A DNA stretch of 64,000 nucleotides from Actinomyces sp. B33. Lineage in GTDB: Bacteria; Actinomycetota; Actinomycetes; Actinomycetales; Actinomycetaceae. A program made the position numbers and the translations under genes. Below, in pieces: positions 1 to 64,000 of the stretch (positions within the stretch are counted from its first letter, which is position 1; every line of letters starts with the position of its first letter). The stretch covers positions 1 to 64,000 of the forward strand of contig NZ_JAMRYR010000004.1 of NCBI RefSeq assembly GCF_028437565.1. The letters are read 5' to 3'. The notes beneath the pieces are model-generated. The model saw only the letters and a program-made list of their open reading frames with translations, was not told where the DNA came from and ran no database searches.

Positions 1-412
1 CTTGTGGGTGGTTGGGGGCGTGGGGTGTGCTTGTGGGTGGTTGGGGGCGTGGGGTGTGCTCTCGAGTGGGAACCCATTGGCCTCGTCCGTCCCATGCATC
101 CGGCACCAGCCCCGTGCGCGCCCTCGTCCCCTTTCAACCGTAGAGCCGAGTAGTTGCCGGCGGTCGTATCAGCTCCGCGAGCCGAGCAGTTGGCGGCGAT
201 CGCATCAGCTCCGCTGAGCCTCATCCCCCTTCCTCACCCCAACCCTCGCACCACCTCTCGCACCTGAGCGTCTGACCCCCGCATTACCCCCGAAAACGAA
301 CATTTCCCCGCAAAATGAGGCCCGGATTTTCGTTTTCGAGGGAAACGCCGCGAACGCGTTGAGTCACCGACGCCGAAGCGCCCACGGTGGACGACCACCG
401 GCCCCGACGCCC
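1..412. repeat. Gene-free left edge with two short tandem duplications
   Basis: No credible gene is seen here. Positions 1-29 and 30-58 are two identical 29-bp tandem units rich in G and T. Positions 143-178 and 179-214 are two 36-bp units differing at a few bases, and the start of a third follows. A palindromic element lies at 284-346 and is listed separately. The reading frames crossing this stretch look like GC-rich shadows. Confidence 0.7.
284..346. repeat. Dispersed palindromic element, copy 1 (degenerate)
   Basis: The left arm contains CCCCGAAAACGAACATTTCC. The right arm carries the complementary TTCGTTTTCG core but has lost a few bases, so the stem is imperfect. The inner sequence TTTCCCCGCAAAA is shared with the copy at 6796. 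It lies just downstream of the minus-strand gene ending at 413. Confidence 0.8.
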
Positions 413-3055
413 TCAGATCAAGCCCCTGCGCTCCATGTACTTCATCGCCAACCACCCCACCGGGATCCGCCCGTAGAACGTCACGAGACGGTAGAGGACC
501 GCCGTCGGCAGACCCACCGACAGGCCCACCCCCGCGACCTGCAAACCGCCCGTCAGCGCCGCCTCCACCGGGCCGATACCCCCGGGCGACGGCAGCAGCG
601 ACCCGAGCGAATTCGACGCCAGATACGTCAACGCCACCTGCGACCACCCCAACGACCCGCCCATCGCCACCAGGGACGCCCAGAAGGCGCCGACGAACCC
701 GACCGTCATCACGAGATTGCCCGCGACCACCATCCCCAGGCGCCGCGGCTGGCCCGCGACCCACAACAGCCTCGGATACACCTGCTGCCACGTCGGAGCA
801 GCCTTCGCCCACACCCGCCGCCGCAGACCCGGAACCGACAGGACCACCCCGACAACGACCGCGATGCCGATGACGACCAAGAGGATCGTCCCATACGGCA
901 GGGCCACCGAGATCGACCCCCCGGTGACGAGGAGGACGAGGAAGAACATGAGGATCGTCATCGTCCCCTGCGCGATCTGCTGAAGCGTCACCGTCGTCAC
1001 CGCCACCGCCGTCGGCACCCGCTTCTTGCGCAGGTACCGCAAGTTGAGCGCCGCCGGACCGACCCCCGCCGGAGCGACGATCGTGATGATCGACGCCGCC
1101 ACCTGGGCCACCACCGAATCCCAGAACCTCAACCGCTCCGGGCTCAACGCCATCAACGGGATCGCCCCGCCGACCCACGTCAAGCACGCGAGGGCCGCAG
1201 CCGCCCCCATCCACACCGGATCGGCCCGCGTCACCGCCGAGATGATGTCCTCGAAATTCAACGAGCCCAGGACGACGACGAGCGCGAACGCCAGGACCCC
1301 GACCATGACGACCGTCCGAGGCTGGAAGCGCCGCAGATCCACGACCTGCTCCGACTCCGCGGCCGGATCCGAGACGAGCGCCGAGCGTAGCTCCGTGAGC
1401 AGATCCGTGCGCCGGATCGCCTGCTTGACCGACCCCGGCAGGACCGGTCCCTGGAGGACCGGCGCGCACGCCTCCAAGCGCTCGGCCGGGACCGCCCGGC
1501 GAGCCGCCTCCAACGCCCGCGGCGCCCCCACCGCCGACGCCGTGAGGGTGAGCATCTGAGCGATGTCGATCCGACGGTTGAGATCCGTCGTCGCCACCTC
1601 GCCGCGCTCCCAGTCGACGATCCACACGCGCCCGTCCTCGTCGACGACGACGGACTCGACCGACAGCGCCCGGTGAGCGATCCCCCGGGCGTGAGCCGCC
1701 ACGAGCTGAGACCACGCCTCGTCCAGCATCCCCTCGGTGACCAGATCCGGGTCGAGGCCGTGCAGCGGCGTCGTCGGCGGCAGGGCCCTGCGCACCGTGA
1801 GGATCGATCCGCCGGCCTCGGCGACCCCCAGGGGCTCGGGGGTGCGCACGCCGCCCGCGAGCGCCGTCATCGCGGTGAGCGTCGACCGCTCGGCCGACGC
1901 CTTGAGGGACGGCGAGACCCACCGGCTGATCCCCCGCAGGCGGATGTTGTCCCACACCTCGACGAGGGTCCCCGCCAACTCCAGGCCGGGGTCGTCGACG
2001 ACGACCTCCATGACGAGCCCGGACTCGTCCCACGCCTGGTAGTGCCGCGCCGAGTCGGCGGTGTTCCTCCGCGTCACCGTGTAGTCGGCGGGCGCCACGT
2101 CGCCGATCCGCTGGCGCACTCGCCCGTCCTCGTCCTCGTCGACCACCCACGTCGTCAGCGGCTCCTCGTCGGTGTCGAGATCGGCGCGGACGATGCGGGA
2201 CGGGACGATCCCGATCGCCACGAGCGCCTCGACGATGTCGGCGCCGGTCGCCCGCCGGTCCTCGAAGCCGAACGCCCACCGGGCCGCCGACCCGAAGAAC
2301 CGGCCGATGAGGACGGAGATCACCGCCCCCGGCAGCGTCATCGACGAGCGCAGGACCCCCAGGAAGAGGATCACCCACAGGCCCGTCCACGACCAGCGGA
2401 CGGTCCTCATCGAATGGGCCTCGCCGGCGACGGTGAACAGCGCGCACAGGGTGACGACGACGAGATTGATGCCGATCGCCGTGTCCGTCGTCGACGACTG
2501 CCCGACGACGGCCGTGGCCACGCGCAGCGGGGCGGTCATCGGCTCCGGCAGGAGGGACACGGCCCACGTGATCCCCCAGCCGGCGAGCGCGGCCGCGAGG
2601 GCGGCGCAGACCGCGTGGATGATCGTCGTCAGGCGCCGGCGCAGGGCCAGGGCGGTGACGATGCCGATGGGGGCGACGAGGACGACGACGCCCTCGATGA
2701 CGGTGACGGGCAGGAGGAGGACCTCGCGGATCACCTGGAACCGCAGGACGTCCTCAGTGATGCCCTGGGTCGTCGCGTTCGCGAACACGCCGACGGCCCA
2801 CACGGCGGCGATCCCCAGGAGGGCGAGGGCGATGTCGACGAGGTCGGCGCGGCGCCTCGTGCGCGGGGAGATCCGGTCGGCGAAGTGGACGGGGCTGGGG
2901 AGTCGGGGGGCTCGGGGTCGTGGGGACGAGGTGCGGGCGGGGGCGAGCGGGGGTCCGTCCGGGCCGTCGCCGACTGGGTCCGAGGGGGGCGGCGCGTCGG
3001 GTGAGGCGTCGGGCCCGCGGCCCCCGGCCTCATCGAGGGTGCCGCGGATCTCCAT
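413..3055 (-). CDS. Membrane protein: kinase-like domain fused to a lysylphosphatidylglycerol-synthase-type flippase region
   Basis: The product is 880 aa. An N-terminal hydrophobic region (about residues 60-290) has several membrane segments. A cytoplasmic part follows that resembles a protein-kinase or aminoglycoside-kinase fold: near residues 455-480 there is HRALSVESVVV followed by VWIVDWERGE, matching an HRD-like catalytic loop and a DxW metal site. The C-terminal 320 residues or so are a multi-pass region of the UPF0104/AglD family, the transmembrane half of MprF, ending in GWLAMKYMERR. It probably handles lipid or lipid-linked sugar translocation in the cytoplasmic membrane, but the substrate cannot be read from sequence. 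The ATG lies six bases after TAGGAT, a leaderless arrangement, and the gene diverges from the DedA gene. The family assignment is good; the activity of the kinase-like part is inferred. Confidence 0.75.
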   Translation of the reverse strand: MEIRGTLDEAGGRGPDASPDAPPPSDPVGDGPDGPPLAPARTSSPRPRAPRLPSPVHFADRISPRTRRRADLVDIALALLGIAAVWAVGVFANATTQGITEDVLRFQVIREVLLLPVTVIEGVVVLVAPIGIVTALALRRRLTTIIHAVCAALAAALAGWGITWAVSLLPEPMTAPLRVATAVVGQSSTTDTAIGINLVVVTLCALFTVAGEAHSMRTVRWSWTGLWVILFLGVLRSSMTLPGAVISVLIGRFFGSAARWAFGFEDRRATGADIVEALVAIGIVPSRIVRADLDTDEEPLTTWVVDEDEDGRVRQRIGDVAPADYTVTRRNTADSARHYQAWDESGLVMEVVVDDPGLELAGTLVEVWDNIRLRGISRWVSPSLKASAERSTLTAMTALAGGVRTPEPLGVAEAGGSILTVRRALPPTTPLHGLDPDLVTEGMLDEAWSQLVAAHARGIAHRALSVESVVVDEDGRVWIVDWERGEVATTDLNRRIDIAQMLTLTASAVGAPRALEAARRAVPAERLEACAPVLQGPVLPGSVKQAIRRTDLLTELRSALVSDPAAESEQVVDLRRFQPRTVVMVGVLAFALVVVLGSLNFEDIISAVTRADPVWMGAAAALACLTWVGGAIPLMALSPERLRFWDSVVAQVAASIITIVAPAGVGPAALNLRYLRKKRVPTAVAVTTVTLQQIAQGTMTILMFFLVLLVTGGSISVALPYGTILLVVIGIAVVVGVVLSVPGLRRRVWAKAAPTWQQVYPRLLWVAGQPRRLGMVVAGNLVMTVGFVGAFWASLVAMGGSLGWSQVALTYLASNSLGSLLPSPGGIGPVEAALTGGLQVAGVGLSVGLPTAVLYRLVTFYGRIPVGWLAMKYMERRGLI

Positions 3056-3061
3056 GCCCCA

Positions 3062-3067
3062 ATCCTA
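3062..3067 (-). promoter_or_regulatory. Leaderless -10 box of the kinase/flippase gene
   Basis: On the minus strand TAGGAT is followed by exactly six bases (TGGGGC) and then ATG. No separate ribosome-binding site is visible, so transcription probably starts at or next to the start codon. Confidence 0.5.
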
Positions 3068-3125
3068 GACGCCCGGCGTTCCCGGTTAGGGTGGAGGCGA
3101 CACGCCCCCATCGAGAGGACACCGC

Positions 3126-4091
3126 ATGATCTGGCCGACGCTGCTCGCGACCGCCGACCCCTCGGCCTTGGAGACCTTCATCGGATGGTTCAAGGACCCC
3201 GAGTCGCTGCTGCTCGCCATGGGCTCGTGGGTCCTGTGGGGCACTCTCGCGATCGTCCTCGTCGAGTCCGGGGTCCTCTTCCCCGTCCTGCCCGGCGACT
3301 CGCTCCTGTTCGCCGCGGGCCTCCTCCACGACCGCCTCGGCCTCCACCTGCCGACCCTCATCGGCCTCGTGTTCGTCGCCGCCTTCATCGGCGCCCAGAT
3401 CGGCTACTGGTTGGGCGCCCGATTCGGCCGCCGCCTGTTCACGCCCAACGCCCGGTTCCTCAAGACCGAGCACCTCGACAAGGCCGAGCGCTACTTCGCC
3501 GACTACGGCGGCCGCTCCCTGGTCATCGGACGGTTCATCCCCTTCGTGCGCACCTTCATCCCCCTGGCCGCCGGCATCGCCGGCTACCCGTACCCGAAGT
3601 TCCTCGCCTTCAACTCCCTCGGCGCCCTCCTGTGGGGGGCGGGGATCACGTGGCTCGGGTCGGCGCTGGGAGGCGTCCCCTTCGTCCACGACAACCTCTC
3701 CCTCATCATCATCGCGATCGTCGGCGTCTCCCTCCTGCCGATGATCGTCCAGGTCGTCGCCTCGCGCCGCCCCTCGGGGGACGATCCGGCGCTCGTCCCC
3801 GATGCTTCGGCCGCCGGCGCGCCGGCGGCCGAAGCCGGCCTCGTCCCGGCGGGCGCGGCCCCCGTCGACCGCCCCGTCCACGTCGCCGCCCCCGCGGGAC
3901 CCGGCGTCGGCCCCGCCCGCGAGGAGGGGCTCGCGTCCAGCCGGGGCCGCGAGGAGGAGCCGGCCAGCAGCCCCACCCAGGAGGAGGACCTCGCCGTTGG
4001 CTCCGTCGGCGAGAAGCGTCCCGCGGCCGCGGGCGCCTCGGACGGCTCCCCCGACACCTCCCCCGCCGCCTCCGAGCCCGCCGAGGAGTGA
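3126..4091 (+). CDS. DedA/VTT-domain membrane protein
   Basis: The 321-aa product has a DedA (VTT/SNARE-associated) domain over about residues 20-210. Hallmarks are the early ESGVLFPVLPGDSLLF stretch, GYWLGARFGRR, and the FIPFVRTFIPLAAGIAG segment whose arginine and prolines are conserved in the family. Family members are linked to lipid carrier recycling and membrane homeostasis. The last 105 residues or so are an Ala/Glu/Pro-rich acidic tail, probably disordered and absent from typical 200-aa members. GAGAGGA seven bases upstream supports the start. The stop is seven bases before the next start, so the two genes are probably co-transcribed. Confidence 0.85.
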   Translation: MIWPTLLATADPSALETFIGWFKDPESLLLAMGSWVLWGTLAIVLVESGVLFPVLPGDSLLFAAGLLHDRLGLHLPTLIGLVFVAAFIGAQIGYWLGARFGRRLFTPNARFLKTEHLDKAERYFADYGGRSLVIGRFIPFVRTFIPLAAGIAGYPYPKFLAFNSLGALLWGAGITWLGSALGGVPFVHDNLSLIIIAIVGVSLLPMIVQVVASRRPSGDDPALVPDASAAGAPAAEAGLVPAGAAPVDRPVHVAAPAGPGVGPAREEGLASSRGREEEPASSPTQEEDLAVGSVGEKRPAAAGASDGSPDTSPAASEPAEE

Positions 4092-4098
4092 CCCCGCG

Positions 4099-6771
4099 AT
4101 GATCGGGCAGTGGTGGACCCTGATTCCGACCTTCGTCGCGATGATGGTCGCCCTGGTCCTCCCCGGCTGCTTCTGGCTGAGGGCCGGTCCCCGCCCGGTC
4201 CTCGTCGGCCTCGCGGCCGCCCCCGCGTTCTGCGCGGGGCTCCTCACCGCCCTGTCGGTCCTCCTGCCGGGATTGGGCGGCGACTGGGAGCCCTCCGCCG
4301 TCCTCCCCGTCCTCGGGCTGTCGGCCCTCATCGGGGCCGTCATCCTCTTCCTCGGCCACGCGCGCCGAGTCAACGACGGGGTCATGCCCCGCCCCGGCCG
4401 GTACGCCGCCGTCCTCGAGCCGACCCTCCGCCCCTCATCGGAGGCCCGGCGCTCGCGGGCCGCGACGGCGGCCGCCGTCCTCGTCGGGTTCGCCGTCGCC
4501 GCCGCCCCGATGATCCTGACCGCCGACCCGCGCGACCCCGTTCAACAGTGGGATTCGACCTTCCACCTCAACGGGGTGCGCGCGATCCTCCAGGGCGGGA
4601 ACGCGAGTCCCTTCGGGGGGCTGTCCGCCCTGTACGGGGGCCGCGAGGTCTTCTATCCGACGGCGTGGCACGCCTTCGTCGCGATCTTCGTCGAGTCGCG
4701 GACGATCATCCAGGCCTCCAACGTGTCGTCTCTGGTCCTCATGGCCGTGTGGGTGGTCGGGGCGACGGCGTTCGTCTCCGTCGTCACCGACTCGCGGCCG
4801 GCCGTCCTGGCCGCCCCGGTTCTGGCGGGCGCTCTTCCGAGTATGCCGGCGGACGCTCTGACGATGTACAACCAGTGGCCTCATGCGATGGGGCTGGCGC
4901 TCGTCCCGGGCCTGGCGGCGGCTGCGGTCGTCGTCGGGCGGCGCGTCAGCGAGGGGGTCGACGAGGCGGGGGCGGTGCGCGCGGTCCTGCGGCAGGCCCC
5001 GGCGGGGGTGTTCCTCGCGGTCGGCGCCCTGGGCGCGGTGGGGGCGCACCCGAGCGCGGCGTTCACCCTGGTGGTGCTCCTGGCTCCGGGTCTCCTGTCG
5101 GCGCTCGTGCGCCTGGCGGGCCGGGCCGTCGCGGGTCGACGGGTCGTCGAGGCCGTGGCGTGGGCCGCGGTCGGGGCGATGGTCGTCGTCGTGCCCTTGG
5201 GGCTGTTGACGACGGAGAAGATCCGGGCGATGGGCGACTACCCGAGGTCGGGGATCGGGTGGGGCACGGCGCTGTCGCATGCACTCATGCCGGTCCCCCC
5301 GTTCTCGCAGACACCGGGGCTGCGCCTCCTCGTCCTCGTCCAGGGGGTGCTTCTCGTCGTCGGCGTCGGGGCCGTCCTGGGGGCGGGTCGGGCGCTCGTC
5401 GGATGGTGGCGGGCCGGAGCGCCGGTCGCGGCTGTCGGAGAGGGGCCGGTCGTCGCCGGTGGGGGGGCGGAGCAGGGCGCCTCCGATGGAGTGCCGGAGC
5501 GCATGACCGGGGTTGGGCGAGACGCGGGCGCCGTTTCGGGGGGTTCTCCTTCGGAGGCCGATAGGGGCCGCCCCCTGTCGGCCGGCTCGGGCGTCGACCC
5601 GCTGGGGTCCGGGGCACCGGGCGGGACCGGCGCCCTCGGAGGGGACGCCGTCTCGGATAAGGCGCTTCCGGGGACGAACGCGGAGGGGGAGGATCCGATC
5701 GCTGCGGGATCGGGTCCGAGTGGGCCTCGGGCGCCGGGTCCGGCGTCCGGTGCCGTCGTGTGCGCGCCCGTTGACGCCCAGAACCGAGTGCCGCTTCCGG
5801 AAAGGCGTGGGGTCGAGGAGGCCGGGCCGGGCGTTTCAGCGCCGGATTCCTCCGCTGGAATGAGGGGAGATCCATTTGCGGTCTCGTTCACGGGTGCGGC
5901 TGGAATCCGGGTCGCCGCCCGTGCCGGTTCCCCTGGTGTGCGCTGGCCCCTCGTCTCGCTCGTCTGCTTCGCGCTGCTCACTCTTCTGGCGTACGCGCCG
6001 AATTCGCCGGTGAGGACCTTCCTCCTGGCGCCCTGGTACATGGACGCCCGGAGGATCATGGGGGCGCATGGGCTCGCCATGGTCCCGATCATGGCGATCG
6101 GGTTCTCCTCCCTCGTGAGCGCTATCCGTGGTGCGGCGGGTCCTTTGCATCCTGGGGCCCGCCGTCCGGTCGGCGGCCGTCCGGGCGCTGGCCGTCCGGG
6201 CGCCGACCTGAGGCTCGTCGTGGGCCTCGGGGCCCTCCTCCTGGCCCTTTCGGGTTTCGGGGCCTTCGACGCTCGCGTCCGCGCCGCCGCTTACGTCTAC
6301 GACTCGGATGACCTGGGCAAGCCGGGGATGGCGACGACCGGCGAGCTGGCGATGCTGCGCCGGGCCCGCCTGATCCTGCCCGGCGATGCCCTCGTGCTCG
6401 GCGATCCGATCGCGGGGGCCGCCTACATCGAGACGATCTCCGACCGTGAGGCGGTCTTCCCGCAGTTGACCATGGCGAACGCCGATGAGGAGTCCCAGAG
6501 CCTCCTCGCCGATCACTTCAACGAGATCCACACGAATCCGCGCGTATGCGAGGTCGTCCGGGATCTCGGCATCACCCATTTCTACGCCGAGGAGGACGGG
6601 ATGTACTACAACTTCTCACGATCCTCGCGCTCGCCTGGCCTGTACGGCGTCGATACGTCCAGCGGCTTCGAGCAGGTCGATGCAGGGGGGACGGCCGTCC
6701 TCTACAAGATCACCGCGTGCGGTGAGGTTGCCCCCGGCGGGGCTCGTGAGGCCGCCGTCGGCGGCAGGTGA
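4099..6771 (+). CDS. Large polytopic membrane protein, DUF6541/GT-C-like
   Basis: The 890-aa product is a multi-pass protein with many hydrophobic segments over residues 1-430 and 610-720. Features such as FYPTAWHAF, MYNQWPHAMGLAL and the C-terminal extracytoplasmic part (ILPGDALVLGDPIAGAAY, VVRDLGITHFYAE) resemble actinobacterial DUF6541 proteins, thought to be GT-C-type lipid-linked sugar transferases. That role is inferred. The stretch encoded at about 5400-5930 (residues 435-610) is a Gly/Ala/Pro/Ser-rich insertion without membrane segments. The start is set at 4099 because GAGGAG overlaps the preceding stop and hydrophobic sequence begins at once; an in-frame opening extends to 3802 but only as a shadow of the DedA tail. 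Confidence 0.65.
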   Translation: MIGQWWTLIPTFVAMMVALVLPGCFWLRAGPRPVLVGLAAAPAFCAGLLTALSVLLPGLGGDWEPSAVLPVLGLSALIGAVILFLGHARRVNDGVMPRPGRYAAVLEPTLRPSSEARRSRAATAAAVLVGFAVAAAPMILTADPRDPVQQWDSTFHLNGVRAILQGGNASPFGGLSALYGGREVFYPTAWHAFVAIFVESRTIIQASNVSSLVLMAVWVVGATAFVSVVTDSRPAVLAAPVLAGALPSMPADALTMYNQWPHAMGLALVPGLAAAAVVVGRRVSEGVDEAGAVRAVLRQAPAGVFLAVGALGAVGAHPSAAFTLVVLLAPGLLSALVRLAGRAVAGRRVVEAVAWAAVGAMVVVVPLGLLTTEKIRAMGDYPRSGIGWGTALSHALMPVPPFSQTPGLRLLVLVQGVLLVVGVGAVLGAGRALVGWWRAGAPVAAVGEGPVVAGGGAEQGASDGVPERMTGVGRDAGAVSGGSPSEADRGRPLSAGSGVDPLGSGAPGGTGALGGDAVSDKALPGTNAEGEDPIAAGSGPSGPRAPGPASGAVVCAPVDAQNRVPLPERRGVEEAGPGVSAPDSSAGMRGDPFAVSFTGAAGIRVAARAGSPGVRWPLVSLVCFALLTLLAYAPNSPVRTFLLAPWYMDARRIMGAHGLAMVPIMAIGFSSLVSAIRGAAGPLHPGARRPVGGRPGAGRPGADLRLVVGLGALLLALSGFGAFDARVRAAAYVYDSDDLGKPGMATTGELAMLRRARLILPGDALVLGDPIAGAAYIETISDREAVFPQLTMANADEESQSLLADHFNEIHTNPRVCEVVRDLGITHFYAEEDGMYYNFSRSSRSPGLYGVDTSSGFEQVDAGGTAVLYKITACGEVAPGGAREAAVGGR

Positions 6772-6795
6772 TGCTCGTCCGTCCCCGCCCCCGCC

Positions 6796-6859
6796 TTTTC
6801 CCCCGAAAACGAACATTTCCCCGCAAAAAAGCCTCCCTTTTTTCGTTTTCGTGGGAAAT
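6796..6859. repeat. Dispersed palindromic element, copy 2 (degenerate)
   Basis: The left arm CCCCGAAAACGAACATTTCC is intact. The right arm is TTTTTCGTTTTCGTGGGAAA, so the inner stem is broken. It lies between the stop at 6771 and the pheA promoter, about 70 bases upstream of the pheA -10 box. Its inner bases match copy 1 rather than copies 3 and 4. Confidence 0.8.
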
Positions 6860-6930
6860 GCGAGGGGGAAGCGGGGACGAGGACGATGGGCAGCTCGCGG
6901 ACGTGCGCGGCCCCGCCGTCCGAGCCTCGT

Positions 6931-6936
6931 TACCCT
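6931..6936 (+). promoter_or_regulatory. Leaderless -10 box of pheA
   Basis: TACCCT lies seven bases before the ATG at 6944, with no Shine-Dalgarno sequence between them. Confidence 0.45.
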
Positions 6937-6943
6937 GAGACGC

Positions 6944-8113
6944 ATGGAATCCGCACCCGCTGACCCGCTCGCCCACTCCATGTCCGAGGATCGGGCCCCC
7001 GCGGCCGCGGACCAGCCATCCGTAGCCGCCTCGAATGCTCCCGGCCGGGAAGCCGCAGCCGCCCAGCAGACATCCGTCGACCGGGCTCCCGGACCTGTCC
7101 CCGACGTTCCGGGCTTCGGCTCCACCGGCCGAACAGATGACCGGCCCCAGCGCATCGCCTTCCTCGGCCCCTTCGGGACCTTCACCGAGCAGGCCGTCCG
7201 CCAAGTCGCCCCGGTCGGCGCCGAGCTCCTGCCGATGACCTCCGCCCCGCAGGCCCTCGCAGCCGTGCGTCGAGGCCAGGCGGACAGGGCCGTCGTCCCC
7301 ATCGAGAACTCGATCGAAGGAGGGGTCAACGCCACTCTCGACTCCCTCTCCCACGGCGAGCCCCTCGTCATCGTCGCCGAAATGGTCGTCGACGTCGTCT
7401 TCCAACTGGCCGTCCGACCCGGCACGACCGCCGACGCCATCGGCCGCATCGGCACCCACCCGCACGCATGGGCCCAGTGCAGGACCTGGGCCGAGGCCAC
7501 CTTCCCCGGCGCGATCCACGTGCCGACGACTTCGACCGCGGCCGCCGCCGAACTCCTCGCCGCGGGCGACGCCCCGTTCGACGCTGTCCTGTGCAACGCG
7601 ATGTCGGTCGCGGCCTATGGGCTTGACGCCCTCCACAGCGACGTCGCGGACACTCCCGGGGCGGTCACCCGATTCGTTCTGGTCTCCCGGCCCGGAGAGA
7701 TCCCCGAGCCCACCGGGGCCGATAAGACGACGATCCAAGTCGCCCTGCCCGTCAACGAGTCCGGCGCCCTGCTCACCCTGCTCGAGCAATTCGCCGTGAG
7801 GGGCGTCGACCTGTCGCGTATCGAGTCGCGCCCCAGCGGAGACGGCCTGGGGGATTACACCTTCAGCATCGACATCGTCGGGCACATCGCGGAGGAGCGC
7901 GTTCAAGCATCGCTCGTCGGACTCCACCGGTACTCGCCGGAGGTGAGGTTCATGGGCTCGTATCCGCGGGTCGACGGGGTGGAGGCGACGGTCCTGCGCG
8001 GGACCCGCGATGAGGACTTCCAACGAGGGAGGGCGTGGGTCGCGGGGATCCTCCGCGGCGGGGACGGGGCCTCCGTCCCCGCGGGCGAGGCGCCCGGCTG
8101 GCCGCTGCGGTGA
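6944..8113 (+). CDS. pheA: Prephenate dehydratase
   Basis: Converts prephenate to phenylpyruvate in phenylalanine synthesis in the cytoplasm. The 389-aa product opens with about 65 low-complexity residues, then a PDT domain from RIAFLGPFGTFTEQA through VVPIENSIEGGV and the catalytic TRF motif in GAVTRFVLVS. A C-terminal ACT domain (ESGALLTLLEQFAVRGVDL, then RIESRP) is the usual phenylalanine-feedback site. Members of this monofunctional type are usually near 300 aa, so the N-terminal tail is an extension; an internal ATG at codon 13 is an alternative start. No chorismate mutase domain is present. The gene converges on the diacylglycerol-kinase-family gene across a minisatellite. Confidence 0.93.
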   Translation: MESAPADPLAHSMSEDRAPAAADQPSVAASNAPGREAAAAQQTSVDRAPGPVPDVPGFGSTGRTDDRPQRIAFLGPFGTFTEQAVRQVAPVGAELLPMTSAPQALAAVRRGQADRAVVPIENSIEGGVNATLDSLSHGEPLVIVAEMVVDVVFQLAVRPGTTADAIGRIGTHPHAWAQCRTWAEATFPGAIHVPTTSTAAAAELLAAGDAPFDAVLCNAMSVAAYGLDALHSDVADTPGAVTRFVLVSRPGEIPEPTGADKTTIQVALPVNESGALLTLLEQFAVRGVDLSRIESRPSGDGLGDYTFSIDIVGHIAEERVQASLVGLHRYSPEVRFMGSYPRVDGVEATVLRGTRDEDFQRGRAWVAGILRGGDGASVPAGEAPGWPLR

Positions 8114-8189
8114 GGGGTGGGAGCCCGGGTCTCGGCTGAGCCGCTCAGTCCAGCGCGGCGCGGTGGCGGCGGGGCGGTGGTGGGATGGT

Positions 8190-8370
8190 GGTCTTGCTAG
8201 AGACGAGGCGAGGCGTGGTGGGCCTGGGGGGTTCTTCGATTTGCCAGTGGTGTCGTGGGGTTGGGCGGGTTCTTGAATTCGCCAGTGGTGAGGCGCGGTG
8301 GGATGGGGGATTGTGAATTCGCCGGTCGAGAGGTGAGGCGGAGGCGGGGGCCTGAACTCGCCAGAGGGAG
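8190..8370. repeat. Degenerate ~40-bp minisatellite between convergent genes
   Basis: About five units start near 8191, 8231, 8269, 8309 and 8349, giving a period of 38-40 bp. The best conserved part is TTGAATTCGCCAGTGGTG, followed by a variable G-rich half. It fills the gap between the ends of pheA and the gene ending at 8383. No coding potential is seen. Confidence 0.7.
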
Positions 8371-8382
8371 GACGAGGACGGG

Positions 8383-9831
8383 TCAGCTCCGCGGCGTTTC
8401 GGGAACCGCGATGTCGAGAGCGAGCCGCTGGACACGGGCATGGACGGTCCGGGCGGTGCCGATGGCGTCCCCGTCGACTTGAACGACTTGCGGATCCTCG
8501 CAGGTCACCGAAGCCCCCTCCGCCTGGCGGAAGGCGATCCGGCCCGTCGACACCGGCAGATTCGTCGCCGTGAGCCCCAGGCCCTGGCCGAGGATCTTCC
8601 ACGAGAGGTCCGCCCACCCGAGGAGCCCGGCCTGAGTGTCGACGGCGATGACGTCGAGGAGCCCGTCGTCCAGGCGCGCCTGCGGGGCCAGCGTGATGTA
8701 CGGAAGTTCGCCGCACATCGCGAACATCACGGTTTTCACCGATTCCGTCGTCACCTCATCGGGAGTGCGATCCGCGCCGGCGTCACCCTCGACCGCGTCG
8801 GACCCGCCCTCGGCCCGACGAGCGACCGGAGAGTCAACACTCTGGCAATCGGATGAGGTCGGGGCATCAGCCGGATCGGTGTGTTCCTCTGGGCCCGGTG
8901 TCGCGAGAGCGCTCCGCGATCCGCCCCCCTGGTCGGAGGGCAGGCGCGACGTGGTCGCCTCCCCCCGCAGAACGGGGCCGTCGTCCCCGGAGGACTCGGC
9001 CCTCGGGCTGCGCAGGGTGAGGCGGGCCCGAATCGGCTTGACGGCTATCGAGGTCAGACCGGCGATGACGTAGGCGATCCATCCGACGCGCTTCTTCAAA
9101 TCGGAGTCCGTCGCCGCCATGGTCTCCCCGTCGAAGCCGAGGCCGCCGATGACGACGTAGGCGTACTCGTCCGTCGCCGGCAGATCCCCGGGAAGGGCGA
9201 GCCTGCGCCCGTCCTCGGTGCGCGCGCTCGTGTAGGCCGATCGCAGGAGCTCCCCCTCGGCCGGGATCGTCGAGGGCTCATCGACCTGATCGACGCGCAG
9301 CCACCCGAGGTCGAGCCCGCGGTGGGAATCTCCGAGCCCGATGCGCACGGCGTCGCCGACGTCGTCGATCGGCAACCCGAGGTTGCGGGCGAGGAGATTG
9401 CCCGTACCGGCCGGCAGGATCCCCATGCGCACCCCGGTCCCCGCCAGACCGGCGGCGACGGCTCGGACGGTCCCGTCCCCGCCCGAGGCGAACACGACGG
9501 AGGCCCCCAGGGCGACTGCGCGAACGGCCTGGCCCGTTCCGGGGTCCTCGGCGGTGGTCTCGATCCAGTGGACATGGGGGACGCCGCACTGCGCGGCGGC
9601 CTCGTTGACGTCGCGCTTGAATGAGTCGAGGTCGTCGTGCTTCGTCGGATTGACGATGACCCATGGGCGGGGCCTGCCGCGCTGAGGGTCGTCGGCCGGG
9701 GCTGGGACGAGGAGGGCGTCGCGGTGGCGCTGTGCGCGCCGATCGGCGGCGAGCAGAGTGCGCGAGGCGAAGCGCGCGCCGAAGGAGAGGACGAGGACGA
9801 CGCAGAGCCAGATCGCGGCGGTGAGGACCAT
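8383..9831 (-). CDS. Diacylglycerol kinase / NAD kinase-like lipid kinase
   Basis: The 482-aa product begins with one membrane segment (residues 3-23) and then a DAGK catalytic domain: WVIVNPTKHDD, the nucleotide-binding ASGGDGTVRAVAAGL near residue 115, and ILPAGTGNLLARNLGLP near 140. It would phosphorylate diacylglycerol or a related lipid at the inner membrane face using ATP. The C-terminal half of the fold (EYAYVVIGGLGFDGETM, then the end with VDGDAIG) is interrupted by an Asp/Ser/Pro-rich insert of about 85 residues near residues 275-360. The start follows TACGCT by six bases. A longer in-frame opening to 10401 runs through the repeat array and is rejected. Confidence 0.85.
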   Translation of the reverse strand: MVLTAAIWLCVVLVLSFGARFASRTLLAADRRAQRHRDALLVPAPADDPQRGRPRPWVIVNPTKHDDLDSFKRDVNEAAAQCGVPHVHWIETTAEDPGTGQAVRAVALGASVVFASGGDGTVRAVAAGLAGTGVRMGILPAGTGNLLARNLGLPIDDVGDAVRIGLGDSHRGLDLGWLRVDQVDEPSTIPAEGELLRSAYTSARTEDGRRLALPGDLPATDEYAYVVIGGLGFDGETMAATDSDLKKRVGWIAYVIAGLTSIAVKPIRARLTLRSPRAESSGDDGPVLRGEATTSRLPSDQGGGSRSALATPGPEEHTDPADAPTSSDCQSVDSPVARRAEGGSDAVEGDAGADRTPDEVTTESVKTVMFAMCGELPYITLAPQARLDDGLLDVIAVDTQAGLLGWADLSWKILGQGLGLTATNLPVSTGRIAFRQAEGASVTCEDPQVVQVDGDAIGTARTVHARVQRLALDIAVPETPRS

Positions 9832-9837
9832 GACCCC

Positions 9838-9843
9838 AGCGTA
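9838..9843 (-). promoter_or_regulatory. Leaderless -10 box of the DAGK-family gene
   Basis: TACGCT on the minus strand is followed by six bases (GGGGTC) and the ATG at 9831. Confidence 0.5.
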
Positions 9844-9939
9844 GTCGGGGCCGCACTCGAGGGCGCGTCCTCCATCGGGGCTGTGGAAAGAATCGAGAGC
9901 GTAAGGCTCCGGGCCTGTGGAGGAAAGGGGTATCGGAAC

Positions 9940-10340
9940 GGGGTGGGCTGAGGAGAGTGGTGCTGGGATGAGGGTCGGGCAGGGAGAGTGGTGCTGGGAT
10001 GCAGAGGAGAGTGTTGGGAAGGGGTGGGTTGAGGAGAGTGGTGTTGGGATGCGGTGGGCTAATGAGGAGGGTGCTGGGATGAGGGTCGGGCAGGGAGAGT
10101 GGTGCTGGGATGCAGAGGAGAGTGTTGGGGCGGCTTGGGTAAGGGGTATTGGGATGCGATGAGTTGAGAAGAGCGGTGCCGTGATGCGCTGGGCTAAGGA
10201 GGAGGCTGCTGGGGCGGGCCGGGACGAGGGGGGAGGTGTTCGGACGGGGAGGAACTGGGGAGTAAGGTGCCGGGACGGGGCGAACTGAGGAGCGCGCCGC
10301 CGAGAGGGGCGAGTCGAGGAGCACGGCGCTGAGATGCGTC
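9940..10340. repeat. Degenerate G-rich minisatellite with a perfect 59-bp duplication
   Basis: Units of roughly 30-40 bp share GGTGCTGGGATG and GAGGAGAGTG. Within the array 9960-10018 and 10071-10129 are identical over 59 bp, offset by 111 bp, which implies a recent multi-unit duplication. The right half is more decayed. Strong purine strand bias (G-rich on plus) runs through the array. Confidence 0.75.
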
Positions 10341-10739
10341 GCACCGAGGGCCGCCCACACGGAGCCGGCGCCCACCGAGGCGCTGTGACGGGAAGTCGCA
10401 CGTCCCTTCCGCATCCCGCCGAGGCCGAGAGGATCCCGACCGCCGAAGCCGGGATGGCAGGGGCGCCGAGCGCTCCGATGCCCTCGAACGATCCGAAGTC
10501 GGAACAGCGGCGCGCGCCCCTGCCCTCCCACCACCCACCCAGGGCTGGCCGGGATTAGGCGGCTTTCACACAACGGCGAAGAAGCCGGCCTGCCCTCCCA
10601 GGGGTGCTCGGGAGAAGCCGATCCTTCCGCCGTCGCTCCCAGAGCCTCCCATCAGTGCGGGCACAGCCGATCCACAAGTTCGCCCGGTGCCATGAGGCCA
10701 CCGGGAGGAAACGCCTCCCCCCGACCAGCAGGAGACACC

Positions 10740-12080
10740 ATGACCACCCGCTCCCTCGCCGCCAGGATCGGCGCCACCGCGGCCGTCGCCGCCCTCGCCC
10801 TGTCCGGCTGCGCCTCCCCCGACGCCGCTGCTCCCGCCTCCGCCCCCTCGACGACCGCCGAGGCGACGGCCGACCAGGAGAGCGCCGCGACCGCGGCCCC
10901 GGCCTCGTACGCGATCGCCGGGACGACCCCTCTGGCCTCCTACGACACCCACTTCGACGCCGACGACCTCGAATGGGACGCCGCCGACGAGCAGGAGATC
11001 GTCCTGGCCGACGGCGCCTCGACCAGCACGAGCGCTGACGCGCGGATCTCCGGCGACACCATCACCATCACCGCCGGCGGCGTCTACCGGATCAGCGGAG
11101 CCCTGACCGACGGCTCCCTCGTCGTCGCCGCCCCCGACGACGAGGCCGTCACGCTGATCCTCGACGGCGCCTCGATCAGCAACTCGACCGGGCCCGCGAT
11201 CGCCGTGACGAGCGCCGACGAGGTCATCATCCACACCCCGGCGGGCACCGAGAGCTCGCTCGCCGACGGGTCCGGGTACGAGATCGCCGACGACTCCACC
11301 CCCGTCGCCGCTCTCGCCTCCGCCTCCGACCTGACGCTGTCCGGCGAGGGGCGCCTGAGCGTCACCGGCAACACGAATGACGCGATCAACTCCTCCGACG
11401 GCCTCGTCATCGTCTCCGGCTCCATTGATGCCGTCGCCGTCGACGACGCCATTCGCGGCAAGGACTACCTCGTCGTCCACGACGCCTCGATCTCCGTCGA
11501 CGCCGGCGACGACGGGCTCAAGACCGACAACACCACCGACGCCGAGCGCGGATGGATGCTCATCGGCGGCGGCGACGTGACGATCGCGGCAGGGGACCAG
11601 GGCATCAACGCCGTCCAGGGCCTGGAGATCTGCGGGGGGACCGTGACCGTCACCGAATCCTCCGAGGGCATCGAGTCGTCGGCCCCGACCGTGTCGGGCG
11701 GGACCGTGACGATCACGGCCTCCGACGACGGGATCAACGCATCGGGGTACGAGGACTCGGCCGATCCCGAGGCCGACGACGGCTCGGTGCTCACCCTGAG
11801 CGGGGGAGTCGTTGTGCTGAGCGCCGGCTCCGACGGGCTCGACTCGAATGGGTCGGTGGTGATCTCGGGCGGGACGGTGACGATCGACGCCGGGTTGGCC
11901 GGCGAGGGCGAGGTCGTCGACGCGAATGCGGGAGTGACGTGGACGGGGGGATCGGTCGTCGCCAACGGGGTCGAGGTCTCGTCGGTCGATGAGTTGGCGG
12001 CTCGGATGGGCCCGGGCATGGGCGGGGCCGCCCCGGTCGGGGGGATGTCCGGCGGGCCCGGGGCTCCGGCCCCCCGGTGA
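10740..12080 (+). CDS. Secreted polysaccharide-binding lipoprotein, Cthe_2159-type beta-helix
   Basis: The 446-aa product has a lipoprotein signal peptide ending ALALSGC with the acylated Cys at residue 24, then an Ala/Thr-rich spacer. From about residue 100 there are short Asp/Gly-rich repeats of the form GGTVTITASDDGINAS, GSIDAVAVDDAIRGKD and GGDVTIAAGDQGINAVQG. This is the pattern of the right-handed beta-helix Cthe_2159 carbohydrate-binding family, whose founder binds cellulose and acidic polysaccharide with calcium. It probably tethers a polysaccharide at the outer face of the membrane. No catalytic motif is seen. GGAG at 10731 supports the start; an ATG upstream lacks a site. The C-terminus is a Gly/Pro/Met tail. 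Confidence 0.8.
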   Translation: MTTRSLAARIGATAAVAALALSGCASPDAAAPASAPSTTAEATADQESAATAAPASYAIAGTTPLASYDTHFDADDLEWDAADEQEIVLADGASTSTSADARISGDTITITAGGVYRISGALTDGSLVVAAPDDEAVTLILDGASISNSTGPAIAVTSADEVIIHTPAGTESSLADGSGYEIADDSTPVAALASASDLTLSGEGRLSVTGNTNDAINSSDGLVIVSGSIDAVAVDDAIRGKDYLVVHDASISVDAGDDGLKTDNTTDAERGWMLIGGGDVTIAAGDQGINAVQGLEICGGTVTVTESSEGIESSAPTVSGGTVTITASDDGINASGYEDSADPEADDGSVLTLSGGVVVLSAGSDGLDSNGSVVISGGTVTIDAGLAGEGEVVDANAGVTWTGGSVVANGVEVSSVDELAARMGPGMGGAAPVGGMSGGPGAPAPR

Positions 12081-12604
12081 CGAGGCGCTCGGCGGGCCGC
12101 CGACGGGGTCTCAGTCCCGAGGGCGGGGAGGGCGTTCCAGGCGTCGATGCTGGCGGGATCCCAGGCGCCGCAGCCCCGGGGCGGGGGAGGGAGTCGCGCT
12201 CCGACTGGACCTCCGCAGGACTCTTCGCCTTGCCTCGTCGTCGGATCAGGCTCGCGCGTGCGCGTGCGGATCCCCCCGGACGAATTCGTCCGCGTCATCG
12301 CAGCATCAGGTCCGCGCGTGCGCGGGCGGATCAGCGACCACCGCGATGCAGCAGGCCCAGATCGTCATCAGGTCTGCGCGGGCGCGAGTGGAGTGGATTG
12401 ACATCATGCCCGGCATCTCCAACCGAACCTACAACCGCCAACGAGGCTCGCGCGTGCGCGGGCGGATCCGTCTGCTCGAGGCGGTGCGGCATGACAGCTG
12501 CACGAGGCTCGTGCGTGCGCGGGCGGGTCGTCGCCCGGGGGAGGGGAGCGGGTCGACAGGACCGGGCGGACGGAGATGCGGGCGCCCTGGCATAGGATGA
12601 CCGC
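12081..12604. repeat. 524-bp intergenic region with five spaced GCGCGTGCGCG repeats
   Basis: Copies of a 25-bp unit of the form AGGCTCGCGCGTGCGCGGGC begin near 12248, 12308, 12370, 12443 and 12504, so the spacing is 60, 62, 73 and 61 bp. The core is self-complementary. Sequences between copies are unrelated. No gene is supported in the region. The last copy ends about 65 bases before the serS -10 box. Confidence 0.7.
12593..12598 (+). promoter_or_regulatory. Leaderless -10 box of serS
   Basis: TAGGAT is followed by six bases (GACCGC) and the ATG at 12605. There is therefore no room for a T-box or other leader. Confidence 0.55.
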
Positions 12605-13879
12605 ATGATTGATGTGCGTGCCCTGCGTGACAACCCCGAACCCGCTCGCGCCTCCCAGCGCGCCCGCGGGGCCGATGTCGGCCTCGTCGACCGCATCCTC
12701 GAGGCCGACGCCCTGCGCCGCTCGGCCCTCCAGGAGTTCGAGGCGCTGCGGGCCTCGCAGAAAGAGGTCTCGAAGTCCGTCGGCAGGGCGTCCGCCGAGG
12801 ACCGGCCCGCCGTCCTGGCCAGGGCGAAGGACCTCGCCGAGCAGGTCAAGTCCGCCGAGGCCCGCGCGAACGAGGCCGATGCGCAGGCCGACCGCCTCGC
12901 CCGCCTCCTGCCCAACCTCATCGTCGACGGAACCCCCACCGGCGGGGAGGACGATTACGTCGTCCTGCGCCACGAGGGCGGCGACCCCCGCGACTTCGCG
13001 GCCGAGGGCTTCGAGCCCGCCGACCACCTCGCCCTCGGCGAGGGCCTCGACGCCATCGATACCAAGCGCGGCGCCAAGGTCTCGGGCGCCCGCTTCTACT
13101 ACCTCAAAGGCGTCGGCGCCCGCCTCGAGCTGGCCCTGATGATGATGGCCCTCGACCAGGCCATCGACGCGGGCTTCACCCCGATGATGACGCCGACCCT
13201 CGTCACCCCCGCCGTCATGGGCGGCACGGGCTTCCTCAACGAGCACTCCGACGAGATCTACTACCTGCCCGCCGACGACCTCTACCTGACGGGCACCTCC
13301 GAGGTGGCGCTCGCCGGCTACCACGCCGACGAGATCCTCGACCTGTCCGCCGGCCCTAAGCGCTATCTCGGCTGGTCGACGTGCTACCGGCGCGAGGCCG
13401 GGTCCGCCGGGAAGGACACGCGCGGCATCATCCGCGTCCACCAGTTCACCAAGGCCGAGATGTTCTCCTACTGCCGTCCCGAGGACGCCGCCGAGGAGCA
13501 CGAGCGCCTCCTCGCCTGGGAGGAGGCGATGCTCGCCAAGGTCGAGCTGCCCTACCGGGTCATCGACACCGCCGCCGGGGACCTCGGCACTTCGGCCGCC
13601 CGCAAGTTCGACTGCGAGGCGTGGCTGCCCACCCAGGAGCGGTGGATGGAGGTCACCTCGACCTCGAACTGCACGACCTTCCAGGCCCGGCGCCTGGGGA
13701 TCCGCGAGCGCCGCGACGGCCAGACGCATCCCGTCGCCACCCTCAACGGGACGCTCGCGACGACCCGGTGGCTCGTCGCGATCCTGGAGAACCACCAGCT
13801 CGCCGACGGGTCCGTGCGCGTCCCCGAGGCGATGCGCCCCTACATGGGCGGCCTGGAGGTGCTCGAGCCCGTCGGCTGA
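12605..13879 (+). CDS. serS: Seryl-tRNA synthetase
   Basis: Charges tRNA-Ser with serine. The 424-aa length is typical. The N-terminal tRNA-binding coiled coil spans about residues 25-105. The class II core follows, with motif 2 in [19 protein letters not shown] and motif 3 in [20 protein letters not shown] near the C-terminus. The serine-site TGTSEVALA is present. A HAD-family gene follows on the same strand 33 bases downstream and is probably co-transcribed. Two tRNA-Ser genes lie elsewhere in the window at 54561 and 54932. Confidence 0.97.
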
Positions 13880-13912
13880 CGGCCCGACGACGACGCGCGA
13901 AGAGGAGGGATG

Positions 13913-14869
13913 ATGCTCGACATCGACCCGTTGCTGGCCGACGAGCCGATCATCCGCAACATGGTGTCCCCGCCCCTGTCGGGCGAGCCACCGATCGACT
14001 TCCCCGTCCTCGTCGACGCGGCCCGCGCCGCCCTGCCCCCGGGCTTCCCGACCGATCCCGCCCGCGTCCTCGTCGCCCTCGATCTCGACGGAACGGTGAT
14101 GACGCTCGAGGGGGTGTCGGACCGGGTCCGCGCCGTCCTGGCCGACGCGACCGACGCGGGGATCCACGTCGTCATCGCCACGGGCAGGTCGTTGGAGGCC
14201 ACCGGCCCCGTCCTCGACCAGCTCGGCGGCCCGGACGCGTGGGCGGTGTGCTCGAACGGGGCGATCACCGCCCACTTCTCCCAGATCCACGAGGGCGGGG
14301 CCCGGGCGCTCGACCCGTTGACCTTCGACGCCTCGGGCCTCATCGACCTCGTTCTCGAGCAGATCCCCGGCGCCCTCGTCGGCGTCGAGGCCCCGGGCGA
14401 CTTCCTCCTGTCGGGGGACTTCCCCGCCGGCGAGCTCATCGAGGAGCATCGGGTCGTCCCCGTCGAGGATCTGCGGGGGGTTCCGGCGATCAAGCTCGTC
14501 GTCCGGGCGCCGGAGATGACCCGCTCGCAGTTCGAGGACGTGCTCGTGCGCCTGGGGGTCCCGGACCGGTGGGAGTGCTCGGTGGGGTGGACGTCGTGGG
14601 CGGACCTGCTGCCGCTGGGGGTGACGAAGGCGTCCGGCCTGGAGGCCCTGGCGGCCAGGCTGGGCGTGCCCCGCGAGGGGACGGTGGCGATCGGGGACGG
14701 GACCAACGACGTGTCGATGATCCGGTGGGCGGCGCTCGGCGTCGCGATGGGGTCGGCGTCTGCCGATATCAAGGCGTGCGCGGACCTGGTGACGGGCGCG
14801 GTGGAGAACGAGGGCGCGGCGGCGGTGATCCGAGCGGTCCTCGACCATTGCGGGGGCGCCCTCCCGTAG
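13913..14869 (+). CDS. HAD-IIB (Cof-type) phosphatase
   Basis: The 318-aa product has HAD motif I in VALDLDGTVM (nucleophile and acid-base Asp near residues 60-62), motif II in VVIATGRS, a C2 cap, and motif IV in IGDGTNDVSMIRWAALG with MGSAS following. Such enzymes dephosphorylate sugar phosphates or cofactors; the substrate is not predictable. About 50 N-terminal residues precede the domain. Two adjacent ATGs exist at 13910 and 13913; AGGAGG at 13903-13908 is only one base from the first, so the second is preferred. Confidence 0.85.
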   Translation: MLDIDPLLADEPIIRNMVSPPLSGEPPIDFPVLVDAARAALPPGFPTDPARVLVALDLDGTVMTLEGVSDRVRAVLADATDAGIHVVIATGRSLEATGPVLDQLGGPDAWAVCSNGAITAHFSQIHEGGARALDPLTFDASGLIDLVLEQIPGALVGVEAPGDFLLSGDFPAGELIEEHRVVPVEDLRGVPAIKLVVRAPEMTRSQFEDVLVRLGVPDRWECSVGWTSWADLLPLGVTKASGLEALAARLGVPREGTVAIGDGTNDVSMIRWAALGVAMGSASADIKACADLVTGAVENEGAAAVIRAVLDHCGGALP

Positions 14870-14895
14870 GCGGAGGGGCTGACGGCCGGTCGCGA

Positions 14896-15105
14896 GCATC
14901 CCGCGTGAGGACGGGAGGCGGCGGTCTGCGGTCGGTCGTGCGAGTCCGGTGTTCTGGTGGGCGATGAGCAAGCGGCCGACGCCCGGCGTGGGGATGTGGG
15001 CCGGCGGTCGGGGGTCGGCTGTGGGTGTCCCGCGTGAGGCTTGGGATCGGGGTCGGTGGTCGGTCGTGGGCGCCCTGTGTGAGGAGGGGGCCGGCGGTCA
15101 GCCGC
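14896..15105. repeat. Degenerate 43-45-bp tandem repeat between convergent genes
   Basis: Units share CCCGCGTGAGG and GGTCGGTCGTG. Clear units begin near 14896 and 15024, with a partial one near 15070 and decayed units between them. It lies between the end of the HAD gene and the end of the helicase gene, running a few bases into the latter. Confidence 0.55.
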
Positions 15106-17857
15106 GGGCGTTGGGCGAGCGGTCGACGACGCAGCGCAGGACGACGATCGCCCCCTCCTTCGACAACGGCTCGTTGCCGTTGCCGCACTTGGGGGACTGG
15201 ATGCACCGTGGGCACCCGTCCTCGCACGGGCACTGCTCGACGGCCTCCAACGTGCGGGCGACCCACTCGCGCGCCCGGGCGAACCCCTCCTGCGCATGGC
15301 CCGCGCCGCCGCGGAACGCGTCGTGGACGAACACGGTGGGACGGCCCGTGTCCTCGTGCTCCGCCGTCGACAAGCCGCCCAAATCCCACCGATCGCAGGT
15401 GGCCAGCAGCGGCAGCATCGCGATCATCGCATGCTCGGCGCCGTGGAGGGCGCCCGGCAGATCCGCCTCCGCCAGGCCCATCAGCGCCCGAGCCGCGGGC
15501 CCCAATTCGACCCATGCGGCCTTCGTCTCCAGGGTCCGTGTGGGCAGACGCAGCTCCTGATTGCGGATGAACTCCAATCCCGGCAGGCGCAACAGGTCGA
15601 AATCCGTCACCTTCGTCGACACGCCCACCGGGCCGAACCCCCAGGAGACCGCCCCATCGGGCGATTCCCAGCGCTCCTCGACGCCGCGGATCGTGACCGA
15701 CACGTGCTGCTTGGCGCGCGTGCGCAAAGGAGTGCGGACCTCCTCGACGACCGCGACCCGCTGGCGTTCTCCGGCCCGATCGCGCGCGGGGATCAGGGAG
15801 GGGCCGACGGCGCGCCGGTCGCGCCCGGAGTCCTGGCGACTCCACCAGGGGATCGTCGGCGGCGCGCCGCCGACGCCCACCCCACCCGATCCGACCCGCG
15901 CCCCGGACCCGTCCCCGCCCGATCGTCCGACTCCTGTCGACGGCGCACCACATGGGGCGGCCCCGCGCGGGGCCGCCCCATCCGGGGCCGCGGCGGCGCC
16001 CGGCGCTCGGCCTGGCGACTCCGATCCGTCGGCGGGGTCCATCATCGACGACAGGGACAGGACGTGGAAGGTCCGCCCCTGATGGAGGTACACGGCATCG
16101 GGGAACACCTGCGCGTCGGCGGAGGCCTCGTCCACCGTCCCGATGACCGCGCCCGTGCGCGCGTCGACGATCTGCACGTCCCCGGCGCCGCCGCGCAGGT
16201 CCGTCAGATCCGATGCCCGCTCCTCGCGCGTCGCGTCCCAGTACCAGCCCCCGGGGCGACGCCGCATGTACCCCTCGGCGACGAGGGCGTCGGCGAGAGC
16301 CCCCATCGACTCCCCGAAGTACTCCGAGTCGTCGAAGGCCCGCGGGCCGGCGGCCCGGGCCGCGTCCGCGTCGCGCAGGGGCAGCTCCGCGGCCGCAGCG
16401 CACAGGTGCGGCGCGAGGACCCAGGGGTTCTGCGGGTCGATGACCGCCGCCTCCACGGCCCCGAGGACCTCCTCGGGATGGCGCACGAGGTAGGCGTCCA
16501 ACGGGTCGTCGGAGGCGACGAGCACCGACACCCCCGGCGCCCCCGCACGGCCCGCCCGGCCGATCTGCTGGAACAGGGACGCCCTGGTCCCCGGCCAGCC
16601 GGCGGTGATCGTCGCGTCCAGCCCGGACACGTCCAGGCCGAGTTCGAGCGCCGAGGTCGTCGCCAGGGCCATGATCTCCCCCGAGCGCAGCGCCCGCTCC
16701 AGCGCCCGGCGCTCCTCGGGCAGGTATCCGCCGCGATACGCGCCGACCCGGCCCGCCAGCCCGGACGCCCTCGCGCTCAAACGATCCCTGACCTGCGCGG
16801 CGACAGCTTCGGCGCCGGCTCGCGACCGGACGAAGGTCAACAGCCGCGCCCCCTCGCGAACGAACGCGGCCGTCAGGTTCGCCGCCTCGGTCGGCGCCGA
16901 CAGCCGCCGCACGGGCGCCTCCAGGACGACGTTCTCGCCCGCCTGGGCGCGCAGGAACTCCGAGATGTCGACCTCCGACTCGTCGGCGACGAGCCTGCCC
17001 TGCCACAGGGCGAGGTGGTGGGCGCCGGACGGCGACCCGTCCTCGTCGACGGCCACCGCCTCGCGCCCGATCATCGCCGACCCCGCGGCCGCCGGGTCGC
17101 GCACCGTCGCCGAGAGCATGATGACGAGGGGGTCGGCTCCCAGGTGGCGGCATATCCGCAGGAGCCGGCGGACGACCAGGGCGATGTGCGACCCGGTGAC
17201 CCCCCGCCAGTGGTGGAGCTCGTCGATGACGATGTAGCGCAGGGAGGCGAGCAGCCGGGTCCAGCGCTCGTGGGAGGGCAGCATGACGTGGTGGAGGAAG
17301 TCGGGGTTCGTCAGGATGATGTCGGCGTTGCCCCGCGCCCACTCCTTGACCTCGCGGGCGGCGTCCCCGTCGGCGGCGGCCGTGCGCACGGCCCGCAGCG
17401 GCCCGTCGGGCGCTCCTGCGATCAGGCGCTCGAGGCCGGCGAGCTGGTCGGCGGCGAGGGCCTTCGTCGGGGCCATGTACAGGCAGGCGGGGCGCCGGTG
17501 GACGTCGGAGATCCGCGCGGACGACGAGGCGCGCGCCAGGTCGGACAGGATCGGCGTCCAGGCGACGAGGGACTTGCCCGAGCCCGTCCCCGTGGCGAGG
17601 ACGACGTCGCGGCCCTCGGCGATCCGGTCGAGGGCCTGGGCCTGGTGGGACCAGGGGCGGACGGCGCCTCGGGCGGCCCAGGCGTCGACGACGTCGGGGG
17701 CGACCCATGCGGGCCAGGGGACGGGGTGAGCGGGGCGCGCGGGGATCTCGTGCATGTGGACGAGTCGGTCGTCGCCCGCGCTCATCGACGTGAGGAGGTC
17801 GACGAGGGCGCCCGTCGCGGGCGGCTCCGGGGTCCCGGCGTCCTCGGAGGGGGTCAC
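15098..17857 (-). CDS. SftH/MrfA-type superfamily II DNA helicase with DUF1998 domain
   Basis: The 919-aa product has helicase motif I in [12 protein letters not shown], motif II in [10 protein letters not shown], motif III in MLSATVRDP and motif VI in [12 protein letters not shown]-terminal DUF1998 module carries the four-cysteine cluster [16 protein letters not shown]. This layout matches Mycobacterium SftH (a 3' to 5' DNA translocase) and Bacillus MrfA (mitomycin repair), so a DNA-damage role is likely. An Ala/Gly/Pro-rich insert of about 60 residues lies near 15820-16030. The GTG start shares GTGA with the stop of the upstream YbjN gene, indicating translational coupling. A longer in-frame opening to 18133 overlaps that gene and is rejected. 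Confidence 0.87.
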
Positions 17858-18333
17858 TGGGAGTCGGAGGCGCGCCCGAGCGCGTGGGCGGCGGCCTCCT
17901 TCATGTAGTCGATGGCGCTGATGCCCGTCGAGATGCCGGCCGAGACGGCGTCCTCCAACTGGTCGTTGGAGACGCCGGCGGAGGTGTCGAGCACGAAGTC
18001 CGCGCACACCTGGACGGCGCCGGATTCGCCGGGCATCGTGTAGACGGTCGGGAAGTACTTCTCGCGGTTCCAGTTGTCCGCTGCGGCGAAGAGGCACCGC
18101 CCGGCCTGCTCGCCGGCCAGCTCGGTCTCCCACATCGCGCGGATCGACAGGAACCGGCCCGAGGCGTCGAAGCTCAGGAGGAAGGGGACGCGGTCGAAGA
18201 CGGCGCCGGCGGCCCGGCCCTTCTCCAGGATGTCGAGGTCGTAGCCCATGTCGTGGACGCGGGCGACGACGCGGTCGAAGTCGGCGGGGTAGGGGGTGGC
18301 GTCGTCGGAGGGGACGGCGAACGGGCCGGTCAT
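17854..18333 (-). CDS. YbjN-domain protein (second of pair)
   Basis: The 159-aa product fits the YbjN/T3SS-chaperone-like fold. A conserved bacterial form of this family has a hydrophobic beta-strand [18 protein letters not shown], an [17 protein letters not shown] segment and a C-terminal helix after [18 protein letters not shown]. Its biochemical role is not established; YbjN of E. coli affects motility and stress phenotypes. It starts one base after the stop of the other YbjN gene and overlaps the helicase start by four bases, so the three form one operon. Confidence 0.75.
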
Positions 18334-18334
18334 G

Positions 18335-18799
18335 TCAGCGCTCCTGGGGGTCGGTGTCCGCGTCGCCCTCCCAGGTGACGAAGTCGGGCAGGCAGGTTTC
18401 GAGGTCGGCGAAGAACCCCATGATCATCGACATCGAGGTTTCGAAGAACGTGGTGAGTTGGGCTTGCGTCAGTCCGGAGGTGGCGACGACGTTGCATTCG
18501 GCGACGAGGCCGTAGCGGGTGCCGTCCTCGAAGGGCGCGAGGTAGGACTTGGGGCCGGTGCGCGTCGCGTTGCAGCGGCTGACCTCGTCGGCGAGGGCGG
18601 TGAACTGGGCGTCGTCCTCGGCGATGCCGCGCCATTGCGCGCGCAGCTGGAGGATCTGGGGGTTGGAGGCGTTCCAGAAGTAGACGGCGTTGCGGGCCGG
18701 GCAGGCGAGCTCGGAGTCGGAGTATTCGCCGAAGTGGACGTCGCGACCGGACAGGAGGCGGCGGATCCGCTCGGTGCTGATGGGCGTTGCTGCGGACAC
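18335..18799 (-). CDS. YbjN-domain protein (first of pair)
   Basis: The 154-aa product is a diverged paralogue of the next gene, with the same strand order: CPARNAVYFWNASNPQILQLRAQW, NATRTGPKSYLAPFEDG, then VATSGLTQAQLTTFFETS. It starts with GTG, and AGGAGG lies four bases upstream on the minus strand. It is the first gene of the YbjN-YbjN-helicase operon. Confidence 0.7.
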   Translation of the reverse strand: MSAATPISTERIRRLLSGRDVHFGEYSDSELACPARNAVYFWNASNPQILQLRAQWRGIAEDDAQFTALADEVSRCNATRTGPKSYLAPFEDGTRYGLVAECNVVATSGLTQAQLTTFFETSMSMIMGFFADLETCLPDFVTWEGDADTDPQER

Positions 18800-19114
18800 G
18801 ATGCCTCCTGACGCTGGAACGGGTGTGCCGATGAGGTTCTGCGAGTGTATCCGAGCGCGCGTTCCGGGTCGCGGGCAGGCTCCCGGGTCCCGCGCGGGGG
18901 CTCGGAGGCGGGCGGTGCCGCGCGTCGCGCGCGTCCGGATATCGCGGGGGTCGGGGCGGCTCGCCTCGTGGGGGGCTCGCGGGCGGCTCCGATCCGCTGG
19001 GAGGGGGCGGCGGTGGCGGTCGAGCGGCTCGTGCCCCGGGGGTCCTCGTCCCGTGCGGGGAGTCCGCGGCTACAGTGGGGCGCGCACGCGAACAGCCGAC
19101 GAGGAGGGCCAGAG
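18800..19114. other. 315-bp divergent intergenic region
   Basis: This lies between the YbjN operon start and the PAP2 gene. TACAGT at 19071-19076 is a good -10 for the PAP2 gene. No gene or repeat is seen; the sequence is otherwise featureless GC-rich DNA. Confidence 0.5.
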
Positions 19115-20197
19115 GTGTCGAGGAACGATGACGCGACGGAGCCGATGGATCCCGTCGGGCCCGGACCCGTTGCGATCCCCGGGCACGGGGTCTCCTCCAC
19201 CGGTCCCCTTTCCGAGGCGCGGTCCGGTTCGACGCGCCGCGCGCGGGCCGACGAGGGCGCCGGCCCGTCGTCGGCGCGATCGCGGGGGGCCTCGCCCCGA
19301 GGGGGAGCCGTGCCGCGGGGCGGCGCGGGTCCGGTCGACCGCGGGTGGTACCGGCGGCGCCTGGTTCGCCGGCTCCTCGGGGCTCTGGCCTGCGTCGTCG
19401 CCGGCGCGGCCCTGACGGTCCTCGCGCTGTCGACCCGCTGGGGGCAGGGGGCGGACACGGTCGTCATGGAGTCGATGATGCTGTGGGCGTCGCGCCTGGG
19501 CGGCGCGGGGGAGCTCTTAACGTCGGTCGTCTCCGTCCCCGCGATCGCGGTCGTCGGCGCGGGGGTGGGTCTCATTGCGCTGCTGCGGCGCAGGCCGACT
19601 CTGGCGGGGCGCGCCCTGGGGATGGTCGTCGGCGCGAATGCGACGACTCAGGCGCTCAAGGCCCTCCTCGACCGTCCCGACCTGGGGGTGACGACCGGCG
19701 CGGGCAACTCCCTGCCGTCGGGTCACGTGTGCGTCGCCGTGACGATCAGCCTGGCCCTGGTCGTCATCGCGCCCGAATGGCTGCGCGGCCCGGCCGCGTG
19801 GGCGGGGTGGGCGTGGGCGTCCCTCATGGGGATGAGCGTGATGATGTCGGCGTGGCACCGGCTCTCCGACGTCCTGGTGGCGGCCCTCGTCGCCGGGGCG
19901 TGGGCGCTGGCGCTGACTCCTATCGAGAGGAGGCCGCGGCATTCGGCGGCGCTGCACCGGGCGAGGCTCGTCATCGTCGTCGCCTGCGGGCTCCTGGCCC
20001 TCGTCGTGTCGGCCGCGTGCCTCGTCGGCGTCGACCTGTCGGAGGCGGCGGCCCCCGGGGTCTCCGGGTACGGGTTCGCCGATTTCCTCGCCGGCCAGGC
20101 GTGGCGTGGGAGGCTCTTGTCGGCTGCGGGCGCGTTGTGGGTCGTCGCGGTCGTCGGGTTCGTCGTCCACGAGGTCGATGGCCTGTGCTCCGAGTGA
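19115..20197 (+). CDS. PAP2-family membrane phosphatase
   Basis: The 360-aa product has a Pro/Arg/Gly-rich N-terminus of about 75 residues and six or so membrane segments. The three PAP2 motifs are present: KALLDRP near residue 185, LPSGH near 200 and SAWHRLSDVLVA near 245, which supply the catalytic and phosphate-binding residues. It probably dephosphorylates a lipid phosphate such as undecaprenyl pyrophosphate or phosphatidate outside the membrane. The GTG start has GAGGAGGG six bases upstream and TACAGT 39 bases upstream. A long in-frame opening further upstream is rejected on that basis. Confidence 0.8.
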   Translation: MSRNDDATEPMDPVGPGPVAIPGHGVSSTGPLSEARSGSTRRARADEGAGPSSARSRGASPRGGAVPRGGAGPVDRGWYRRRLVRRLLGALACVVAGAALTVLALSTRWGQGADTVVMESMMLWASRLGGAGELLTSVVSVPAIAVVGAGVGLIALLRRRPTLAGRALGMVVGANATTQALKALLDRPDLGVTTGAGNSLPSGHVCVAVTISLALVVIAPEWLRGPAAWAGWAWASLMGMSVMMSAWHRLSDVLVAALVAGAWALALTPIERRPRHSAALHRARLVIVVACGLLALVVSAACLVGVDLSEAAAPGVSGYGFADFLAGQAWRGRLLSAAGALWVVAVVGFVVHEVDGLCSE

Positions 20198-20490
20198 GGC
20201 CCGGGATCCGCCGCCGGCCGGCCGAGACGCGCGGGGCGTTCGCGCGGGGCCGGTGGGCTCGCGTCCGCGGCTGAGAGCCGGGGAAGTCGACGTCGGCGGC
20301 CCGCCGTCTCGTGACGTGCGGAGGGGTCGCGCGTCGCGCCGACGAGGCGGGTGGGAGTTCGGTCTTCCTCGCCGGGGATCTGTTCAGTGGGACTTGGGTC
20401 CCTGGTTCGTCGGTGAAAGACGAGTAGTGCCCGCGCGCGGCCGGGGCGCTCGCGGCGAGTCCGGCGTGTCGAAGGCGCGCTCACGCGCCG

Positions 20491-20506
20491 GCACTAGATA
20501 TTGTGT
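20491..20506. promoter_or_regulatory. NrdR box 1
   Basis: The reverse strand reads ACACAATATCTAGTGC, matching the NrdR consensus acaCwATATaTwGtgt at 14 of 16 positions. TATTGT within it could be the -10 box of nrdD. Confidence 0.8.
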
Positions 20507-20522
20507 TCCTCGTTCGTTCGGA

Positions 20523-20538
20523 GCACTAGACGTAGTGG
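20523..20538. promoter_or_regulatory. NrdR box 2
   Basis: GCACTAGACGTAGTGG is a near-palindrome matching the NrdR consensus at about 11 of 16 positions. It begins 32 bp after box 1, three helical turns, the usual spacing for a NrdR box pair. Confidence 0.75.
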
Positions 20539-20661
20539 TTCGGCGAATGCCCGACGGAAAGCCCCGAAACACCGGCGACCGCCCGCGCCGCGCCCGAGAA
20601 GACGCGACGACGGGCCCATCGGACCCACACCGGCACAGCACGACCACGACGAAGGTGCACC

Positions 20662-22542
20662 ATGGCGCAGCACGCTCAGACCCCCACCCCCCGCTACGAC
20701 GTCGACGCGATCGGCACCGTCGAGGAATACCTCGACCGGTCCGACTGGCGCGTCAACGCCAACGCCAACCAGGGGTACTCGCTGGGCGGCATGATCCTCA
20801 ACTCCGCGGGCAAGGTCACCGCGAACTACTGGCTCGAGCAGATCTACACCCCCGAGATCGGCGCCGCCCACCGCGACGGCGACTACCACATCCACGACCT
20901 CGACATGTTCGCCGGCTACTGCGCCGGCTGGTCCCTCAAACGCCTGATCCAAGAGGGGTTCAACGGCGTCCCCGGCGCGATCGCCTCCGCCCCGCCCGCC
21001 CACTTCTCCTCCGCCTGCGGCCAGATCGTCAACTTCCTCGGCACCCTCCAGAACGAATGGGCCGGCGCCCAGGCCTTCTCCTCCTTCGACACGTACATGG
21101 CGCCCTTCGTCCGCCTCGACAACATGCCCTACGAGCAGATCGTCCAGTGCATGCAGGAGCTGATCTACAACCTCAACGTCCCCAGCCGCTGGGGCTCCCA
21201 GTGCCCCTTCACCAACCTGACCTTCGACTGGACGTGCCCCGACGACCTGCGCGACGAGCACCCCCTCATCGCCGACGAGGTCTGCGACTTCACCTACGGG
21301 GACCTCCAGGAGGAGATGGACCTCGTCAACCGGGCCTTCATCGAGGTGATGACCGGGGGCGACGCCGACGGGCGCGTCTTCACCTTCCCGATCCCCACCT
21401 ACAACATCACCCCCGACTTCGACTGGGACGCCCCCAACACGGACCGCCTCTTCGAGATGACCGCCAAGTACGGCCTGCCCTACTTCCAGAACTTCATCAA
21501 CTCCGACCTCGACCCGCACATGATCCGCTCGATGTGCTGCCGCCTCCAGCTCGACCTGCGCGAGCTCCTCAAGCGCGGCAACGGCCTCTTCGGCTCCGCC
21601 GAGCTCACCGGGTCCATCGGCGTCGTCACCGTCAACATGGCCCGGCTCGGCCACCTCCACCGCGGCGACGAGGCCGGCCTCGTCGCCCGCCTCGACGAGC
21701 TCATCGACCTGGCCTCCCAGTCCCTCGAACTCAAGCGCCGAACGATCCAGTTCCACATGGACCACGGGCTCTTCCCCTACTCCAAGCGCTACCTCGGCAG
21801 CCTCGACAACCACTTCTCCACCATCGGCGTCAACGGCATGAACGAGATGGTCCGCAACTTCTCCGGCGACGAGTACGACCTCACCGACCCGCGCGGCTTC
21901 GACATGTGCGTGCGCCTCCTCGACCACGTGCGCGACCGCATGGTCGAGCTCCAGGAGGCCACCGGCCACCTCTACAACCTCGAAGCCACACCCGCCGAGG
22001 GCACGACCTACCGCTTCGCCAAGGAGGACCGCCGCCGCTTCCCCGGCATCATCCAGGCCGGCACCCCCGACAACCCCTACTACACGAACTCCTCGCAACT
22101 GCCCGTGTCCTACACCGACGACCCCTTCCAGGCGCTCGAGGACCAGGAGGTCCTCCAGGGCAAGTACACCGGCGGCACCGTCCTCCACCTCTACATGGGC
22201 GAGCGGATGAGCTCGGGCGCCGCCTGCAAGGAGATGGTCCGCCGCTCCCTGACCGCCTTCAAGGTCCCCTACATCACCATCACCCCGACCTTCTCCGTGT
22301 GCCCCGTCCACGGCTACCTGGCCGGCGAGCACTTCACCTGCGACGCGTGCGCCGAGGCCCACCCGGACCGCGAGCCGCAGGCGTGCGAGGTCTGGACGCG
22401 CGTCATGGGCTACTTCCGGCCCGTCCAGTCCTTCAACATCGGCAAGAAGGGCGAGTACGCCGAGCGCCAGATGTTCTCCGAGGCCGCGGCCGACGGCCAC
22501 GGGGAACTCGTCAGCGCCTTCCCGCCCGTCGCCCAGCGCTGA
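20662..22542 (+). CDS. nrdD: Anaerobic ribonucleoside-triphosphate reductase
   Basis: Reduces ribonucleotides to deoxyribonucleotides without oxygen, using a glycyl radical. The 626-aa product has no N-terminal ATP-cone. The catalytic barrel contains conserved stretches such as DYHIHDLDMF and SRWGSQCPFTNLTFDW. The C-terminal zinc site is CPVHGYLAGEHFTCDAC and the radical glycine is Gly583 in TRVMGY, followed by FNIGKKGEYAER. GAAGGTG lies six bases before the ATG. The activase gene overlaps its stop. Two NrdR boxes upstream predict repression by NrdR when dNTPs are plentiful; nrdR is not in this window. Confidence 0.95.
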   Translation: MAQHAQTPTPRYDVDAIGTVEEYLDRSDWRVNANANQGYSLGGMILNSAGKVTANYWLEQIYTPEIGAAHRDGDYHIHDLDMFAGYCAGWSLKRLIQEGFNGVPGAIASAPPAHFSSACGQIVNFLGTLQNEWAGAQAFSSFDTYMAPFVRLDNMPYEQIVQCMQELIYNLNVPSRWGSQCPFTNLTFDWTCPDDLRDEHPLIADEVCDFTYGDLQEEMDLVNRAFIEVMTGGDADGRVFTFPIPTYNITPDFDWDAPNTDRLFEMTAKYGLPYFQNFINSDLDPHMIRSMCCRLQLDLRELLKRGNGLFGSAELTGSIGVVTVNMARLGHLHRGDEAGLVARLDELIDLASQSLELKRRTIQFHMDHGLFPYSKRYLGSLDNHFSTIGVNGMNEMVRNFSGDEYDLTDPRGFDMCVRLLDHVRDRMVELQEATGHLYNLEATPAEGTTYRFAKEDRRRFPGIIQAGTPDNPYYTNSSQLPVSYTDDPFQALEDQEVLQGKYTGGTVLHLYMGERMSSGAACKEMVRRSLTAFKVPYITITPTFSVCPVHGYLAGEHFTCDACAEAHPDREPQACEVWTRVMGYFRPVQSFNIGKKGEYAERQMFSEAAADGHGELVSAFPPVAQR

Positions 22543-23303
22543 TGCCCCGGGAGGCGGGGGGGCGGGGCGGAGCCGGCCGCGAGCGGGTCCTCACCCCCGA
22601 GGACCTGCAGATCGCCGGCCTCGTCCCCCTGTCGACCGTCGACTGGCCCGGCCGATTCGCCGCGTCCCTGTTCTTCCAGGGGTGCCCGTGGCTGTGCCCG
22701 TACTGCCAGAACAGCGCGATCATCGACCCGAGGATCCCCGGCGTCGTCTCCTGGTCCGCCCTGGAGGATCTGCTCGCGCGCAGGCGCGGGCTCCTCGACG
22801 GCGTCGTCTTCTCCGGCGGCGAGGCGACCCGGCAGATCGCCCTGGCCGCGGGGATGCGGCGCGTGCGCGAGCTCGGCTTCGGCGTCGGCCTGCACACCGC
22901 CGGCCCCTACCCGGGCAGGGTGGCGGCCCTCCTCGACGAGGGCCTCGTCGACTGGGTGGGGATCGACGTCAAGGCGACCCCCGACGAGTACGAGGCGGTC
23001 GCCGGCCGGCCGGGCGCGGGGGCGCGCGCCTGGGAGTCGCTGGCCGCCGTCCTGTCCCATCCGGAGGTCGACCACGAGGTCCGGCTGACGGTCTACCCGG
23101 ATGGTCCGGCGGACGGGCTGGAGGTCGCCCGACGGGTGCGCGAGGGCGGGGCTCGGGCGTTCGCCCTCCAGCAGGCCCGCGACATCGGCACCCCCGACGG
23201 CTTCCGTTCGCGCGCCAACGGCTGGGACGATCAGGTGAGGGCGCTCGCCGCGGACATCGAGGCCCTGGGGTTCGACAGGTTCGAGTTCCGACCGGCGGAC
23301 TGA
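22542..23303 (+). CDS. nrdG: Anaerobic ribonucleotide reductase activating protein (radical SAM)
   Basis: Generates the glycyl radical on NrdD by cleaving S-adenosylmethionine. The 253-aa product has the radical SAM motif CPWLCPYC (Cys48, Cys52, Cys55), binding a 4Fe-4S cluster, followed by FSGGEAT and GLHTAGPYP. It resembles the NrdG2 branch. The ATG overlaps the nrdD stop as TGATG, so the two are translationally coupled and probably made in ratio. A long opening in this frame extending upstream through nrdD is a shadow. Confidence 0.92.
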   Translation: MPREAGGRGGAGRERVLTPEDLQIAGLVPLSTVDWPGRFAASLFFQGCPWLCPYCQNSAIIDPRIPGVVSWSALEDLLARRRGLLDGVVFSGGEATRQIALAAGMRRVRELGFGVGLHTAGPYPGRVAALLDEGLVDWVGIDVKATPDEYEAVAGRPGAGARAWESLAAVLSHPEVDHEVRLTVYPDGPADGLEVARRVREGGARAFALQQARDIGTPDGFRSRANGWDDQVRALAADIEALGFDRFEFRPAD

Positions 23304-23338
23304 GGCGGCGCGACCTCTCGGGGCGCGGCGGCGCCCGT

Positions 23339-23379
23339 TACAGTGGGATGCGGCCCGGTGGATCCGATACCCAGGAGGG
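23339..23379 (+). promoter_or_regulatory. -10 box and ribosome-binding site for the 23383 gene
   Basis: TACAGT at 23339-23344 is a good -10, and AGGAGGG at 23373-23379 precedes the ATG by three bases. This contrasts with the leaderless genes nearby. Confidence 0.5.
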
Positions 23380-23382
23380 ACG

Positions 23383-24825
23383 ATGGTCGACGACCTGAAC
23401 ATCGACGACCCGGCGGGAGCCGTCGCCGATCCGACGACCCGGCCGACCGTGCTCCGCCTGATCGCCTACGGGCACCCGGAGTTGAGGGCCGAGGTCGCCG
23501 CCCATCCGCGAGCATACGCGGGCCTGCTCGACTGGCTCGACGCGCTCGGGGATGCCCGGGTGTCGGCCGCGGTCGCCGCCCGCCGCGAGGCCGACGCCCT
23601 CGCGACCGCCCGTAGCCGTGACGAGGCCGCCGAGGAGGAGCCGGCCGGCGTCGTCGTGGAAGAGCCGTCCCCAGGCGCCGCAGCCGGGGAGGGCTCGCCC
23701 GGATCCGACGGGACCGAGGACGGGGACGAGGGCGGGAACGACGCGGCCCCCCTCGTCGATGAGCCCTCCGCGGCGCCGGACGGGCCACCCGCGGGCGCCG
23801 ACGCGAGTGCGACGATCGTGGAGAACCCGGATCCGATCGACGACCCCCACGAGGAGGCGGACGACCGGGGGGAGCCGGAACCCGATCAGGGGGCTGAACC
23901 GATCGATTCGACGACCGTTCTGCCCGCCGCGCACGCGCCGATCGTCCCGGCGCCCTCGCCGACGGGATCCGTCGAGCGCACCTCGATCTTCCCCGGGGCC
24001 GCGCCCGGCTGGTCTCCCCTCGGCCAGGTCACGGCCCCTCCGACCGCCTATTCGACGGCGGCCGCGCCGCAGGCTCCCGTATGGCGGCAGGCGCCCGCCG
24101 CCCAGTCGTCGTCCCCCGCGACGAACGGGCCCGGCGGCCCGATCGCGACCCCCGCCCCCGCCTCGACGAGGGGAACGGGCGGGCTCACGGCCCTCGTCGT
24201 CGCCCTTGTCGTCGCCCTCGTGCTGCTCGTCGCCGCCATCGCCTACATCGTGACCGACGGCTTCGGTACGCGGTCCGCTCCGGAACCCGCTGGGGCCTCC
24301 GCCCAGTCGTCGCAGGCCGAGGATCCGGAGCAGTCCTCCTCCGCAGACGGCCGCGCCCCCGCCCCGGACCGCGGCGGGGAGGGGGCCGAGGCCCAGTCCG
24401 ACCGAGCGCAGTCGGCCAATGGACCGATCAGGCACCCCGCGCCGTCGGGCGCCCAGGAGATCAGCGGGTTCATCGCGCCCTCCGGCAACATCGCCTGCAT
24501 CCTCGCGGACGAGGGCGTCACCTGCGCGATCGCGAGCTCCGAATGGGGGGCGCCCTACGGGCAGTGCGGGGACGGGGAGTACGGCACCCTGACCGTCACC
24601 CGCTCCTCGACGGGCAAGAGCTGCCGGTCGTCGGTCCCGGAGGTCACGGGGCCGACCCTGGAGTACGGGCAGCACGCCGTCCACGGGGATTACGCGTGCG
24701 GTTCGACCCAGGACGGCTTCTCCTGCTGGAACATCAGGACGGGCGCGGCCTTCGCCCTGGCGCGCGGCGGGTGGATGACCTCGAACGAGGGCGAGATCGC
24801 GCCGATGGAGTACTCCTGGCAGTGA
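23383..24825 (+). CDS. Single-pass membrane protein with leucine-rich-variant N-domain and secreted Cys-rich C-domain
   Basis: The 480-aa product has three parts. Residues 15-75 (TVLRLIAYGHPELRAEVAAHP, helical) resemble the variant leucine-rich repeat module found at the N-terminus of actinobacterial membrane proteins. An acidic Pro/Ala-rich linker of about 180 residues follows, then a membrane helix near residues 265-288. The outer C-terminal domain (FIAPSGNIACIL, then VTCAIASSEW, LEYGQHAVHGDYACGS, GFSCWNIRTGAAFALARGGW) has paired cysteines and fits the DUF6636-like family. The topology puts the C-domain outside the cell. No function is known; the domain calls are moderate. Confidence 0.7.
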   Translation: MVDDLNIDDPAGAVADPTTRPTVLRLIAYGHPELRAEVAAHPRAYAGLLDWLDALGDARVSAAVAARREADALATARSRDEAAEEEPAGVVVEEPSPGAAAGEGSPGSDGTEDGDEGGNDAAPLVDEPSAAPDGPPAGADASATIVENPDPIDDPHEEADDRGEPEPDQGAEPIDSTTVLPAAHAPIVPAPSPTGSVERTSIFPGAAPGWSPLGQVTAPPTAYSTAAAPQAPVWRQAPAAQSSSPATNGPGGPIATPAPASTRGTGGLTALVVALVVALVLLVAAIAYIVTDGFGTRSAPEPAGASAQSSQAEDPEQSSSADGRAPAPDRGGEGAEAQSDRAQSANGPIRHPAPSGAQEISGFIAPSGNIACILADEGVTCAIASSEWGAPYGQCGDGEYGTLTVTRSSTGKSCRSSVPEVTGPTLEYGQHAVHGDYACGSTQDGFSCWNIRTGAAFALARGGWMTSNEGEIAPMEYSWQ

Positions 24826-25123
24826 CCCGTGTCGGCGCGGCGGGCGCCGTGCCGATGGGAGCCCCGGGATGGGCGCCGCGCCGAGCGGACCCGTCCTGAT
24901 CCGCGTGCCTCGCGTGCGACTCGCAACGCGGCGGACTCCGATCCGCGAGGGCGCGGGGCCGCCGGGGATCCGGGGGGGCGAGTCCTGTCCCGCGCCGCTC
25001 GACGAGGCCGACCGGGTCGTCCCTCGACAACCTCCACACCCGGTCGAGGAAGGACCGCGACTGGCCGGGCCGCCCCCCTCCCGGTCGGCAGTGGTGCCCG
25101 GAGGATCCGCCCGGCCCGCGCGG

Positions 25124-26272
25124 CTACTTCTCGATCGGCCCGAGGATCGCGTTCGCCCAGGCGGCGTGCAGCGATTCCTGGTCGGAGGGCTGGAACAGTC
25201 CGGCCAGGGCATCGCGGTACAGGCGCGAGAGCTCGTGGCGCGAATAGTACGAGGCGCCCCCGCACGCCCGGATCGACTGCTCGACGGCCCGCAGCGTCGC
25301 CTCGGACGCCGCGTTCTTGGCGGCCGACAGCTGCGGCATCCAGATCGGCCCGCGGTCGACGCCGGCCTCGACGTCGCGCGCGAGCTCGCGGATCTGCGGG
25401 CCCACGGCGTTGACCGCCAGGGCCGCCTCGGCGATGCGCCACCGGATGTCGGGGTCGTTGGCGTACACCGTCTGGTTCTTGACGGAGCGACGGGTCCTCA
25501 CGTGCTCGGCGGCCACCTCGACGGCGCGCTCGCCGACGCCCAGGTAGGTGGCGGCCAGGAGGATCTCGAAGTGGGAGAAGATCCCGAAGACCACGGGGTC
25601 CTTCGACGGCCCGGGCTCGCAGCGGGTGAGGATCCGCGACTCGGGGGCGCGGGCCCCCTCCAGACGGGTCGTGTTCGACTGGGTGGCGCGCATCCCGAGG
25701 GTGTCCCAGTCGTCGGCGACGGTGAATCCTCCGTCGCGGCGGTCGAGGATCGCGAACACCGAGTGGGGGCCGTCCTCGCCGGAGTCGTCGCGGCCGAAGG
25801 TCAGCAGGCGGGTCCACACGGGGGCCAACGACGTGAAGATCTTCGTCCCGGTGAAGCGGTAGCCGCCCTCTCCGTCGGGGGCGGCCTCGGTGATCGACCC
25901 GAAGAGGACGAGGTCGTTGCCCGGCTCGGAGATGCCGAAGCCGTAGAGCTCGCCGGCGGCGGCGTCGCGCAGGATGATCTCGCCGCGGGAGTTGCCGTTG
26001 CGGACGAGGTGGCGGCCCAGGCCGACGATGATCTGGTGCATGTTGATGCCCAGCGCGGTCCCGGGCGCGGCCTTGGCCAGGCGGGTCTGCTCGGCGGCGA
26101 TCTCCTCGAGGCCGAGCCCCGCCCCGCCGTATTCGACGGGGACGAAGGCGCGGAGGTATCCGGCGTCGCGCAGGTCGGCGAGGTCGTCGGCGGGGAAGGT
26201 GTTGTCCGCGTCGTGGGCGGCGGCGCGGTCGTGGATGCGGGCGAGGAGGTCGTCGCTGAGGAAGGCCATCAT
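25124..26272 (-). CDS. Acyl-CoA dehydrogenase-family flavoprotein
   Basis: The 382-aa product has the acyl-CoA dehydrogenase layout: an N-terminal helical domain with VPVEYGGAGLGLEEIA, a middle beta domain (GFGISEPGNDLVLF, GYRFTGTKIFTSLAP) and a C-terminal helical FAD domain ending near RACGGASYYSRHELSRLYRD. It would oxidise an acyl-CoA or a related thioester, or act as a monooxygenase-like member; the substrate is not predictable. No other beta-oxidation gene is near, so a specialised role is possible. Two adjacent ATGs exist; AAGGA precedes both. The 298 bases between the previous gene and this one hold nothing recognisable. Confidence 0.82.
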   Translation of the reverse strand: MMAFLSDDLLARIHDRAAAHDADNTFPADDLADLRDAGYLRAFVPVEYGGAGLGLEEIAAEQTRLAKAAPGTALGINMHQIIVGLGRHLVRNGNSRGEIILRDAAAGELYGFGISEPGNDLVLFGSITEAAPDGEGGYRFTGTKIFTSLAPVWTRLLTFGRDDSGEDGPHSVFAILDRRDGGFTVADDWDTLGMRATQSNTTRLEGARAPESRILTRCEPGPSKDPVVFGIFSHFEILLAATYLGVGERAVEVAAEHVRTRRSVKNQTVYANDPDIRWRIAEAALAVNAVGPQIRELARDVEAGVDRGPIWMPQLSAAKNAASEATLRAVEQSIRACGGASYYSRHELSRLYRDALAGLFQPSDQESLHAAWANAILGPIEK

Positions 26273-26411
26273 CGGTCCTTTCGGGGGTCGGTCGTGGGTT
26301 CACGCTACCGGCGGTCGCGTCGCCGGTCACCCGCTGGACGGGCAGGGCCCGCGTGTGTGAGGGCTTCCACCTCGAACGGCGAGGCCGGTGCGGGGCCCGG
26401 GCGGCGTCGAG

Positions 26412-26417
26412 TAGGTT
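26412..26417 (+). promoter_or_regulatory. Leaderless -10 box of the LytR_C gene
   Basis: TAGGTT is followed by six bases (GGACCC) and the GTG at 26424. Confidence 0.55.
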
Positions 26418-26423
26418 GGACCC

Positions 26424-27134
26424 GTGAGCCAGCAGACCGCCCCGCCCAGTCCGCGCCAGCGCTTCCTCAGGGAGCGCCAGCGCAAGCAGAACCTGACGTT
26501 CGCCGTGACCGGGCTGGCCATGGCGGGACTGAGCCTCGTCGGCCTGCTGGTCCTCACGGGGATCCTGCCGATCCCCGGAGGGGAGTTCTCCGAGGAGGTC
26601 CGCTACGCGCAGGCCGGGGATACCCCGTGCCCGTCGACGGACGCCCGCCCGGTGGATCCGTCGACGGTGACCGTCCAGGTGCTCAACACGACGTCGCGCC
26701 AGGGCATCGCCTCGGCGGCGACGCAGATGCTGACGGCCGCCGGCTACGCCCCGCTCGAAGCGGGCAATTCGATGGGGGAGTACCCGGGCACGGTTGAGAT
26801 CGACGCCGGCCCGAACGCCGTCGATCAGGCGTACACGGTGGCCCGGTTCTTCCCCGGCGCGAAGGTCGTCCTCACGGAGTCGACGGATGAGACGGTGACG
26901 GTCCTGCTCGGCACCTTCTACGACGGGGCGCTCGACGCGGACAGGATCCAGACCGTCATGGCGTCGACGGCCCCCCTCAAGGGCTCGGAGTCCTGCTTGG
27001 CTCTGGATCCGGAGGGCCCCGGATCGGGCGAGGCCGGGACGAGCGGGCCCGAGTCGGCCGAATCGGGGGGCGAGGGCCAGTCGGGAGCCGAGGGGTCGGA
27101 GGCCGACGGGTCCGGGGCCGAATCCGCTCAGTGA
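26424..27134 (+). CDS. LytR_C-domain membrane-anchored protein
   Basis: The 236-aa product has a short basic N-terminus, one membrane helix (about residues 28-50) and an extracytoplasmic LytR_C domain beginning at [18 protein letters not shown] and continuing to VLLGTFYDG. This domain is found alone or behind LytR-CpsA-Psr ligases and is linked to cell-wall polymer attachment. Here the ligase domain is missing. The tail is a Gly/Ser/Glu-rich disordered stretch. Its 3' end overlaps the convergent App1-type gene by seven bases. Confidence 0.82.
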
Positions 27135-28321
27135 CGCCGGTTCCGCACAGCGCCCAGGAGCGCGTGCCCGTCGGGGCCGTACCACACCGGGATGGTGTCG
27201 GGCACCGAGCGCAGGGCGTCGGGCACGAGGGCGTCGAAGCTGCCGTGGGCCATGAGCTGCTCGATCTCCGATAGGGATCGGATGGCGATCCCGGCGACGC
27301 GGTCGGGGAACTCGCGGGCGAACTCGGCGTAGATTTCCGGGTCGTGCTGCCCGTCGTCTCCGACGAGGATCCACCTGACGTGGGGGACGGTGCGGGCCAG
27401 TCGGCGCAGTTCGCGCCTCTTGTGCTCGACGCCGGAGCGGAACCACCCGGTGTTGGACGGGCCGAAGTCGGTCATGAGGAATCCGCCGAGGGGGTATCCG
27501 CAGCGCTCGAGGAAGTCGCGAACCGTCGGGACGACGTTCCATGCGCCGGTGGATAGGTAGAGGAGGGGCGCGGATGCGCCGCCGGTGCCGGCCTCGTCGA
27601 CGAGGCGAGTGAGGAATCGCGCCATCCCGGGGACGGCCTCGCGGGAGGAGACGCGGTCGACGAAGGAGTTCTTGGCGGCGACGAGCAGGCGGGGGAGCAT
27701 CGTCACCATCACGGTGTCGTCGATGTCGGAGACGACGCCGATGGACTCCTCCTCGCCGATGACGCGGACTCTGATGGAGACGGGGGCGCCGGCGCGGACG
27801 CGTCCCGATCCGGCGGGGGAGCGGCCGACGAGGGCGGTGCCGCGGCTCAGGGAGTCGCCCTCGACGAGGCCCATGGCGCGCACGTCGCCCTCGTGGAGGA
27901 CCTGGATCCGGGCGGTGTGCCATCCGGCGGGGAGGCCGTGGCCGGTGACGGAGATGTCGATGTAGCCGCTGCGGTCGGAGAAGGCGATGCGGCGTCGGGC
28001 GCCGACGGTGACGAGGACGGGCTGGCGGGGGACTTGCGCGTCGAAGAACTGGCGCCAGCCGCGGCGCTCGCGCAGCCACAGGCGCTGGTCGGAGGTGCGC
28101 TCCATGATGACGCGGCCGAGGATCCGCACGCGTCGGGTGGTCCCGTGTCCGCCGAAGCCGACGAGGCCCGCGTGGAAGCCCCAGTCCTCGAGGAGCCGGG
28201 CGACGATGGAGGAGCCGGCCTCGCCGGTGGCGGCGGCGGCCGTCAGGAGGACCGAGGGGGTCTCGTCGTCGAAGACGGGCTCTGGGGCGACGGCGGTGCG
28301 CAGGAATCGGCGGAGGCTCAT
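27128..28321 (-). CDS. App1-type phosphatase-domain protein (DUF2183)
   Basis: The 397-aa product has an N-terminal beta-rich region and a C-terminal DUF2183 (App1 phosphatidate phosphatase) domain. The HAD-like motif [13 protein letters not shown] supplies the DxDxT catalytic site, followed by [32 protein letters not shown] and [12 protein letters not shown], all typical of the family. It probably dephosphorylates a phospholipid or related phosphate. The start is set at 28321 because GACAAT lies six bases upstream and there is no support for the longer opening to 29710, which runs through the LacI gene. Confidence 0.83.
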
Positions 28322-28327
28322 AGTCGT

Positions 28328-28333
28328 ATTGTC
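28328..28333 (-). promoter_or_regulatory. Leaderless -10-like box of the App1-type gene
   Basis: GACAAT on the minus strand is followed by six bases (ACGACT) and ATG. The first base departs from TANNNT. Confidence 0.4.
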
Positions 28334-28383
28334 CCGCACCGGGCGGACGCGGAGCGCCGGTCGGTGGGGGCGCGGGATGCGCG

Positions 28384-29514
28384 TCAGGGGGCGGGAGGGG
28401 CGGAGGAGTCGCGAACGACGAGGTGGGGGTTGAACGTGCGGTGCTCGACGGGGGCGTCGGGATCCGTGGCGCGCAGGAGGAGGTCGACGGCCTCGACGCC
28501 GAGCTCCCTCATGGGCTGGCAGACGGTGGTCAGGGGAACGGACATGTCGGCGGCGATCGAGATGTCGTCGAAGCCGACGACGGAGATCTGCCGGGGGATC
28601 TCGACGGCGCGCTCGCGCAGGTGGCCGACGACGCCGAAGGCGATGAGGTCGTTGGCGCAGAAGATCGCGGTGGGGAATCCGTCGGGCAGGGAGCCGGGGC
28701 CGGATCCGTCGGCGTCGAGGGCGGCGCGCATGTAGTCGCGGCCGGCTTGGGCGGTGAAGTCGGCGACCTCGGCGACGTCGAGGTCGATGGGGTCGTCGGG
28801 GTCCGCCCGCCATCCGCTGATCGCGTCCTGGACGCCGAGGAGGCGCTGGCGGGCCTGGCGGACGGAGGAGGGCCCGTTGAGGAAGAGGATGCGGCGGTGG
28901 CCGAGGTCGAGGAGGTGCTCGATGGCCAGGGCGGCGCCGGCCCGGTCGTCGATGCTGACGCTCGACATGTCGTCGGGGGTGTCGGGGCAGTCGAAGAGGA
29001 CGATGGGGATGCCGCGGTCGACGAGTTCGTGGGCGACGTCCAGGCGCGTGTCGGCGGGTGTCAGGAGGATGCCGCGAACGGCCTGGCCGGCGAGGGCGCG
29101 CAGGAGCGTGGCCTCGTCGTCGGGGTCGGCGTGGGTCGAGGCGAGGGACATCACGCAGCCGTTGTCGCGCAGGCGCTGTTCCATGCCGGCGGCGGCCTCC
29201 ATGAAGAAGGGGTTGGTCAGGTCGAAGACGGCGACTCCGACGAGGGGGGAGACGCCTCGGCGCAGGGCCTGGGCGGTGGGGTTGGGGACGTAGCCGAGTT
29301 GGGCGATGGCGCGCTCGACGCGGGCGCGCACGTCGTCGCGGACGCTGCCGCGACGGTTGATGACGTTGGAGACGGAGCCGACGCTGACTCCCGCGAGGGC
29401 GGCGACGTCCTTGACGCCGGGGGGCTTGATCGGGGGGGCGGTGGTTGTCGCGGGGGAGGTCTGGCGTGAGCGTCCCGTGCGGCCTCGGGGGGAGGTCTGT
29501 CCGGATGAAGCCAC
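28384..29514 (-). CDS. LacI-family regulator of the L-rhamnose genes
   Basis: The 376-aa product has a 30-residue Thr/Pro/Arg-rich tail, then a LacI helix-turn-helix and hinge ([21 protein letters not shown]) and a periplasmic-binding-protein-like sensor domain with [20 protein letters not shown] near its end. It diverges from the rhamnose ABC importer, so it probably represses the rhamnose genes and is released by L-rhamnose or a catabolite. TGAATCGTTTCA at 29711 and similar sites at 34503, 40411 and 40434 are its likely operators. The GTG start has GAAGGGC seven bases upstream. Ligand identity is inferred from context. Confidence 0.85.
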
Positions 29515-29585
29515 GGCGGTGCCCTTCGTTCGTCGGTGTTGATGGCCTTATTCTCGCACTGGCTCCGCGGGGGGACGAGTGGATC

Positions 29586-29598
29586 GGATCACTGATCC
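29586..29598. promoter_or_regulatory. 13-bp inverted repeat upstream of the LacI gene
   Basis: GGATCACTGATCC is symmetric around its central C and is embedded in a larger pair of 7-bp arms (29579-29585 and 29594-29600). It differs from the LacI-type operators, so it could bind another regulator or be chance. Confidence 0.3.
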
Positions 29599-29619
29599 AC
29601 GCGGGTGCCAGATCCGGAT

Positions 29620-29631
29620 AAAAACGATTCA
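29620..29631. promoter_or_regulatory. Weak LacI-type operator
   Basis: AAAAACGATTCA matches the TGAAACGTTTCA consensus at 9 of 12 positions. It lies about 90 bp from the stronger site at 29711, on the side of the divergent regulator gene. Confidence 0.4.
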
Positions 29632-29672
29632 TTTCGGCTTGGTCACGGAATAGTGTCGGTTGCGCTCTCTTG

Positions 29673-29722
29673 TTGACATGCGGCGAATTGCGTGTCAAAC
29701 TCAGCAACACTGAATCGTTTCA
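29673..29722 (+). promoter_or_regulatory. Promoter and operator of the rhamnose importer
   Basis: TTGACA at 29673-29678 is followed after 17 bases by CAAACT (29696-29701). The operator TGAATCGTTTCA occupies 29711-29722, where transcription would begin. A strong ribosome-binding site GGAGGTGA follows at 29733-29740. Confidence 0.7.
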
Positions 29723-29744
29723 ACCTCGATGTGGAGGTGATCGC

Positions 29745-31259
29745 GTGACGCGCGAAGAAGCTCAGCCCGTCGTCTCCCTTCGGCACGCAGTCAAGAAGTT
29801 CGGGAACTTCGTCGCCATGGGGGACGGGTGCATCGAGCTCTACCCCGGTGAGATCCACGCCCTCGCCGGAGAGAACGGGGCCGGCAAATCGACCCTCGTC
29901 AAGGTCCTCGCCGGGATCCACCAGCCCAACGCCGGCGAGTTCCTCGTCGACGGGACCCCCGTCTCCTTCAAGACCCCGGCCGAATCCAAAGCCGCGGGGA
30001 TCTCGGTGATCTACCAGGAGCCCACCCTCTTCCCCGACCTGAGCGTCGCCGAGAACATCTACATCGGACGCCAGCCGACCCGGGGACTGGGCATGATCGA
30101 CCACGCCCAGATGCGCGCCGACGCCGCCGAGCTCTTCGCCCGGCTCGAAGTCGACATCGACCCCTCCCGCCCGGCAGAGGGCCTGTCCATCGCCGATCAG
30201 CAGATCCTCGAGATCGCCAAGGCGATCTCCCTGGACGCCAAGGTCCTCATCATGGACGAGCCGACCGCCGCCCTGTCCGGTCACGAGGTCGAGCGCCTCT
30301 TCAGCATCGCCCGCGGCCTGCGCGACCAGGGCGCCGCCCTCATGTTCATCTCCCACCGCATGGAGGAGATCTTCGGCCTGTGCGACCGGGTGACGATCAT
30401 GCGCGACGGTCGCTACGTCTCCACCCGGATGATCGCCGAGACCAGTGAGCCCGAACTCGTCCGCGACATGGTCGGGCGCAGCGTCGACCAGCTCTTCCCC
30501 AAGCTCGACGCCGAGATCGGCGACGTCGTCCTCTCCGTCGACGGACTGACCCGCACCGGCGTCTTCCGCGACGTCTCCTTCGAGGTCCGCTCCGGCGAGA
30601 TCCTCGGCCTGGCGGGCCTCGTCGGCGCCGGCAGGTCCGAGGTCGCCCGAGCGATCATGGGCGTCGACCGCATCGACTCCGGCTCGATCGAGGTGTTCGG
30701 CAAAAAGCTGCGCCCCGGCGACACCACCGCCGCGATCCGCGCCGGGCTCGGCTTCGTCCCCGAGGACAGGCGCAAGCAGGGCCTCGTCATGGACATCTCC
30801 GTCCTGCGCAACACCGCCCTCACCCTGCGCTCGCGGCTCGCCCGCTTCGGTATCATCGACTCCCGCAAGGAGGCCCAGGCCGCGGCCGAATGGTCCGAGC
30901 GCCTCGAGGTCAAGACCGCCAGCCAGTACGAGCCCGTCTCCTCCCTGTCCGGCGGCAACCAGCAGAAGGTCGTCCTCGCCAAGTGGCTCGCGACCAACCC
31001 GCGGATCCTCATCGTCGACGAGCCCACCCGGGGCATCGACGTCGGCACGAAATCCGAAGTCCACCGGCTCCTGTCCACACTCGCCCAGTCCGGCGTGGCC
31101 ATCATCATGATCTCCTCCGAGCTCCCCGAGATCCTCGGGATGTCCGACCGCGTCCTCGTCATGTGCGAGGGCGTCGTCACCGCCGAGCTCACCCGGGACG
31201 AGGCCACCGCCGAGAACGTCATGACTGCGGCCACCGACCATGCGAAGGCGGCATCGTGA
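29745..31259 (+). CDS. Rhamnose ABC importer, duplicated ATPase subunit
   Basis: The 504-aa product has two ABC domains. The first has Walker A in GENGAGKST near residue 45 and Walker B in LIMDEPTAAL. The second has a degenerate Walker A (GLVGAGRSE) and LIVDEPTRGID with signature SGGNQQK. This is the RbsA/CUT2 type; the equivalent in Rhizobium is called RhaT. It powers uptake with the two permeases and the binding lipoprotein downstream. The GTG start four bases after GGAGGTGA is preferred over an ATG at 29670, which precedes the promoter. The stop overlaps the next start as GTGA. Confidence 0.9.
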   Translation: MTREEAQPVVSLRHAVKKFGNFVAMGDGCIELYPGEIHALAGENGAGKSTLVKVLAGIHQPNAGEFLVDGTPVSFKTPAESKAAGISVIYQEPTLFPDLSVAENIYIGRQPTRGLGMIDHAQMRADAAELFARLEVDIDPSRPAEGLSIADQQILEIAKAISLDAKVLIMDEPTAALSGHEVERLFSIARGLRDQGAALMFISHRMEEIFGLCDRVTIMRDGRYVSTRMIAETSEPELVRDMVGRSVDQLFPKLDAEIGDVVLSVDGLTRTGVFRDVSFEVRSGEILGLAGLVGAGRSEVARAIMGVDRIDSGSIEVFGKKLRPGDTTAAIRAGLGFVPEDRRKQGLVMDISVLRNTALTLRSRLARFGIIDSRKEAQAAAEWSERLEVKTASQYEPVSSLSGGNQQKVVLAKWLATNPRILIVDEPTRGIDVGTKSEVHRLLSTLAQSGVAIIMISSELPEILGMSDRVLVMCEGVVTAELTRDEATAENVMTAATDHAKAAS

Positions 31260-32278
31260 ACACCACCCCCGCAACGCCCGCTGCGCGCGGCTCCCTCCTC
31301 GGCCGCATCTTCTCCATGCGCGAGATGCCGGTGATCATCGCCCTCATCGCCCTCGTCATCATCACCTGGGCGCTCAACCCGAGATTCCTCACCCCCCAGG
31401 GCGTCAAGGACCTCTTCCTCAACGCGACGATCGCCATGCTCATGGCCGCAGGCCAGTCCCTCATCATCTCCACCGAAGGCGTCGACCTGTCGATCGGATC
31501 GATCCTCGGGTGCTCCGCGTTCTTCACCGGCGTCCTCTTCGCCACAGTCCCCGGCATCCCCATCGTCGTCGTCTTCATCGCCGGCACCCTCCTGGGGGCT
31601 GTCCTGGGAGCCGTCAACGGCCTGCTCGTCACCCGGGCGAGAGTCCCCGCGATGGTCATCACCCTCGGCACCATGTACGTCTTCCGGGGCGGCCTCAACT
31701 GGTGGGCCGGATCCACCCAGTACTTCGCCGGGGACCGCCCCCAGTCCTTCGGGGACCTCGGCGTCGCCACCGCCCTCGGGTTCCCCGTCCTGACGATCCT
31801 CGCGATCGTCGTCATCGTCCTCGTCTCCCTCTACCAGCACTACGCGCGCTCCGGCCGCGACCTGTACGCGATCGGCTCGGACCGCGAAGCCGCCGCCGTC
31901 TACGGCATCCCCGTCGCGCGCCGCGTCTTCGGGGCTTTCGTCGCCAACGGCGCCCTCGTCGGCCTGGGCGGAGTCCTGTACGCCTCCCGCTTCAACTCCG
32001 TGGGGGCCACCACCGGCACCGGCATGGAGCTCGACATCGTCGCCGCCTGCGTCGTCGGCGGGGTCGCGATGACCGGCGGCGTCGGCATCGCCTACGGGGC
32101 GGCCATCGGCGCCCTCCTCCTCAACACCATCACCTCGGCCCTGACGGCCGTCGGAGTCGACAAGTTCTGGCAGCGCGCCGTCGTCGGCATGCTCATCATC
32201 GTCGCCATCCTCATCGACCGGGTCTCGACGATCCGCCGCCAGGACGCGCTTCGCAAGAAGGGAAGGGCAGCAGCATGA
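31256..32278 (+). CDS. Rhamnose ABC importer, permease 1
   Basis: The 340-aa CUT2-type inner-membrane permease has about ten hydrophobic segments and family stretches such as STEGVDLSIGSI, ARVPAMVITLGTMYVFRG and YAIGSDREAAAVYGIPV. It pairs with the next permease to form the translocation channel. The GTG start overlaps the ATPase stop (GTGA), and its own stop overlaps the next start (ATGA). It corresponds to RhaP of the Rhizobium system. Confidence 0.9.
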   Translation: MNTTPATPAARGSLLGRIFSMREMPVIIALIALVIITWALNPRFLTPQGVKDLFLNATIAMLMAAGQSLIISTEGVDLSIGSILGCSAFFTGVLFATVPGIPIVVVFIAGTLLGAVLGAVNGLLVTRARVPAMVITLGTMYVFRGGLNWWAGSTQYFAGDRPQSFGDLGVATALGFPVLTILAIVVIVLVSLYQHYARSGRDLYAIGSDREAAAVYGIPVARRVFGAFVANGALVGLGGVLYASRFNSVGATTGTGMELDIVAACVVGGVAMTGGVGIAYGAAIGALLLNTITSALTAVGVDKFWQRAVVGMLIIVAILIDRVSTIRRQDALRKKGRAAA

Positions 32279-33330
32279 GCACCCTTGAGAAGACGGCCCG
32301 ATCGGCCGGATCCGACCTGATGCGGCGCATCTGGGCGGCGCGCGACACGAAGATGGCGATGATCCTCATCACCGCGATCGTCCTCGCCCTGATCTTCGTC
32401 CCCCGCTTCGGCCAGCCCCGCACGCTGACCTACCTAACCCTCGACATCACGACGACGCTGCTCATGGCGCTGCCGATGACGCTGGTCATGGTTAACGCCG
32501 ACATCGACCTGTCCGTCGCGTCGACGGCCGGACTCGTCTCCGCCGTCATGGGCGTGATGATCCAGCACGGGATCGGCTTCTGGGCGACCCTCCTCGTGTG
32601 CCTCTTCGTCGGCCTGCTGTGCGGCGCCTTCAACGGCGTCCTCACGGCGTTCGTCGGGATCCCCGCGCTGGCCGTGACGATCGGCACCCTGGCGCTGTAC
32701 CGGGGCCTCGCCCTCGTCATCATCGGCGATCAGTCGATCTCCGCCTTCCCCGAGTGGGCGACCTCCTTCGCCACCGGGTCCTTCGGCTCCACGGGGATCC
32801 CGTACGTCGTCGTCCCCCTGGCCGTCTTCGTCCTCGCCTTCTGGGTGCTCTTGCACAAGACCCCGTACGGCCGGGGCCTGTACGCCCTCGGGCACTCCCA
32901 GGAGGCCGCGCGCTTCGTCGGCATCGACACGCGCAAGTCCCGCATGTGCGCGCTCGTCCTGTCGGGCGTCATGGCGGCGGTCGCCGGCGTCTTCTACACG
33001 CTGCGCTACTCGGCCGCCAAGTCCGACAACGTCGAGGGCCTCGAACTGACCGTCATCGCGGCCATCGTCTTCGGCGGCGTCTCGGTCTTCGGAGGCAAGG
33101 GCTCGATCTGGGGATCCCTCTTCGGCGTCCTGATCGTCGGGGTCCTCAACTACGCGCTGCGCCTCAACCGCATCCCCGAGGTCGTCCTCGTGATGATCAC
33201 GGGCCTGCTCCTCATCGGCTCGGTCGTGGCCCCGTCGGTGGCCGCCGCCTGGAAGGAATGGCGTTCGGGACGGCACCCGAACCCGGTCGAACCGGCATCC
33301 GCACCCACCCCCGGCGCCGTCGGCGCCTGA
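32275..33330 (+). CDS. Rhamnose ABC importer, permease 2
   Basis: The 351-aa CUT2-type permease is paralogous to the previous gene, with NADIDLSVASTAGL, GIPALAVTIGTLALYRGLA and YALGHSQEAARFVGI. The start is the ATG within ATGA overlapping permease 1. It corresponds to RhaQ of the Rhizobium system. The C-terminus is a Pro/Ala tail. Confidence 0.9.
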   Translation: MSTLEKTARSAGSDLMRRIWAARDTKMAMILITAIVLALIFVPRFGQPRTLTYLTLDITTTLLMALPMTLVMVNADIDLSVASTAGLVSAVMGVMIQHGIGFWATLLVCLFVGLLCGAFNGVLTAFVGIPALAVTIGTLALYRGLALVIIGDQSISAFPEWATSFATGSFGSTGIPYVVVPLAVFVLAFWVLLHKTPYGRGLYALGHSQEAARFVGIDTRKSRMCALVLSGVMAAVAGVFYTLRYSAAKSDNVEGLELTVIAAIVFGGVSVFGGKGSIWGSLFGVLIVGVLNYALRLNRIPEVVLVMITGLLLIGSVVAPSVAAAWKEWRSGRHPNPVEPASAPTPGAVGA

Positions 33331-33347
33331 TGAAAGGAAAGACGAAG

Positions 33348-34418
33348 ATGTCTCGACTCGCTCGTCCGATGACTGCCGCCGTCGGCGCGGTCCTCCTCAT
33401 GTCCTCGATGTCCCTGGCCGCCTGCTCGGGCGGCTCGGACACCGCCGCCACCGACTCGTCCGCCTCGGGCGCTGCGCCCGCCGCCGCCGACGTCTCCGAC
33501 GCGACGATCACCTTCATCCCCAAGCAGCTCAACAACCCGTTCTCCGACGTCATGCTCGGCGGCGGCACCAAGGGCGCCGAGGAGATCGGCTTCGCCGACA
33601 ACCAGATCGTCGGCCCGCTCGAAGCGTCCTCGTCCTCGCAGGTGTCCTTCATCAACGCCGAGGTCCAGGCCGGCACGAACGTCATCGTCATCGCCGCCAA
33701 CGACCCCGACGCCGTGTGCCCGGCGCTCAAGGACGCCCGAGACGCCGGCTCGCACGTCGTCACCTTCGACTCCGATGCGGCCGCCGACTGCCGCGACCTG
33801 TTCATCAACCAGGTCGAGTCCAAGCAGGTCGCCCTGACCATGCTCGAGATGGTCTCCGAGCAGATCGGCGGGGCCGGCAACATCGCGATCCTGTCGGCCA
33901 CGGCCACCGCGACCAACCAGAACGCGTGGATCACGTTCATGGAGGACGAGATCGCCTCCAACGACAAGTACAAGGACATCGTCATCGTCGACAAGGTCTA
34001 CGGCGACGACGACGACACCAAGTCCTTCCAGGAGGCCCAGGGCCTGCTCCAGGCGCACCCCGATCTCGACGCCATCGTCTCCCCGACGACCGTCGGCATC
34101 GCCGCGACCGCCCGCTACCTGTCGACCTCGGAGTACAAGGGCAAGGTCGTCCTGACCGGCCTGGGCCTGCCCAATGAGATGCGCTCCTTCGTCAAGGACG
34201 GCACCGTCACCGAGTTCGCCCTGTGGGATCCGGCCCAGCTCGGCTACGTCGCCGCCTACGCGGGCGCCGCCCTGCACTCCGGCAAGATCACGGGCGCGGT
34301 CGGCGACACCTTCACCGCCGGCGAGCTCGGCGAGCGCACCGTCGAGGAGGGCGGCATCGTCGTCGTCGGCGACCCGGTCCGGTTCAACGCTGACAACATC
34401 GACGACTACGACTTCTGA
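33348..34418 (+). CDS. Rhamnose-binding lipoprotein of the ABC importer
   Basis: The 356-aa product has a lipoprotein signal ending SLAAC with Cys26 as the lipid site, a Ser/Ala linker and a type I periplasmic-binding fold: ATITFIPKQLNNPFSDVML at its start, then VIAANDPDAVCPALKDA and LDAIVSPTTVGIAATARYL. It corresponds to RhaS of the Rhizobium system. It captures L-rhamnose outside the membrane and delivers it to the permeases. The ATG at 33348 follows AAAGGAAAG; an in-frame ATG at 33330 overlapping the permease stop is less likely. The gene is followed by a hairpin and then the mutarotase promoter. Confidence 0.9.
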   Translation: MSRLARPMTAAVGAVLLMSSMSLAACSGGSDTAATDSSASGAAPAAADVSDATITFIPKQLNNPFSDVMLGGGTKGAEEIGFADNQIVGPLEASSSSQVSFINAEVQAGTNVIVIAANDPDAVCPALKDARDAGSHVVTFDSDAAADCRDLFINQVESKQVALTMLEMVSEQIGGAGNIAILSATATATNQNAWITFMEDEIASNDKYKDIVIVDKVYGDDDDTKSFQEAQGLLQAHPDLDAIVSPTTVGIAATARYLSTSEYKGKVVLTGLGLPNEMRSFVKDGTVTEFALWDPAQLGYVAAYAGAALHSGKITGAVGDTFTAGELGERTVEEGGIVVVGDPVRFNADNIDDYDF

Positions 34419-34438
34419 TCGTCGCGCGACGTTCTGAT

Positions 34439-34472
34439 GCTCGGCGGTCGGGGTCCCCTCCGGCCGCCGAGC
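34439..34472 (+). terminator. Intergenic hairpin after the rhamnose-binding protein gene
   Basis: GCTCGGCGGTCGG and CCGGCCGCCGAGC form a 13-bp stem with one G-U pair and an 8-base loop. There is no U-tract, so it may be a partial terminator or an RNA 3' stabiliser that favours expression of the binding protein. Confidence 0.6.
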
Positions 34473-34494
34473 CCTGTGAGAGGCGGATCGCCCA

Positions 34495-34523
34495 TTGACT
34501 AATGAAACGTTTCATCATATGCT
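34495..34523 (+). promoter_or_regulatory. Promoter with a perfect LacI-type operator in its spacer
   Basis: TTGACT (34495-34500), a 17-base spacer, and TATGCT (34518-34523) form a near-consensus promoter. The spacer contains ATGAAACGTTTCAT (34502-34515), a perfect 14-bp palindrome. Repressor binding there would block RNA polymerase directly. It drives the mutarotase-rhaI-rhaB genes. Confidence 0.85.
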
Positions 34524-34563
34524 GGACCCCACGACGTTCCCATTCGACGACGAAGGAGGAATG

Positions 34564-34929
34564 ATGAGCCCGACCCTCGACCTCGACGCGCTCCTGACTG
34601 CCACCGACCAGGCCTCGCCCACCCGGCAGTGCTTCCTACTGCGGGTCCGTCCCGACAAGCTCGCCGAGTACGTCGACGTCCACCAGCGCGTCTGGCAGGA
34701 GATGCGCGACGCCCTGACCGACGCCGGATGGCGCAACTACTCGCTCTTCCTCGACCGCGACTCCGGCACCGTCGTCGGCTACTTCGAATCCGACGACGCC
34801 GACGCCGCCCAACGAGCGATGGCCGCCACCGAGGTCAACACCCGCTGGCAGGCCGACATGGCCCAGTACTTCGACGGAGAAGCCGGCGGACAGGCCCGCA
34901 TCCTGCCCCAGTACTTCTACCTCCCCTGA
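34564..34929 (+). CDS. rhaM: L-rhamnose mutarotase
   Basis: Interconverts alpha and beta anomers of L-rhamnose before isomerisation. The 121-aa product has the family core CFLLRVRPDKLAEYVDVHQRVW, WRNYSLFLDRDSGTVVGYFE and the C-terminal MAQYFDG plus YFYLP. A 15-residue N-terminal extension makes it slightly longer than the usual 105-110 aa. ATGs occur at 34561 and 34564; AAGGAGGA ends at 34560, so the second is better spaced. The longer opening from 34495 would start within the promoter and is rejected. Confidence 0.9.
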   Translation: MSPTLDLDALLTATDQASPTRQCFLLRVRPDKLAEYVDVHQRVWQEMRDALTDAGWRNYSLFLDRDSGTVVGYFESDDADAAQRAMAATEVNTRWQADMAQYFDGEAGGQARILPQYFYLP

Positions 34930-34968
34930 CACGCCCGCACCCGACCGCCATCGAAAGAGAGAACCCCC

Positions 34969-36147
34969 ATGGTCGCCCTTTCCGACCTCACCGCCGAGCA
35001 GCGCAGACTCCTCGCCGAGCAGACCATCGAACTGCCCTCCTGGGCCTTCGGCAACTCCGGCACCCGCTTCAAGGTCTTCGCCACCCCCGGCACCCCCCGC
35101 GACGCCTTCGAGAAAGTCGCCGACGCCGCCCAAGTCCACCGCTTCACCGGGATCACCCCCCGAGTCTCCCTCCACATCCCCTGGGACCTCGTCGACTCCT
35201 TCGAAGCCCTGCGCGACCACGCCGCCGAACTCGGCGTCGAACTCGGCACCATCAACTCCAACGTCTTCCAGGACAACGACTACAAATTCGGGTCCCTGAC
35301 CAACTCCGACCCCGCCCTGCGCCGCAAGGCCGTCGACGCCCACCTCGAATGCATCGACGTCATGCGCGCCACCGGCTCGAAAGTCCTCAAGATCTGGCTC
35401 GCCGACGGCACCAATTACCCCGGCCAGGACTCCATCGCCGCCCGCCAGGAACGCCTCGCCGAATCCCTCCAGACGATCTACTCCGAACTCGACGACGACC
35501 AGCAGCTCCTCCTCGAGTACAAGTTCTTCGAGCCCGCCTTCTACCACACCGACATCCCGGACTGGGGCACCGCCCTCTCCCACGTCCTCGCCCTCGGCGA
35601 GCGGGCCGTCGTCTGCCTCGACACCGGTCACCACGCGCCCGGGACCAACATCGAGTTCATCGTCGTCCAACTCCTGCGCGCCGGGCGCCTGGGGGCCTTC
35701 GACTTCAACTCGCGCTTCTACGCCGACGACGACCTCATCGTCGGCTCCGCCGACCCCTTCCAGCTCTTCCGCATCATGCACGAGATCGTCGGCTTCGGCG
35801 CCCTCGACAAGGACTCCGGCGTCAACTTCATGCTCGACCAGTGCCACAACCTCGAGGCGAAGATCCCCGGGGAGATCCTCTCGGCCCTCAACGTCCAGGA
35901 GGCCACCGCCAAGGCCCTCCTCGTCGACCGCGACGCCCTCTCCCGAGCCCAGGCCGACCACGACGTCATCGGTGCCAACCAGGTCCTCATGGACGCCTTC
36001 TCCACCGATGTGCGCCCGCTCCTGCGCGACCTGCGCGAGGACCAGGGCCTCGACCCCGACCCGCTCGCCGCCTTCGCCCGCTCCGGCTACCTCGAGACCA
36101 TCGAGGCCGAGCGCGTCGGCGGCCAGCAGGCCAGCTGGGGCGCCTAA
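34969..36147 (+). CDS. rhaI: L-rhamnose isomerase, RhaI type
   Basis: Converts L-rhamnose to L-rhamnulose. The 392-aa product is the Pseudomonas stutzeri/Rhizobium RhaI type rather than E. coli RhaA. Visible features are WAFGNSGTRFKVF, KVLKIWLADGTNYPGQ, LLEYKFFEPAFYHTD, CLDTGHHAPGTNIEF and FDFNSRFYADDDLIVGS, which carry the metal-binding Glu, Asp and His residues. GAAAGAGAG precedes the ATG. It is the second gene of the mutarotase operon. Confidence 0.93.
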   Translation: MVALSDLTAEQRRLLAEQTIELPSWAFGNSGTRFKVFATPGTPRDAFEKVADAAQVHRFTGITPRVSLHIPWDLVDSFEALRDHAAELGVELGTINSNVFQDNDYKFGSLTNSDPALRRKAVDAHLECIDVMRATGSKVLKIWLADGTNYPGQDSIAARQERLAESLQTIYSELDDDQQLLLEYKFFEPAFYHTDIPDWGTALSHVLALGERAVVCLDTGHHAPGTNIEFIVVQLLRAGRLGAFDFNSRFYADDDLIVGSADPFQLFRIMHEIVGFGALDKDSGVNFMLDQCHNLEAKIPGEILSALNVQEATAKALLVDRDALSRAQADHDVIGANQVLMDAFSTDVRPLLRDLREDQGLDPDPLAAFARSGYLETIEAERVGGQQASWGA

Positions 36148-36152
36148 GACCC

Positions 36153-36180
36153 CGCCCGCCCCTCGCACCAGGGGCGGGCG
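36153..36180 (+). terminator. Hairpin after rhaI
   Basis: CGCCCGCCCCT and AGGGGCGGGCG form an 11-bp stem with a 6-base loop directly after the rhaI stop. No U-tract follows, so read-through into rhaB is likely. Confidence 0.55.
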
Positions 36181-36202
36181 GAACGGCGCCTCCCGCGCCA
36201 TG

Positions 36203-36258
36203 AGCGGCACCTCCCCGGCCCCGCGGACCACGGTCGCGCCACCCGGGGCGGTGCCGCT
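36203..36258 (+). other. Second hairpin in the rhaI-rhaB gap
   Basis: AGCGGCACCTCCCCGG and CCGGGGCGGTGCCGCT form a 16-bp stem with one mismatch and a loop of about 24 bases. It ends 50 bases before the rhaB ATG. It may insulate rhaI from rhaB transcript decay or modulate read-through. Confidence 0.5.
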
Positions 36259-36307
36259 TCTCGCCGCAGACACCGACGGACAACCCCCGACGAGACGGAG
36301 AACCCTG

Positions 36308-37819
36308 ATGACCCACGCCATCGCAGCCATCGACCTCGGCGCCTCCTCCGGGCGCGTCCTGCGCGGCGTCCTCGACGGCGGACGGCTCACCGTCGAGGAA
36401 TGCTCCCGATTCCCCAACGGCCCCGTCCGCGTCCCCGTCGACGGCGACAACGACTTCGAATGGGACGTCCTCGCCCTGTGGAGCGGGATCCGCGCCGGCC
36501 TGGCCGAAGCGGCGCGGCGCGGCCCCGTCGACGCCATCGGCATCGACTCGTGGGCCGTCGACTACGGCCTCCTCGACGCGGACGGCAGACTCGTCGGCAA
36601 CCCCTCGTCCTACCGGTCCCCGCGCACCGAGACCGCGACCCGCCGACTCTTCGACGAGATCGGCGCCGACGACCTGTACTCCCTCAACGGCCTCCAATTC
36701 CAGCCGTTCAACACGATGTTCCAACTGATCGCCGACCGCGACTGGGACCGGTCCGGGCGCGCGCGGACGATGCTCATGCTCCCCGACCTCATCGGCTACT
36801 GGCTGACGGGTCGGCGGATCTGCGAAGTGACCAACGCGTCGAGCACCGGGATGATCGACCCGACGACGCGACGATGGAGCCCGGAGGTCCTCGACCTGCT
36901 GTCCTCGCGCTTCGACGTCGACGTCCCGGCGATCCTGCCCGAACTCGTCGAACCGGGCGCTGTCATCGGCCCGGTGCGACTGGCCGGAGTCGACCTGCGC
37001 ACCCACGAGGGCGCCGCTACGCCGCTGATCGCCGTCGGATCCCACGACACGGCGTCCGCGGTCGTCGCCGTGCCCGCCGTCGAAGAGGGCGCCCCCTTCG
37101 GGCTCATCTCGTCGGGAACCTGGTCCCTGGTGGGGACCGAACTCGACGCGCCGGTCCTGTCGCAGGCATCGCGCGCCGCGAACTTCACCAACGAACTCGG
37201 CGTCGACGGGACCGTCCGCTACCTGAAGAACATCATGGGGATGTGGGTTCAGCAGGAGTGCCTGCGGCAATGGCGGGAGGCGGAGAGCTCCGATGCGGAC
37301 GGCCTGTCGTGGCCGGTCCTCGACGCCCAGACCGAGGCGGCAGAGCCGATGCGCACCCTCTTCGACATCAACGACCCCGAGTTCTTCGCCCCCGGCGACA
37401 TGCTCGGACGGATCGACCGGTGGTGCGCGCGCGTCGGCGAACCGGCGCCCCGCAGTCGCGCAGAGCTGCTCCGGGCGATCACCGAGTCCCTCGTCGTCGC
37501 CTACCGGAGGGCCCTGCGCCAGACGGGCGAGCTGTCCGGCAAGGCGATCGAGGTCGTCCACATCGTCGGCGGCGGCTCGAAGAACGCCCTCCTGTGCCAG
37601 TCCACGGCCGACGCCACGGGACTGCCCGTGATCGCCGGGCCCGTCGAGGGCACGGGGATCGGGAACATGGTCGTCCAGCTGCGCGCCATCGGGGCCCTCG
37701 ACGGGGGGCTCGCGAACCTGCGCCGGATCGTGTCCGATTCCTCCGCCCTCACCCGCTACGAGCCGACTCCGGGAGCTCTTGGCGCCTGGGAGGCGGCCGA
37801 GGCGCGCGTCTTCGGCTGA
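36308..37819 (+). CDS. rhaB: Rhamnulokinase
   Basis: Phosphorylates L-rhamnulose at C1 using ATP. The 503-aa product is a FGGY-family kinase: the N-terminal phosphate loop AAIDLGASSGRVLRG, the substrate-side SWAVDYGLLD, the second domain FGLISSGTWSLVG and the C-terminal VVHIVGGGSKNALLCQ are all typical of RhaB. Length matches the family. GGAGA lies upstream of the ATG. The gene follows rhaI after a 160-base gap with two hairpins. Confidence 0.93.
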   Translation: MTHAIAAIDLGASSGRVLRGVLDGGRLTVEECSRFPNGPVRVPVDGDNDFEWDVLALWSGIRAGLAEAARRGPVDAIGIDSWAVDYGLLDADGRLVGNPSSYRSPRTETATRRLFDEIGADDLYSLNGLQFQPFNTMFQLIADRDWDRSGRARTMLMLPDLIGYWLTGRRICEVTNASSTGMIDPTTRRWSPEVLDLLSSRFDVDVPAILPELVEPGAVIGPVRLAGVDLRTHEGAATPLIAVGSHDTASAVVAVPAVEEGAPFGLISSGTWSLVGTELDAPVLSQASRAANFTNELGVDGTVRYLKNIMGMWVQQECLRQWREAESSDADGLSWPVLDAQTEAAEPMRTLFDINDPEFFAPGDMLGRIDRWCARVGEPAPRSRAELLRAITESLVVAYRRALRQTGELSGKAIEVVHIVGGGSKNALLCQSTADATGLPVIAGPVEGTGIGNMVVQLRAIGALDGGLANLRRIVSDSSALTRYEPTPGALGAWEAAEARVFG

Positions 37820-37871
37820 GCACCCGGAATCCGCGGCGCCGGGGCGCTCCCCGCCCCATTCGGATCCCCCG

Positions 37872-38040
37872 TGAAGGAGTTTCCGGCGGGCTCGTACAGG
37901 AGGATGACGGCCCCGGCCTCTTCGAGGCGGATGGTGCTCGATCCGCCGTCGAGCGAGGTGTCGTGGATGGTGTCCCGGTCGAGGTCGAGCCAGGAGCAGG
38001 AGGTGTCGACGTCGGGCCGCGGGATTCCATCTCCTCCGCC
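37872..38040 (-). pseudogene. Possible remnant of a glycosidase C-terminus
   Basis: The minus strand here reads a peptide containing SCSWLDLDRDTIHDTSL and later EEAGAVILLYEP, which resembles the last beta-sandwich strand of many glycoside hydrolases. The frame has no plausible upstream domain and runs into the antisense of rhaB. It could be a decayed gene end left by a deletion, or a chance frame. Confidence 0.25.
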
Positions 38041-38100
38041 TGCCATCGCGCCGGTCCGGTCGTAGGCTGATGGAGTAGGCACCCGTAGGGAAGGCACCCC

Positions 38101-39156
38101 ATGAGCACCATCGCACCCTCAGCGCTCCCGACCACCATGAAAGCCGTCGTGATGAAGGCCCCCGGCGAGGTCGTCATTGACGAGATCCCCGTCCCTCGAC
38201 TCCACGGAGGGGGCGACGTCATCCTCAAACTGGCCGCCTCCTGTATTTGCGGCTCGGACCTGTGGCCCTACCGCGGCCTCCAACCCGTGAAGGATCAGTA
38301 CATGGGGCACGAGTACGTCGGAACGGTCGTCGCAGCGGCCGACGACGTCGCCTCCGTCGAGGTCGGCGACTTCGTCATCGGCTCCTTCATGCTCTCCGAC
38401 GGCACCTGCGAGATCTGCGAGGCCGGCTATCCGTCGCGGTGCGCGAACGCCGGCGAGTACACGGGGGCGCAAGCCCAGTACATGCGCGTCGAGCAGGCCG
38501 ATGGCTCCCTCGTCGTGGTGCCCGGCGGGCGTCCCGACGACCCGGAGATCCTCGCCGACTACCTGGCCGCCTCGGACGTCCTGGGCACCGGCTGGTACGC
38601 GGCCGTCGCGGCCAACGCCGGACCCGGTAAGACGATCGCCGTCGTCGGCGACGGGGCGGTCGGCCTGTGCGCGGTCCTCGCCGCCAAGACCCTCGGTGCG
38701 CAGACGGTCATCGCCTTCTCCCGACACGAGGACCGGGCGGCCCTCGCGCGCGAGTTCGGGGCCGACGTCGTCGTCGCCGAGCGGGGCGAGGAGGGGGCTG
38801 CGAAGGTCCGGGAGCTGACGGGCGGCTACGGCGCGCACGGCGTGTGCGAGGCCGTCGGCACCCAGGAGTCGATGGACCAGGCCCTCGCCTCGTGCCGGCC
38901 CGGCGGCCGCATCGGATTCGTCGGCGTCTCGCACGACCAGGAGATCGACGGGCGCGACCTATTCTTCCGCCAGGTCCACCTGGAGGGAGGCCCAGCCCCG
39001 GTGCGCCGGTTCCTGCCCGACCTCATCGATCGGATCCAACGCCGCCAGATCCGTCCCGGCAGGGTCTTCACCGCGCGCATCCCGCTGGAGGACGCGGCCG
39101 ACGGCTACCGGGCGATGGACGAGCGCCGGGAGATCAAGGTCCTCCTCGAGGTCTGA
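38101..39156 (+). CDS. Zinc-dependent alcohol dehydrogenase, probably lactaldehyde-related
   Basis: The 351-aa product is a medium-chain dehydrogenase: CICGSDLW with the catalytic zinc Cys, GHEYVG with the zinc His and Glu, a partial structural zinc lobe CEICEAGYPSRC, and a nucleotide site TIAVVGDGAVGLCAVLAA. Its position at the end of the rhamnose cluster suggests it reduces or oxidises L-lactaldehyde released by the aldolase, giving 1,2-propanediol in the reductive case. That is inference. GGAAGG precedes the ATG, and it has its own 280-base upstream region. Confidence 0.8.
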   Translation: MSTIAPSALPTTMKAVVMKAPGEVVIDEIPVPRLHGGGDVILKLAASCICGSDLWPYRGLQPVKDQYMGHEYVGTVVAAADDVASVEVGDFVIGSFMLSDGTCEICEAGYPSRCANAGEYTGAQAQYMRVEQADGSLVVVPGGRPDDPEILADYLAASDVLGTGWYAAVAANAGPGKTIAVVGDGAVGLCAVLAAKTLGAQTVIAFSRHEDRAALAREFGADVVVAERGEEGAAKVRELTGGYGAHGVCEAVGTQESMDQALASCRPGGRIGFVGVSHDQEIDGRDLFFRQVHLEGGPAPVRRFLPDLIDRIQRRQIRPGRVFTARIPLEDAADGYRAMDERREIKVLLEV

Positions 39157-39188
39157 CGGCATCGCACCGACGCTCCGTCCCTGCTGAC

Positions 39189-39224
39189 ACAGGCGCTCCG
39201 GCCAGAATCGGCCGGAGCGCCTGT
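39189..39224. terminator. Bidirectional hairpin between convergent rhamnose genes
   Basis: ACAGGCGCTCCGGCC and its exact complement form a 15-bp stem with a 6-base loop, midway between the alcohol dehydrogenase stop and the aldolase stop. It probably ends transcription from both sides. Confidence 0.8.
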
Positions 39225-39259
39225 CATCGGGTGGGGATGGAGAGCGATGGCGCGCCGCC

Positions 39260-40381
39260 TCAGCCCTCCTTCGCGACGGAACGGCGGTAGGCCTCCGCCT
39301 CCCAGTTCTCGATGAAATGCCGCTCGCGCTCGTCCATGACGCGCACTCGGCCGATCCGATCGGCGTCGGCGGCGACCCGCAGCGCGTCGAGGTACGTCGC
39401 CAGCGCGTTCTGCGCGGCCGCAGGGGAGTCCCCGGCGGCGATGACGAGACGACCGGGGACGACGGCGACGATCGGGGCGCGCCCGTGCGCCTCGCGGAAG
39501 GCGGCGACGGCGGCGGTCACGCCGGCCTCGTCCTCGTCCCCGGCGAGGACCAGGGGGAAGGAACCGGAGTAGACGATCTGGTCGGGGATCAGCGGTCCGC
39601 GCGAGACCGGGCCGGCCTGGGCGCTCGAGGACGTGCGCGCATGGCCCTCGCAGGACGAGGCCGTCGCCTCCGATCCCAGTGCGGTGCGGAACGCCTCGAC
39701 GAGGGCGTCGCGGCGGTCGGCGGGCAGGTCGTCGGCGGCCTCGGGCGCGGGCGCGGGGGCCGCGTCGATGGCGGCCCGGATGCGGTCGGTGAGGAAGCGG
39801 GTCCGCTCGGCGACCTCGTCGTAGGTCGCGCCGGAGACGATGATCCCGTGATTGCCGAGCAGGACGATGCCGGGGGCGGGCCTGCCGGTTCGCTCGGCGT
39901 GCGCGTCGCGGGCGGCCTCGACGCCGCGGGCGAGCGGGACGCCCGGGTCGATGTAGTCGACCCACACCGCCTCGTCGCCGAGGATCTCGCGGGCGAGGGC
40001 GGGGCCGTCCTCGTTGCAGGTCAGGGCGTTGGCGGTCAGCGGGTGGAGATGGAGGACGAGGGGGTCGGGGATGAGCGCGTGGAAGAGGATCTCGACGCTC
40101 GGGCGGCGCCCGCCGGCATCGCCGATCTGGGCTCTGCGGGCTGCGGCGCGCACGGGGTCGCCGTCGACCTCCTCGTCGGAGTGGAGGGCGTCGAGGAGGA
40201 CGTCGATGCGCAGGGGGACGAGGTCTTCGGCCGCGAGGGTGGCCAGCGGCACGCCCGAGGGCTTGATGTGGAGGACGCCGTCGGTCTTGACCGAGGCGTT
40301 TCCCCCGCCGGCGCGGGAGAACTCGGTGTCCCCGCCGATGTCGTTCGCCAGGGCGATGAGTTGAGAGGTGAGGTCGGACAT
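39260..40381 (-). CDS. Class II aldolase, probable rhamnulose-1-phosphate aldolase lacking the dehydrogenase half
   Basis: Would cleave L-rhamnulose-1-phosphate to DHAP and L-lactaldehyde. The 373-aa product has the class II aldolase/adducin domain with AGGGNASVKTDG, the zinc ligands in HLHPLTAN and GNHGIIVSG. The C-terminal 110 residues (PDQIVYSGSFPLVLAGDEDE to HFIENWEAEAYRRSVAKEG) match the linker that in the bifunctional RhaEW/YuxG enzymes leads into a short-chain dehydrogenase. Here the protein stops at that point. GAAGGGGAAG precedes the ATG. The longer opening to 40456 crosses the promoter and is rejected. Confidence 0.82.
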   Translation of the reverse strand: MSDLTSQLIALANDIGGDTEFSRAGGGNASVKTDGVLHIKPSGVPLATLAAEDLVPLRIDVLLDALHSDEEVDGDPVRAAARRAQIGDAGGRRPSVEILFHALIPDPLVLHLHPLTANALTCNEDGPALAREILGDEAVWVDYIDPGVPLARGVEAARDAHAERTGRPAPGIVLLGNHGIIVSGATYDEVAERTRFLTDRIRAAIDAAPAPAPEAADDLPADRRDALVEAFRTALGSEATASSCEGHARTSSSAQAGPVSRGPLIPDQIVYSGSFPLVLAGDEDEAGVTAAVAAFREAHGRAPIVAVVPGRLVIAAGDSPAAAQNALATYLDALRVAADADRIGRVRVMDERERHFIENWEAEAYRRSVAKEG

Positions 40382-40410
40382 GAGTGCTTCCCCTTCTGCG
40401 TCGAAGAGTA

Positions 40411-40456
40411 TGAAACGTTTCAGTACGAGGGTATGAAACCATTCAAACCGTGTCAA
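40411..40456 (-). promoter_or_regulatory. Aldolase promoter with two LacI-type operators
   Basis: Read on the minus strand: TTGACA (40451-40456), a 17-base spacer, TACCCT (40428-40433). One operator, TGAATGGTTTCA (40434-40445), fills the spacer. A perfect one, TGAAACGTTTCA (40411-40422), covers the expected start of transcription. Confidence 0.85.
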
Positions 40457-40474
40457 CGGTTCTCGGAGACTCCC

Positions 40475-42628
40475 TCAGAGCCGCACCGATGCCGGACCCG
40501 GGAAACGACGACCCCGATGGACGAGGACCGACCCCGCGGGCACCTCGACACGAGCCGATCCGCGCTCGACGATGACGCACACGTCCCCCACCGGGGAGGG
40601 CACCACCCCCGCCGCCCAACCGAGATCCCCGAGCAGCGGATCGACTTCGAACTCGCGCCACCCGGGCAGCAGCGGATGCACCCCCAGGACGATGCGCGGC
40701 AGCAAATCGCACGGCCCGGACGCCCACCCGTGGCACAGGCTCTTGCCGAAAGGACGGCCGTACATCTCCGTAGGAGAAGCCCCCTCCTGGCCGAACTCCT
40801 CCCAGAACGTCGCGGCCCCGGCCTCGATCATCGGCGCCCACAACCCCCTGAGGATCCCCAAGGCCCGCTCCCGTTCGCCCAACTCCACCAGTGCGCGCAG
40901 CGCCCACGAACGCATCGACGGCGTGCCGGACTCCGTCATGAGGATCTGCTCGGCCACCGCCTCGGACCCCCGATGACCCAGGCCGGCGAGCACCGCGAGC
41001 GTGTTCGCCAGCGGAGCCGGTGACGACTCCCCATCGACGTACTCGCGCCACGCCCGCCCATCCCACGCCGACTCCATCAGGGCCCGCCTCAGCCTCGTCC
41101 GGCACCCCGCCCATCGCGCGGCCACCGGATCAACCCCCGCCGGTCCTCCCAGGACCGACCGACGTACCCCGATCGCGCTCGTCAAGGCCCAGAACCACAG
41201 GGCCTGGAAGGCCGTCGGCGTGCGATCGGGATCGATCCCGACCCCCCAGTCGAGGAAGACCGCCCCCGGGCCCGACTCGGGGAACGCATACCCATCCTTC
41301 ACCGTCCGCAGCAGGCCGTCGTCGTCGGTCAACGCCAGCAAAGACTCCATCAGGGCCTCGACGTCGCCCATGACGGAGGCGGCCAGCCCCTGATCGTCGA
41401 AGAATTCCCGATCCAGGCCCAGGGCGATGACCCCCCACAGGGAGTAATCGGCGATTCCATTGGCGAAACCCCGGCGGGACGCCAGCAGAGCCTCGATCCC
41501 GTCGCGGGCCGCCACGGCGTCGCCGAAAGCGTAGGCGTTGGGCCCGAGCGCCGAGGCGTTGTCGCCCATCCATGGGACTCGGTCCCGCTTGATCCCGTCG
41601 ACGAGCAGGGTCTGGATGCACGTCCCCAAAGTCGTCGCGGCCGTCGACCAGATCGCTGTCAGGGATTCGTCGGAGCAGGCGAAAGCGCTGCGTCGCCCGA
41701 ATCGGCGCGCGCTGGCCTCGATCGACACCGAGGAGACGCGGTCCCCGACGACGCGTAGGTAGCGCAACCCCAGGCGGTGAACGGACCTCCACGACCCCGG
41801 CCCGGCGGGTACGAGCTCCGTTGAGCACTCGGCGTCCATCGTCGGACCGGCCAGGGCCTCCGACCGGGATTCGCCGACGGCGAGCACGGGCTCCTCGGCG
41901 TCGAGAGCGCACGAGATGACGACGCGCCCCAGAACCGGGACGGGCGATTCATAGAGACCGTCGACAAGGCGCGGTGAGATCTGATGTACGGGCTCGCCCG
42001 CCCGGTGCGGGGGCTCGTCGTCGCCGACTCGCAGATCGGCCGGCCACCAGCGGGCGTCCGCGTCACTGCGGGTGTCGATTCTCGGGGGCCGGCCCCCGGT
42101 CCAGCTCAGGCGCAGGGCAGGGGGGTCGTCGGCGTCATCGGCTTCGACGACGAGGACGAGGCTGCGCTCCTCGACGAGCGGGAGGCGCGAGCCGACGGGC
42201 AGGACCCGTCCCGGCACAGGGGCGTGGCCGGCCTCGGGGCAGGCCGCCGACCACCCCTGAGCGACCGGTGATCCCGCGAGGACGGCATCCTCGTCATGGG
42301 GGAGGAGGGGATCGAGGACGCGTACCTGTCCGAGGGACTGTTCGATGACGACTGAGCCTTCCCCGCACAGGCGGAACAGGGCTCGCCGGGCCGGTAGAAC
42401 GGCGTTGTCGGGATACGAGACGTGACGCGTCGTCCGATGGCTCTCGGCGAGCAGCGCCCGCAGGGCGCCGCGGGCGAACTGGGCGCGAGGATAGGCCCAC
42501 GCCCCCTCGTCATCGAGGCGGGAAAGGTGGGTTTCGGCCCGCATCCCGTCTTCGGCAGGCCGGAAGATCGGCAGGGGGGAGAGGCTCAGGACCTCTTCGC
42601 GGGTGGTCGGCGGCGGCGTCGAGGTCAT
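40475..42628 (-). CDS. GH78-like alpha-L-rhamnosidase, variant active-site motif
   Basis: The 717-aa product has an N-terminal beta-rich half and a six-hairpin (alpha/alpha)6 barrel. Near residues 340-352 it reads GIKRDRVPWMGDN, the position of the GH78 acid motif, but differs from the CPQRDERLGWTGD of its neighbour by one residue. The C-terminal SLCHGWASGPCDLLPRIVLG and the beta-sandwich after it are typical of the family. No signal peptide is present, so it should act in the cytoplasm. Its ATG overlaps the upstream rhamnosidase stop (ATGA). Activity on a rhamnoside is likely but not certain. Confidence 0.72.
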   Translation of the reverse strand: MTSTPPPTTREEVLSLSPLPIFRPAEDGMRAETHLSRLDDEGAWAYPRAQFARGALRALLAESHRTTRHVSYPDNAVLPARRALFRLCGEGSVVIEQSLGQVRVLDPLLPHDEDAVLAGSPVAQGWSAACPEAGHAPVPGRVLPVGSRLPLVEERSLVLVVEADDADDPPALRLSWTGGRPPRIDTRSDADARWWPADLRVGDDEPPHRAGEPVHQISPRLVDGLYESPVPVLGRVVISCALDAEEPVLAVGESRSEALAGPTMDAECSTELVPAGPGSWRSVHRLGLRYLRVVGDRVSSVSIEASARRFGRRSAFACSDESLTAIWSTAATTLGTCIQTLLVDGIKRDRVPWMGDNASALGPNAYAFGDAVAARDGIEALLASRRGFANGIADYSLWGVIALGLDREFFDDQGLAASVMGDVEALMESLLALTDDDGLLRTVKDGYAFPESGPGAVFLDWGVGIDPDRTPTAFQALWFWALTSAIGVRRSVLGGPAGVDPVAARWAGCRTRLRRALMESAWDGRAWREYVDGESSPAPLANTLAVLAGLGHRGSEAVAEQILMTESGTPSMRSWALRALVELGERERALGILRGLWAPMIEAGAATFWEEFGQEGASPTEMYGRPFGKSLCHGWASGPCDLLPRIVLGVHPLLPGWREFEVDPLLGDLGWAAGVVPSPVGDVCVIVERGSARVEVPAGSVLVHRGRRFPGPASVRL

Positions 42629-45315
42629 GAGGCGGCGGCGTCGACCTCGATGATCCGAGGGCGTGTCAGGGTGATCGTGTAGGCGCCGTGACCGAGCCTG
42701 TCGGGCGCGGGAGCGCCGTCGACGAGGGCGATGGAGCCTTCGTCGGCGAGGAGGTCGAGAACGGCCTCGACGCCGAAGGGGATGACGAGGCGGATTGTCA
42801 GCAGATCGGGATCGACCTCCCATGCGATCGACAGGTCGCCGAAGGTCGTCGCGATCGACGCCTGGGCGCGCGTCAGGGCGGTGGCGGGACGCGGGCCGAT
42901 CCGGGTCGTCCGGTAGCCGGGGGTCATCGGTTCGAGGCCGGCGACATTGCGGTACACCCAGTCGATGACGGCGCCGTAGGCGTAGTGGTTGAAGGAGATC
43001 ATCCCGCCCTCGTCGCCGGCCATTTCGCCGGCGTGGATCGAGCCGTCCTCCTTGATGGCGTCCCACCGCTCCCACACTGTCGTCGCTCCGCGATCGACTT
43101 GGTAGAGCCACGAGGGGGCCTGGCGCCGCAGGAGCATCGTGTACGCCTCTTCCCATTTGCCCGCTCGGCTCAGGGCGAAGAGAACGAGGGGGGTCCCCAG
43201 GAAGCCGGTCGCGATCCGCCCGTTCTCGCGTCGGACGTTGTCGGCGAGGGCGGCGACGAGGCCGGGCCGGGCGCGGTCCGGGACGATGCCGAACTCCAGG
43301 CACATGGCTGCGCCGGTCTGGGTCTCGTGGGCCTCGTGCTTCCACCGCGTCCACACGGCGTCGGCGACCCGGGTCGCGAGGTCCTCGAGGCGCTGGGCTT
43401 CGTCTGGATCGCCGATGAGACGCTCGGAAGCGGCAAGGAGTCGGGTCGAGTGGATGTAGAAGCAGTTCGCGACGAAGAGGGCGGGCGTCTTCCCATTCCA
43501 CGGCTGGTCGACTGGGGCATCCGGGTCGAGCCAGTCGCCGTATTGGAAGGGCTCATCGGGCAGGAGCACGTCGTCGCCGGCGCGCCGGCGCAGGTGGTCG
43601 ACCCAGCGGCGCATCGAGTCGAGCTGGGAGCGCAGGATTTCGGGGGAGCCGACCGAGGCGTAGGTCGACCACGGGACGATGGTCGCGGCGTCGGCCCAGC
43701 CGGCGCGTCCCATGTCGTCGATGGGCCGGCCTCCCATGCGCGCGTCTCCGGCGATGATATTGGGGACGAGGGAGGCGACGGCCCCGTTGTCGTTCTGGGC
43801 GAGTTCGAGGTCGCGCAGCCACGAGGCCCAGAAGGCCTCGGCGTCGAAGAGGGTGTTGGCGGTGGCGGCGAAGGCCTGGGCGTCGCCGGTCCATCCGAGG
43901 CGCTCGTCGCGCTGGGGGCAGTCGGTGGGGATCGAGACGAAGTTGTCGAGTTGGGACCATACGACGTTCTCATGGAACCGGTCGAGGGCGTTGTGGGACG
44001 AGGAGAAGGTTGCGCGCCGGGGCAAGTCCGTGGAGATGGCGATGGCGCGGGCGGAGACGATCCGGACGGGCCCGGTCACGTCGGCGTAGCGGAAGCCGTG
44101 GAATGTGAAAACGGGTTCGAGTTCGATCCGGCCGGATTCGCCCAGGATGTAGCGGTCGGTCGCGCGGGCCGAGCGCAGGGAGGCGGTGTGCAAGGACCCG
44201 TCGGGGTCGAGGACCTCGGCGTGGCGCACGACGACTTCGGTTCCGGCCTCGCCCTCGACGGTCAGGCGGACCCATCCCGAGATGTTCTGGCCGGCGTCGA
44301 GGACGACCCCGTCCGCGGCGTCCTCGATGCGGTCCGACAGGGCATTCATGTCGAAGCCGCCGATGACGCGCACGGGGGGGACGGCGCGGGGGTGGAAAAC
44401 GCGATGGTCGCAGTCGAGGATGTCGACGGGGAGCCAGCCGTCGGTGTCGAAGCCGGGCAGGGAGGGGTCGCCGGCGTCGAGCCGTAGGTCGATCGTCGTC
44501 CCGTCGTAGATGGAAGCGGCGCGGATCGGCCCGAATCCGCCGACCCATGAGTCGTCGGTGGCGACGGTCAGAGCCTGTCCTGCCTCGCCGAGGATCTCAA
44601 GACGGGCGATGGCTCCGGATCGGTCGCCGTAGATCTCGGTGCGACCGGCGAAGCCCATGCGGCCGCGGTACCAGCCGTCGCCCACGGTCAGGCTGATGGC
44701 ATTGCGGCCCTCGTGGACGAGGTCGGTGGCGTCGATGGCGTCGATGAGGATGCGGTCGTCGTACTCGGTCCAGCCGGGGGTCAGGAGGGCGTCGGAGGTG
44801 TCGGCCCCGTTGATGCGGGCGTGGACGAGTCCGAGGGCGGACAGGTAGAGGCGGGCGCGGACGGGGGTGAAGGGCAGGGTGAACTCGGTGCGCAGGATGG
44901 CGGCGGGGCCTTCGAGGTCGGTGGGGATGGAGATGACGTCGGCGGCGAAGGAGTCGGAGTCGAGGCTCCCTTCGATGAGGAGGGGGGAGGACCAGGGACT
45001 CCATCCGGTGTCGGTAGCGATGCGCACGCAGTACTCGCGCTGCTCCCGGGCGTTCAGGGGGCCGCCGGGGGCGGGGATGTCGACAGCGGCGTCGGAGAGG
45101 ACGGGCTCGGCGACGGTCCAGGGAGCGGAGTCGGCGCGGTGGCGGATCTGATAGGCGGTCTGGCTGGCGCCCGGACGCTCGCAGGCGACGGCCCAGCGCA
45201 GGCGGATCTCTTCGAGCGCGACTGCGACGAGAGAGGGATCGAAGCGCGATCGGAGCGAGGTCACACGGGTAGCGGGGTCGAGGATCGCGGGGGAGGGGGT
45301 CGCGGGGACGGGCAT
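42625..45315 (-). CDS. Alpha-L-rhamnosidase, GH78
   Basis: Hydrolyses terminal alpha-L-rhamnosyl residues. The 896-aa product has N-terminal beta-sandwich domains, including a lectin-like region with VRARLYLSALGLVHARING, DGWYRGRMGF and LDAGQNISGWVRL. The (alpha/alpha)6 barrel carries the GH78 acid motif DCPQRDERLGWTGDAQAF near residues 465-477, and the C-terminal GGMISFNHYAYGAVIDWVYR. There is no signal peptide, so imported rhamnosides are probably cut in the cytoplasm. The ATG at 45315 follows AAGG. An upstream ATG at 45387 would place the start beyond the operator at 45366 and is rejected. Confidence 0.9.
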   Translation of the reverse strand: MPVPATPSPAILDPATRVTSLRSRFDPSLVAVALEEIRLRWAVACERPGASQTAYQIRHRADSAPWTVAEPVLSDAAVDIPAPGGPLNAREQREYCVRIATDTGWSPWSSPLLIEGSLDSDSFAADVISIPTDLEGPAAILRTEFTLPFTPVRARLYLSALGLVHARINGADTSDALLTPGWTEYDDRILIDAIDATDLVHEGRNAISLTVGDGWYRGRMGFAGRTEIYGDRSGAIARLEILGEAGQALTVATDDSWVGGFGPIRAASIYDGTTIDLRLDAGDPSLPGFDTDGWLPVDILDCDHRVFHPRAVPPVRVIGGFDMNALSDRIEDAADGVVLDAGQNISGWVRLTVEGEAGTEVVVRHAEVLDPDGSLHTASLRSARATDRYILGESGRIELEPVFTFHGFRYADVTGPVRIVSARAIAISTDLPRRATFSSSHNALDRFHENVVWSQLDNFVSIPTDCPQRDERLGWTGDAQAFAATANTLFDAEAFWASWLRDLELAQNDNGAVASLVPNIIAGDARMGGRPIDDMGRAGWADAATIVPWSTYASVGSPEILRSQLDSMRRWVDHLRRRAGDDVLLPDEPFQYGDWLDPDAPVDQPWNGKTPALFVANCFYIHSTRLLAASERLIGDPDEAQRLEDLATRVADAVWTRWKHEAHETQTGAAMCLEFGIVPDRARPGLVAALADNVRRENGRIATGFLGTPLVLFALSRAGKWEEAYTMLLRRQAPSWLYQVDRGATTVWERWDAIKEDGSIHAGEMAGDEGGMISFNHYAYGAVIDWVYRNVAGLEPMTPGYRTTRIGPRPATALTRAQASIATTFGDLSIAWEVDPDLLTIRLVIPFGVEAVLDLLADEGSIALVDGAPAPDRLGHGAYTITLTRPRIIEVDAAAS

Positions 45316-45365
45316 AGTCAACCTTGTCGTCGGTCGCCGCGTCGTCGCGGCGGGCGTATCAGTAT

Positions 45366-45377
45366 TGAAGCGCTTTA
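45366..45377. promoter_or_regulatory. LacI-type operator, rhamnosidase side
   Basis: TGAAGCGCTTTA matches the palindrome TGAAGCGCTTCA at 11 of 12 positions. It lies 50 bases before the rhamnosidase ATG, directly after TAGAAT on the minus strand, so it would cover the transcription start. Confidence 0.75.
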
Positions 45378-45511
45378 TTCTAATCAATGCAAGAGCCGGC
45401 TCGCAGCAGGTGACAGTTGCCCTGATGGGCTGAGCAGGTGCGCAATAAGAACCGCTTTTCCTTGTTTTTCAAGAGAAGTAGGGTGATATTTGAATCGTTA
45501 TCATTTCTCTC

Positions 45512-45562
45512 TTGACGATCGTTTGTGGAGATTTTATGCTGACGGAGCAATGAAGCGCTTCA
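45512..45562 (+). promoter_or_regulatory. Promoter and operator of the rhamnoside importer
   Basis: TTGACG (45512-45517), a 17-base spacer and TATGCT (45535-45540) form the promoter. The perfect palindrome TGAAGCGCTTCA (45551-45562) lies at the expected transcription start. Its central bases (GCGC) differ from the ACGT of the rhamnose operators. Confidence 0.82.
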
Positions 45563-45626
45563 ATTTCATGTCTCGAACACTCCAATGGGGGAGTGGCCGA
45601 GACGCCACCGCATGGAGGAACACAGC

Positions 45627-46940
45627 ATGACCACACGCCTGACCATCGCCGCCGCGACAGCATCCGCCCTCGTCCTCGCCGCCGGCCTGACGGCCTGCGG
45701 CTCCGCCTCGGACACCCCATCCGCCGACGGCACGACCACCGTGTCGATCTACATCGACTCGGACCCCTCGTCGATCGCCCTGTGGGACGGCCTCGTCGAA
45801 TCCTTCAACTCCTCCCACGACGCCATCCAGATCTCCTACGAGACCCACCCCACCGGTTCCGAGGGCGACAACCTCGTCAAGACCCGACTGTCCACCGGCG
45901 ACATGAACGACATGTTCTGGTACAACTCGGGCTCCCTCCTCAAGGCCCTGAGCCCCGACACCACCCTCATCGACCTATCCGATCAGGACTGGGCCGGACG
46001 CGTCTCCCAGAACTGGAAGCAGTCCGCCTCCACTGACAACGGCCTCTACGGCCTGCCCGTCGGCGCCTCCTTCGCCTTCGGAATGCTCTACAACAAAGAC
46101 GTCTACGCCAACCTCGGCCTCGACATCCCCCGGTCGTGGGACGAGTTCATGGCGAACAACCAGAAGATCAAGGACGCCGGTATCACCCCCGTCATCCAGA
46201 CCTACTCCGACACCTGGACCTCCCAGTTGCCCGTCCTCGGAGACGCCTACAACGTCCTGGCCGCCGACCCGCAATGGGCCGACAAGTACACCGGGAACAA
46301 GGCCAAGTACGTCGACCCGCCCGCCTTCGCCGGATTCCAGCACATGGAGGACGTCTTCACGGCCGGATACATGAACGACGACTACGCCTCGGCCACCTAC
46401 GACGACGGCGTGAAAATGCTCGCCGAGGGCACCGGCGCCCACTTCCCGATGCTGACCTCCAACATCGCCGCCGCCGTCGGGGCCAACTACCCCGACGCCG
46501 ATCCGTCCATCGGAGTCTTCCCCATCCCCTCCGACGACCCGTCCATCAACGGCCTGACCATCGGCACCCCCAACGGCATGTACATCCCCAAGACCACCGA
46601 GGGCGCCGCGCTCCAGGCCTCCTACGAGGTCCTCGCCTGGCTCGCCGGCCCCGAGGCCTGCGCCGTCATGGGCTTGGCCATCACCATCGGCGGACCGTTC
46701 GTCATCGACGGCTGCGATGTCCCCGACACCGCCGCCTCCCTCGTCAAGGACATGACCCCCTACTACGACGAGGGCAACACCGGGCTCGCCCTCGAATTCC
46801 TCTCCCCCATCAAGGGGCCGTCTCTCGAGCAGATCACCGTCCAGGTCGGCTCCGGGATCTCCACCGCCGCCGAAGGCGCCGCGCTCTACGACCAAGACGT
46901 CCAGAAGCAGGCCCAGCAGCTCGGCATCGAGGGCTGGTGA
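45627..46940 (+). CDS. CUT1-type sugar-binding lipoprotein, probably for rhamnosides
   Basis: The 437-aa product has a lipoprotein signal ending AGLTAC with Cys24, then a type II (maltose-binding-like) solute-binding domain: VSIYIDSDPSSIALWDGLVESFN, TRLSTGDMNDMFWYNSGSLL, GLPVGASFAFGMLYNKDVY and PRSWDEFMANNQKIKDAG. It would capture an oligosaccharide for the two permeases that follow. Ligand assignment to rhamnose-containing glycosides rests on the divergent GH78 genes and shared operator. GGAGGAA six bases upstream supports the ATG; an earlier in-frame ATG lacks this. Confidence 0.88.
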   Translation: MTTRLTIAAATASALVLAAGLTACGSASDTPSADGTTTVSIYIDSDPSSIALWDGLVESFNSSHDAIQISYETHPTGSEGDNLVKTRLSTGDMNDMFWYNSGSLLKALSPDTTLIDLSDQDWAGRVSQNWKQSASTDNGLYGLPVGASFAFGMLYNKDVYANLGLDIPRSWDEFMANNQKIKDAGITPVIQTYSDTWTSQLPVLGDAYNVLAADPQWADKYTGNKAKYVDPPAFAGFQHMEDVFTAGYMNDDYASATYDDGVKMLAEGTGAHFPMLTSNIAAAVGANYPDADPSIGVFPIPSDDPSINGLTIGTPNGMYIPKTTEGAALQASYEVLAWLAGPEACAVMGLAITIGGPFVIDGCDVPDTAASLVKDMTPYYDEGNTGLALEFLSPIKGPSLEQITVQVGSGISTAAEGAALYDQDVQKQAQQLGIEGW

Positions 46941-46955
46941 CACACCGACCGTGAC

Positions 46956-46992
46956 GCGCCTGGGGCGGCCGATCCGCGACCGCCCCAGGCGC
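46956..46992 (+). terminator. Intergenic hairpin after the binding-protein gene
   Basis: GCGCCTGGGGCGG and CCGCCCCAGGCGC form a perfect 13-bp stem with an 11-base loop, in the 69-base gap before permease 1. No U-tract follows. Such hairpins commonly let binding-protein mRNA exceed that of the permeases. Confidence 0.7.
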
Positions 46993-47009
46993 CGACCACT
47001 GGAGGAACC

Positions 47010-47936
47010 ATGACGACGACATCTCCCCTCGCCGAATCCAGGCGCCACCGGGCGCAACGCTTCCGCAAGAAGAAGGGCAGCGGCCTCGACGGGTACTATC
47101 CCCTCTCCTTCCACATCCCAGCCGGCATCTTCTTCATCGTCCTCTTCCTCGCCCCCACACTCGCTTCGTTCTACTTCTCCCTTAACCGATGGACGCTCTT
47201 CGACATGGAGTTCATCGGAGTGGACAACTTCGTCCTCTTCTTCAAGGAGCCCTCCCTCGTCAAGGGATTCATCAACACCGTTATCTACGCCGTCGTCACC
47301 TCCGGATCCAAAGTCGTCCTCGGCCTAGCCCTCGCAGTTCTCCTGACCTCCCAGGTTCTTGGTCGCAACTACCTGCGATCCGTCGTCTTCTTCCCCGTCC
47401 TCGTGTCGACCATCGGCGTGGGCGTCACGTGGAAGGTCCTCCTCGACCCGAACGACGGCCTCATCAACCGCGCCCTCGCCGTCATCGGCATCGATGGGCC
47501 CGGATGGTTGACCAACCCCGATCTCGCCCTCTTCTCCGTCGCGGGCGTCGACGTGTGGAAAGGCGTCGGCCTGGCCACCGTCATCTACATCTCCGGCATC
47601 GTCGCCATCCCCGCCGAGTACATCGAGGCCGCCAAGATGGATGGCGCGGGCTCATGGGATATCTTCACGAACATCACCCTCCCGCTGTGCCGACCAGCGA
47701 CCGTCACCGTCATCATCCTCTCGCTCATCGGCGGCCTACGGTCCTTCGACCTCATCTGGACGATGACCCGGGGCGGCCCCGGATTCTCCTCCGATGTCAT
47801 CGCCTCCGTCATCTACAAGCAGTACCAGGCCGGCTTCTACGGCCTGTCGACCGCGGGCAACGTCGTCCTCTTCCTCGTCATCGCCCTCATCGTCATCCCG
47901 CTCAACATGTGGCTCAACAGGAGGGGCGAGAAATGA
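47010..47936 (+). CDS. CUT1-type ABC permease 1
   Basis: The 308-aa inner-membrane permease has a basic N-terminus, six membrane segments and the EAA loop EYIEAAKMDGAGSWDIFTNITLPLCRP that docks the ATPase. It is MalF/UgpA-like. GGAGGA precedes the ATG. Its stop overlaps the start of permease 2 by four bases. Confidence 0.92.
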   Translation: MTTTSPLAESRRHRAQRFRKKKGSGLDGYYPLSFHIPAGIFFIVLFLAPTLASFYFSLNRWTLFDMEFIGVDNFVLFFKEPSLVKGFINTVIYAVVTSGSKVVLGLALAVLLTSQVLGRNYLRSVVFFPVLVSTIGVGVTWKVLLDPNDGLINRALAVIGIDGPGWLTNPDLALFSVAGVDVWKGVGLATVIYISGIVAIPAEYIEAAKMDGAGSWDIFTNITLPLCRPATVTVIILSLIGGLRSFDLIWTMTRGGPGFSSDVIASVIYKQYQAGFYGLSTAGNVVLFLVIALIVIPLNMWLNRRGEK

Positions 47937-48787
47937 GCACCCCCGCACGCACGCGCTCGGCGCGCCCCCGCAAAGGCCTGATCCCCGGGATCGTCGCGAT
48001 CCTCAGCAGCATCGTCGTCTTCATCATCCCCTTCGTCTTCATCATCCTGACGGCCTCAAAGACCCAGCAGGAGGCCTCGCTCCTCGAATTCTCCCTGCCC
48101 ACCCAATGGGCATTCGTCGAGAACTTCCGAACCGTCATCGCGACCCAGGACTACGTCCTGGTCCGAGCCTTCATCAACTCCGGGATCGTCACCGTCGCCG
48201 CCGTCGCCATTCAAGTGATCCTCGGAGCAATGGTCGGGTACGTCCTCCAGCGGCGCTCCTCGAAGTGGAACGGGCTCATCAACCTCTTCGTCATGATGGG
48301 CCTCATCATTCCGCCGGCCGTCGTCCCGACGATCTGGGTCCTCGATGGGATCGGCCTGTACAAGTCCCTCGCGGGACTCGTCGCCGTCCACGTCGCCTTC
48401 GGCCTGTCCTTCTGCATCCTCCTGTTCCGGGCCTTCGTCCAAACGATCCCCCGAGAACTCGACGAGGCCGCGATCATCGATGGTGCGGGCCCCTTACGAC
48501 TCTTCTTCGCGGTGATCTTCCCGCTGCTCAAATCCACGATCGTCACCGTCATCGTCGTCCAGGCGGTCGCCGTGTTCAACGACTTCACCTACGCCCTGTA
48601 CTTCCTGCCCGGCCAGGGCAACGAAACCGTTCAACTCACCCTGTACAATTTCCAGTCGCAGGGCCTGAATCAGTGGAATCTCCTGTTCATGGACGTTCTC
48701 CTCATCACCGTGCCGCCGCTGATCATGTACGCGTTCTTCAACCGTCAGATTCAAGAGGGCATGACCGCCGGCGCGGTCAAGGGGTGA
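47933..48787 (+). CDS. CUT1-type ABC permease 2
   Basis: The 284-aa MalG/UgpE-like permease has six membrane segments and the EAA loop RELDEAAIIDGAGPLRLFFAVIFPLLK. It starts with ATG inside ATGA overlapping permease 1. No ATPase gene is present in this operon, so the importer probably uses a shared MsiK-type ATPase encoded elsewhere. Confidence 0.92.
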   Translation: MSTPARTRSARPRKGLIPGIVAILSSIVVFIIPFVFIILTASKTQQEASLLEFSLPTQWAFVENFRTVIATQDYVLVRAFINSGIVTVAAVAIQVILGAMVGYVLQRRSSKWNGLINLFVMMGLIIPPAVVPTIWVLDGIGLYKSLAGLVAVHVAFGLSFCILLFRAFVQTIPRELDEAAIIDGAGPLRLFFAVIFPLLKSTIVTVIVVQAVAVFNDFTYALYFLPGQGNETVQLTLYNFQSQGLNQWNLLFMDVLLITVPPLIMYAFFNRQIQEGMTAGAVKG

Positions 48788-48831
48788 AGTCAGGCCCACA
48801 TCGCGAAGTGATTGGAGAAGGTGATCCGAGG

Positions 48832-49866
48832 ATGCCTAGTCATCCCCAGGGGGCGCCCCGCCTCCACGACGTCGCCGAGCGCGCCGGGGTCTCCCTGGGC
48901 ACCGCATCCAACGTGCTCAACCATCCCGAGCGCGTCTCCGAGACGACCATCGAACGGGTCCGCGCCGCGATCGAGGAGCTGGGATTCGTCCGAAACGGAA
49001 ACGCCAGCTCCCTGGCGTCCGGTCGCCCCGGATCGATCGGCCTGGTCGTCATCAACCTGTCGAACTCGATGTTCGTCGACGTGGCCAGGGGGGCCCAGGC
49101 GGCGGCCAGGGCCGCCGGCCACAACCTCCTCCTCGCCGACAGCGCCGACGATTTCGACGCTCAGGGCGAGAACGTCGAGTCCTTCAGCGAGGCGCGTGTC
49201 GCAGGCCTGCTCCTCGCCCCGATGCAAGACTCTGCATCCCATATTGCCCGCCTCAAAGTCCGGGGCACCCCGGTGGTCATCATCAACTACGACCAGGGGG
49301 ACGACGACCTGTGCACCGTCGTCGTCGATAATGAGCGCGTCGGCTACCTCGCCGCCCGCCACATGATCGAGATCGGCTGCACCCGCATCGCTCTGGCAGG
49401 CGGAGGAGATGAGGACTACCAGCCCGTGCGCCTGCGCCGCATCGGAGTGCGCAGGGCCATGCGCGAAGCCGCAGGACGAGCCGCCTTCGAGGAGATCGCC
49501 GTCGACGGCGTCAAGGAGGCCGATGGCCGCGCAGTCGCTGAGATCGTCTCCGCCCGCAGCTCCGGTTCGCGTCCGGACGGCATCATCGGGGTCACGGATT
49601 CATTGGCCTCCGCGCTGATCGAGGGACTGGGCGAGGCGGGAATCTCGGTTCCCGGCGATATCGCCGTCATGGGCTGCGACCGGAACGCCTCCGCCCAGGA
49701 CTGCCCGGTGCCGTTGACGAGCGTGGCGATGAAGGGGCAAGAGATGGGCGCGGCCGCTGTTCGACTCCTCTTGGAGGAGATGGCTCGGGACGAGGGGCAC
49801 GAGCACCGGAGGGTGACGCTCTCGCCAGAGCTCGTCATCAGGGCCTCGACATCGTCGACCGGTTGA
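48832..49866 (+). CDS. LacI-family regulator of the rhamnoside genes
   Basis: The 344-aa product has a LacI helix-turn-helix (RLHDVAERAGVSLGTASNVLNHP) and a type I sensor domain ending with IAVMGCDRNASAQDCPVPLTSVAM. It closes the importer operon and probably represses the divergent GH78 and importer promoters through TGAAGCGCTTCA, released by an imported rhamnoside. Compared with the regulator at 28384, the recognition helix reads VSLGTASN rather than VSVGSVSN. The ATG at 48832 follows AAGGTG by eight bases; a GTG at 48784 overlapping the permease stop is an alternative start. Confidence 0.85.
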   Translation: MPSHPQGAPRLHDVAERAGVSLGTASNVLNHPERVSETTIERVRAAIEELGFVRNGNASSLASGRPGSIGLVVINLSNSMFVDVARGAQAAARAAGHNLLLADSADDFDAQGENVESFSEARVAGLLLAPMQDSASHIARLKVRGTPVVIINYDQGDDDLCTVVVDNERVGYLAARHMIEIGCTRIALAGGGDEDYQPVRLRRIGVRRAMREAAGRAAFEEIAVDGVKEADGRAVAEIVSARSSGSRPDGIIGVTDSLASALIEGLGEAGISVPGDIAVMGCDRNASAQDCPVPLTSVAMKGQEMGAAAVRLLLEEMARDEGHEHRRVTLSPELVIRASTSSTG

Positions 49867-49887
49867 ACGACCCGCGTCTTACTCTCG

Positions 49888-51093
49888 TCAATCGAGGGTC
49901 GGCGCCTCCTCCTCGGTGTCCCGCCGCAGGGAGCGCACGCCGACGAGCATGAGGGCGACCATGATCCATCCCGCCCCGACGACGATGACGTAGCCTCCGT
50001 GGGCTCCGGCCGAGTCGACGGCCCGGCCGGCGACCGCCGCCCCGAGGGACACCCCGAGGTTCATCGAGGTCGACATCCACGCGAGCCCCTCGGTGAGCTG
50101 CGACGCGGGGACGATCCTCGCGATGATCATGTTGACGTTCGTCATCGTCGGCGCGCACGCCATGCCGGTGATGAGCATCGTCACCGCCATCGACCACAGG
50201 TGATGCGCCGCCAGGAAGGTCGTCGTGCCGACCGCCAAGGCGATGATCCCGACCATGTAGAGCCGCCACAGGGGCTGGACCCAGCTGCGCGCCCCGTAGA
50301 CGAGCGCCGCGACCAGCGAGCCTGTGGAGAACACCGCGAGGAGGACCCCGGACATGGCGGGAGCGCCCAGGGCCTCGGTGAAGGCGACGACCGAGACGTC
50401 GTTCGCCCCGAACAGCATGCCCGCCCCGATGTACGTCAGGGCGAGGACCAGAACCGCCGGCTTGAAGATCACCGAGGCTCGTGCGATCCCCGGCTCGCGC
50501 CGTACCGGCGCCGGCTCGCTCGACCGCTGGGCGAGGAATCCGGCGCCGCCGGCGACGAGGAACAGCACGGACAGGGCGACGCCCGTTCCCGCGTGCAGCG
50601 ACGTGCCGAGGACCGTCGCCAGGACGGGCCCGAGGATGAAGACGATCTCGTCCATCGCGGCCTCGAAGGCGTAGGCGGTCGTCAAGTCCCGCGGATCGTC
50701 GACGACGGTCGCCCACCGGGAGCGCACGAGCGCCCCTGGAGAGCCCCATGTCGCCCCCGCCAGCGCGGCGCACGCGAAGAGGACCCATGAGGGCGCGTGC
50801 GTCGTTGCGGCGACGAGGAGGCCGGAGGCCGAGGCGGCGCAGACCGCCAGCGCGGGACCCATGATCCTCATCTGTCCGTGCTCGTCGACGAGGCGCGCGA
50901 GGATCGGGGCGCACACGGCCAGGGCGACGATGTTGACGGCGGATACGGCGCCCGCGAGCGTGTAGTTCCCGTACTCGGATTTGACGAGCAGGATGATCGA
51001 GATGCCCATCATCGACATCGGCAGGCGCAGGATCAGGCCGGTGAAGGAGAACCTCCACGCGCCTCGGATGCGCAAGATGCGGGAGTAGACCAT
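49888..51093 (-). CDS. MFS transporter
   Basis: The 401-aa product has twelve predicted hydrophobic segments in two halves. The 2-3 loop motif is VCAPILARLVDEHGQMRIMG, matching the MFS A motif loosely, and a second-half counterpart is weak. It may export a drug or metabolite; the substrate cannot be predicted. It converges on the LacI gene with 21 bases between stops, and its upstream region holds palindromic element copy 3. Confidence 0.82.
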   Translation of the reverse strand: MVYSRILRIRGAWRFSFTGLILRLPMSMMGISIILLVKSEYGNYTLAGAVSAVNIVALAVCAPILARLVDEHGQMRIMGPALAVCAASASGLLVAATTHAPSWVLFACAALAGATWGSPGALVRSRWATVVDDPRDLTTAYAFEAAMDEIVFILGPVLATVLGTSLHAGTGVALSVLFLVAGGAGFLAQRSSEPAPVRREPGIARASVIFKPAVLVLALTYIGAGMLFGANDVSVVAFTEALGAPAMSGVLLAVFSTGSLVAALVYGARSWVQPLWRLYMVGIIALAVGTTTFLAAHHLWSMAVTMLITGMACAPTMTNVNMIIARIVPASQLTEGLAWMSTSMNLGVSLGAAVAGRAVDSAGAHGGYVIVVGAGWIMVALMLVGVRSLRRDTEEEAPTLD

Positions 51094-51188
51094 CAGGTGA
51101 TTCTATCGGCGCTCGTCGCAGGGGCGGGTCGTGTCCCCGTGGGTTTCGTGCAGGATTCCACTGCGCACGGGACTACTGACAGTGATGA

Positions 51189-51250
51189 TTTCCCCCGAAA
51201 ACGAACATTTCCTACCGGATAAGCGGGGAAATGTTCGTTTTCGGGGGAAA
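51189..51250. repeat. Dispersed palindromic element, copy 3 (perfect arms)
   Basis: Two perfect 24-bp arms (51189-51212 and 51227-51250), each containing CCCCGAAAACGAACATTTCC or its complement, flank a 14-base loop. It lies between the MFS start and the end of pgm. Arm sequence and spacing are identical to copy 4, while the loops differ. Confidence 0.9.
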
Positions 51251-51294
51251 CGGGAGGGAATGGAGAGCCGTCTGGGCCCGTCCCCGAGCGGAAC

Positions 51295-52965
51295 TCAGCC
51301 CAGCGCGTCCGAGACCAGGCGCTTGGCCGCCTCCTGCACCTCGGCCAGGTGCTCGGGGCCCTTGAAGGACTCGCCGTAGATCTTGTAGACGTCCTCGGTG
51401 CCCGACGGGCGGGCGGCGAACCACGCGTGCTCGGTCGCCACCTTGAGGCCCCCGATCGCCTCGCCGTTGCCCGGGGCGCGCACGAGCGTCGCGACGATCG
51501 GGTCCCCGGCCAGGTCGGTGGCGGCGACGTCCTCGGGCGACAGGGCGGCGAGCCGGGCCTTCTCCTCGCGGTTCGCCGGGGCGTCGATGCGCGCGTACGC
51601 CGAGGCGCCGAAGCGCTCGACCTGCTCGTCGTGGAGCTGCGAGGGGGTCTTGCCGGTCACGGCGAGGATCTCCGAGGCGAGCAGCGCGAGGATGATCCCG
51701 TCCTTGTCGGTCGACCACACGGTGCCGTCCCTGCGCAGGAACGAGGCCCCCGCGGACTCCTCGCCGCCGAAGCCGACCGAGCCGTCGAGCAGCCCGGGGA
51801 CGAAGTGCTTGAAGCCGACGGGCACCTCGATGAGGCGCCTGCCCAAGGAGTCGACGACGCGGTCGATGAGCGCCGACGAGACGAGGGTCTTGCCGACGGC
51901 GGCCTCCGACGACCACCCGGGGCGGTGGGTGAAGAGGTACTCGATGGCGACCGCGAGATAGTGGTTCGGATTCATCAGGCCGTCGGGCGTGACGATGCCG
52001 TGGCGGTCCGAGTCGGCGTCGTTGCCGGTGGCGATGTCGTACGGGGTGTCGCCGTTCTCGTCGGGCGTCATGGCCTGCCGCAGGGATGCCATCGCGTAGG
52101 GGGAGGAGCAGTCCATGCGGATCTTGCCGTCCCAGTCGAGTGTCATGAACGGCCACGAGGGATCGACGACGGGGTTGACGACCGTCAGGTCGAGGCCGTA
52201 GCGCTCGGCGATCGCCGCCCAGTAGTCGACGGAGGCCCCGCCGAGAGGATCGGCGCCGATGCGCACGCCCGCCGAGCGGATCGCGTCGATGTCGATCACG
52301 GTGTCGAGCTGGTCGACGTAGAAGGTCGTGTAGTCGAAGGGGACGATGTGCTCGTCGTCGAGCAAGCCCGAGCCGATGATCCGGGGGACCTTGCGCCAGC
52401 CCTCGGCGAGGATCTCATTGGCGCGGTCGGCGATCCACCCGGTCGCGTCGGCGTCGGCGGGGCCGCCGTGCGGGGGGTTGTACTTGAAGCCGCCGTCGCG
52501 GGGAGGATTATGCGAGGGGGTGACGACGATGCCGTCCGCCAGGCCGGGCCCGCAGGTGCGCAGGGCCCCGGGGGCGCCGTTGGCCCCGAGGATGGCGACG
52601 GAGACGGCCGGCGTCGGAGTGTAGGAGCCGCGCGAGTCGATCCGGGTGTCGACGCCGGCGGCGGCGAGGACTTCCAGGGCGGTGCGCCATGCGGGCTCGG
52701 ACAGGGCGTGGGTGTCGCGGCCGATGAACAGGGGGCCGTCGACGCCCTGGGAGGCGCGGTACTCGACGATGGCCGCGGTGATGGCGACGATGTGGGCCTC
52801 GTTGAATCGGCCGTCCAGGGAGGACCCGCGATGCCCGGAGGTGCCGAAGGAGACCCTCTGGTTGACGTCGGAGGGGTCCGGTTCGATGTCGTAGTAGGCG
52901 CCGACGACCTCGGCGGAGTCGATGAGGTCTGCGGGAAGGGCGACTGTGCCTGCTCGTTCGTGCAT
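51295..52965 (-). CDS. pgm: Phosphoglucomutase
   Basis: Interconverts glucose-1-phosphate and glucose-6-phosphate. The 556-aa product is the alpha-D-phosphohexomutase type: [13 protein letters not shown] at the N-terminus, the phosphoserine loop [17 protein letters not shown], the metal-binding loop [11 protein letters not shown], the sugar loop [10 protein letters not shown] and the C-terminal phosphate site [12 protein letters not shown]. Length agrees with E. coli Pgm (546 aa). The ATG at 52965 is chosen because CACACT lies six bases upstream; an in-frame ATG 36 bases earlier (53001) is the alternative. Confidence 0.93.
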
Positions 52966-52971
52966 GGCCCC

Positions 52972-52977
52972 AGTGTG
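52972..52977 (-). promoter_or_regulatory. Leaderless -10-like box of pgm
   Basis: CACACT on the minus strand is followed by six bases (GGGGCC) and the ATG at 52965. The first base departs from TANNNT. Confidence 0.4.
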
Positions 52978-52999
52978 CACCGACCCGCCGTCGTTTGGC

Positions 53000-53062
53000 A
53001 TCCCATCGCATCAGATGGGATCACCCCTCGCATTTCTGTCGACGCTGACCTCCTGATACATT
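53000..53062 (+). promoter_or_regulatory. Inverted repeat and extended -10 upstream of the epimerase gene
   Basis: ATCCCATC and GATGGGAT (53000-53007, 53014-53021) form an inverted repeat. TGATACATT at 53054-53062 is an extended -10 box for the rightward gene. The inverted repeat would lie near the -35 region. Confidence 0.45.
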
Positions 53063-53124
53063 AAAAATGTTCCGCCGGTCACATCCGGCCCCCGCTCGAT
53101 GACGATGACGTCAGGAGGTCCCCC

Positions 53125-54465
53125 GTGGGATGGTTCGATTCCGTTGAGCACAACAGGTGGCTGTCCGCCCAGATGCAGGCCTTGATCGCCGAGGCCGAAG
53201 GGGCGATCGTCCCCACCGGGTTCGCGCATCTGACGGTCGAAGGCGACCCCGACCCGACCCGGAGCATCGATCTGGCCGTCACCGCGCGGATGCTCTACGT
53301 CTTCTCCCTCGGCACGCTCATGGGACTGCCCGGGTCGCGTCGCTACGCCGACCACGCCATCCGGTGCCTCAACCGGTTCTTCGTCGATCCCGAGCACGGC
53401 GGCATGTGGACGTCGATCACGCCCGATCCGGACGCCGATGGCAATGGCGTGCCGTGGGACGAGGACGGGCGCGCGAAGTCCCAGTACCACAACGCCTATG
53501 TCATCCTGGGCGTCGCGGCGGCCACGGTGGCGGATCGCCCCGGAGCCCATGAGCTGCTCAGCCGGCTCCTCCACGATCAGGAGCGCTACTGGCTCGAGGG
53601 CAACGGCCTCGTCCGCGACCAATTCGTCGAGGATTTCTCCGAGGAACTGCCGGTGCGCACGATGGGCACGCTCCTGCACACGGCGGAGGCCTATCTGGCT
53701 GCGGGCGAGGCGACGACCGACCCGGTGTGGGTCGAGCGCGCCGAGATCATGGCCTCCTTCGTCCACGAGGTCGCCTCGGCGAACGACTGGCGCCTGCCCG
53801 AGTACTTCGACGCCTCGTGGAAGAGGCTCGAGGGCGAGCCGGTGGGGCAGGCCGACCGGCGGCGCGTCTACCACGGGTACGTCACGGGGCGCGCCCTGCA
53901 ATGGGTGCGATTGGCGCTGCAGATCCGGTCGGGACTGCGTTCGATGGGCCGTCCGGTGCCGGACTACCTCAAGGAGATGGGGGTCGAGCTCTTCGAGCGC
54001 GCTCGGGTCGACGGGTGGCGGCGCACCGATGGGGAGCCCGGGTTCGCGACGGTCGTCGGGCCGGACGGCGCCCCGCTCGTGGGCGAGGACGAGCATCAGC
54101 AGTGGGTGGTGTGCGAGGGCATCTGCGCGACAGTCGCGTTGCGCCGGGCGCTGCTCGACGATCACGCGACCCCCGGCGAGGTCGAGCACTACGAGCACTG
54201 CTACCGGTCGTTCGTCGATTACGTTAACGACTACCTCATCAGCTCCCCCGGGCGGTGGGTGCGTCGCCTGGACGCGCATAATCGGGAGGTGACGGCGGCG
54301 AAGTCGTCGCGCTGGGACGTGTACCACGCGGTTCAGTCGATGCTCGCGGCACGGGTGCCGTTGTGGCCGCCTTTCGCCTCGGCGCTGTCGCGCGGCCTCC
54401 TCGACAAGCCCGAGGAGGCGCCGTCGGACAAGAGGTCGTGGAACTTCTTCGGGCACCGCGTGTAG
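53125..54465 (+). CDS. AGE-family sugar epimerase/isomerase
   Basis: The 446-aa product has the N-acylglucosamine 2-epimerase (alpha/alpha)6 barrel. Conserved elements include TARMLYVFSLGTLMG, HGGMWTSITPDPDADGNGVPWDEDGRAKSQYHNAYVILG with catalytic-type His, and the later GHRV end. Members interconvert GlcNAc and ManNAc, or mannose and fructose (YihS type); the arrangement here, with KSQYHNAYVIL, favours the aldose-ketose isomerase or mannose type, but this is uncertain. The GTG start has AGGAGGT five bases upstream. Confidence 0.83.
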   Translation: MGWFDSVEHNRWLSAQMQALIAEAEGAIVPTGFAHLTVEGDPDPTRSIDLAVTARMLYVFSLGTLMGLPGSRRYADHAIRCLNRFFVDPEHGGMWTSITPDPDADGNGVPWDEDGRAKSQYHNAYVILGVAAATVADRPGAHELLSRLLHDQERYWLEGNGLVRDQFVEDFSEELPVRTMGTLLHTAEAYLAAGEATTDPVWVERAEIMASFVHEVASANDWRLPEYFDASWKRLEGEPVGQADRRRVYHGYVTGRALQWVRLALQIRSGLRSMGRPVPDYLKEMGVELFERARVDGWRRTDGEPGFATVVGPDGAPLVGEDEHQQWVVCEGICATVALRRALLDDHATPGEVEHYEHCYRSFVDYVNDYLISSPGRWVRRLDAHNREVTAAKSSRWDVYHAVQSMLAARVPLWPPFASALSRGLLDKPEEAPSDKRSWNFFGHRV

Positions 54466-54560
54466 CGTTTGGCCGGTCCCATGGGCGAGGCCCGGGCGGG
54501 GCAGTCGGGCCCGGTCGTCGGGGAGAGGGGCGTCGCCTTTCGGGTACGATTGGCGCTGCT

Positions 54561-54647
54561 GGAGGGCTGACCGAGTGGCCGAAGGTGGCGGTCTTGAAAA
54601 CCGCTGTGTCAGCGATGGCACCGGGGGTTCGAATCCCTCGCCCTCCG
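54561..54647 (+). tRNA. tRNA-Ser(TGA)
   Basis: Acceptor stem GGAGGGC pairs with GCCCTCC, discriminator G. The anticodon TGA is at 54595-54597 in the loop CTTGAAA. A long variable arm (TGTCAGCGATGGCA) and the GGTTCGAAT T-loop are typical of tRNA-Ser. No CCA is encoded. TACGAT at 54545-54550 is a likely -10 box. Confidence 0.97.
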
Positions 54648-54651
54648 CGAT

Positions 54652-54678
54652 CCCCTCGGGATGTTTTATCCCGAGGGG
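54652..54678 (+). terminator. Rho-independent terminator after tRNA-Ser(TGA)
   Basis: CCCCTCGGGAT and ATCCCGAGGGG form a perfect 11-bp stem with a 5-base loop, followed by TTATTTGTT. The 250 bases from here to the next tRNA hold nothing else recognisable. Confidence 0.9.
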
Positions 54679-54931
54679 TTATTTGTTGATTCTGCGAGGG
54701 AAGAGCTCTTTTCCGCGTGGTCGGACCATGGTCGGAAAAGGTGCGAATCCCTGTGCGGGCTGCGGCCGAATCGGGTGTCCGCGCGATGCGCATTGCGAAT
54801 GCGTATGGGTGATCCGGGTCCTCGCCCGGGATAGCCGGAAGAGCTCAAACCTCCTCTTACGAGCCGATTCTGCGGCGCGTGCGCCCGGCGTTTGGCCGGG
54901 GCGCGCGAAGTCGCCTATTGTTGTCGGCACT

Positions 54932-55021
54932 GGAGACGTCGCATAGTCCGGTCGAGTGCGCCTCCCTGCTAAGGAGGTAGGGGTGCATAGCCCCTCGCGG
55001 GTTCAAATCCCGCCGTCTCCG
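54932..55021 (+). tRNA. tRNA-Ser(GCT)
   Basis: Acceptor stem GGAGACG pairs with CGTCTCC, discriminator G. The anticodon GCT is at 54968-54970 in loop CTGCTAA. A long variable arm (GGGGTGCATAGCCCC) confirms serine identity. No CCA is encoded. TATTGT at 54916-54921 is a likely -10 box. Confidence 0.97.
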
Positions 55022-55026
55022 CGATG

Positions 55027-55057
55027 AGGTCCCGGGATCGTTGAGGTCCCGGGACCT
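55027..55057 (+). terminator. Hairpin after tRNA-Ser(GCT)
   Basis: AGGTCCCGGGA and TCCCGGGACCT form an 11-bp stem with a 9-base loop, followed by GTTGCTTGT. This is probably the terminator of the tRNA gene. Confidence 0.75.
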
Positions 55058-55121
55058 GTTGCTTGTATGGCCGGAGCGAACGTCTTGTCCAGTCATGTCG
55101 CGGGCTTTTCGGGCGGTTTCC

Positions 55122-55431
55122 GGCTTGTGCGCGCGGCGGTCGGCGTCATCGTTCAGGCTTGTGCGCGCGGCGGTCGGCGTCATCGTCTCGCCTGTACCCA
55201 GCTCCTGCTCCCCAGCTCTCCCATTTCCCATTTCCCCCGAAAACGAACATTTCCTACTCGATCAGGTGGGAAATGTTCGTTTTCGGGGGAAAGCGTGGGC
55301 TCTCGTCGACGAGGGGGCGCCGTCCGATGGCTCGTCGCGGAGCGAGACTCCCGGGCGCGCCGGCGTCGGTCACCAGGGTGTCGCGCGAACGGCTACTGCC
55401 TGAGCGCCGCCCCCGGGCGCGCCGGCGTCGG
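55122..55431. repeat. Direct repeats between tRNA-Ser(GCT) and dnaX
   Basis: GGCTTGTGCGCGCGGCGGTC and the following GGCGTCATCGT occur at 55122-55152 and 55156-55186, period 34 bp. CCCGGGCGCGCCGGCGTCGG occurs at 55350-55369 and 55412-55431, 62 bp apart. Palindromic element copy 4 lies between the two pairs. No gene is seen from 55058 to 55520. Confidence 0.65.
55231..55292. repeat. Dispersed palindromic element, copy 4 (perfect arms)
   Basis: Perfect 24-bp arms (55231-55254 and 55269-55292) flank a 14-base loop. The arms are identical to copy 3 at 51189; only the loop differs. It lies about 215 bases before the dnaX -10 box. Confidence 0.9.
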
Positions 55432-55508
55432 CGTTGGCATCGCGTGGTCGTCATACACGTGCGCGTACATGCGACGGGGCCGGGTCTCCAGATGAGGGCC
55501 CCACCCAC

Positions 55509-55514
55509 TAGGGT
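55509..55514 (+). promoter_or_regulatory. Leaderless -10 box of dnaX
   Basis: TAGGGT is followed by six bases (TGGGGC) and the GTG at 55521. The spacer is identical to that of the gene starting at 3055. Confidence 0.55.
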
Positions 55515-55520
55515 TGGGGC

Positions 55521-58500
55521 GTGGCCACAGCTCTCTACCGCAGGTACCGTCCCGACGCCTTCGACCAGGTGATCGGGCAGGATCACGTCACCGCCCCGCT
55601 GCGCGCGGCCCTGCGCTCCAACCGGGTCACCCACGCCTACCTGTTCTCCGGCCCCCGCGGATGCGGGAAGACCACCTCCGCGCGCATCCTCGCGCGCTGC
55701 CTGAACTGCGCCCAGGGCCCCACTGACACTCCCTGCGGCCAGTGCGAGTCCTGTCGGGAGCTCGCGACCGGCGGACCCGGATCCCTCGACGTCGTCGAGA
55801 TCGACGCGGCTTCCCACGGCGGCGTCGACGACGCCCGCGACCTGCGCGAGCGCGCCGCCTTCGCCCCCGTGCGCGATCGGTACAAGATCTTCATCATCGA
55901 TGAGGCTCACATGGTGTCGAACCAAGGGTTCAACGCCCTCCTCAAACTGGTCGAGGAGCCGCCTGAGCACGTCAAGTTCGTCTTCGCGACAACTGAGCCC
56001 GACCGCGTCATCGGGACGATCCGCTCGCGGACCCACCACTACCCGTTCCGCCTGGTCCCGCCCGACGTCCTCGCCCCCTACCTGTCGACGCTGTGCCAGG
56101 AGGAGGCGATCGAGGTCGGCGACGGCGTCCTCGGCCTCGTCATGCGAGCAGGCGGCGGCTCTGTCCGCGACACCCTCTCCGTCCTCGACCAGTTGATGGC
56201 CGGGGCCATCGACGGACGGGTCACCTATCGGACGGCGGTCGCCCTCCTGGGCTACACGGATACCGCGCTCCTCGACGAGAGCGTCGACGCCCTGGCCGGG
56301 GGCGACGGGGCCGCGGCGTTCCGCGTCGTCGAGAGAATGGTCGAATCCGGCCATGATCCGCGTCGTTTCGTCGAGGACCTCCTCCAGCGGCTGCGGGACC
56401 TGCTGATCATCTCGGTCGCAGGCGACGGCGCCTCGGACGTTCTCGCGGGCATCCCCGCCGATCAGTTCGAGCGGATGCAGGTCCAGGCCCGCAACTGGGG
56501 GCCGCGCGGCCTGTCGAGGGCCGCCGATCTGACGGACGAGACCCTGCGGTCGATGACGGGCGCCACCTCTCCGCGCCTCCAGCTCGAACTCCTCATCGGG
56601 CGCATCCTCGTGCCCTCCGGCGCCTCGACCCTCGCCGCCTCCTCCGCCACGGACGACGCCCCTGTGCCCGGCATGGTCGGGCTCACCGGCGGCGGCGCCC
56701 CCGTCGAGGCCCCGGCCCCCGCGCCAGCCGGCTTCGGCGCGAAGGAGGCCCGAGAAGCCGTCGAACGGGCCCGGCGCGAGCGCGAGGCGCAGGCACGCGC
56801 TCAGGCATCCGAGCCCTCGCCCGGTGCGACGCCGGCCGGGACGTCCTCTTCTTCTTCCGCCCCTCATCCGGCCGGTGGTGCCGGACGAGCCTCGTCGGAG
56901 CGCCCCTTCGATCGTCAACCGGAACAGCCTCACCAGCGACCGGCCTCGAGCGGATGGCCCGAGGCAGCCGCCCCCGGCCGGGGGGCGCCGGTCTTCTCCG
57001 AGGGATCGTCGGGTGCCGACCAGGCGCCTCCTGCGCCGATGGTCGACGCCGATCGCCCGGCGCGTCCCGTCGTCGCCCCGCAGGACCGGGCGCAGGACGA
57101 CACGCCGTCCCAAGGGCCCTCCGGCGGGCGAGCCGGGGGTTCGGACCCTGCCCGCCCCCAGGGGGAGGAGCCGTCGGGGCGCGATGCGGATATGCTCCGA
57201 GGCCGATGGGGCGAGGTCGTCGAGCGGGTCGCGTCGATGAGTCGCGTGACGTGGAGCCTCGTCAAGGACAACGCCCAGCTCGGAGCCGTCGACGGCGCTC
57301 GCGTCGTCCTCCTCTTCCCCTCCGACGTCATGGTCGCGAACTTCTCTCGGGGCTCTCACGCCCAGACCCTCGCACGGGCCATCGTCGAGACGACGGGCCT
57401 CGCCGTCGAGGTCTCCGCCCAGGTCGGTCAATCCGGCGGGGGAACCGCGGTCACCGCGCCCTCGGCCGCCGCATCCGCGCCCGACCAGTGGGTCTCGGAG
57501 CCGCCCCCTTTTGACGGTGACGAGTCGGAGGACGACGGATGGCCGGCGGTTGCCGTGCCGGCCGACGCCGAACCGGCGAACGGCCGGGGGGAGGCGAGCG
57601 CATCCGCAGCCGTCGCATCCGCCGGTCCGGCGGTGTCGGGTGAGGTCGCGGCCGACTCCGGAGCTTCCGTCGCCCCGGCCGATTCACGGGCCGCCGAGAG
57701 GAGTCCGCTGCCGGTCGGAGGGCGCGACGATGAGGCTCCCGGTCGGTCCCCTGTCGCGCGCGCCACTACGGGCTCTGGCGCCTTCCCCGGTGCCGTCGGC
57801 TCACGGGCCGTCGAGCAGGACCACGCGTCATCCGGTTCCCGCGGCGACGAATCCCCCTCCGTGCCGACAGTCCCGTTCCACCCCGACGGGCATCCCGTCG
57901 CCGGGCAGGAGCGAGAGGAGACCGCTCCGGTATCGTCGCCCCAGCCCCAGCCCCAGCCCCAGCCCCAGCCCCAGCCCCAGCCCCAGGATGCGGATGGGGC
58001 GGTGAAGGGCCGAGCCCCGGGCCGACGCGCCGTCGGCGTCTTCACGTATCCGGAGGACGAGCCGGTCCTCCCCCCTGCGGGCGCGCTCCCCGTGCCGGTA
58101 TCCCCGGCTCCAGGGACCGACGCGCAGACATCCGGATTCCCGGACGAGGGGGATGGTCGTCCCGATGGATCGCCCGACCCCGTCGGGACCCCTGCGCTCG
58201 ACACGGCCCCCGGCTCTGGCGAGCCCCGCTTCATCGCCCCCTCCTTCGACGACGAGGGGCCGATGGATGAGGGGGCCCGGCCCTCGCCCCCCGACGACCT
58301 CCCCCCGGTGGAACCGGGCCGGGGCCCCCGAGCCGGCGCGGAGCACCGCCCCGATCCCGCGTCCGGCGCCCATGCGGGAGCCGACGCTGCGGCGGGAGCC
58401 CCGATGTCCGGCTGGTCCGAGGCCGTCGCCATCCCCGGGGGCCAGGGCGCCGTCTCCTTCGACGACTCCCCCTCGTTCGCGCCGGCGGTCCCCGAGCCCC

Positions 58501-58727
58501 TGGCTTCCGTCTCGCCGATCCGCTCGTCCGGTCGCCTCGCCGCCATGCGGCAGATGCGCGAGCAGCAGTCCCACGAGGAGCCCGTCAAGCCCACGCCCAT
58601 CGAGGACGACACCGCGAGCATCGACGACGAGGACCTGGAGACCTCCTCCCTCTTCGGCCTGCCCGCGGTCCTCGACATCCTCGGCGGGAAGGTCATCGCC
58701 GAGACCTACGACGAAGGAGGGCGCTGA
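55521..58727 (+). CDS. dnaX: DNA polymerase III subunit gamma/tau
   Basis: Clamp-loader ATPase of the replisome. The 1068-aa product starts YRRYRPDAFDQVIGQDHV; Walker A is GPRGCGKTTSAR near residue 45; a zinc module CLNCAQGPTDTPCGQCESC follows; Walker B is IIDEAHM; the three clamp-loader domains end near residue 370. The rest is an unusually long linker of Pro/Ala/Ser/Gly, interrupted by one folded tau-like region (RGRWGEVVERVASMSRVTWSLVKDNAQL) near residue 560. A run of eight Pro-Gln pairs comes from eight CCCCAG units at 57939-57986. The C-terminal tail SSLFGLPAVLDILGGKVI closes the protein. recR follows after three bases. Confidence 0.95.
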   Translation: MATALYRRYRPDAFDQVIGQDHVTAPLRAALRSNRVTHAYLFSGPRGCGKTTSARILARCLNCAQGPTDTPCGQCESCRELATGGPGSLDVVEIDAASHGGVDDARDLRERAAFAPVRDRYKIFIIDEAHMVSNQGFNALLKLVEEPPEHVKFVFATTEPDRVIGTIRSRTHHYPFRLVPPDVLAPYLSTLCQEEAIEVGDGVLGLVMRAGGGSVRDTLSVLDQLMAGAIDGRVTYRTAVALLGYTDTALLDESVDALAGGDGAAAFRVVERMVESGHDPRRFVEDLLQRLRDLLIISVAGDGASDVLAGIPADQFERMQVQARNWGPRGLSRAADLTDETLRSMTGATSPRLQLELLIGRILVPSGASTLAASSATDDAPVPGMVGLTGGGAPVEAPAPAPAGFGAKEAREAVERARREREAQARAQASEPSPGATPAGTSSSSSAPHPAGGAGRASSERPFDRQPEQPHQRPASSGWPEAAAPGRGAPVFSEGSSGADQAPPAPMVDADRPARPVVAPQDRAQDDTPSQGPSGGRAGGSDPARPQGEEPSGRDADMLRGRWGEVVERVASMSRVTWSLVKDNAQLGAVDGARVVLLFPSDVMVANFSRGSHAQTLARAIVETTGLAVEVSAQVGQSGGGTAVTAPSAAASAPDQWVSEPPPFDGDESEDDGWPAVAVPADAEPANGRGEASASAAVASAGPAVSGEVAADSGASVAPADSRAAERSPLPVGGRDDEAPGRSPVARATTGSGAFPGAVGSRAVEQDHASSGSRGDESPSVPTVPFHPDGHPVAGQEREETAPVSSPQPQPQPQPQPQPQPQDADGAVKGRAPGRRAVGVFTYPEDEPVLPPAGALPVPVSPAPGTDAQTSGFPDEGDGRPDGSPDPVGTPALDTAPGSGEPRFIAPSFDDEGPMDEGARPSPPDDLPPVEPGRGPRAGAEHRPDPASGAHAGADAAAGAPMSGWSEAVAIPGGQGAVSFDDSPSFAPAVPEPLASVSPIRSSGRLAAMRQMREQQSHEEPVKPTPIEDDTASIDDEDLETSSLFGLPAVLDILGGKVIAETYDEGGR
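57939..57986 (+). repeat. CCCCAG hexanucleotide repeat inside dnaX
   Basis: Eight perfect CCCCAG units in frame encode (Pro-Gln)8 in the linker of DnaX. Gain or loss of units keeps the reading frame, so length variation should be tolerated. Confidence 0.9.
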
Positions 58728-58730
58728 CCC

Positions 58731-59324
58731 GTGTACGAGGGAGCCCTTCAGGATCTCATCGACGAATTCGGCCGGCTGCCGGGGATCGGCCCGAAGTCCG
58801 CTCAGCGCATGGCGATGCACGTCCTCGATTCCGAGCCCGAGGACGTCTCCCGCCTCGTCGACGCCATCAGCGCCGTGCGCCACCGGGTCCGCCACTGCGA
58901 GATCTGCGGCAACCTCACCGAGGAGGCGACCTGCTCGATCTGCCAGGACCCGCGCCGCGACCCCTCGGTCGTCTGCGTCGTCCAAGAGCCCAAGGACGTC
59001 CAGGCCGTCGAGGCCGCGCGCGTCTTCCGCGGCCGCTACCACGTCCTCGGCGGCGTCATCGACCCGATCCACGGGATCGGCCCCGACCAGTTGCGGATCG
59101 GCCAGCTGATGAGCCGCCTGGGCGACGGGCAGATCACCGAGGTCATCCTCGCGACCAACCCGAACGTCGAGGGGGAGGCCACCGCCGCCTACCTCGCGAG
59201 GCTCCTGGGCACCATCGGCGTGACGACCTCCCGCCTGGCGATGGGCCTGCCGATGGGCGGAGATCTCGAATACGCGGACTCGGTGACTCTTGGACGCGCC
59301 CTGGAGGGCCGCCGCGCGATGTGA
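58731..59324 (+). CDS. recR: Recombination mediator RecR
   Basis: Acts with RecO, and RecF where present, to load RecA at gaps. The 197-aa product has a helix-hairpin-helix [13 protein letters not shown], a four-cysteine zinc finger [16 protein letters not shown] and a Toprim domain ([17 protein letters not shown], then the conserved [19 protein letters not shown]). Length is standard. The start is GTG, three bases after the dnaX stop, with GGAGGG upstream; dnaX-recR is the usual bacterial order. Confidence 0.96.
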
Positions 59325-59382
59325 TGGGAGACCGCGTTCACGGCGGACGACCGAAGGCGCCAGGCTCGCCTTCGCCCGCGCG

Positions 59383-59517
59383 ATGCGGTCGACCTCATTG
59401 ATCGCCGTCGTGCTCCTCCTCGCCGCCGCCTTCGTCGCCCGCTCGGCGATCCTGGCTGCGCTCGCAGGAGACGACTCCACAGGAACCGCACAGGAGGATC
59501 CCCGTCCGGGCACATGA
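59383..59517 (+). CDS. Possible small single-pass membrane peptide
   Basis: This frame encodes 44 aa: a basic start MRSTSL, one strong hydrophobic segment of about 20 residues and an acidic tail (DDSTGTAQEDP). It sits in the 215-base gap between recR and the response regulator. No ribosome-binding site is visible before the ATG. It may be a real small protein or a chance frame. Confidence 0.3.
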   Translation: MRSTSLIAVVLLLAAAFVARSAILAALAGDDSTGTAQEDPRPGT

Positions 59518-59539
59518 GCCGCATGGAACAATCGACAAT

Positions 59540-60262
59540 GTGAACGATCCACTCGAATCCGCCCACGTCCGCGCCGACGGCACCCCCGCCCGGATCCTCG
59601 TCGTCGACGACGAGCCGGTCCTCGCCGCCGCCCTGCGCCACCAGGGCTGGCTCACGCGCACCGCCGCCAACGGATGGGAGGCCATCGACTCCATCCCCGA
59701 CTTCGACCCCGACGTCGTCGTCCTCGACATCCAAATGCCCGGCCTCGACGGCATGGAGACCCTCGACCGGCTCCGCAAGCGCAACCCCCACCTGCCGGTC
59801 CTCTTCCTCACCGCGCGCGACGCCGTCGCCGACCGCGTCAGCGGCCTGCGGGCCGGGGCCGACGACTACGTCACCAAGCCCTTCGACCTCGACGAGGTCA
59901 CCGCCCGCATCGACGCCCTCCTGCGCCGCTCCGGCATGGCGACGAGCACCGCCTCCCACGTCCTGACCGTCGGCGACCTCCTCCTCGACGAGGACTCCCA
60001 CGACGTCAGCCGCGGGGGCGACCCGATCGCCCTGACGAACACCGAGTTCGAGGTCCTGCGCTACCTCATGGAGAACCCCAACGTCGTCCTGTCCAAGTCG
60101 CAGATCCTCGACCGCGTGTGGTCCTACGATTTCGGCGGGCAGGCGAACGTCGTCGAGCTGTACATCTCCTACCTGCGCAAGAAGATCGAGGCCGGGCGCA
60201 CGCCGATGATCCATACCGTGCGCGGCGCCGGATACATCCTGCGCCCAGGGGACGCCCGGTGA
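59540..60262 (+). CDS. OmpR-family response regulator
   Basis: The 240-aa product has a receiver domain with ILVVDDEPVL, the phospho-acceptor Asp63 in VVVLDIQMPGLDG, and FLTARD and DDYVTKPFD at the Thr/Lys sites. The DNA-binding winged-helix domain follows (VSRGGDPIALTNTEFEVLRYL to IHTVRGAGYILRPGD). It pairs with the kinase immediately downstream, whose GTG overlaps its stop. The start is taken as GTG at 59540. The target genes are unknown. Confidence 0.92.
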   Translation: MNDPLESAHVRADGTPARILVVDDEPVLAAALRHQGWLTRTAANGWEAIDSIPDFDPDVVVLDIQMPGLDGMETLDRLRKRNPHLPVLFLTARDAVADRVSGLRAGADDYVTKPFDLDEVTARIDALLRRSGMATSTASHVLTVGDLLLDEDSHDVSRGGDPIALTNTEFEVLRYLMENPNVVLSKSQILDRVWSYDFGGQANVVELYISYLRKKIEAGRTPMIHTVRGAGYILRPGDAR

Positions 60263-61941
60263 GGCTCCCCCGGCGCGCCCCCTCCGCCCGGCGCCGCCCC
60301 CTGTCGACGCGCATCAGCGTATTCCTCGCCGTCGTCGTGCTCGCCGCCCTCGTCGTCATGGTCGGGGCCTCCGGCTTCTCCCTGCGCACGTGGATGACGG
60401 TCCAGACCGATCGCCAGCTCGTCGACGACCTCGCTCGGGCCGCCGGCCCCGCGGGCGAGGACCGGGACCCGGACGACGCCCTCGACGCCCTCGACGGGGT
60501 CGACGCGGAGGACGGGGAGGCGGCCGACGCCCCCCGACCCCGGGAGCACCCGTCCGAGCGGGTCGCCCGCGGAGGGTTCCCCGGTGACTTCGACGGGCCC
60601 GGCTCGGGCGACGGCTCCCTGCGACTCGTCGTCCGCGACGGCGAACCCGTCGCCGGCGTCATCCGCGATCACACGGTCGTCGACATGCCCGCCCCGGGCG
60701 TCCGCGTCCTCGAATCCCTCCCCCTCGACTCCCGGCCCCGCACGGTGGACCTCGGCCCCTTCGGCCGATTCCGGGTCATCGCCGCCACCGGGCACGACGG
60801 CACCCGCGTCGTCGTCGGCCAGTCCACCCAGCGCATCGAATCGACGACGATCACCCTCATGGCCCTCGAATCGGGCCTCGCCCTCGTCATCATCGTCGGC
60901 GCCGCCCTCGTCGGCAGGCGATGGGTCGTCCGCGAAATGGCGCCCCTGGGGGCGGTCGCCGCCACGGCCAGGCGCATCGGCGCCGAGGACCTGTCCTCCC
61001 AGGGCGTCGAACCCTTCGGCCGGGTGCCCGCGGACGTCGCCCGCCCAGGAACGGAGGTCGGCGACGTCGGGCAGGCGCTCAACGCGATGATCGCCAACGT
61101 CGAAGGGGCGCTGCGGGCCCGCGACGAGTCCGAGCGGACCCTGCGCCAGTTCGTCGCCGACGCCTCCCACGAGCTGCGCACCCCGCTCGCCTCGATCCAG
61201 GGGTACACCCAGCTCCTCCAGCGCGACTCCATCGAGCCCGAGACCGCCCTCGACAGGATCGCCTCCGAGTCGGCCCGCATGTCCGACCTCGTCGAGGACC
61301 TCCTGCTCCTGGCCCGCCTCGACGCCGGGCGCGAGCTGGCGGCCGATCCCGTCGACGTCGTCCCCCTGGCCATCGACGCGGTCTCCGACGCCCACGCCGC
61401 CGGCCCCGACCACCAGTGGGTCCTCGATGTCGAGGGGGACGAGGACGGGGCGGAGCCGTGCGTCGTGCGCGGCGACGAGGCGGCGATCCGACAGGTCCTC
61501 GCCAACCTCCTGACGAACGCGCGGGTGCACACCCCCGCGGGCACGCGCGTCGACGTGTCGGTGCGCTCGGAGCCGCGGGTTGAGGCCGATGGCGGACCGT
61601 CGTCGACCGGGGAGCGGGGGAGCGGTGGGGCGGCCGCCGGCGGAGCGGTCGTCATCCGGGTCGCCGACCGGGGGCCGGGGATCCCCGAGGAGCTGCGGGG
61701 CACGGTCTTCGACAGGTTCGTGCGCGGGGACGCGTCGAGGACGCGCGCGGGGACCGGGTCGTCGGGCCTGGGGCTGTCGATCGTCTCGTCGATCGCCCAG
61801 GCGCTGGGCGGGCGCGTCGACCTGGAGACCTCCGGGGCCGGGACGGTCTTCGAGGTCCGTCTGCCGCGCCTGGTCGACGGGGAGGCCCCGGGCGGTCGTG
61901 CCGGTGCGGAAGGCGAGAGGGGCGGCCCCGGCGGGGAATGA
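60259..61941 (+). CDS. Two-component sensor histidine kinase
   Basis: The 560-aa product has a first membrane helix near residues 20-42, an extracytoplasmic sensor region with Asp/Glu-rich stretches, a second helix near 200-220, a HAMP region and the H-box DASHELRTPLASIQGY with phospho-acceptor His304. The ATPase domain shows the N-box LANLLTNARVHTP, G1 DRGPGIPEEL and G2 GLGLSIVSSIA. A Gly/Ala insert separates the N-box from G1. The GTG overlaps the regulator stop as GTGA. The signal sensed is unknown. Confidence 0.92.
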   Translation: MRLPRRAPSARRRPLSTRISVFLAVVVLAALVVMVGASGFSLRTWMTVQTDRQLVDDLARAAGPAGEDRDPDDALDALDGVDAEDGEAADAPRPREHPSERVARGGFPGDFDGPGSGDGSLRLVVRDGEPVAGVIRDHTVVDMPAPGVRVLESLPLDSRPRTVDLGPFGRFRVIAATGHDGTRVVVGQSTQRIESTTITLMALESGLALVIIVGAALVGRRWVVREMAPLGAVAATARRIGAEDLSSQGVEPFGRVPADVARPGTEVGDVGQALNAMIANVEGALRARDESERTLRQFVADASHELRTPLASIQGYTQLLQRDSIEPETALDRIASESARMSDLVEDLLLLARLDAGRELAADPVDVVPLAIDAVSDAHAAGPDHQWVLDVEGDEDGAEPCVVRGDEAAIRQVLANLLTNARVHTPAGTRVDVSVRSEPRVEADGGPSSTGERGSGGAAAGGAVVIRVADRGPGIPEELRGTVFDRFVRGDASRTRAGTGSSGLGLSIVSSIAQALGGRVDLETSGAGTVFEVRLPRLVDGEAPGGRAGAEGERGGPGGE

Positions 61942-62152
61942 GGGGTCGGGAGGCCCCGGATCGGGGGCGGGGGCGAGCCCCCGAATGCCGTCGCGGAGTG
62001 GGGTGTTGGCGCGCAGGCCCTCCGGCCGGAAGGCTCGCGCCCGCGGGGGCGGCGAGCGCGTCGTTGACCGGATCGCAGTGGCGAGGACGAGCCGAGGGCG
62101 AGCGGGTCCTGCGCGCTGTGCGGCTGAGGGGTCGAGCGGCTCGCCGGGATGG

Positions 62153-62953
62153 TCAGGCCAGGAGCGTCCGGTCGGACATCCCCGGGCCCACCCCGCCGCG
62201 CAGATGCTCGAACTCGGCGAGGAGGGACTCGATGGTTGCCTCCTCCTTGGCCCTGCCGGACAGCTCGAAGACGATCCGGCCCTCGTGCATCATGATGAGC
62301 CGGTTGCCCATCGACAGGGCCTGCTCCATGTTGTGCGTGACCATGAGGGTCGTCAGGCCCTGACGGGCGACCGCCTCGTCGGTGAGCCTCGCGATGAGGG
62401 CGGCGCGCGCCGGGTCGAGGGCCGCCGTGTGCTCGTCGAGGAGGAGGACCCTCGGATTCGAGAAGGTCGCCATCGTCAGGGACAGCGCCTGGCGCTGGCC
62501 GCCCGACAGGAGCCCCGCCTTCGTCGTCAGCCGGTCCTCCAGCCCCTGTTCGAGGGGTGCGAGGACTTCGCGCAAGAGCTTGCGCCTGCGCCGGGTCAGC
62601 GCCGGCCCGAAGCCCCGGGCCCGGCCCCGCGAGTAGGCGAGGGAGAGGTTCTCCTCGATGGTCAGGTGGGGGGCGGTGCCGGCCATCGGGTCCTGGAACA
62701 CGCGGGAGACGAGGCGCGCCGTGCGCCAGTCCGGCATCCGCGTCGTGTCGCGGCCGCCGATGGTGATCCGCCCGATGTCGGCCTGGTAGCGGCCGGACAC
62801 GATGTTGAGCAGCGTCGACTTGCCCGCGCCGTTCGATCCGATGACGGTGACGAAGTCCCCCTCGTCGAGGTGGAGGGACACGTCGGACAGGGCGACGCGC
62901 TCGTTGACGGTTCCGCGGAAGAAGGTCTTGGTCACCGCTTCGATGTCGAGCAT
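62153..62953 (-). CDS. ABC importer ATPase, TrpXYZ-like amino-acid type
   Basis: The 266-aa product has Walker A in GSNGAGKST, the signature LLSGGQRQALSL, Walker B in LLLDEHTAALDP with His in place of the usual Pro, and MVTHNMEQAL as the switch His. It resembles the ATPase of tryptophan-type (TrpZ) and related purine/amino-acid importers. Its ATG overlaps the permease stop by one base (TGATG). The 210 bases downstream, between it and the convergent kinase stop, hold nothing recognisable. Confidence 0.83.
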   Translation of the reverse strand: MLDIEAVTKTFFRGTVNERVALSDVSLHLDEGDFVTVIGSNGAGKSTLLNIVSGRYQADIGRITIGGRDTTRMPDWRTARLVSRVFQDPMAGTAPHLTIEENLSLAYSRGRARGFGPALTRRRRKLLREVLAPLEQGLEDRLTTKAGLLSGGQRQALSLTMATFSNPRVLLLDEHTAALDPARAALIARLTDEAVARQGLTTLMVTHNMEQALSMGNRLIMMHEGRIVFELSGRAKEEATIESLLAEFEHLRGGVGPGMSDRTLLA

Positions 62954-63900
62954 CACAGCACCACCTTGTCGTTGTCGCGCTCCTCGGCCGAGTGGGTGAT
63001 GTCCGGCTCGGGGGGCAGGGTGCGGGCGCGTCGGCGTTCGCGGACCCGGGCGAAGAAGGACAGGCGCGGGAGCATGAGGGCGAGGAACACGATGATCGCG
63101 GAGATGAGCTTCATGTCGTTGACGTCGAGGACGTCGACGCTGAGGGCGAGTTGGATGATCGCCCGGTAGATGATCGAGCCGAGGACGACGAACAGGGAGG
63201 TGACCCACACGCCTCGCGACCCGATGAGGGCGGTGCCGATGATGACCGAGGCCAGTCCCGCGACGATCAGGCCGATGCCCATGGAGATGTCCGCGTACCC
63301 CTGGTATTGGGCGATGAGGGCGCCGGAGGCGGCGACGAGCCCGTTGGACAGGGCCAGTCCGCCGATCTTCATCGTCCCGGTCGCCACCCCCTGCGCCCGA
63401 GCCATCCCCTCGTTGTCGCCGGTGGCGCGCATCCCCAGGCCGATCTGGGTCGACAGGAACCAGTTGAAGCAGGTGGTGACGAGCGCCAGGAGGACGGCGA
63501 AGGCGCCGATGGACGCCCAGGTGCCGACGAGGCCGGCGTCGCGCAGGGGGGTGAGGACGGTGTCGACGCCGCGCAGCAGGGGGACGTTGGCCTTGCCGAG
63601 GATCCGCAGGTTGATCGAGTAGAGGCCGATCTGGGTGAGGATGCCGGCCAGGAGCGGGTGGATGCCGGCGGCGACGTGGAGGAGCCCGGTGACGGTCCCG
63701 GCGATCGCGCCGGCGAGGAATCCGCACAGGGTCGCCAGGAGCGGGTCCCGTCCGGCGGTGATCATCACCGCGGCGACGGCGGCCCCGGTGGTGAACGACG
63801 AGTCGACCGTCAGGTCGGCGATGTCGAGGACCCGGAACGTCAGGTATACGCCGAGCGCCATCAGGCCGTAGATGAGGCCGAGGTCGAGAGCAGTGAGCAC
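62953..63900 (-). CDS. ABC importer permease, TrpXYZ-like amino-acid type
   Basis: The 315-aa product has about eight to ten membrane segments and family stretches such as LTFRVLDIADLTVDSSFTTGAA, GIHPLLAGILTQIGLYSINL and GMRATGDNEGMARAQGV. This is the branched-chain-like permease family that includes TrpY. The GTG start has GGAGGA eight bases upstream on the minus strand. A solute-binding protein gene is expected beyond the right edge of the window, upstream of this gene. Confidence 0.83.
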   Translation of the reverse strand: MLTALDLGLIYGLMALGVYLTFRVLDIADLTVDSSFTTGAAVAAVMITAGRDPLLATLCGFLAGAIAGTVTGLLHVAAGIHPLLAGILTQIGLYSINLRILGKANVPLLRGVDTVLTPLRDAGLVGTWASIGAFAVLLALVTTCFNWFLSTQIGLGMRATGDNEGMARAQGVATGTMKIGGLALSNGLVAASGALIAQYQGYADISMGIGLIVAGLASVIIGTALIGSRGVWVTSLFVVLGSIIYRAIIQLALSVDVLDVNDMKLISAIIVFLALMLPRLSFFARVRERRRARTLPPEPDITHSAEERDNDKVVL

Positions 63901-64000
63901 GGGGCGTCCTCCGGGTGGGGATCGGGTGCGGGCAGAGGGGCGGGGCCGTCGACGGCGCCGCTGGGCGCGGGGTGTCGGCGGCGGGGTCGGGCGGTCAGTC

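Follow-up and report, generated by a model that had tools for sequence, protein, structure and literature searches.

MITEs of DDE insertion sequences are short, non-coding, dispersed sequences with inverted ends. The explained cases of dispersal among bacterial palindromic repeats are credited mainly to one enzyme family, the Y1/RAYT transposases (PMC3733652, PMC3116915). In Pseudomonas fluorescens SBW25, the repeats found with RAYT transposases are REPINs, REP doublets that form hairpins (PMC3116915). REPs tagged with GTAG or CGTC are described as lying mostly between tandem or convergent genes, 3' of coding regions; some of these families are species-specific and the CGTC families are apparently without a dedicated transposase, and the word 'Actinobacteria' does not occur in the main text of that paper (PMC3733652).

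Dispersed through the genome analysed here (G000, a 2.28-Mb draft in 11 contigs) is a family of 62-bp units with fixed spacing and sequence-specific ends. Like the REPINs of SBW25, its members have conserved inverted ends and a variable spacer of constrained length, are extragenic and are dispersed as a unit (PMC3116915); this combination of inverted ends, constrained spacer, extragenic position and multiple copies was found in 43 copies. Unlike REPINs, the family comes with no detectable Y1/RAYT gene in G000 or its genus: the Y1 transposase profile PF01797 matched none of 35 genus genomes including G000 (32 of them at least 90% complete), and the same search gave matches in control genomes (5 and 6 of 14). 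Further differences are that the 24-bp arm of the copy at 51189 is not a hairpin on its own (-0.6 kcal/mol, z 0.20), that the outer pairs carry no compensatory changes, and that 43 copies with no relic singlets were seen, as against the hundreds of copies given for REPINs (PMC3116915). The halves are not tagged REP hairpins of the GTAG kind; their ends are TTTCC and GGAAA. We rejected membership of the RAYT/REPIN system for want of a Y1_Tnp match and, because three defining features were tested and not found, we use REPIN-like as a working term and do not file the family as REPIN. The GTAG and CGTC REPs offer a second partial likeness: the 62-bp family also lies mostly downstream of genes, is species-specific and has no detected transposase, but it is a single 62-bp dyad with neither tag at its ends, unlike those tagged hairpins of 20-40 bp (PMC3733652). 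Searches of the open-licence PMC literature turned up no title or abstract describing it.

The window, that is, the whole stretch of DNA analysed, takes up the initial 64 kb of contig C6 (G+C 0.71), and four copies of the element lie in it (Table 1). All four had been noticed in an initial annotation made from the sequence, and all are present and intergenic by our home-made codon-usage gene caller. The coordinates given there for the last two were correct and those for the first two overran by one or two bases; with uniform boundaries TTTCC...GGAAA, all four copies are 62 bp, the first reading TTACC. The copies at 51189 and 55231 do have identical, perfect 24-bp arms and 14-base loops, and those at 284 and 6797 have the outer arm in common plus the inner start CCCCGCAAAA. 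Within the window, the 18-mer CCGAAAACGAACATTTCC at up to three mismatches has six matches, versus none in each of 100 dinucleotide shuffles, and half-sites at up to two mismatches have nine matches, only inside the four elements.

Table 1. Elements and neighbouring features in the window, and identical element pairs at unrelated sites of the genome (contig:position)
Feature	Position	Strand	Remark
62-bp element, asymmetric class	284..345	+	67 bp past 3' end of LPG-synthase-domain gene
880-aa LPG-synthase-domain gene	413-3055	-	neighbour of 284..345 element
DUF6541 gene	4099-6771	+	left neighbour of 6797..6858 element
62-bp element, asymmetric class	6797..6858	+	25 bp after stop of DUF6541 gene
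Prephenate dehydratase gene	6944-8113	+	right neighbour of 6797..6858 element
62-bp element, perfect palindrome (24-bp arms)	51189..51250	+	44 bp past phosphoglucomutase-family stop
17-bp half-site example TTTCC-N4-AAANCGAA	51189..51205	+	inverted partner 51234-51250
Phosphoglucomutase-family gene	51295-52965	-	neighbour of 51189..51250 element
tRNA-Ser(gct)	54932..55022	+	upstream of 55231 element
Intrinsic-terminator-like hairpin, separate	55027..55057	+	directly 3' of tRNA-Ser(gct), before element; consensus scan
62-bp element, perfect palindrome	55231..55292	+	208 bp past tRNA-Ser(gct)
dnaX-like gene	55521-58727	+	downstream of 55231..55292 element
Identical pair	C1:294413/306721		flank identity 3 bp left, 0 right
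Identical pair	C1:271981/C8:111026		flank identity 0 left, 13 right
Identical pair	C8:3373/5736		flank identity 14 left, 6 right
Identical pair	C4:17091/18329		flank identity 6 left, 0 right

The description of a four-member family proved an undercount once the arm was searched for across the whole genome. At up to two mismatches, the 20-mer of the arm had 45 matches in G000 and its reversed control none; with their flanks, these matches resolved into 39 full elements and two tandem half-arms (C4:238671 and 238723). A covariance model built from 22 of the 39 added four elements (C5:753, C5:465086, C1:375020 and C1:375363), which brings the total found so far to 43 copies with 37 distinct sequences, each exactly 62 bp long. 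Genome-wide, the model scored 150 of 405 first-look candidates, so weak relics could have escaped it. A full local search over 285,531 bases, comprising the window and the regions around elements, found no decayed copy and no intermediate score: elements score at least 53.3 bits in their own orientation, and the next match in these bases, at 12.8 bits, is a tandem half-arm.

All 43 copies align without gaps, and none has an indel. Both ends are the half-site TTTCC-N4-AAANCGAA in inverted orientation, with the inner spacing fixed at 28 bp. On one side of the element TTCC is invariant at positions 21-24, so that TTTCC recurs 19 bp after its first occurrence, and every copy has A at position 31. 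Columns 1-24, 46-53 and 58-62 are strongly conserved and those between 25 and 45 weakly, and a minimum spanning tree, which may overstate the true number of substitutions by up to twofold, assigns 123 substitutions to the 20-bp middle, compared with 17 for the left 24 bp and 32 for the right 18 bp. In eight copies the palindrome extends into the middle, both arms matching the 20-mer; the other 35 keep the outer dyad only. The outer 17 pairs are 90.5% paired across the family, with 1 of 629 cells double-changed, which is below the shuffled mean; of the middle columns, the majority are paired in under 30 of the 43 copies. The perfect arms had been taken to suggest selection or recent spread; selection on structure is not borne out by the small number of fully palindromic copies and the missing compensatory pairing. 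Folding is also mixed. The two palindromic window copies fold at -43.5 and -47.5 kcal/mol as RNA and at z about -10 as DNA, and the two asymmetric ones reach z -3.2 and -4.8 as RNA and -2.8 and -4.1 as DNA, while two further asymmetric copies fold like shuffles (z -0.12 and -0.25). Given mixed folding and no compensatory pairing, we rejected RNA structure as the selected feature (two of four asymmetric copies beat shuffles, and outer pairs do not covary); what selection seems to maintain is the sequence of the ends and their spacing, not base pairing.

Among the elements there are six identical pairs. Four of these occupy unrelated sites, and their exact identity extends only 0-14 bp beyond the element (Table 1), so the unit itself moved or was converted. 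The remaining two pairs have related flanks: on the right for C4:135825/238775, beside tRNA genes, and on the left for C1:375020/375363, which are 343 bp apart. For most other copies, the flanks have little or nothing in common. Together with the 43 copies and the absence of the arm from all 34 other genomes of the genus, identity at unrelated sites indicates recent dispersal of the 62-bp unit, and to that extent the earlier suggestion of a miniature element stands. No flanking target duplication had been obvious by eye around the window copies, and around the 43 copies no duplication of 2-9 bp exceeded permutation (offsets -3 to +3, 200 permutations). No empty site is demonstrable, because the intergenic DNA of relatives fails to align; the nearest congeners have about 85% DNA identity in the best-matching gene.

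Neither the arm, at up to one mismatch, nor the gapped dyad occurs in any of these 34 genomes, and the half-site pattern occurs once each in three of them. A weak covariance-model match in G030 pointed to a second family of the same plan, present in G014, G015 and G030. Ten of its candidates fit a gap-free 70-bp unit, the others being longer tandem arrays or more diverged; the outer unit CCGANNGGTGGACTTCYCA recurs after 19 bp and is also present inverted. Its 16-mer, at up to one mismatch, has 19 matches in G015, 13 in G014 and 4 in G030; another 32 of the 213 genomes searched have one or two matches each, mostly as the variant CCGCACGGTGGACTTC. The inner CTTCTCACCGAA of the 70-bp family resembles TTTCCCACCGAA at 10 of 12 positions, a sequence present in 2 of the 43 copies of the 62-bp family, and common ancestry of the two families is plausible, if not proven, on these resemblances. 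In 400 kb sampled from G009, the only arms listed were G+C-rich ones recurring at up to four sites, no indication of a comparable family, although such a sample cannot exclude one. We discarded a weak model match in G003 (L079) that has no palindrome by eye, as well as the sole match in a contig collection, in a Victivallis MAG (L055), which carries a single arm and seems fortuitous; the window's own genome may be missing from that collection. Spread by phage or plasmid was likewise rejected, with no exact 19-mer arm in viral contigs and no element in phage or plasmid records. The 70-bp family also had no match in phage or plasmid records, and its 18-base pattern matched one viral contig (L192).

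Genes around the elements were taken from the same caller, which missed some, and tRNAs were added by hand. All 43 copies are intergenic by these calls except C1:358683, which contains the stop codon of its right-hand neighbour. At L063:14233-14245, a response-regulator gene gets its stop codon from an element copy through a one-base difference from the usual sequence. A protein search around the gene-touching copies C1:358683/360815 found a relative only in G034, whose response regulator aligns over residues 4-239 of 254 and whose genome lacks the arm. The 25 bases before the conserved arm have a C/T content of at least 0.72 in 31 of the 43 copies (by eye, the 51189 element has no such tract), compared with none of the 43 opposite flanks and 2.9% of 7715 background windows; at least one window of this kind is nonetheless present somewhere in 48% of 60 background 3' regions. 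The side without the C/T tract faces the 3' end of a gene in 31 of 40 copies with a called gene, and the C/T side does so in 19 of 42. Distances to stop codons run from overlapping to more than 150 bp. Of 21 informative asymmetric copies, 18 are oriented with the conserved arm and C/T side facing away from the transcription unit upstream, and three are opposite (binomial p 0.0015; a hand tally in which neighbouring copies are not fully independent). This count includes the 284-345 copy, whose C/T-side neighbour lies off the contig, and is 17 of 20 without it; the eight palindromic copies, whose arm side is arbitrary, were omitted.

Eight copies lie downstream of tRNA genes. Palindromic copies are found 65-449 bp downstream of a tRNA in 5 of 8 cases versus 3 of 35 for the others (Fisher p 0.0026, post hoc), the five being C1:246039, C1:347823, C6:55231, C6:246094 and C7:194645. 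One copy sits at the distal end of a type I-E CRISPR array that adjoins cas1e, with the array direction inferred from the repeat; by repeat search, the array (L061:3490-6500, C1 about 294490-297500) has a 61-bp period and about 41 repeats. The neighbours tested include many of core type, among them IspH/LytB, YchF, RmuC, DnaX, phosphoglucomutase and adenylosuccinate lyase, and none of the 29 distinct element-adjacent proteins compared with Pfam, a subset of the neighbours, is a transposase. On the 591-kb contig C1, all 12 elements fall within 136 kb (C1:246039-381564; uniform simulation p about 5e-6). Near contig ends, five elements of one subclass (C7:512-2083, C5:753 and C5:465086) have related flanks, and a small repeated 67-aa gene lies beside this subclass in two places.

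We give about an even chance to the family being a mobile repeat that is REPIN-like and non-autonomous. We infer an enzyme, working in trans, that would recognize both ends and their spacing and would insert copies without target duplication, next to C/T-rich tracts and mostly downstream of transcription units, where little harm results. Only copies with intact ends and spacing would go on multiplying, leaving the middle to drift freely. The proposed enzyme is not a Pfam-detectable Y1/RAYT. The transposase in trans of the initial annotation is a possible agent; no gene-carrying element with these ends, excess target duplication or Y1 transposase was found. Several observations speak against mobility: there is no candidate enzyme, either as Y1 or among the 29 tested neighbours; C/T-rich windows are not rare as such near 3' ends; and an ageing mobile family should leave relics, so that purifying selection in place is possible. 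More tentatively, and as less likely than not, we suggest that lineage-specific families of this genus form a RAYT-free REPIN-like class, built as a fixed-length dyad with a 19-bp internal repeat (62 bp here, mostly 70 bp in G014, G015 and G030) and propagated or maintained by a protein that reads both rigidly spaced ends. The interest lies in a sharply bounded, recently dispersed family in a genus where no Y1/RAYT was detected in 35 genomes. It offers a small testable system with known ends, known spacing, a sister family and expected properties of the missing protein.

The main rival is a host protein-binding site, which we regard as rather unlikely. A dimeric or tetrameric protein would grip the two inverted half-sites at their fixed spacing and insulate, block or organize the chromosome where transcription units end; copies would have spread by gene conversion or duplication and then been kept by selection. 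Such a site would account for strictly fixed spacing around a highly varied middle, for sequence conserved without base-pair covariation, for the orientation that follows transcription, for the small number of copies between two 5' ends (2 of 40 with both neighbours known, in a hand tally counting tRNAs and CRISPR) and for the grouping on C1. The missing relics despite the varied middle, the main result against a purely selfish reading, fit a host site equally. It sits poorly with the absence of the family from all 34 other genus genomes though many tested neighbours are core-type, with the 3' flanks of phosphoglucomutase-family genes in 29 congeners, where no such site was found, and with the variable distance to stop codons.

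That the elements are multiplied transcription terminators or RNA-stabilizing hairpins is improbable. The two palindromic window copies do fold very strongly and their asymmetric counterparts beat shuffles, genes, tRNAs or a CRISPR array precede most copies, and many of the 29 congeners have, by eye, an unrelated GC-rich hairpin after the phosphoglucomutase-family gene. The 31 element-bearing 3' ends are mixed in this respect, with a further strong hairpin ahead of the element in some and none in others, and several elements lie near a stop codon with no other such hairpin ahead of them. Against a terminator stand the two asymmetric copies that fold no better than shuffles, the lack of compensatory changes and the sense-strand RNA 3' of the element, which is G/A-rich and not U-rich. 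The hairpins that follow tRNA-Ser, -Pro, -Asn and -Met, all ahead of the element, weaken the role further: those of tRNA-Pro, -Asn and -Met begin 4-7 nt after the tRNA, and in all 4 of 8 tRNA-linked copies sit beyond a separate hairpin. No hairpin lies that close after tRNA-Lys, -Thr, -Arg or -Ala; the filter used for tRNA-linked copies missed the tRNA-Ser hairpin that the consensus scan lists. A terminator scan of window positions 49000-57000, which allows loops of 3-8, flags neither element there, and Rfam at gathering score returned only tRNAs, in the window and in 16 of 25 other element-bearing regions.

A classical MITE of a DDE insertion sequence, its autonomous copy lost or in an assembly gap, is the least probable reading and was rejected: conserved inverted ends, a short unit and no coding capacity would suit it, but, unlike such MITEs, the family has no target duplication beyond permutation, never varies from 62 bp and has no larger partner, since no exact half-site occurs outside the 62-bp units except the two tandem half-arms, and hence no larger element with these ends exists in the assembly (an 11-contig draft, in which a gap is possible).

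Two sites have unusual surroundings. At C5:280344 the final two bases of the palindrome deviate, at the point where it gives way to other DNA, and that DNA (C5:280406-280578, L070:3407-3579) resembles, by eye, the end of a transposase gene. At C4:238671-238774 (L067:3672-3775), two tandem 52-bp repeats stand directly before a full element, and both start with an 18-bp piece of the element arm.
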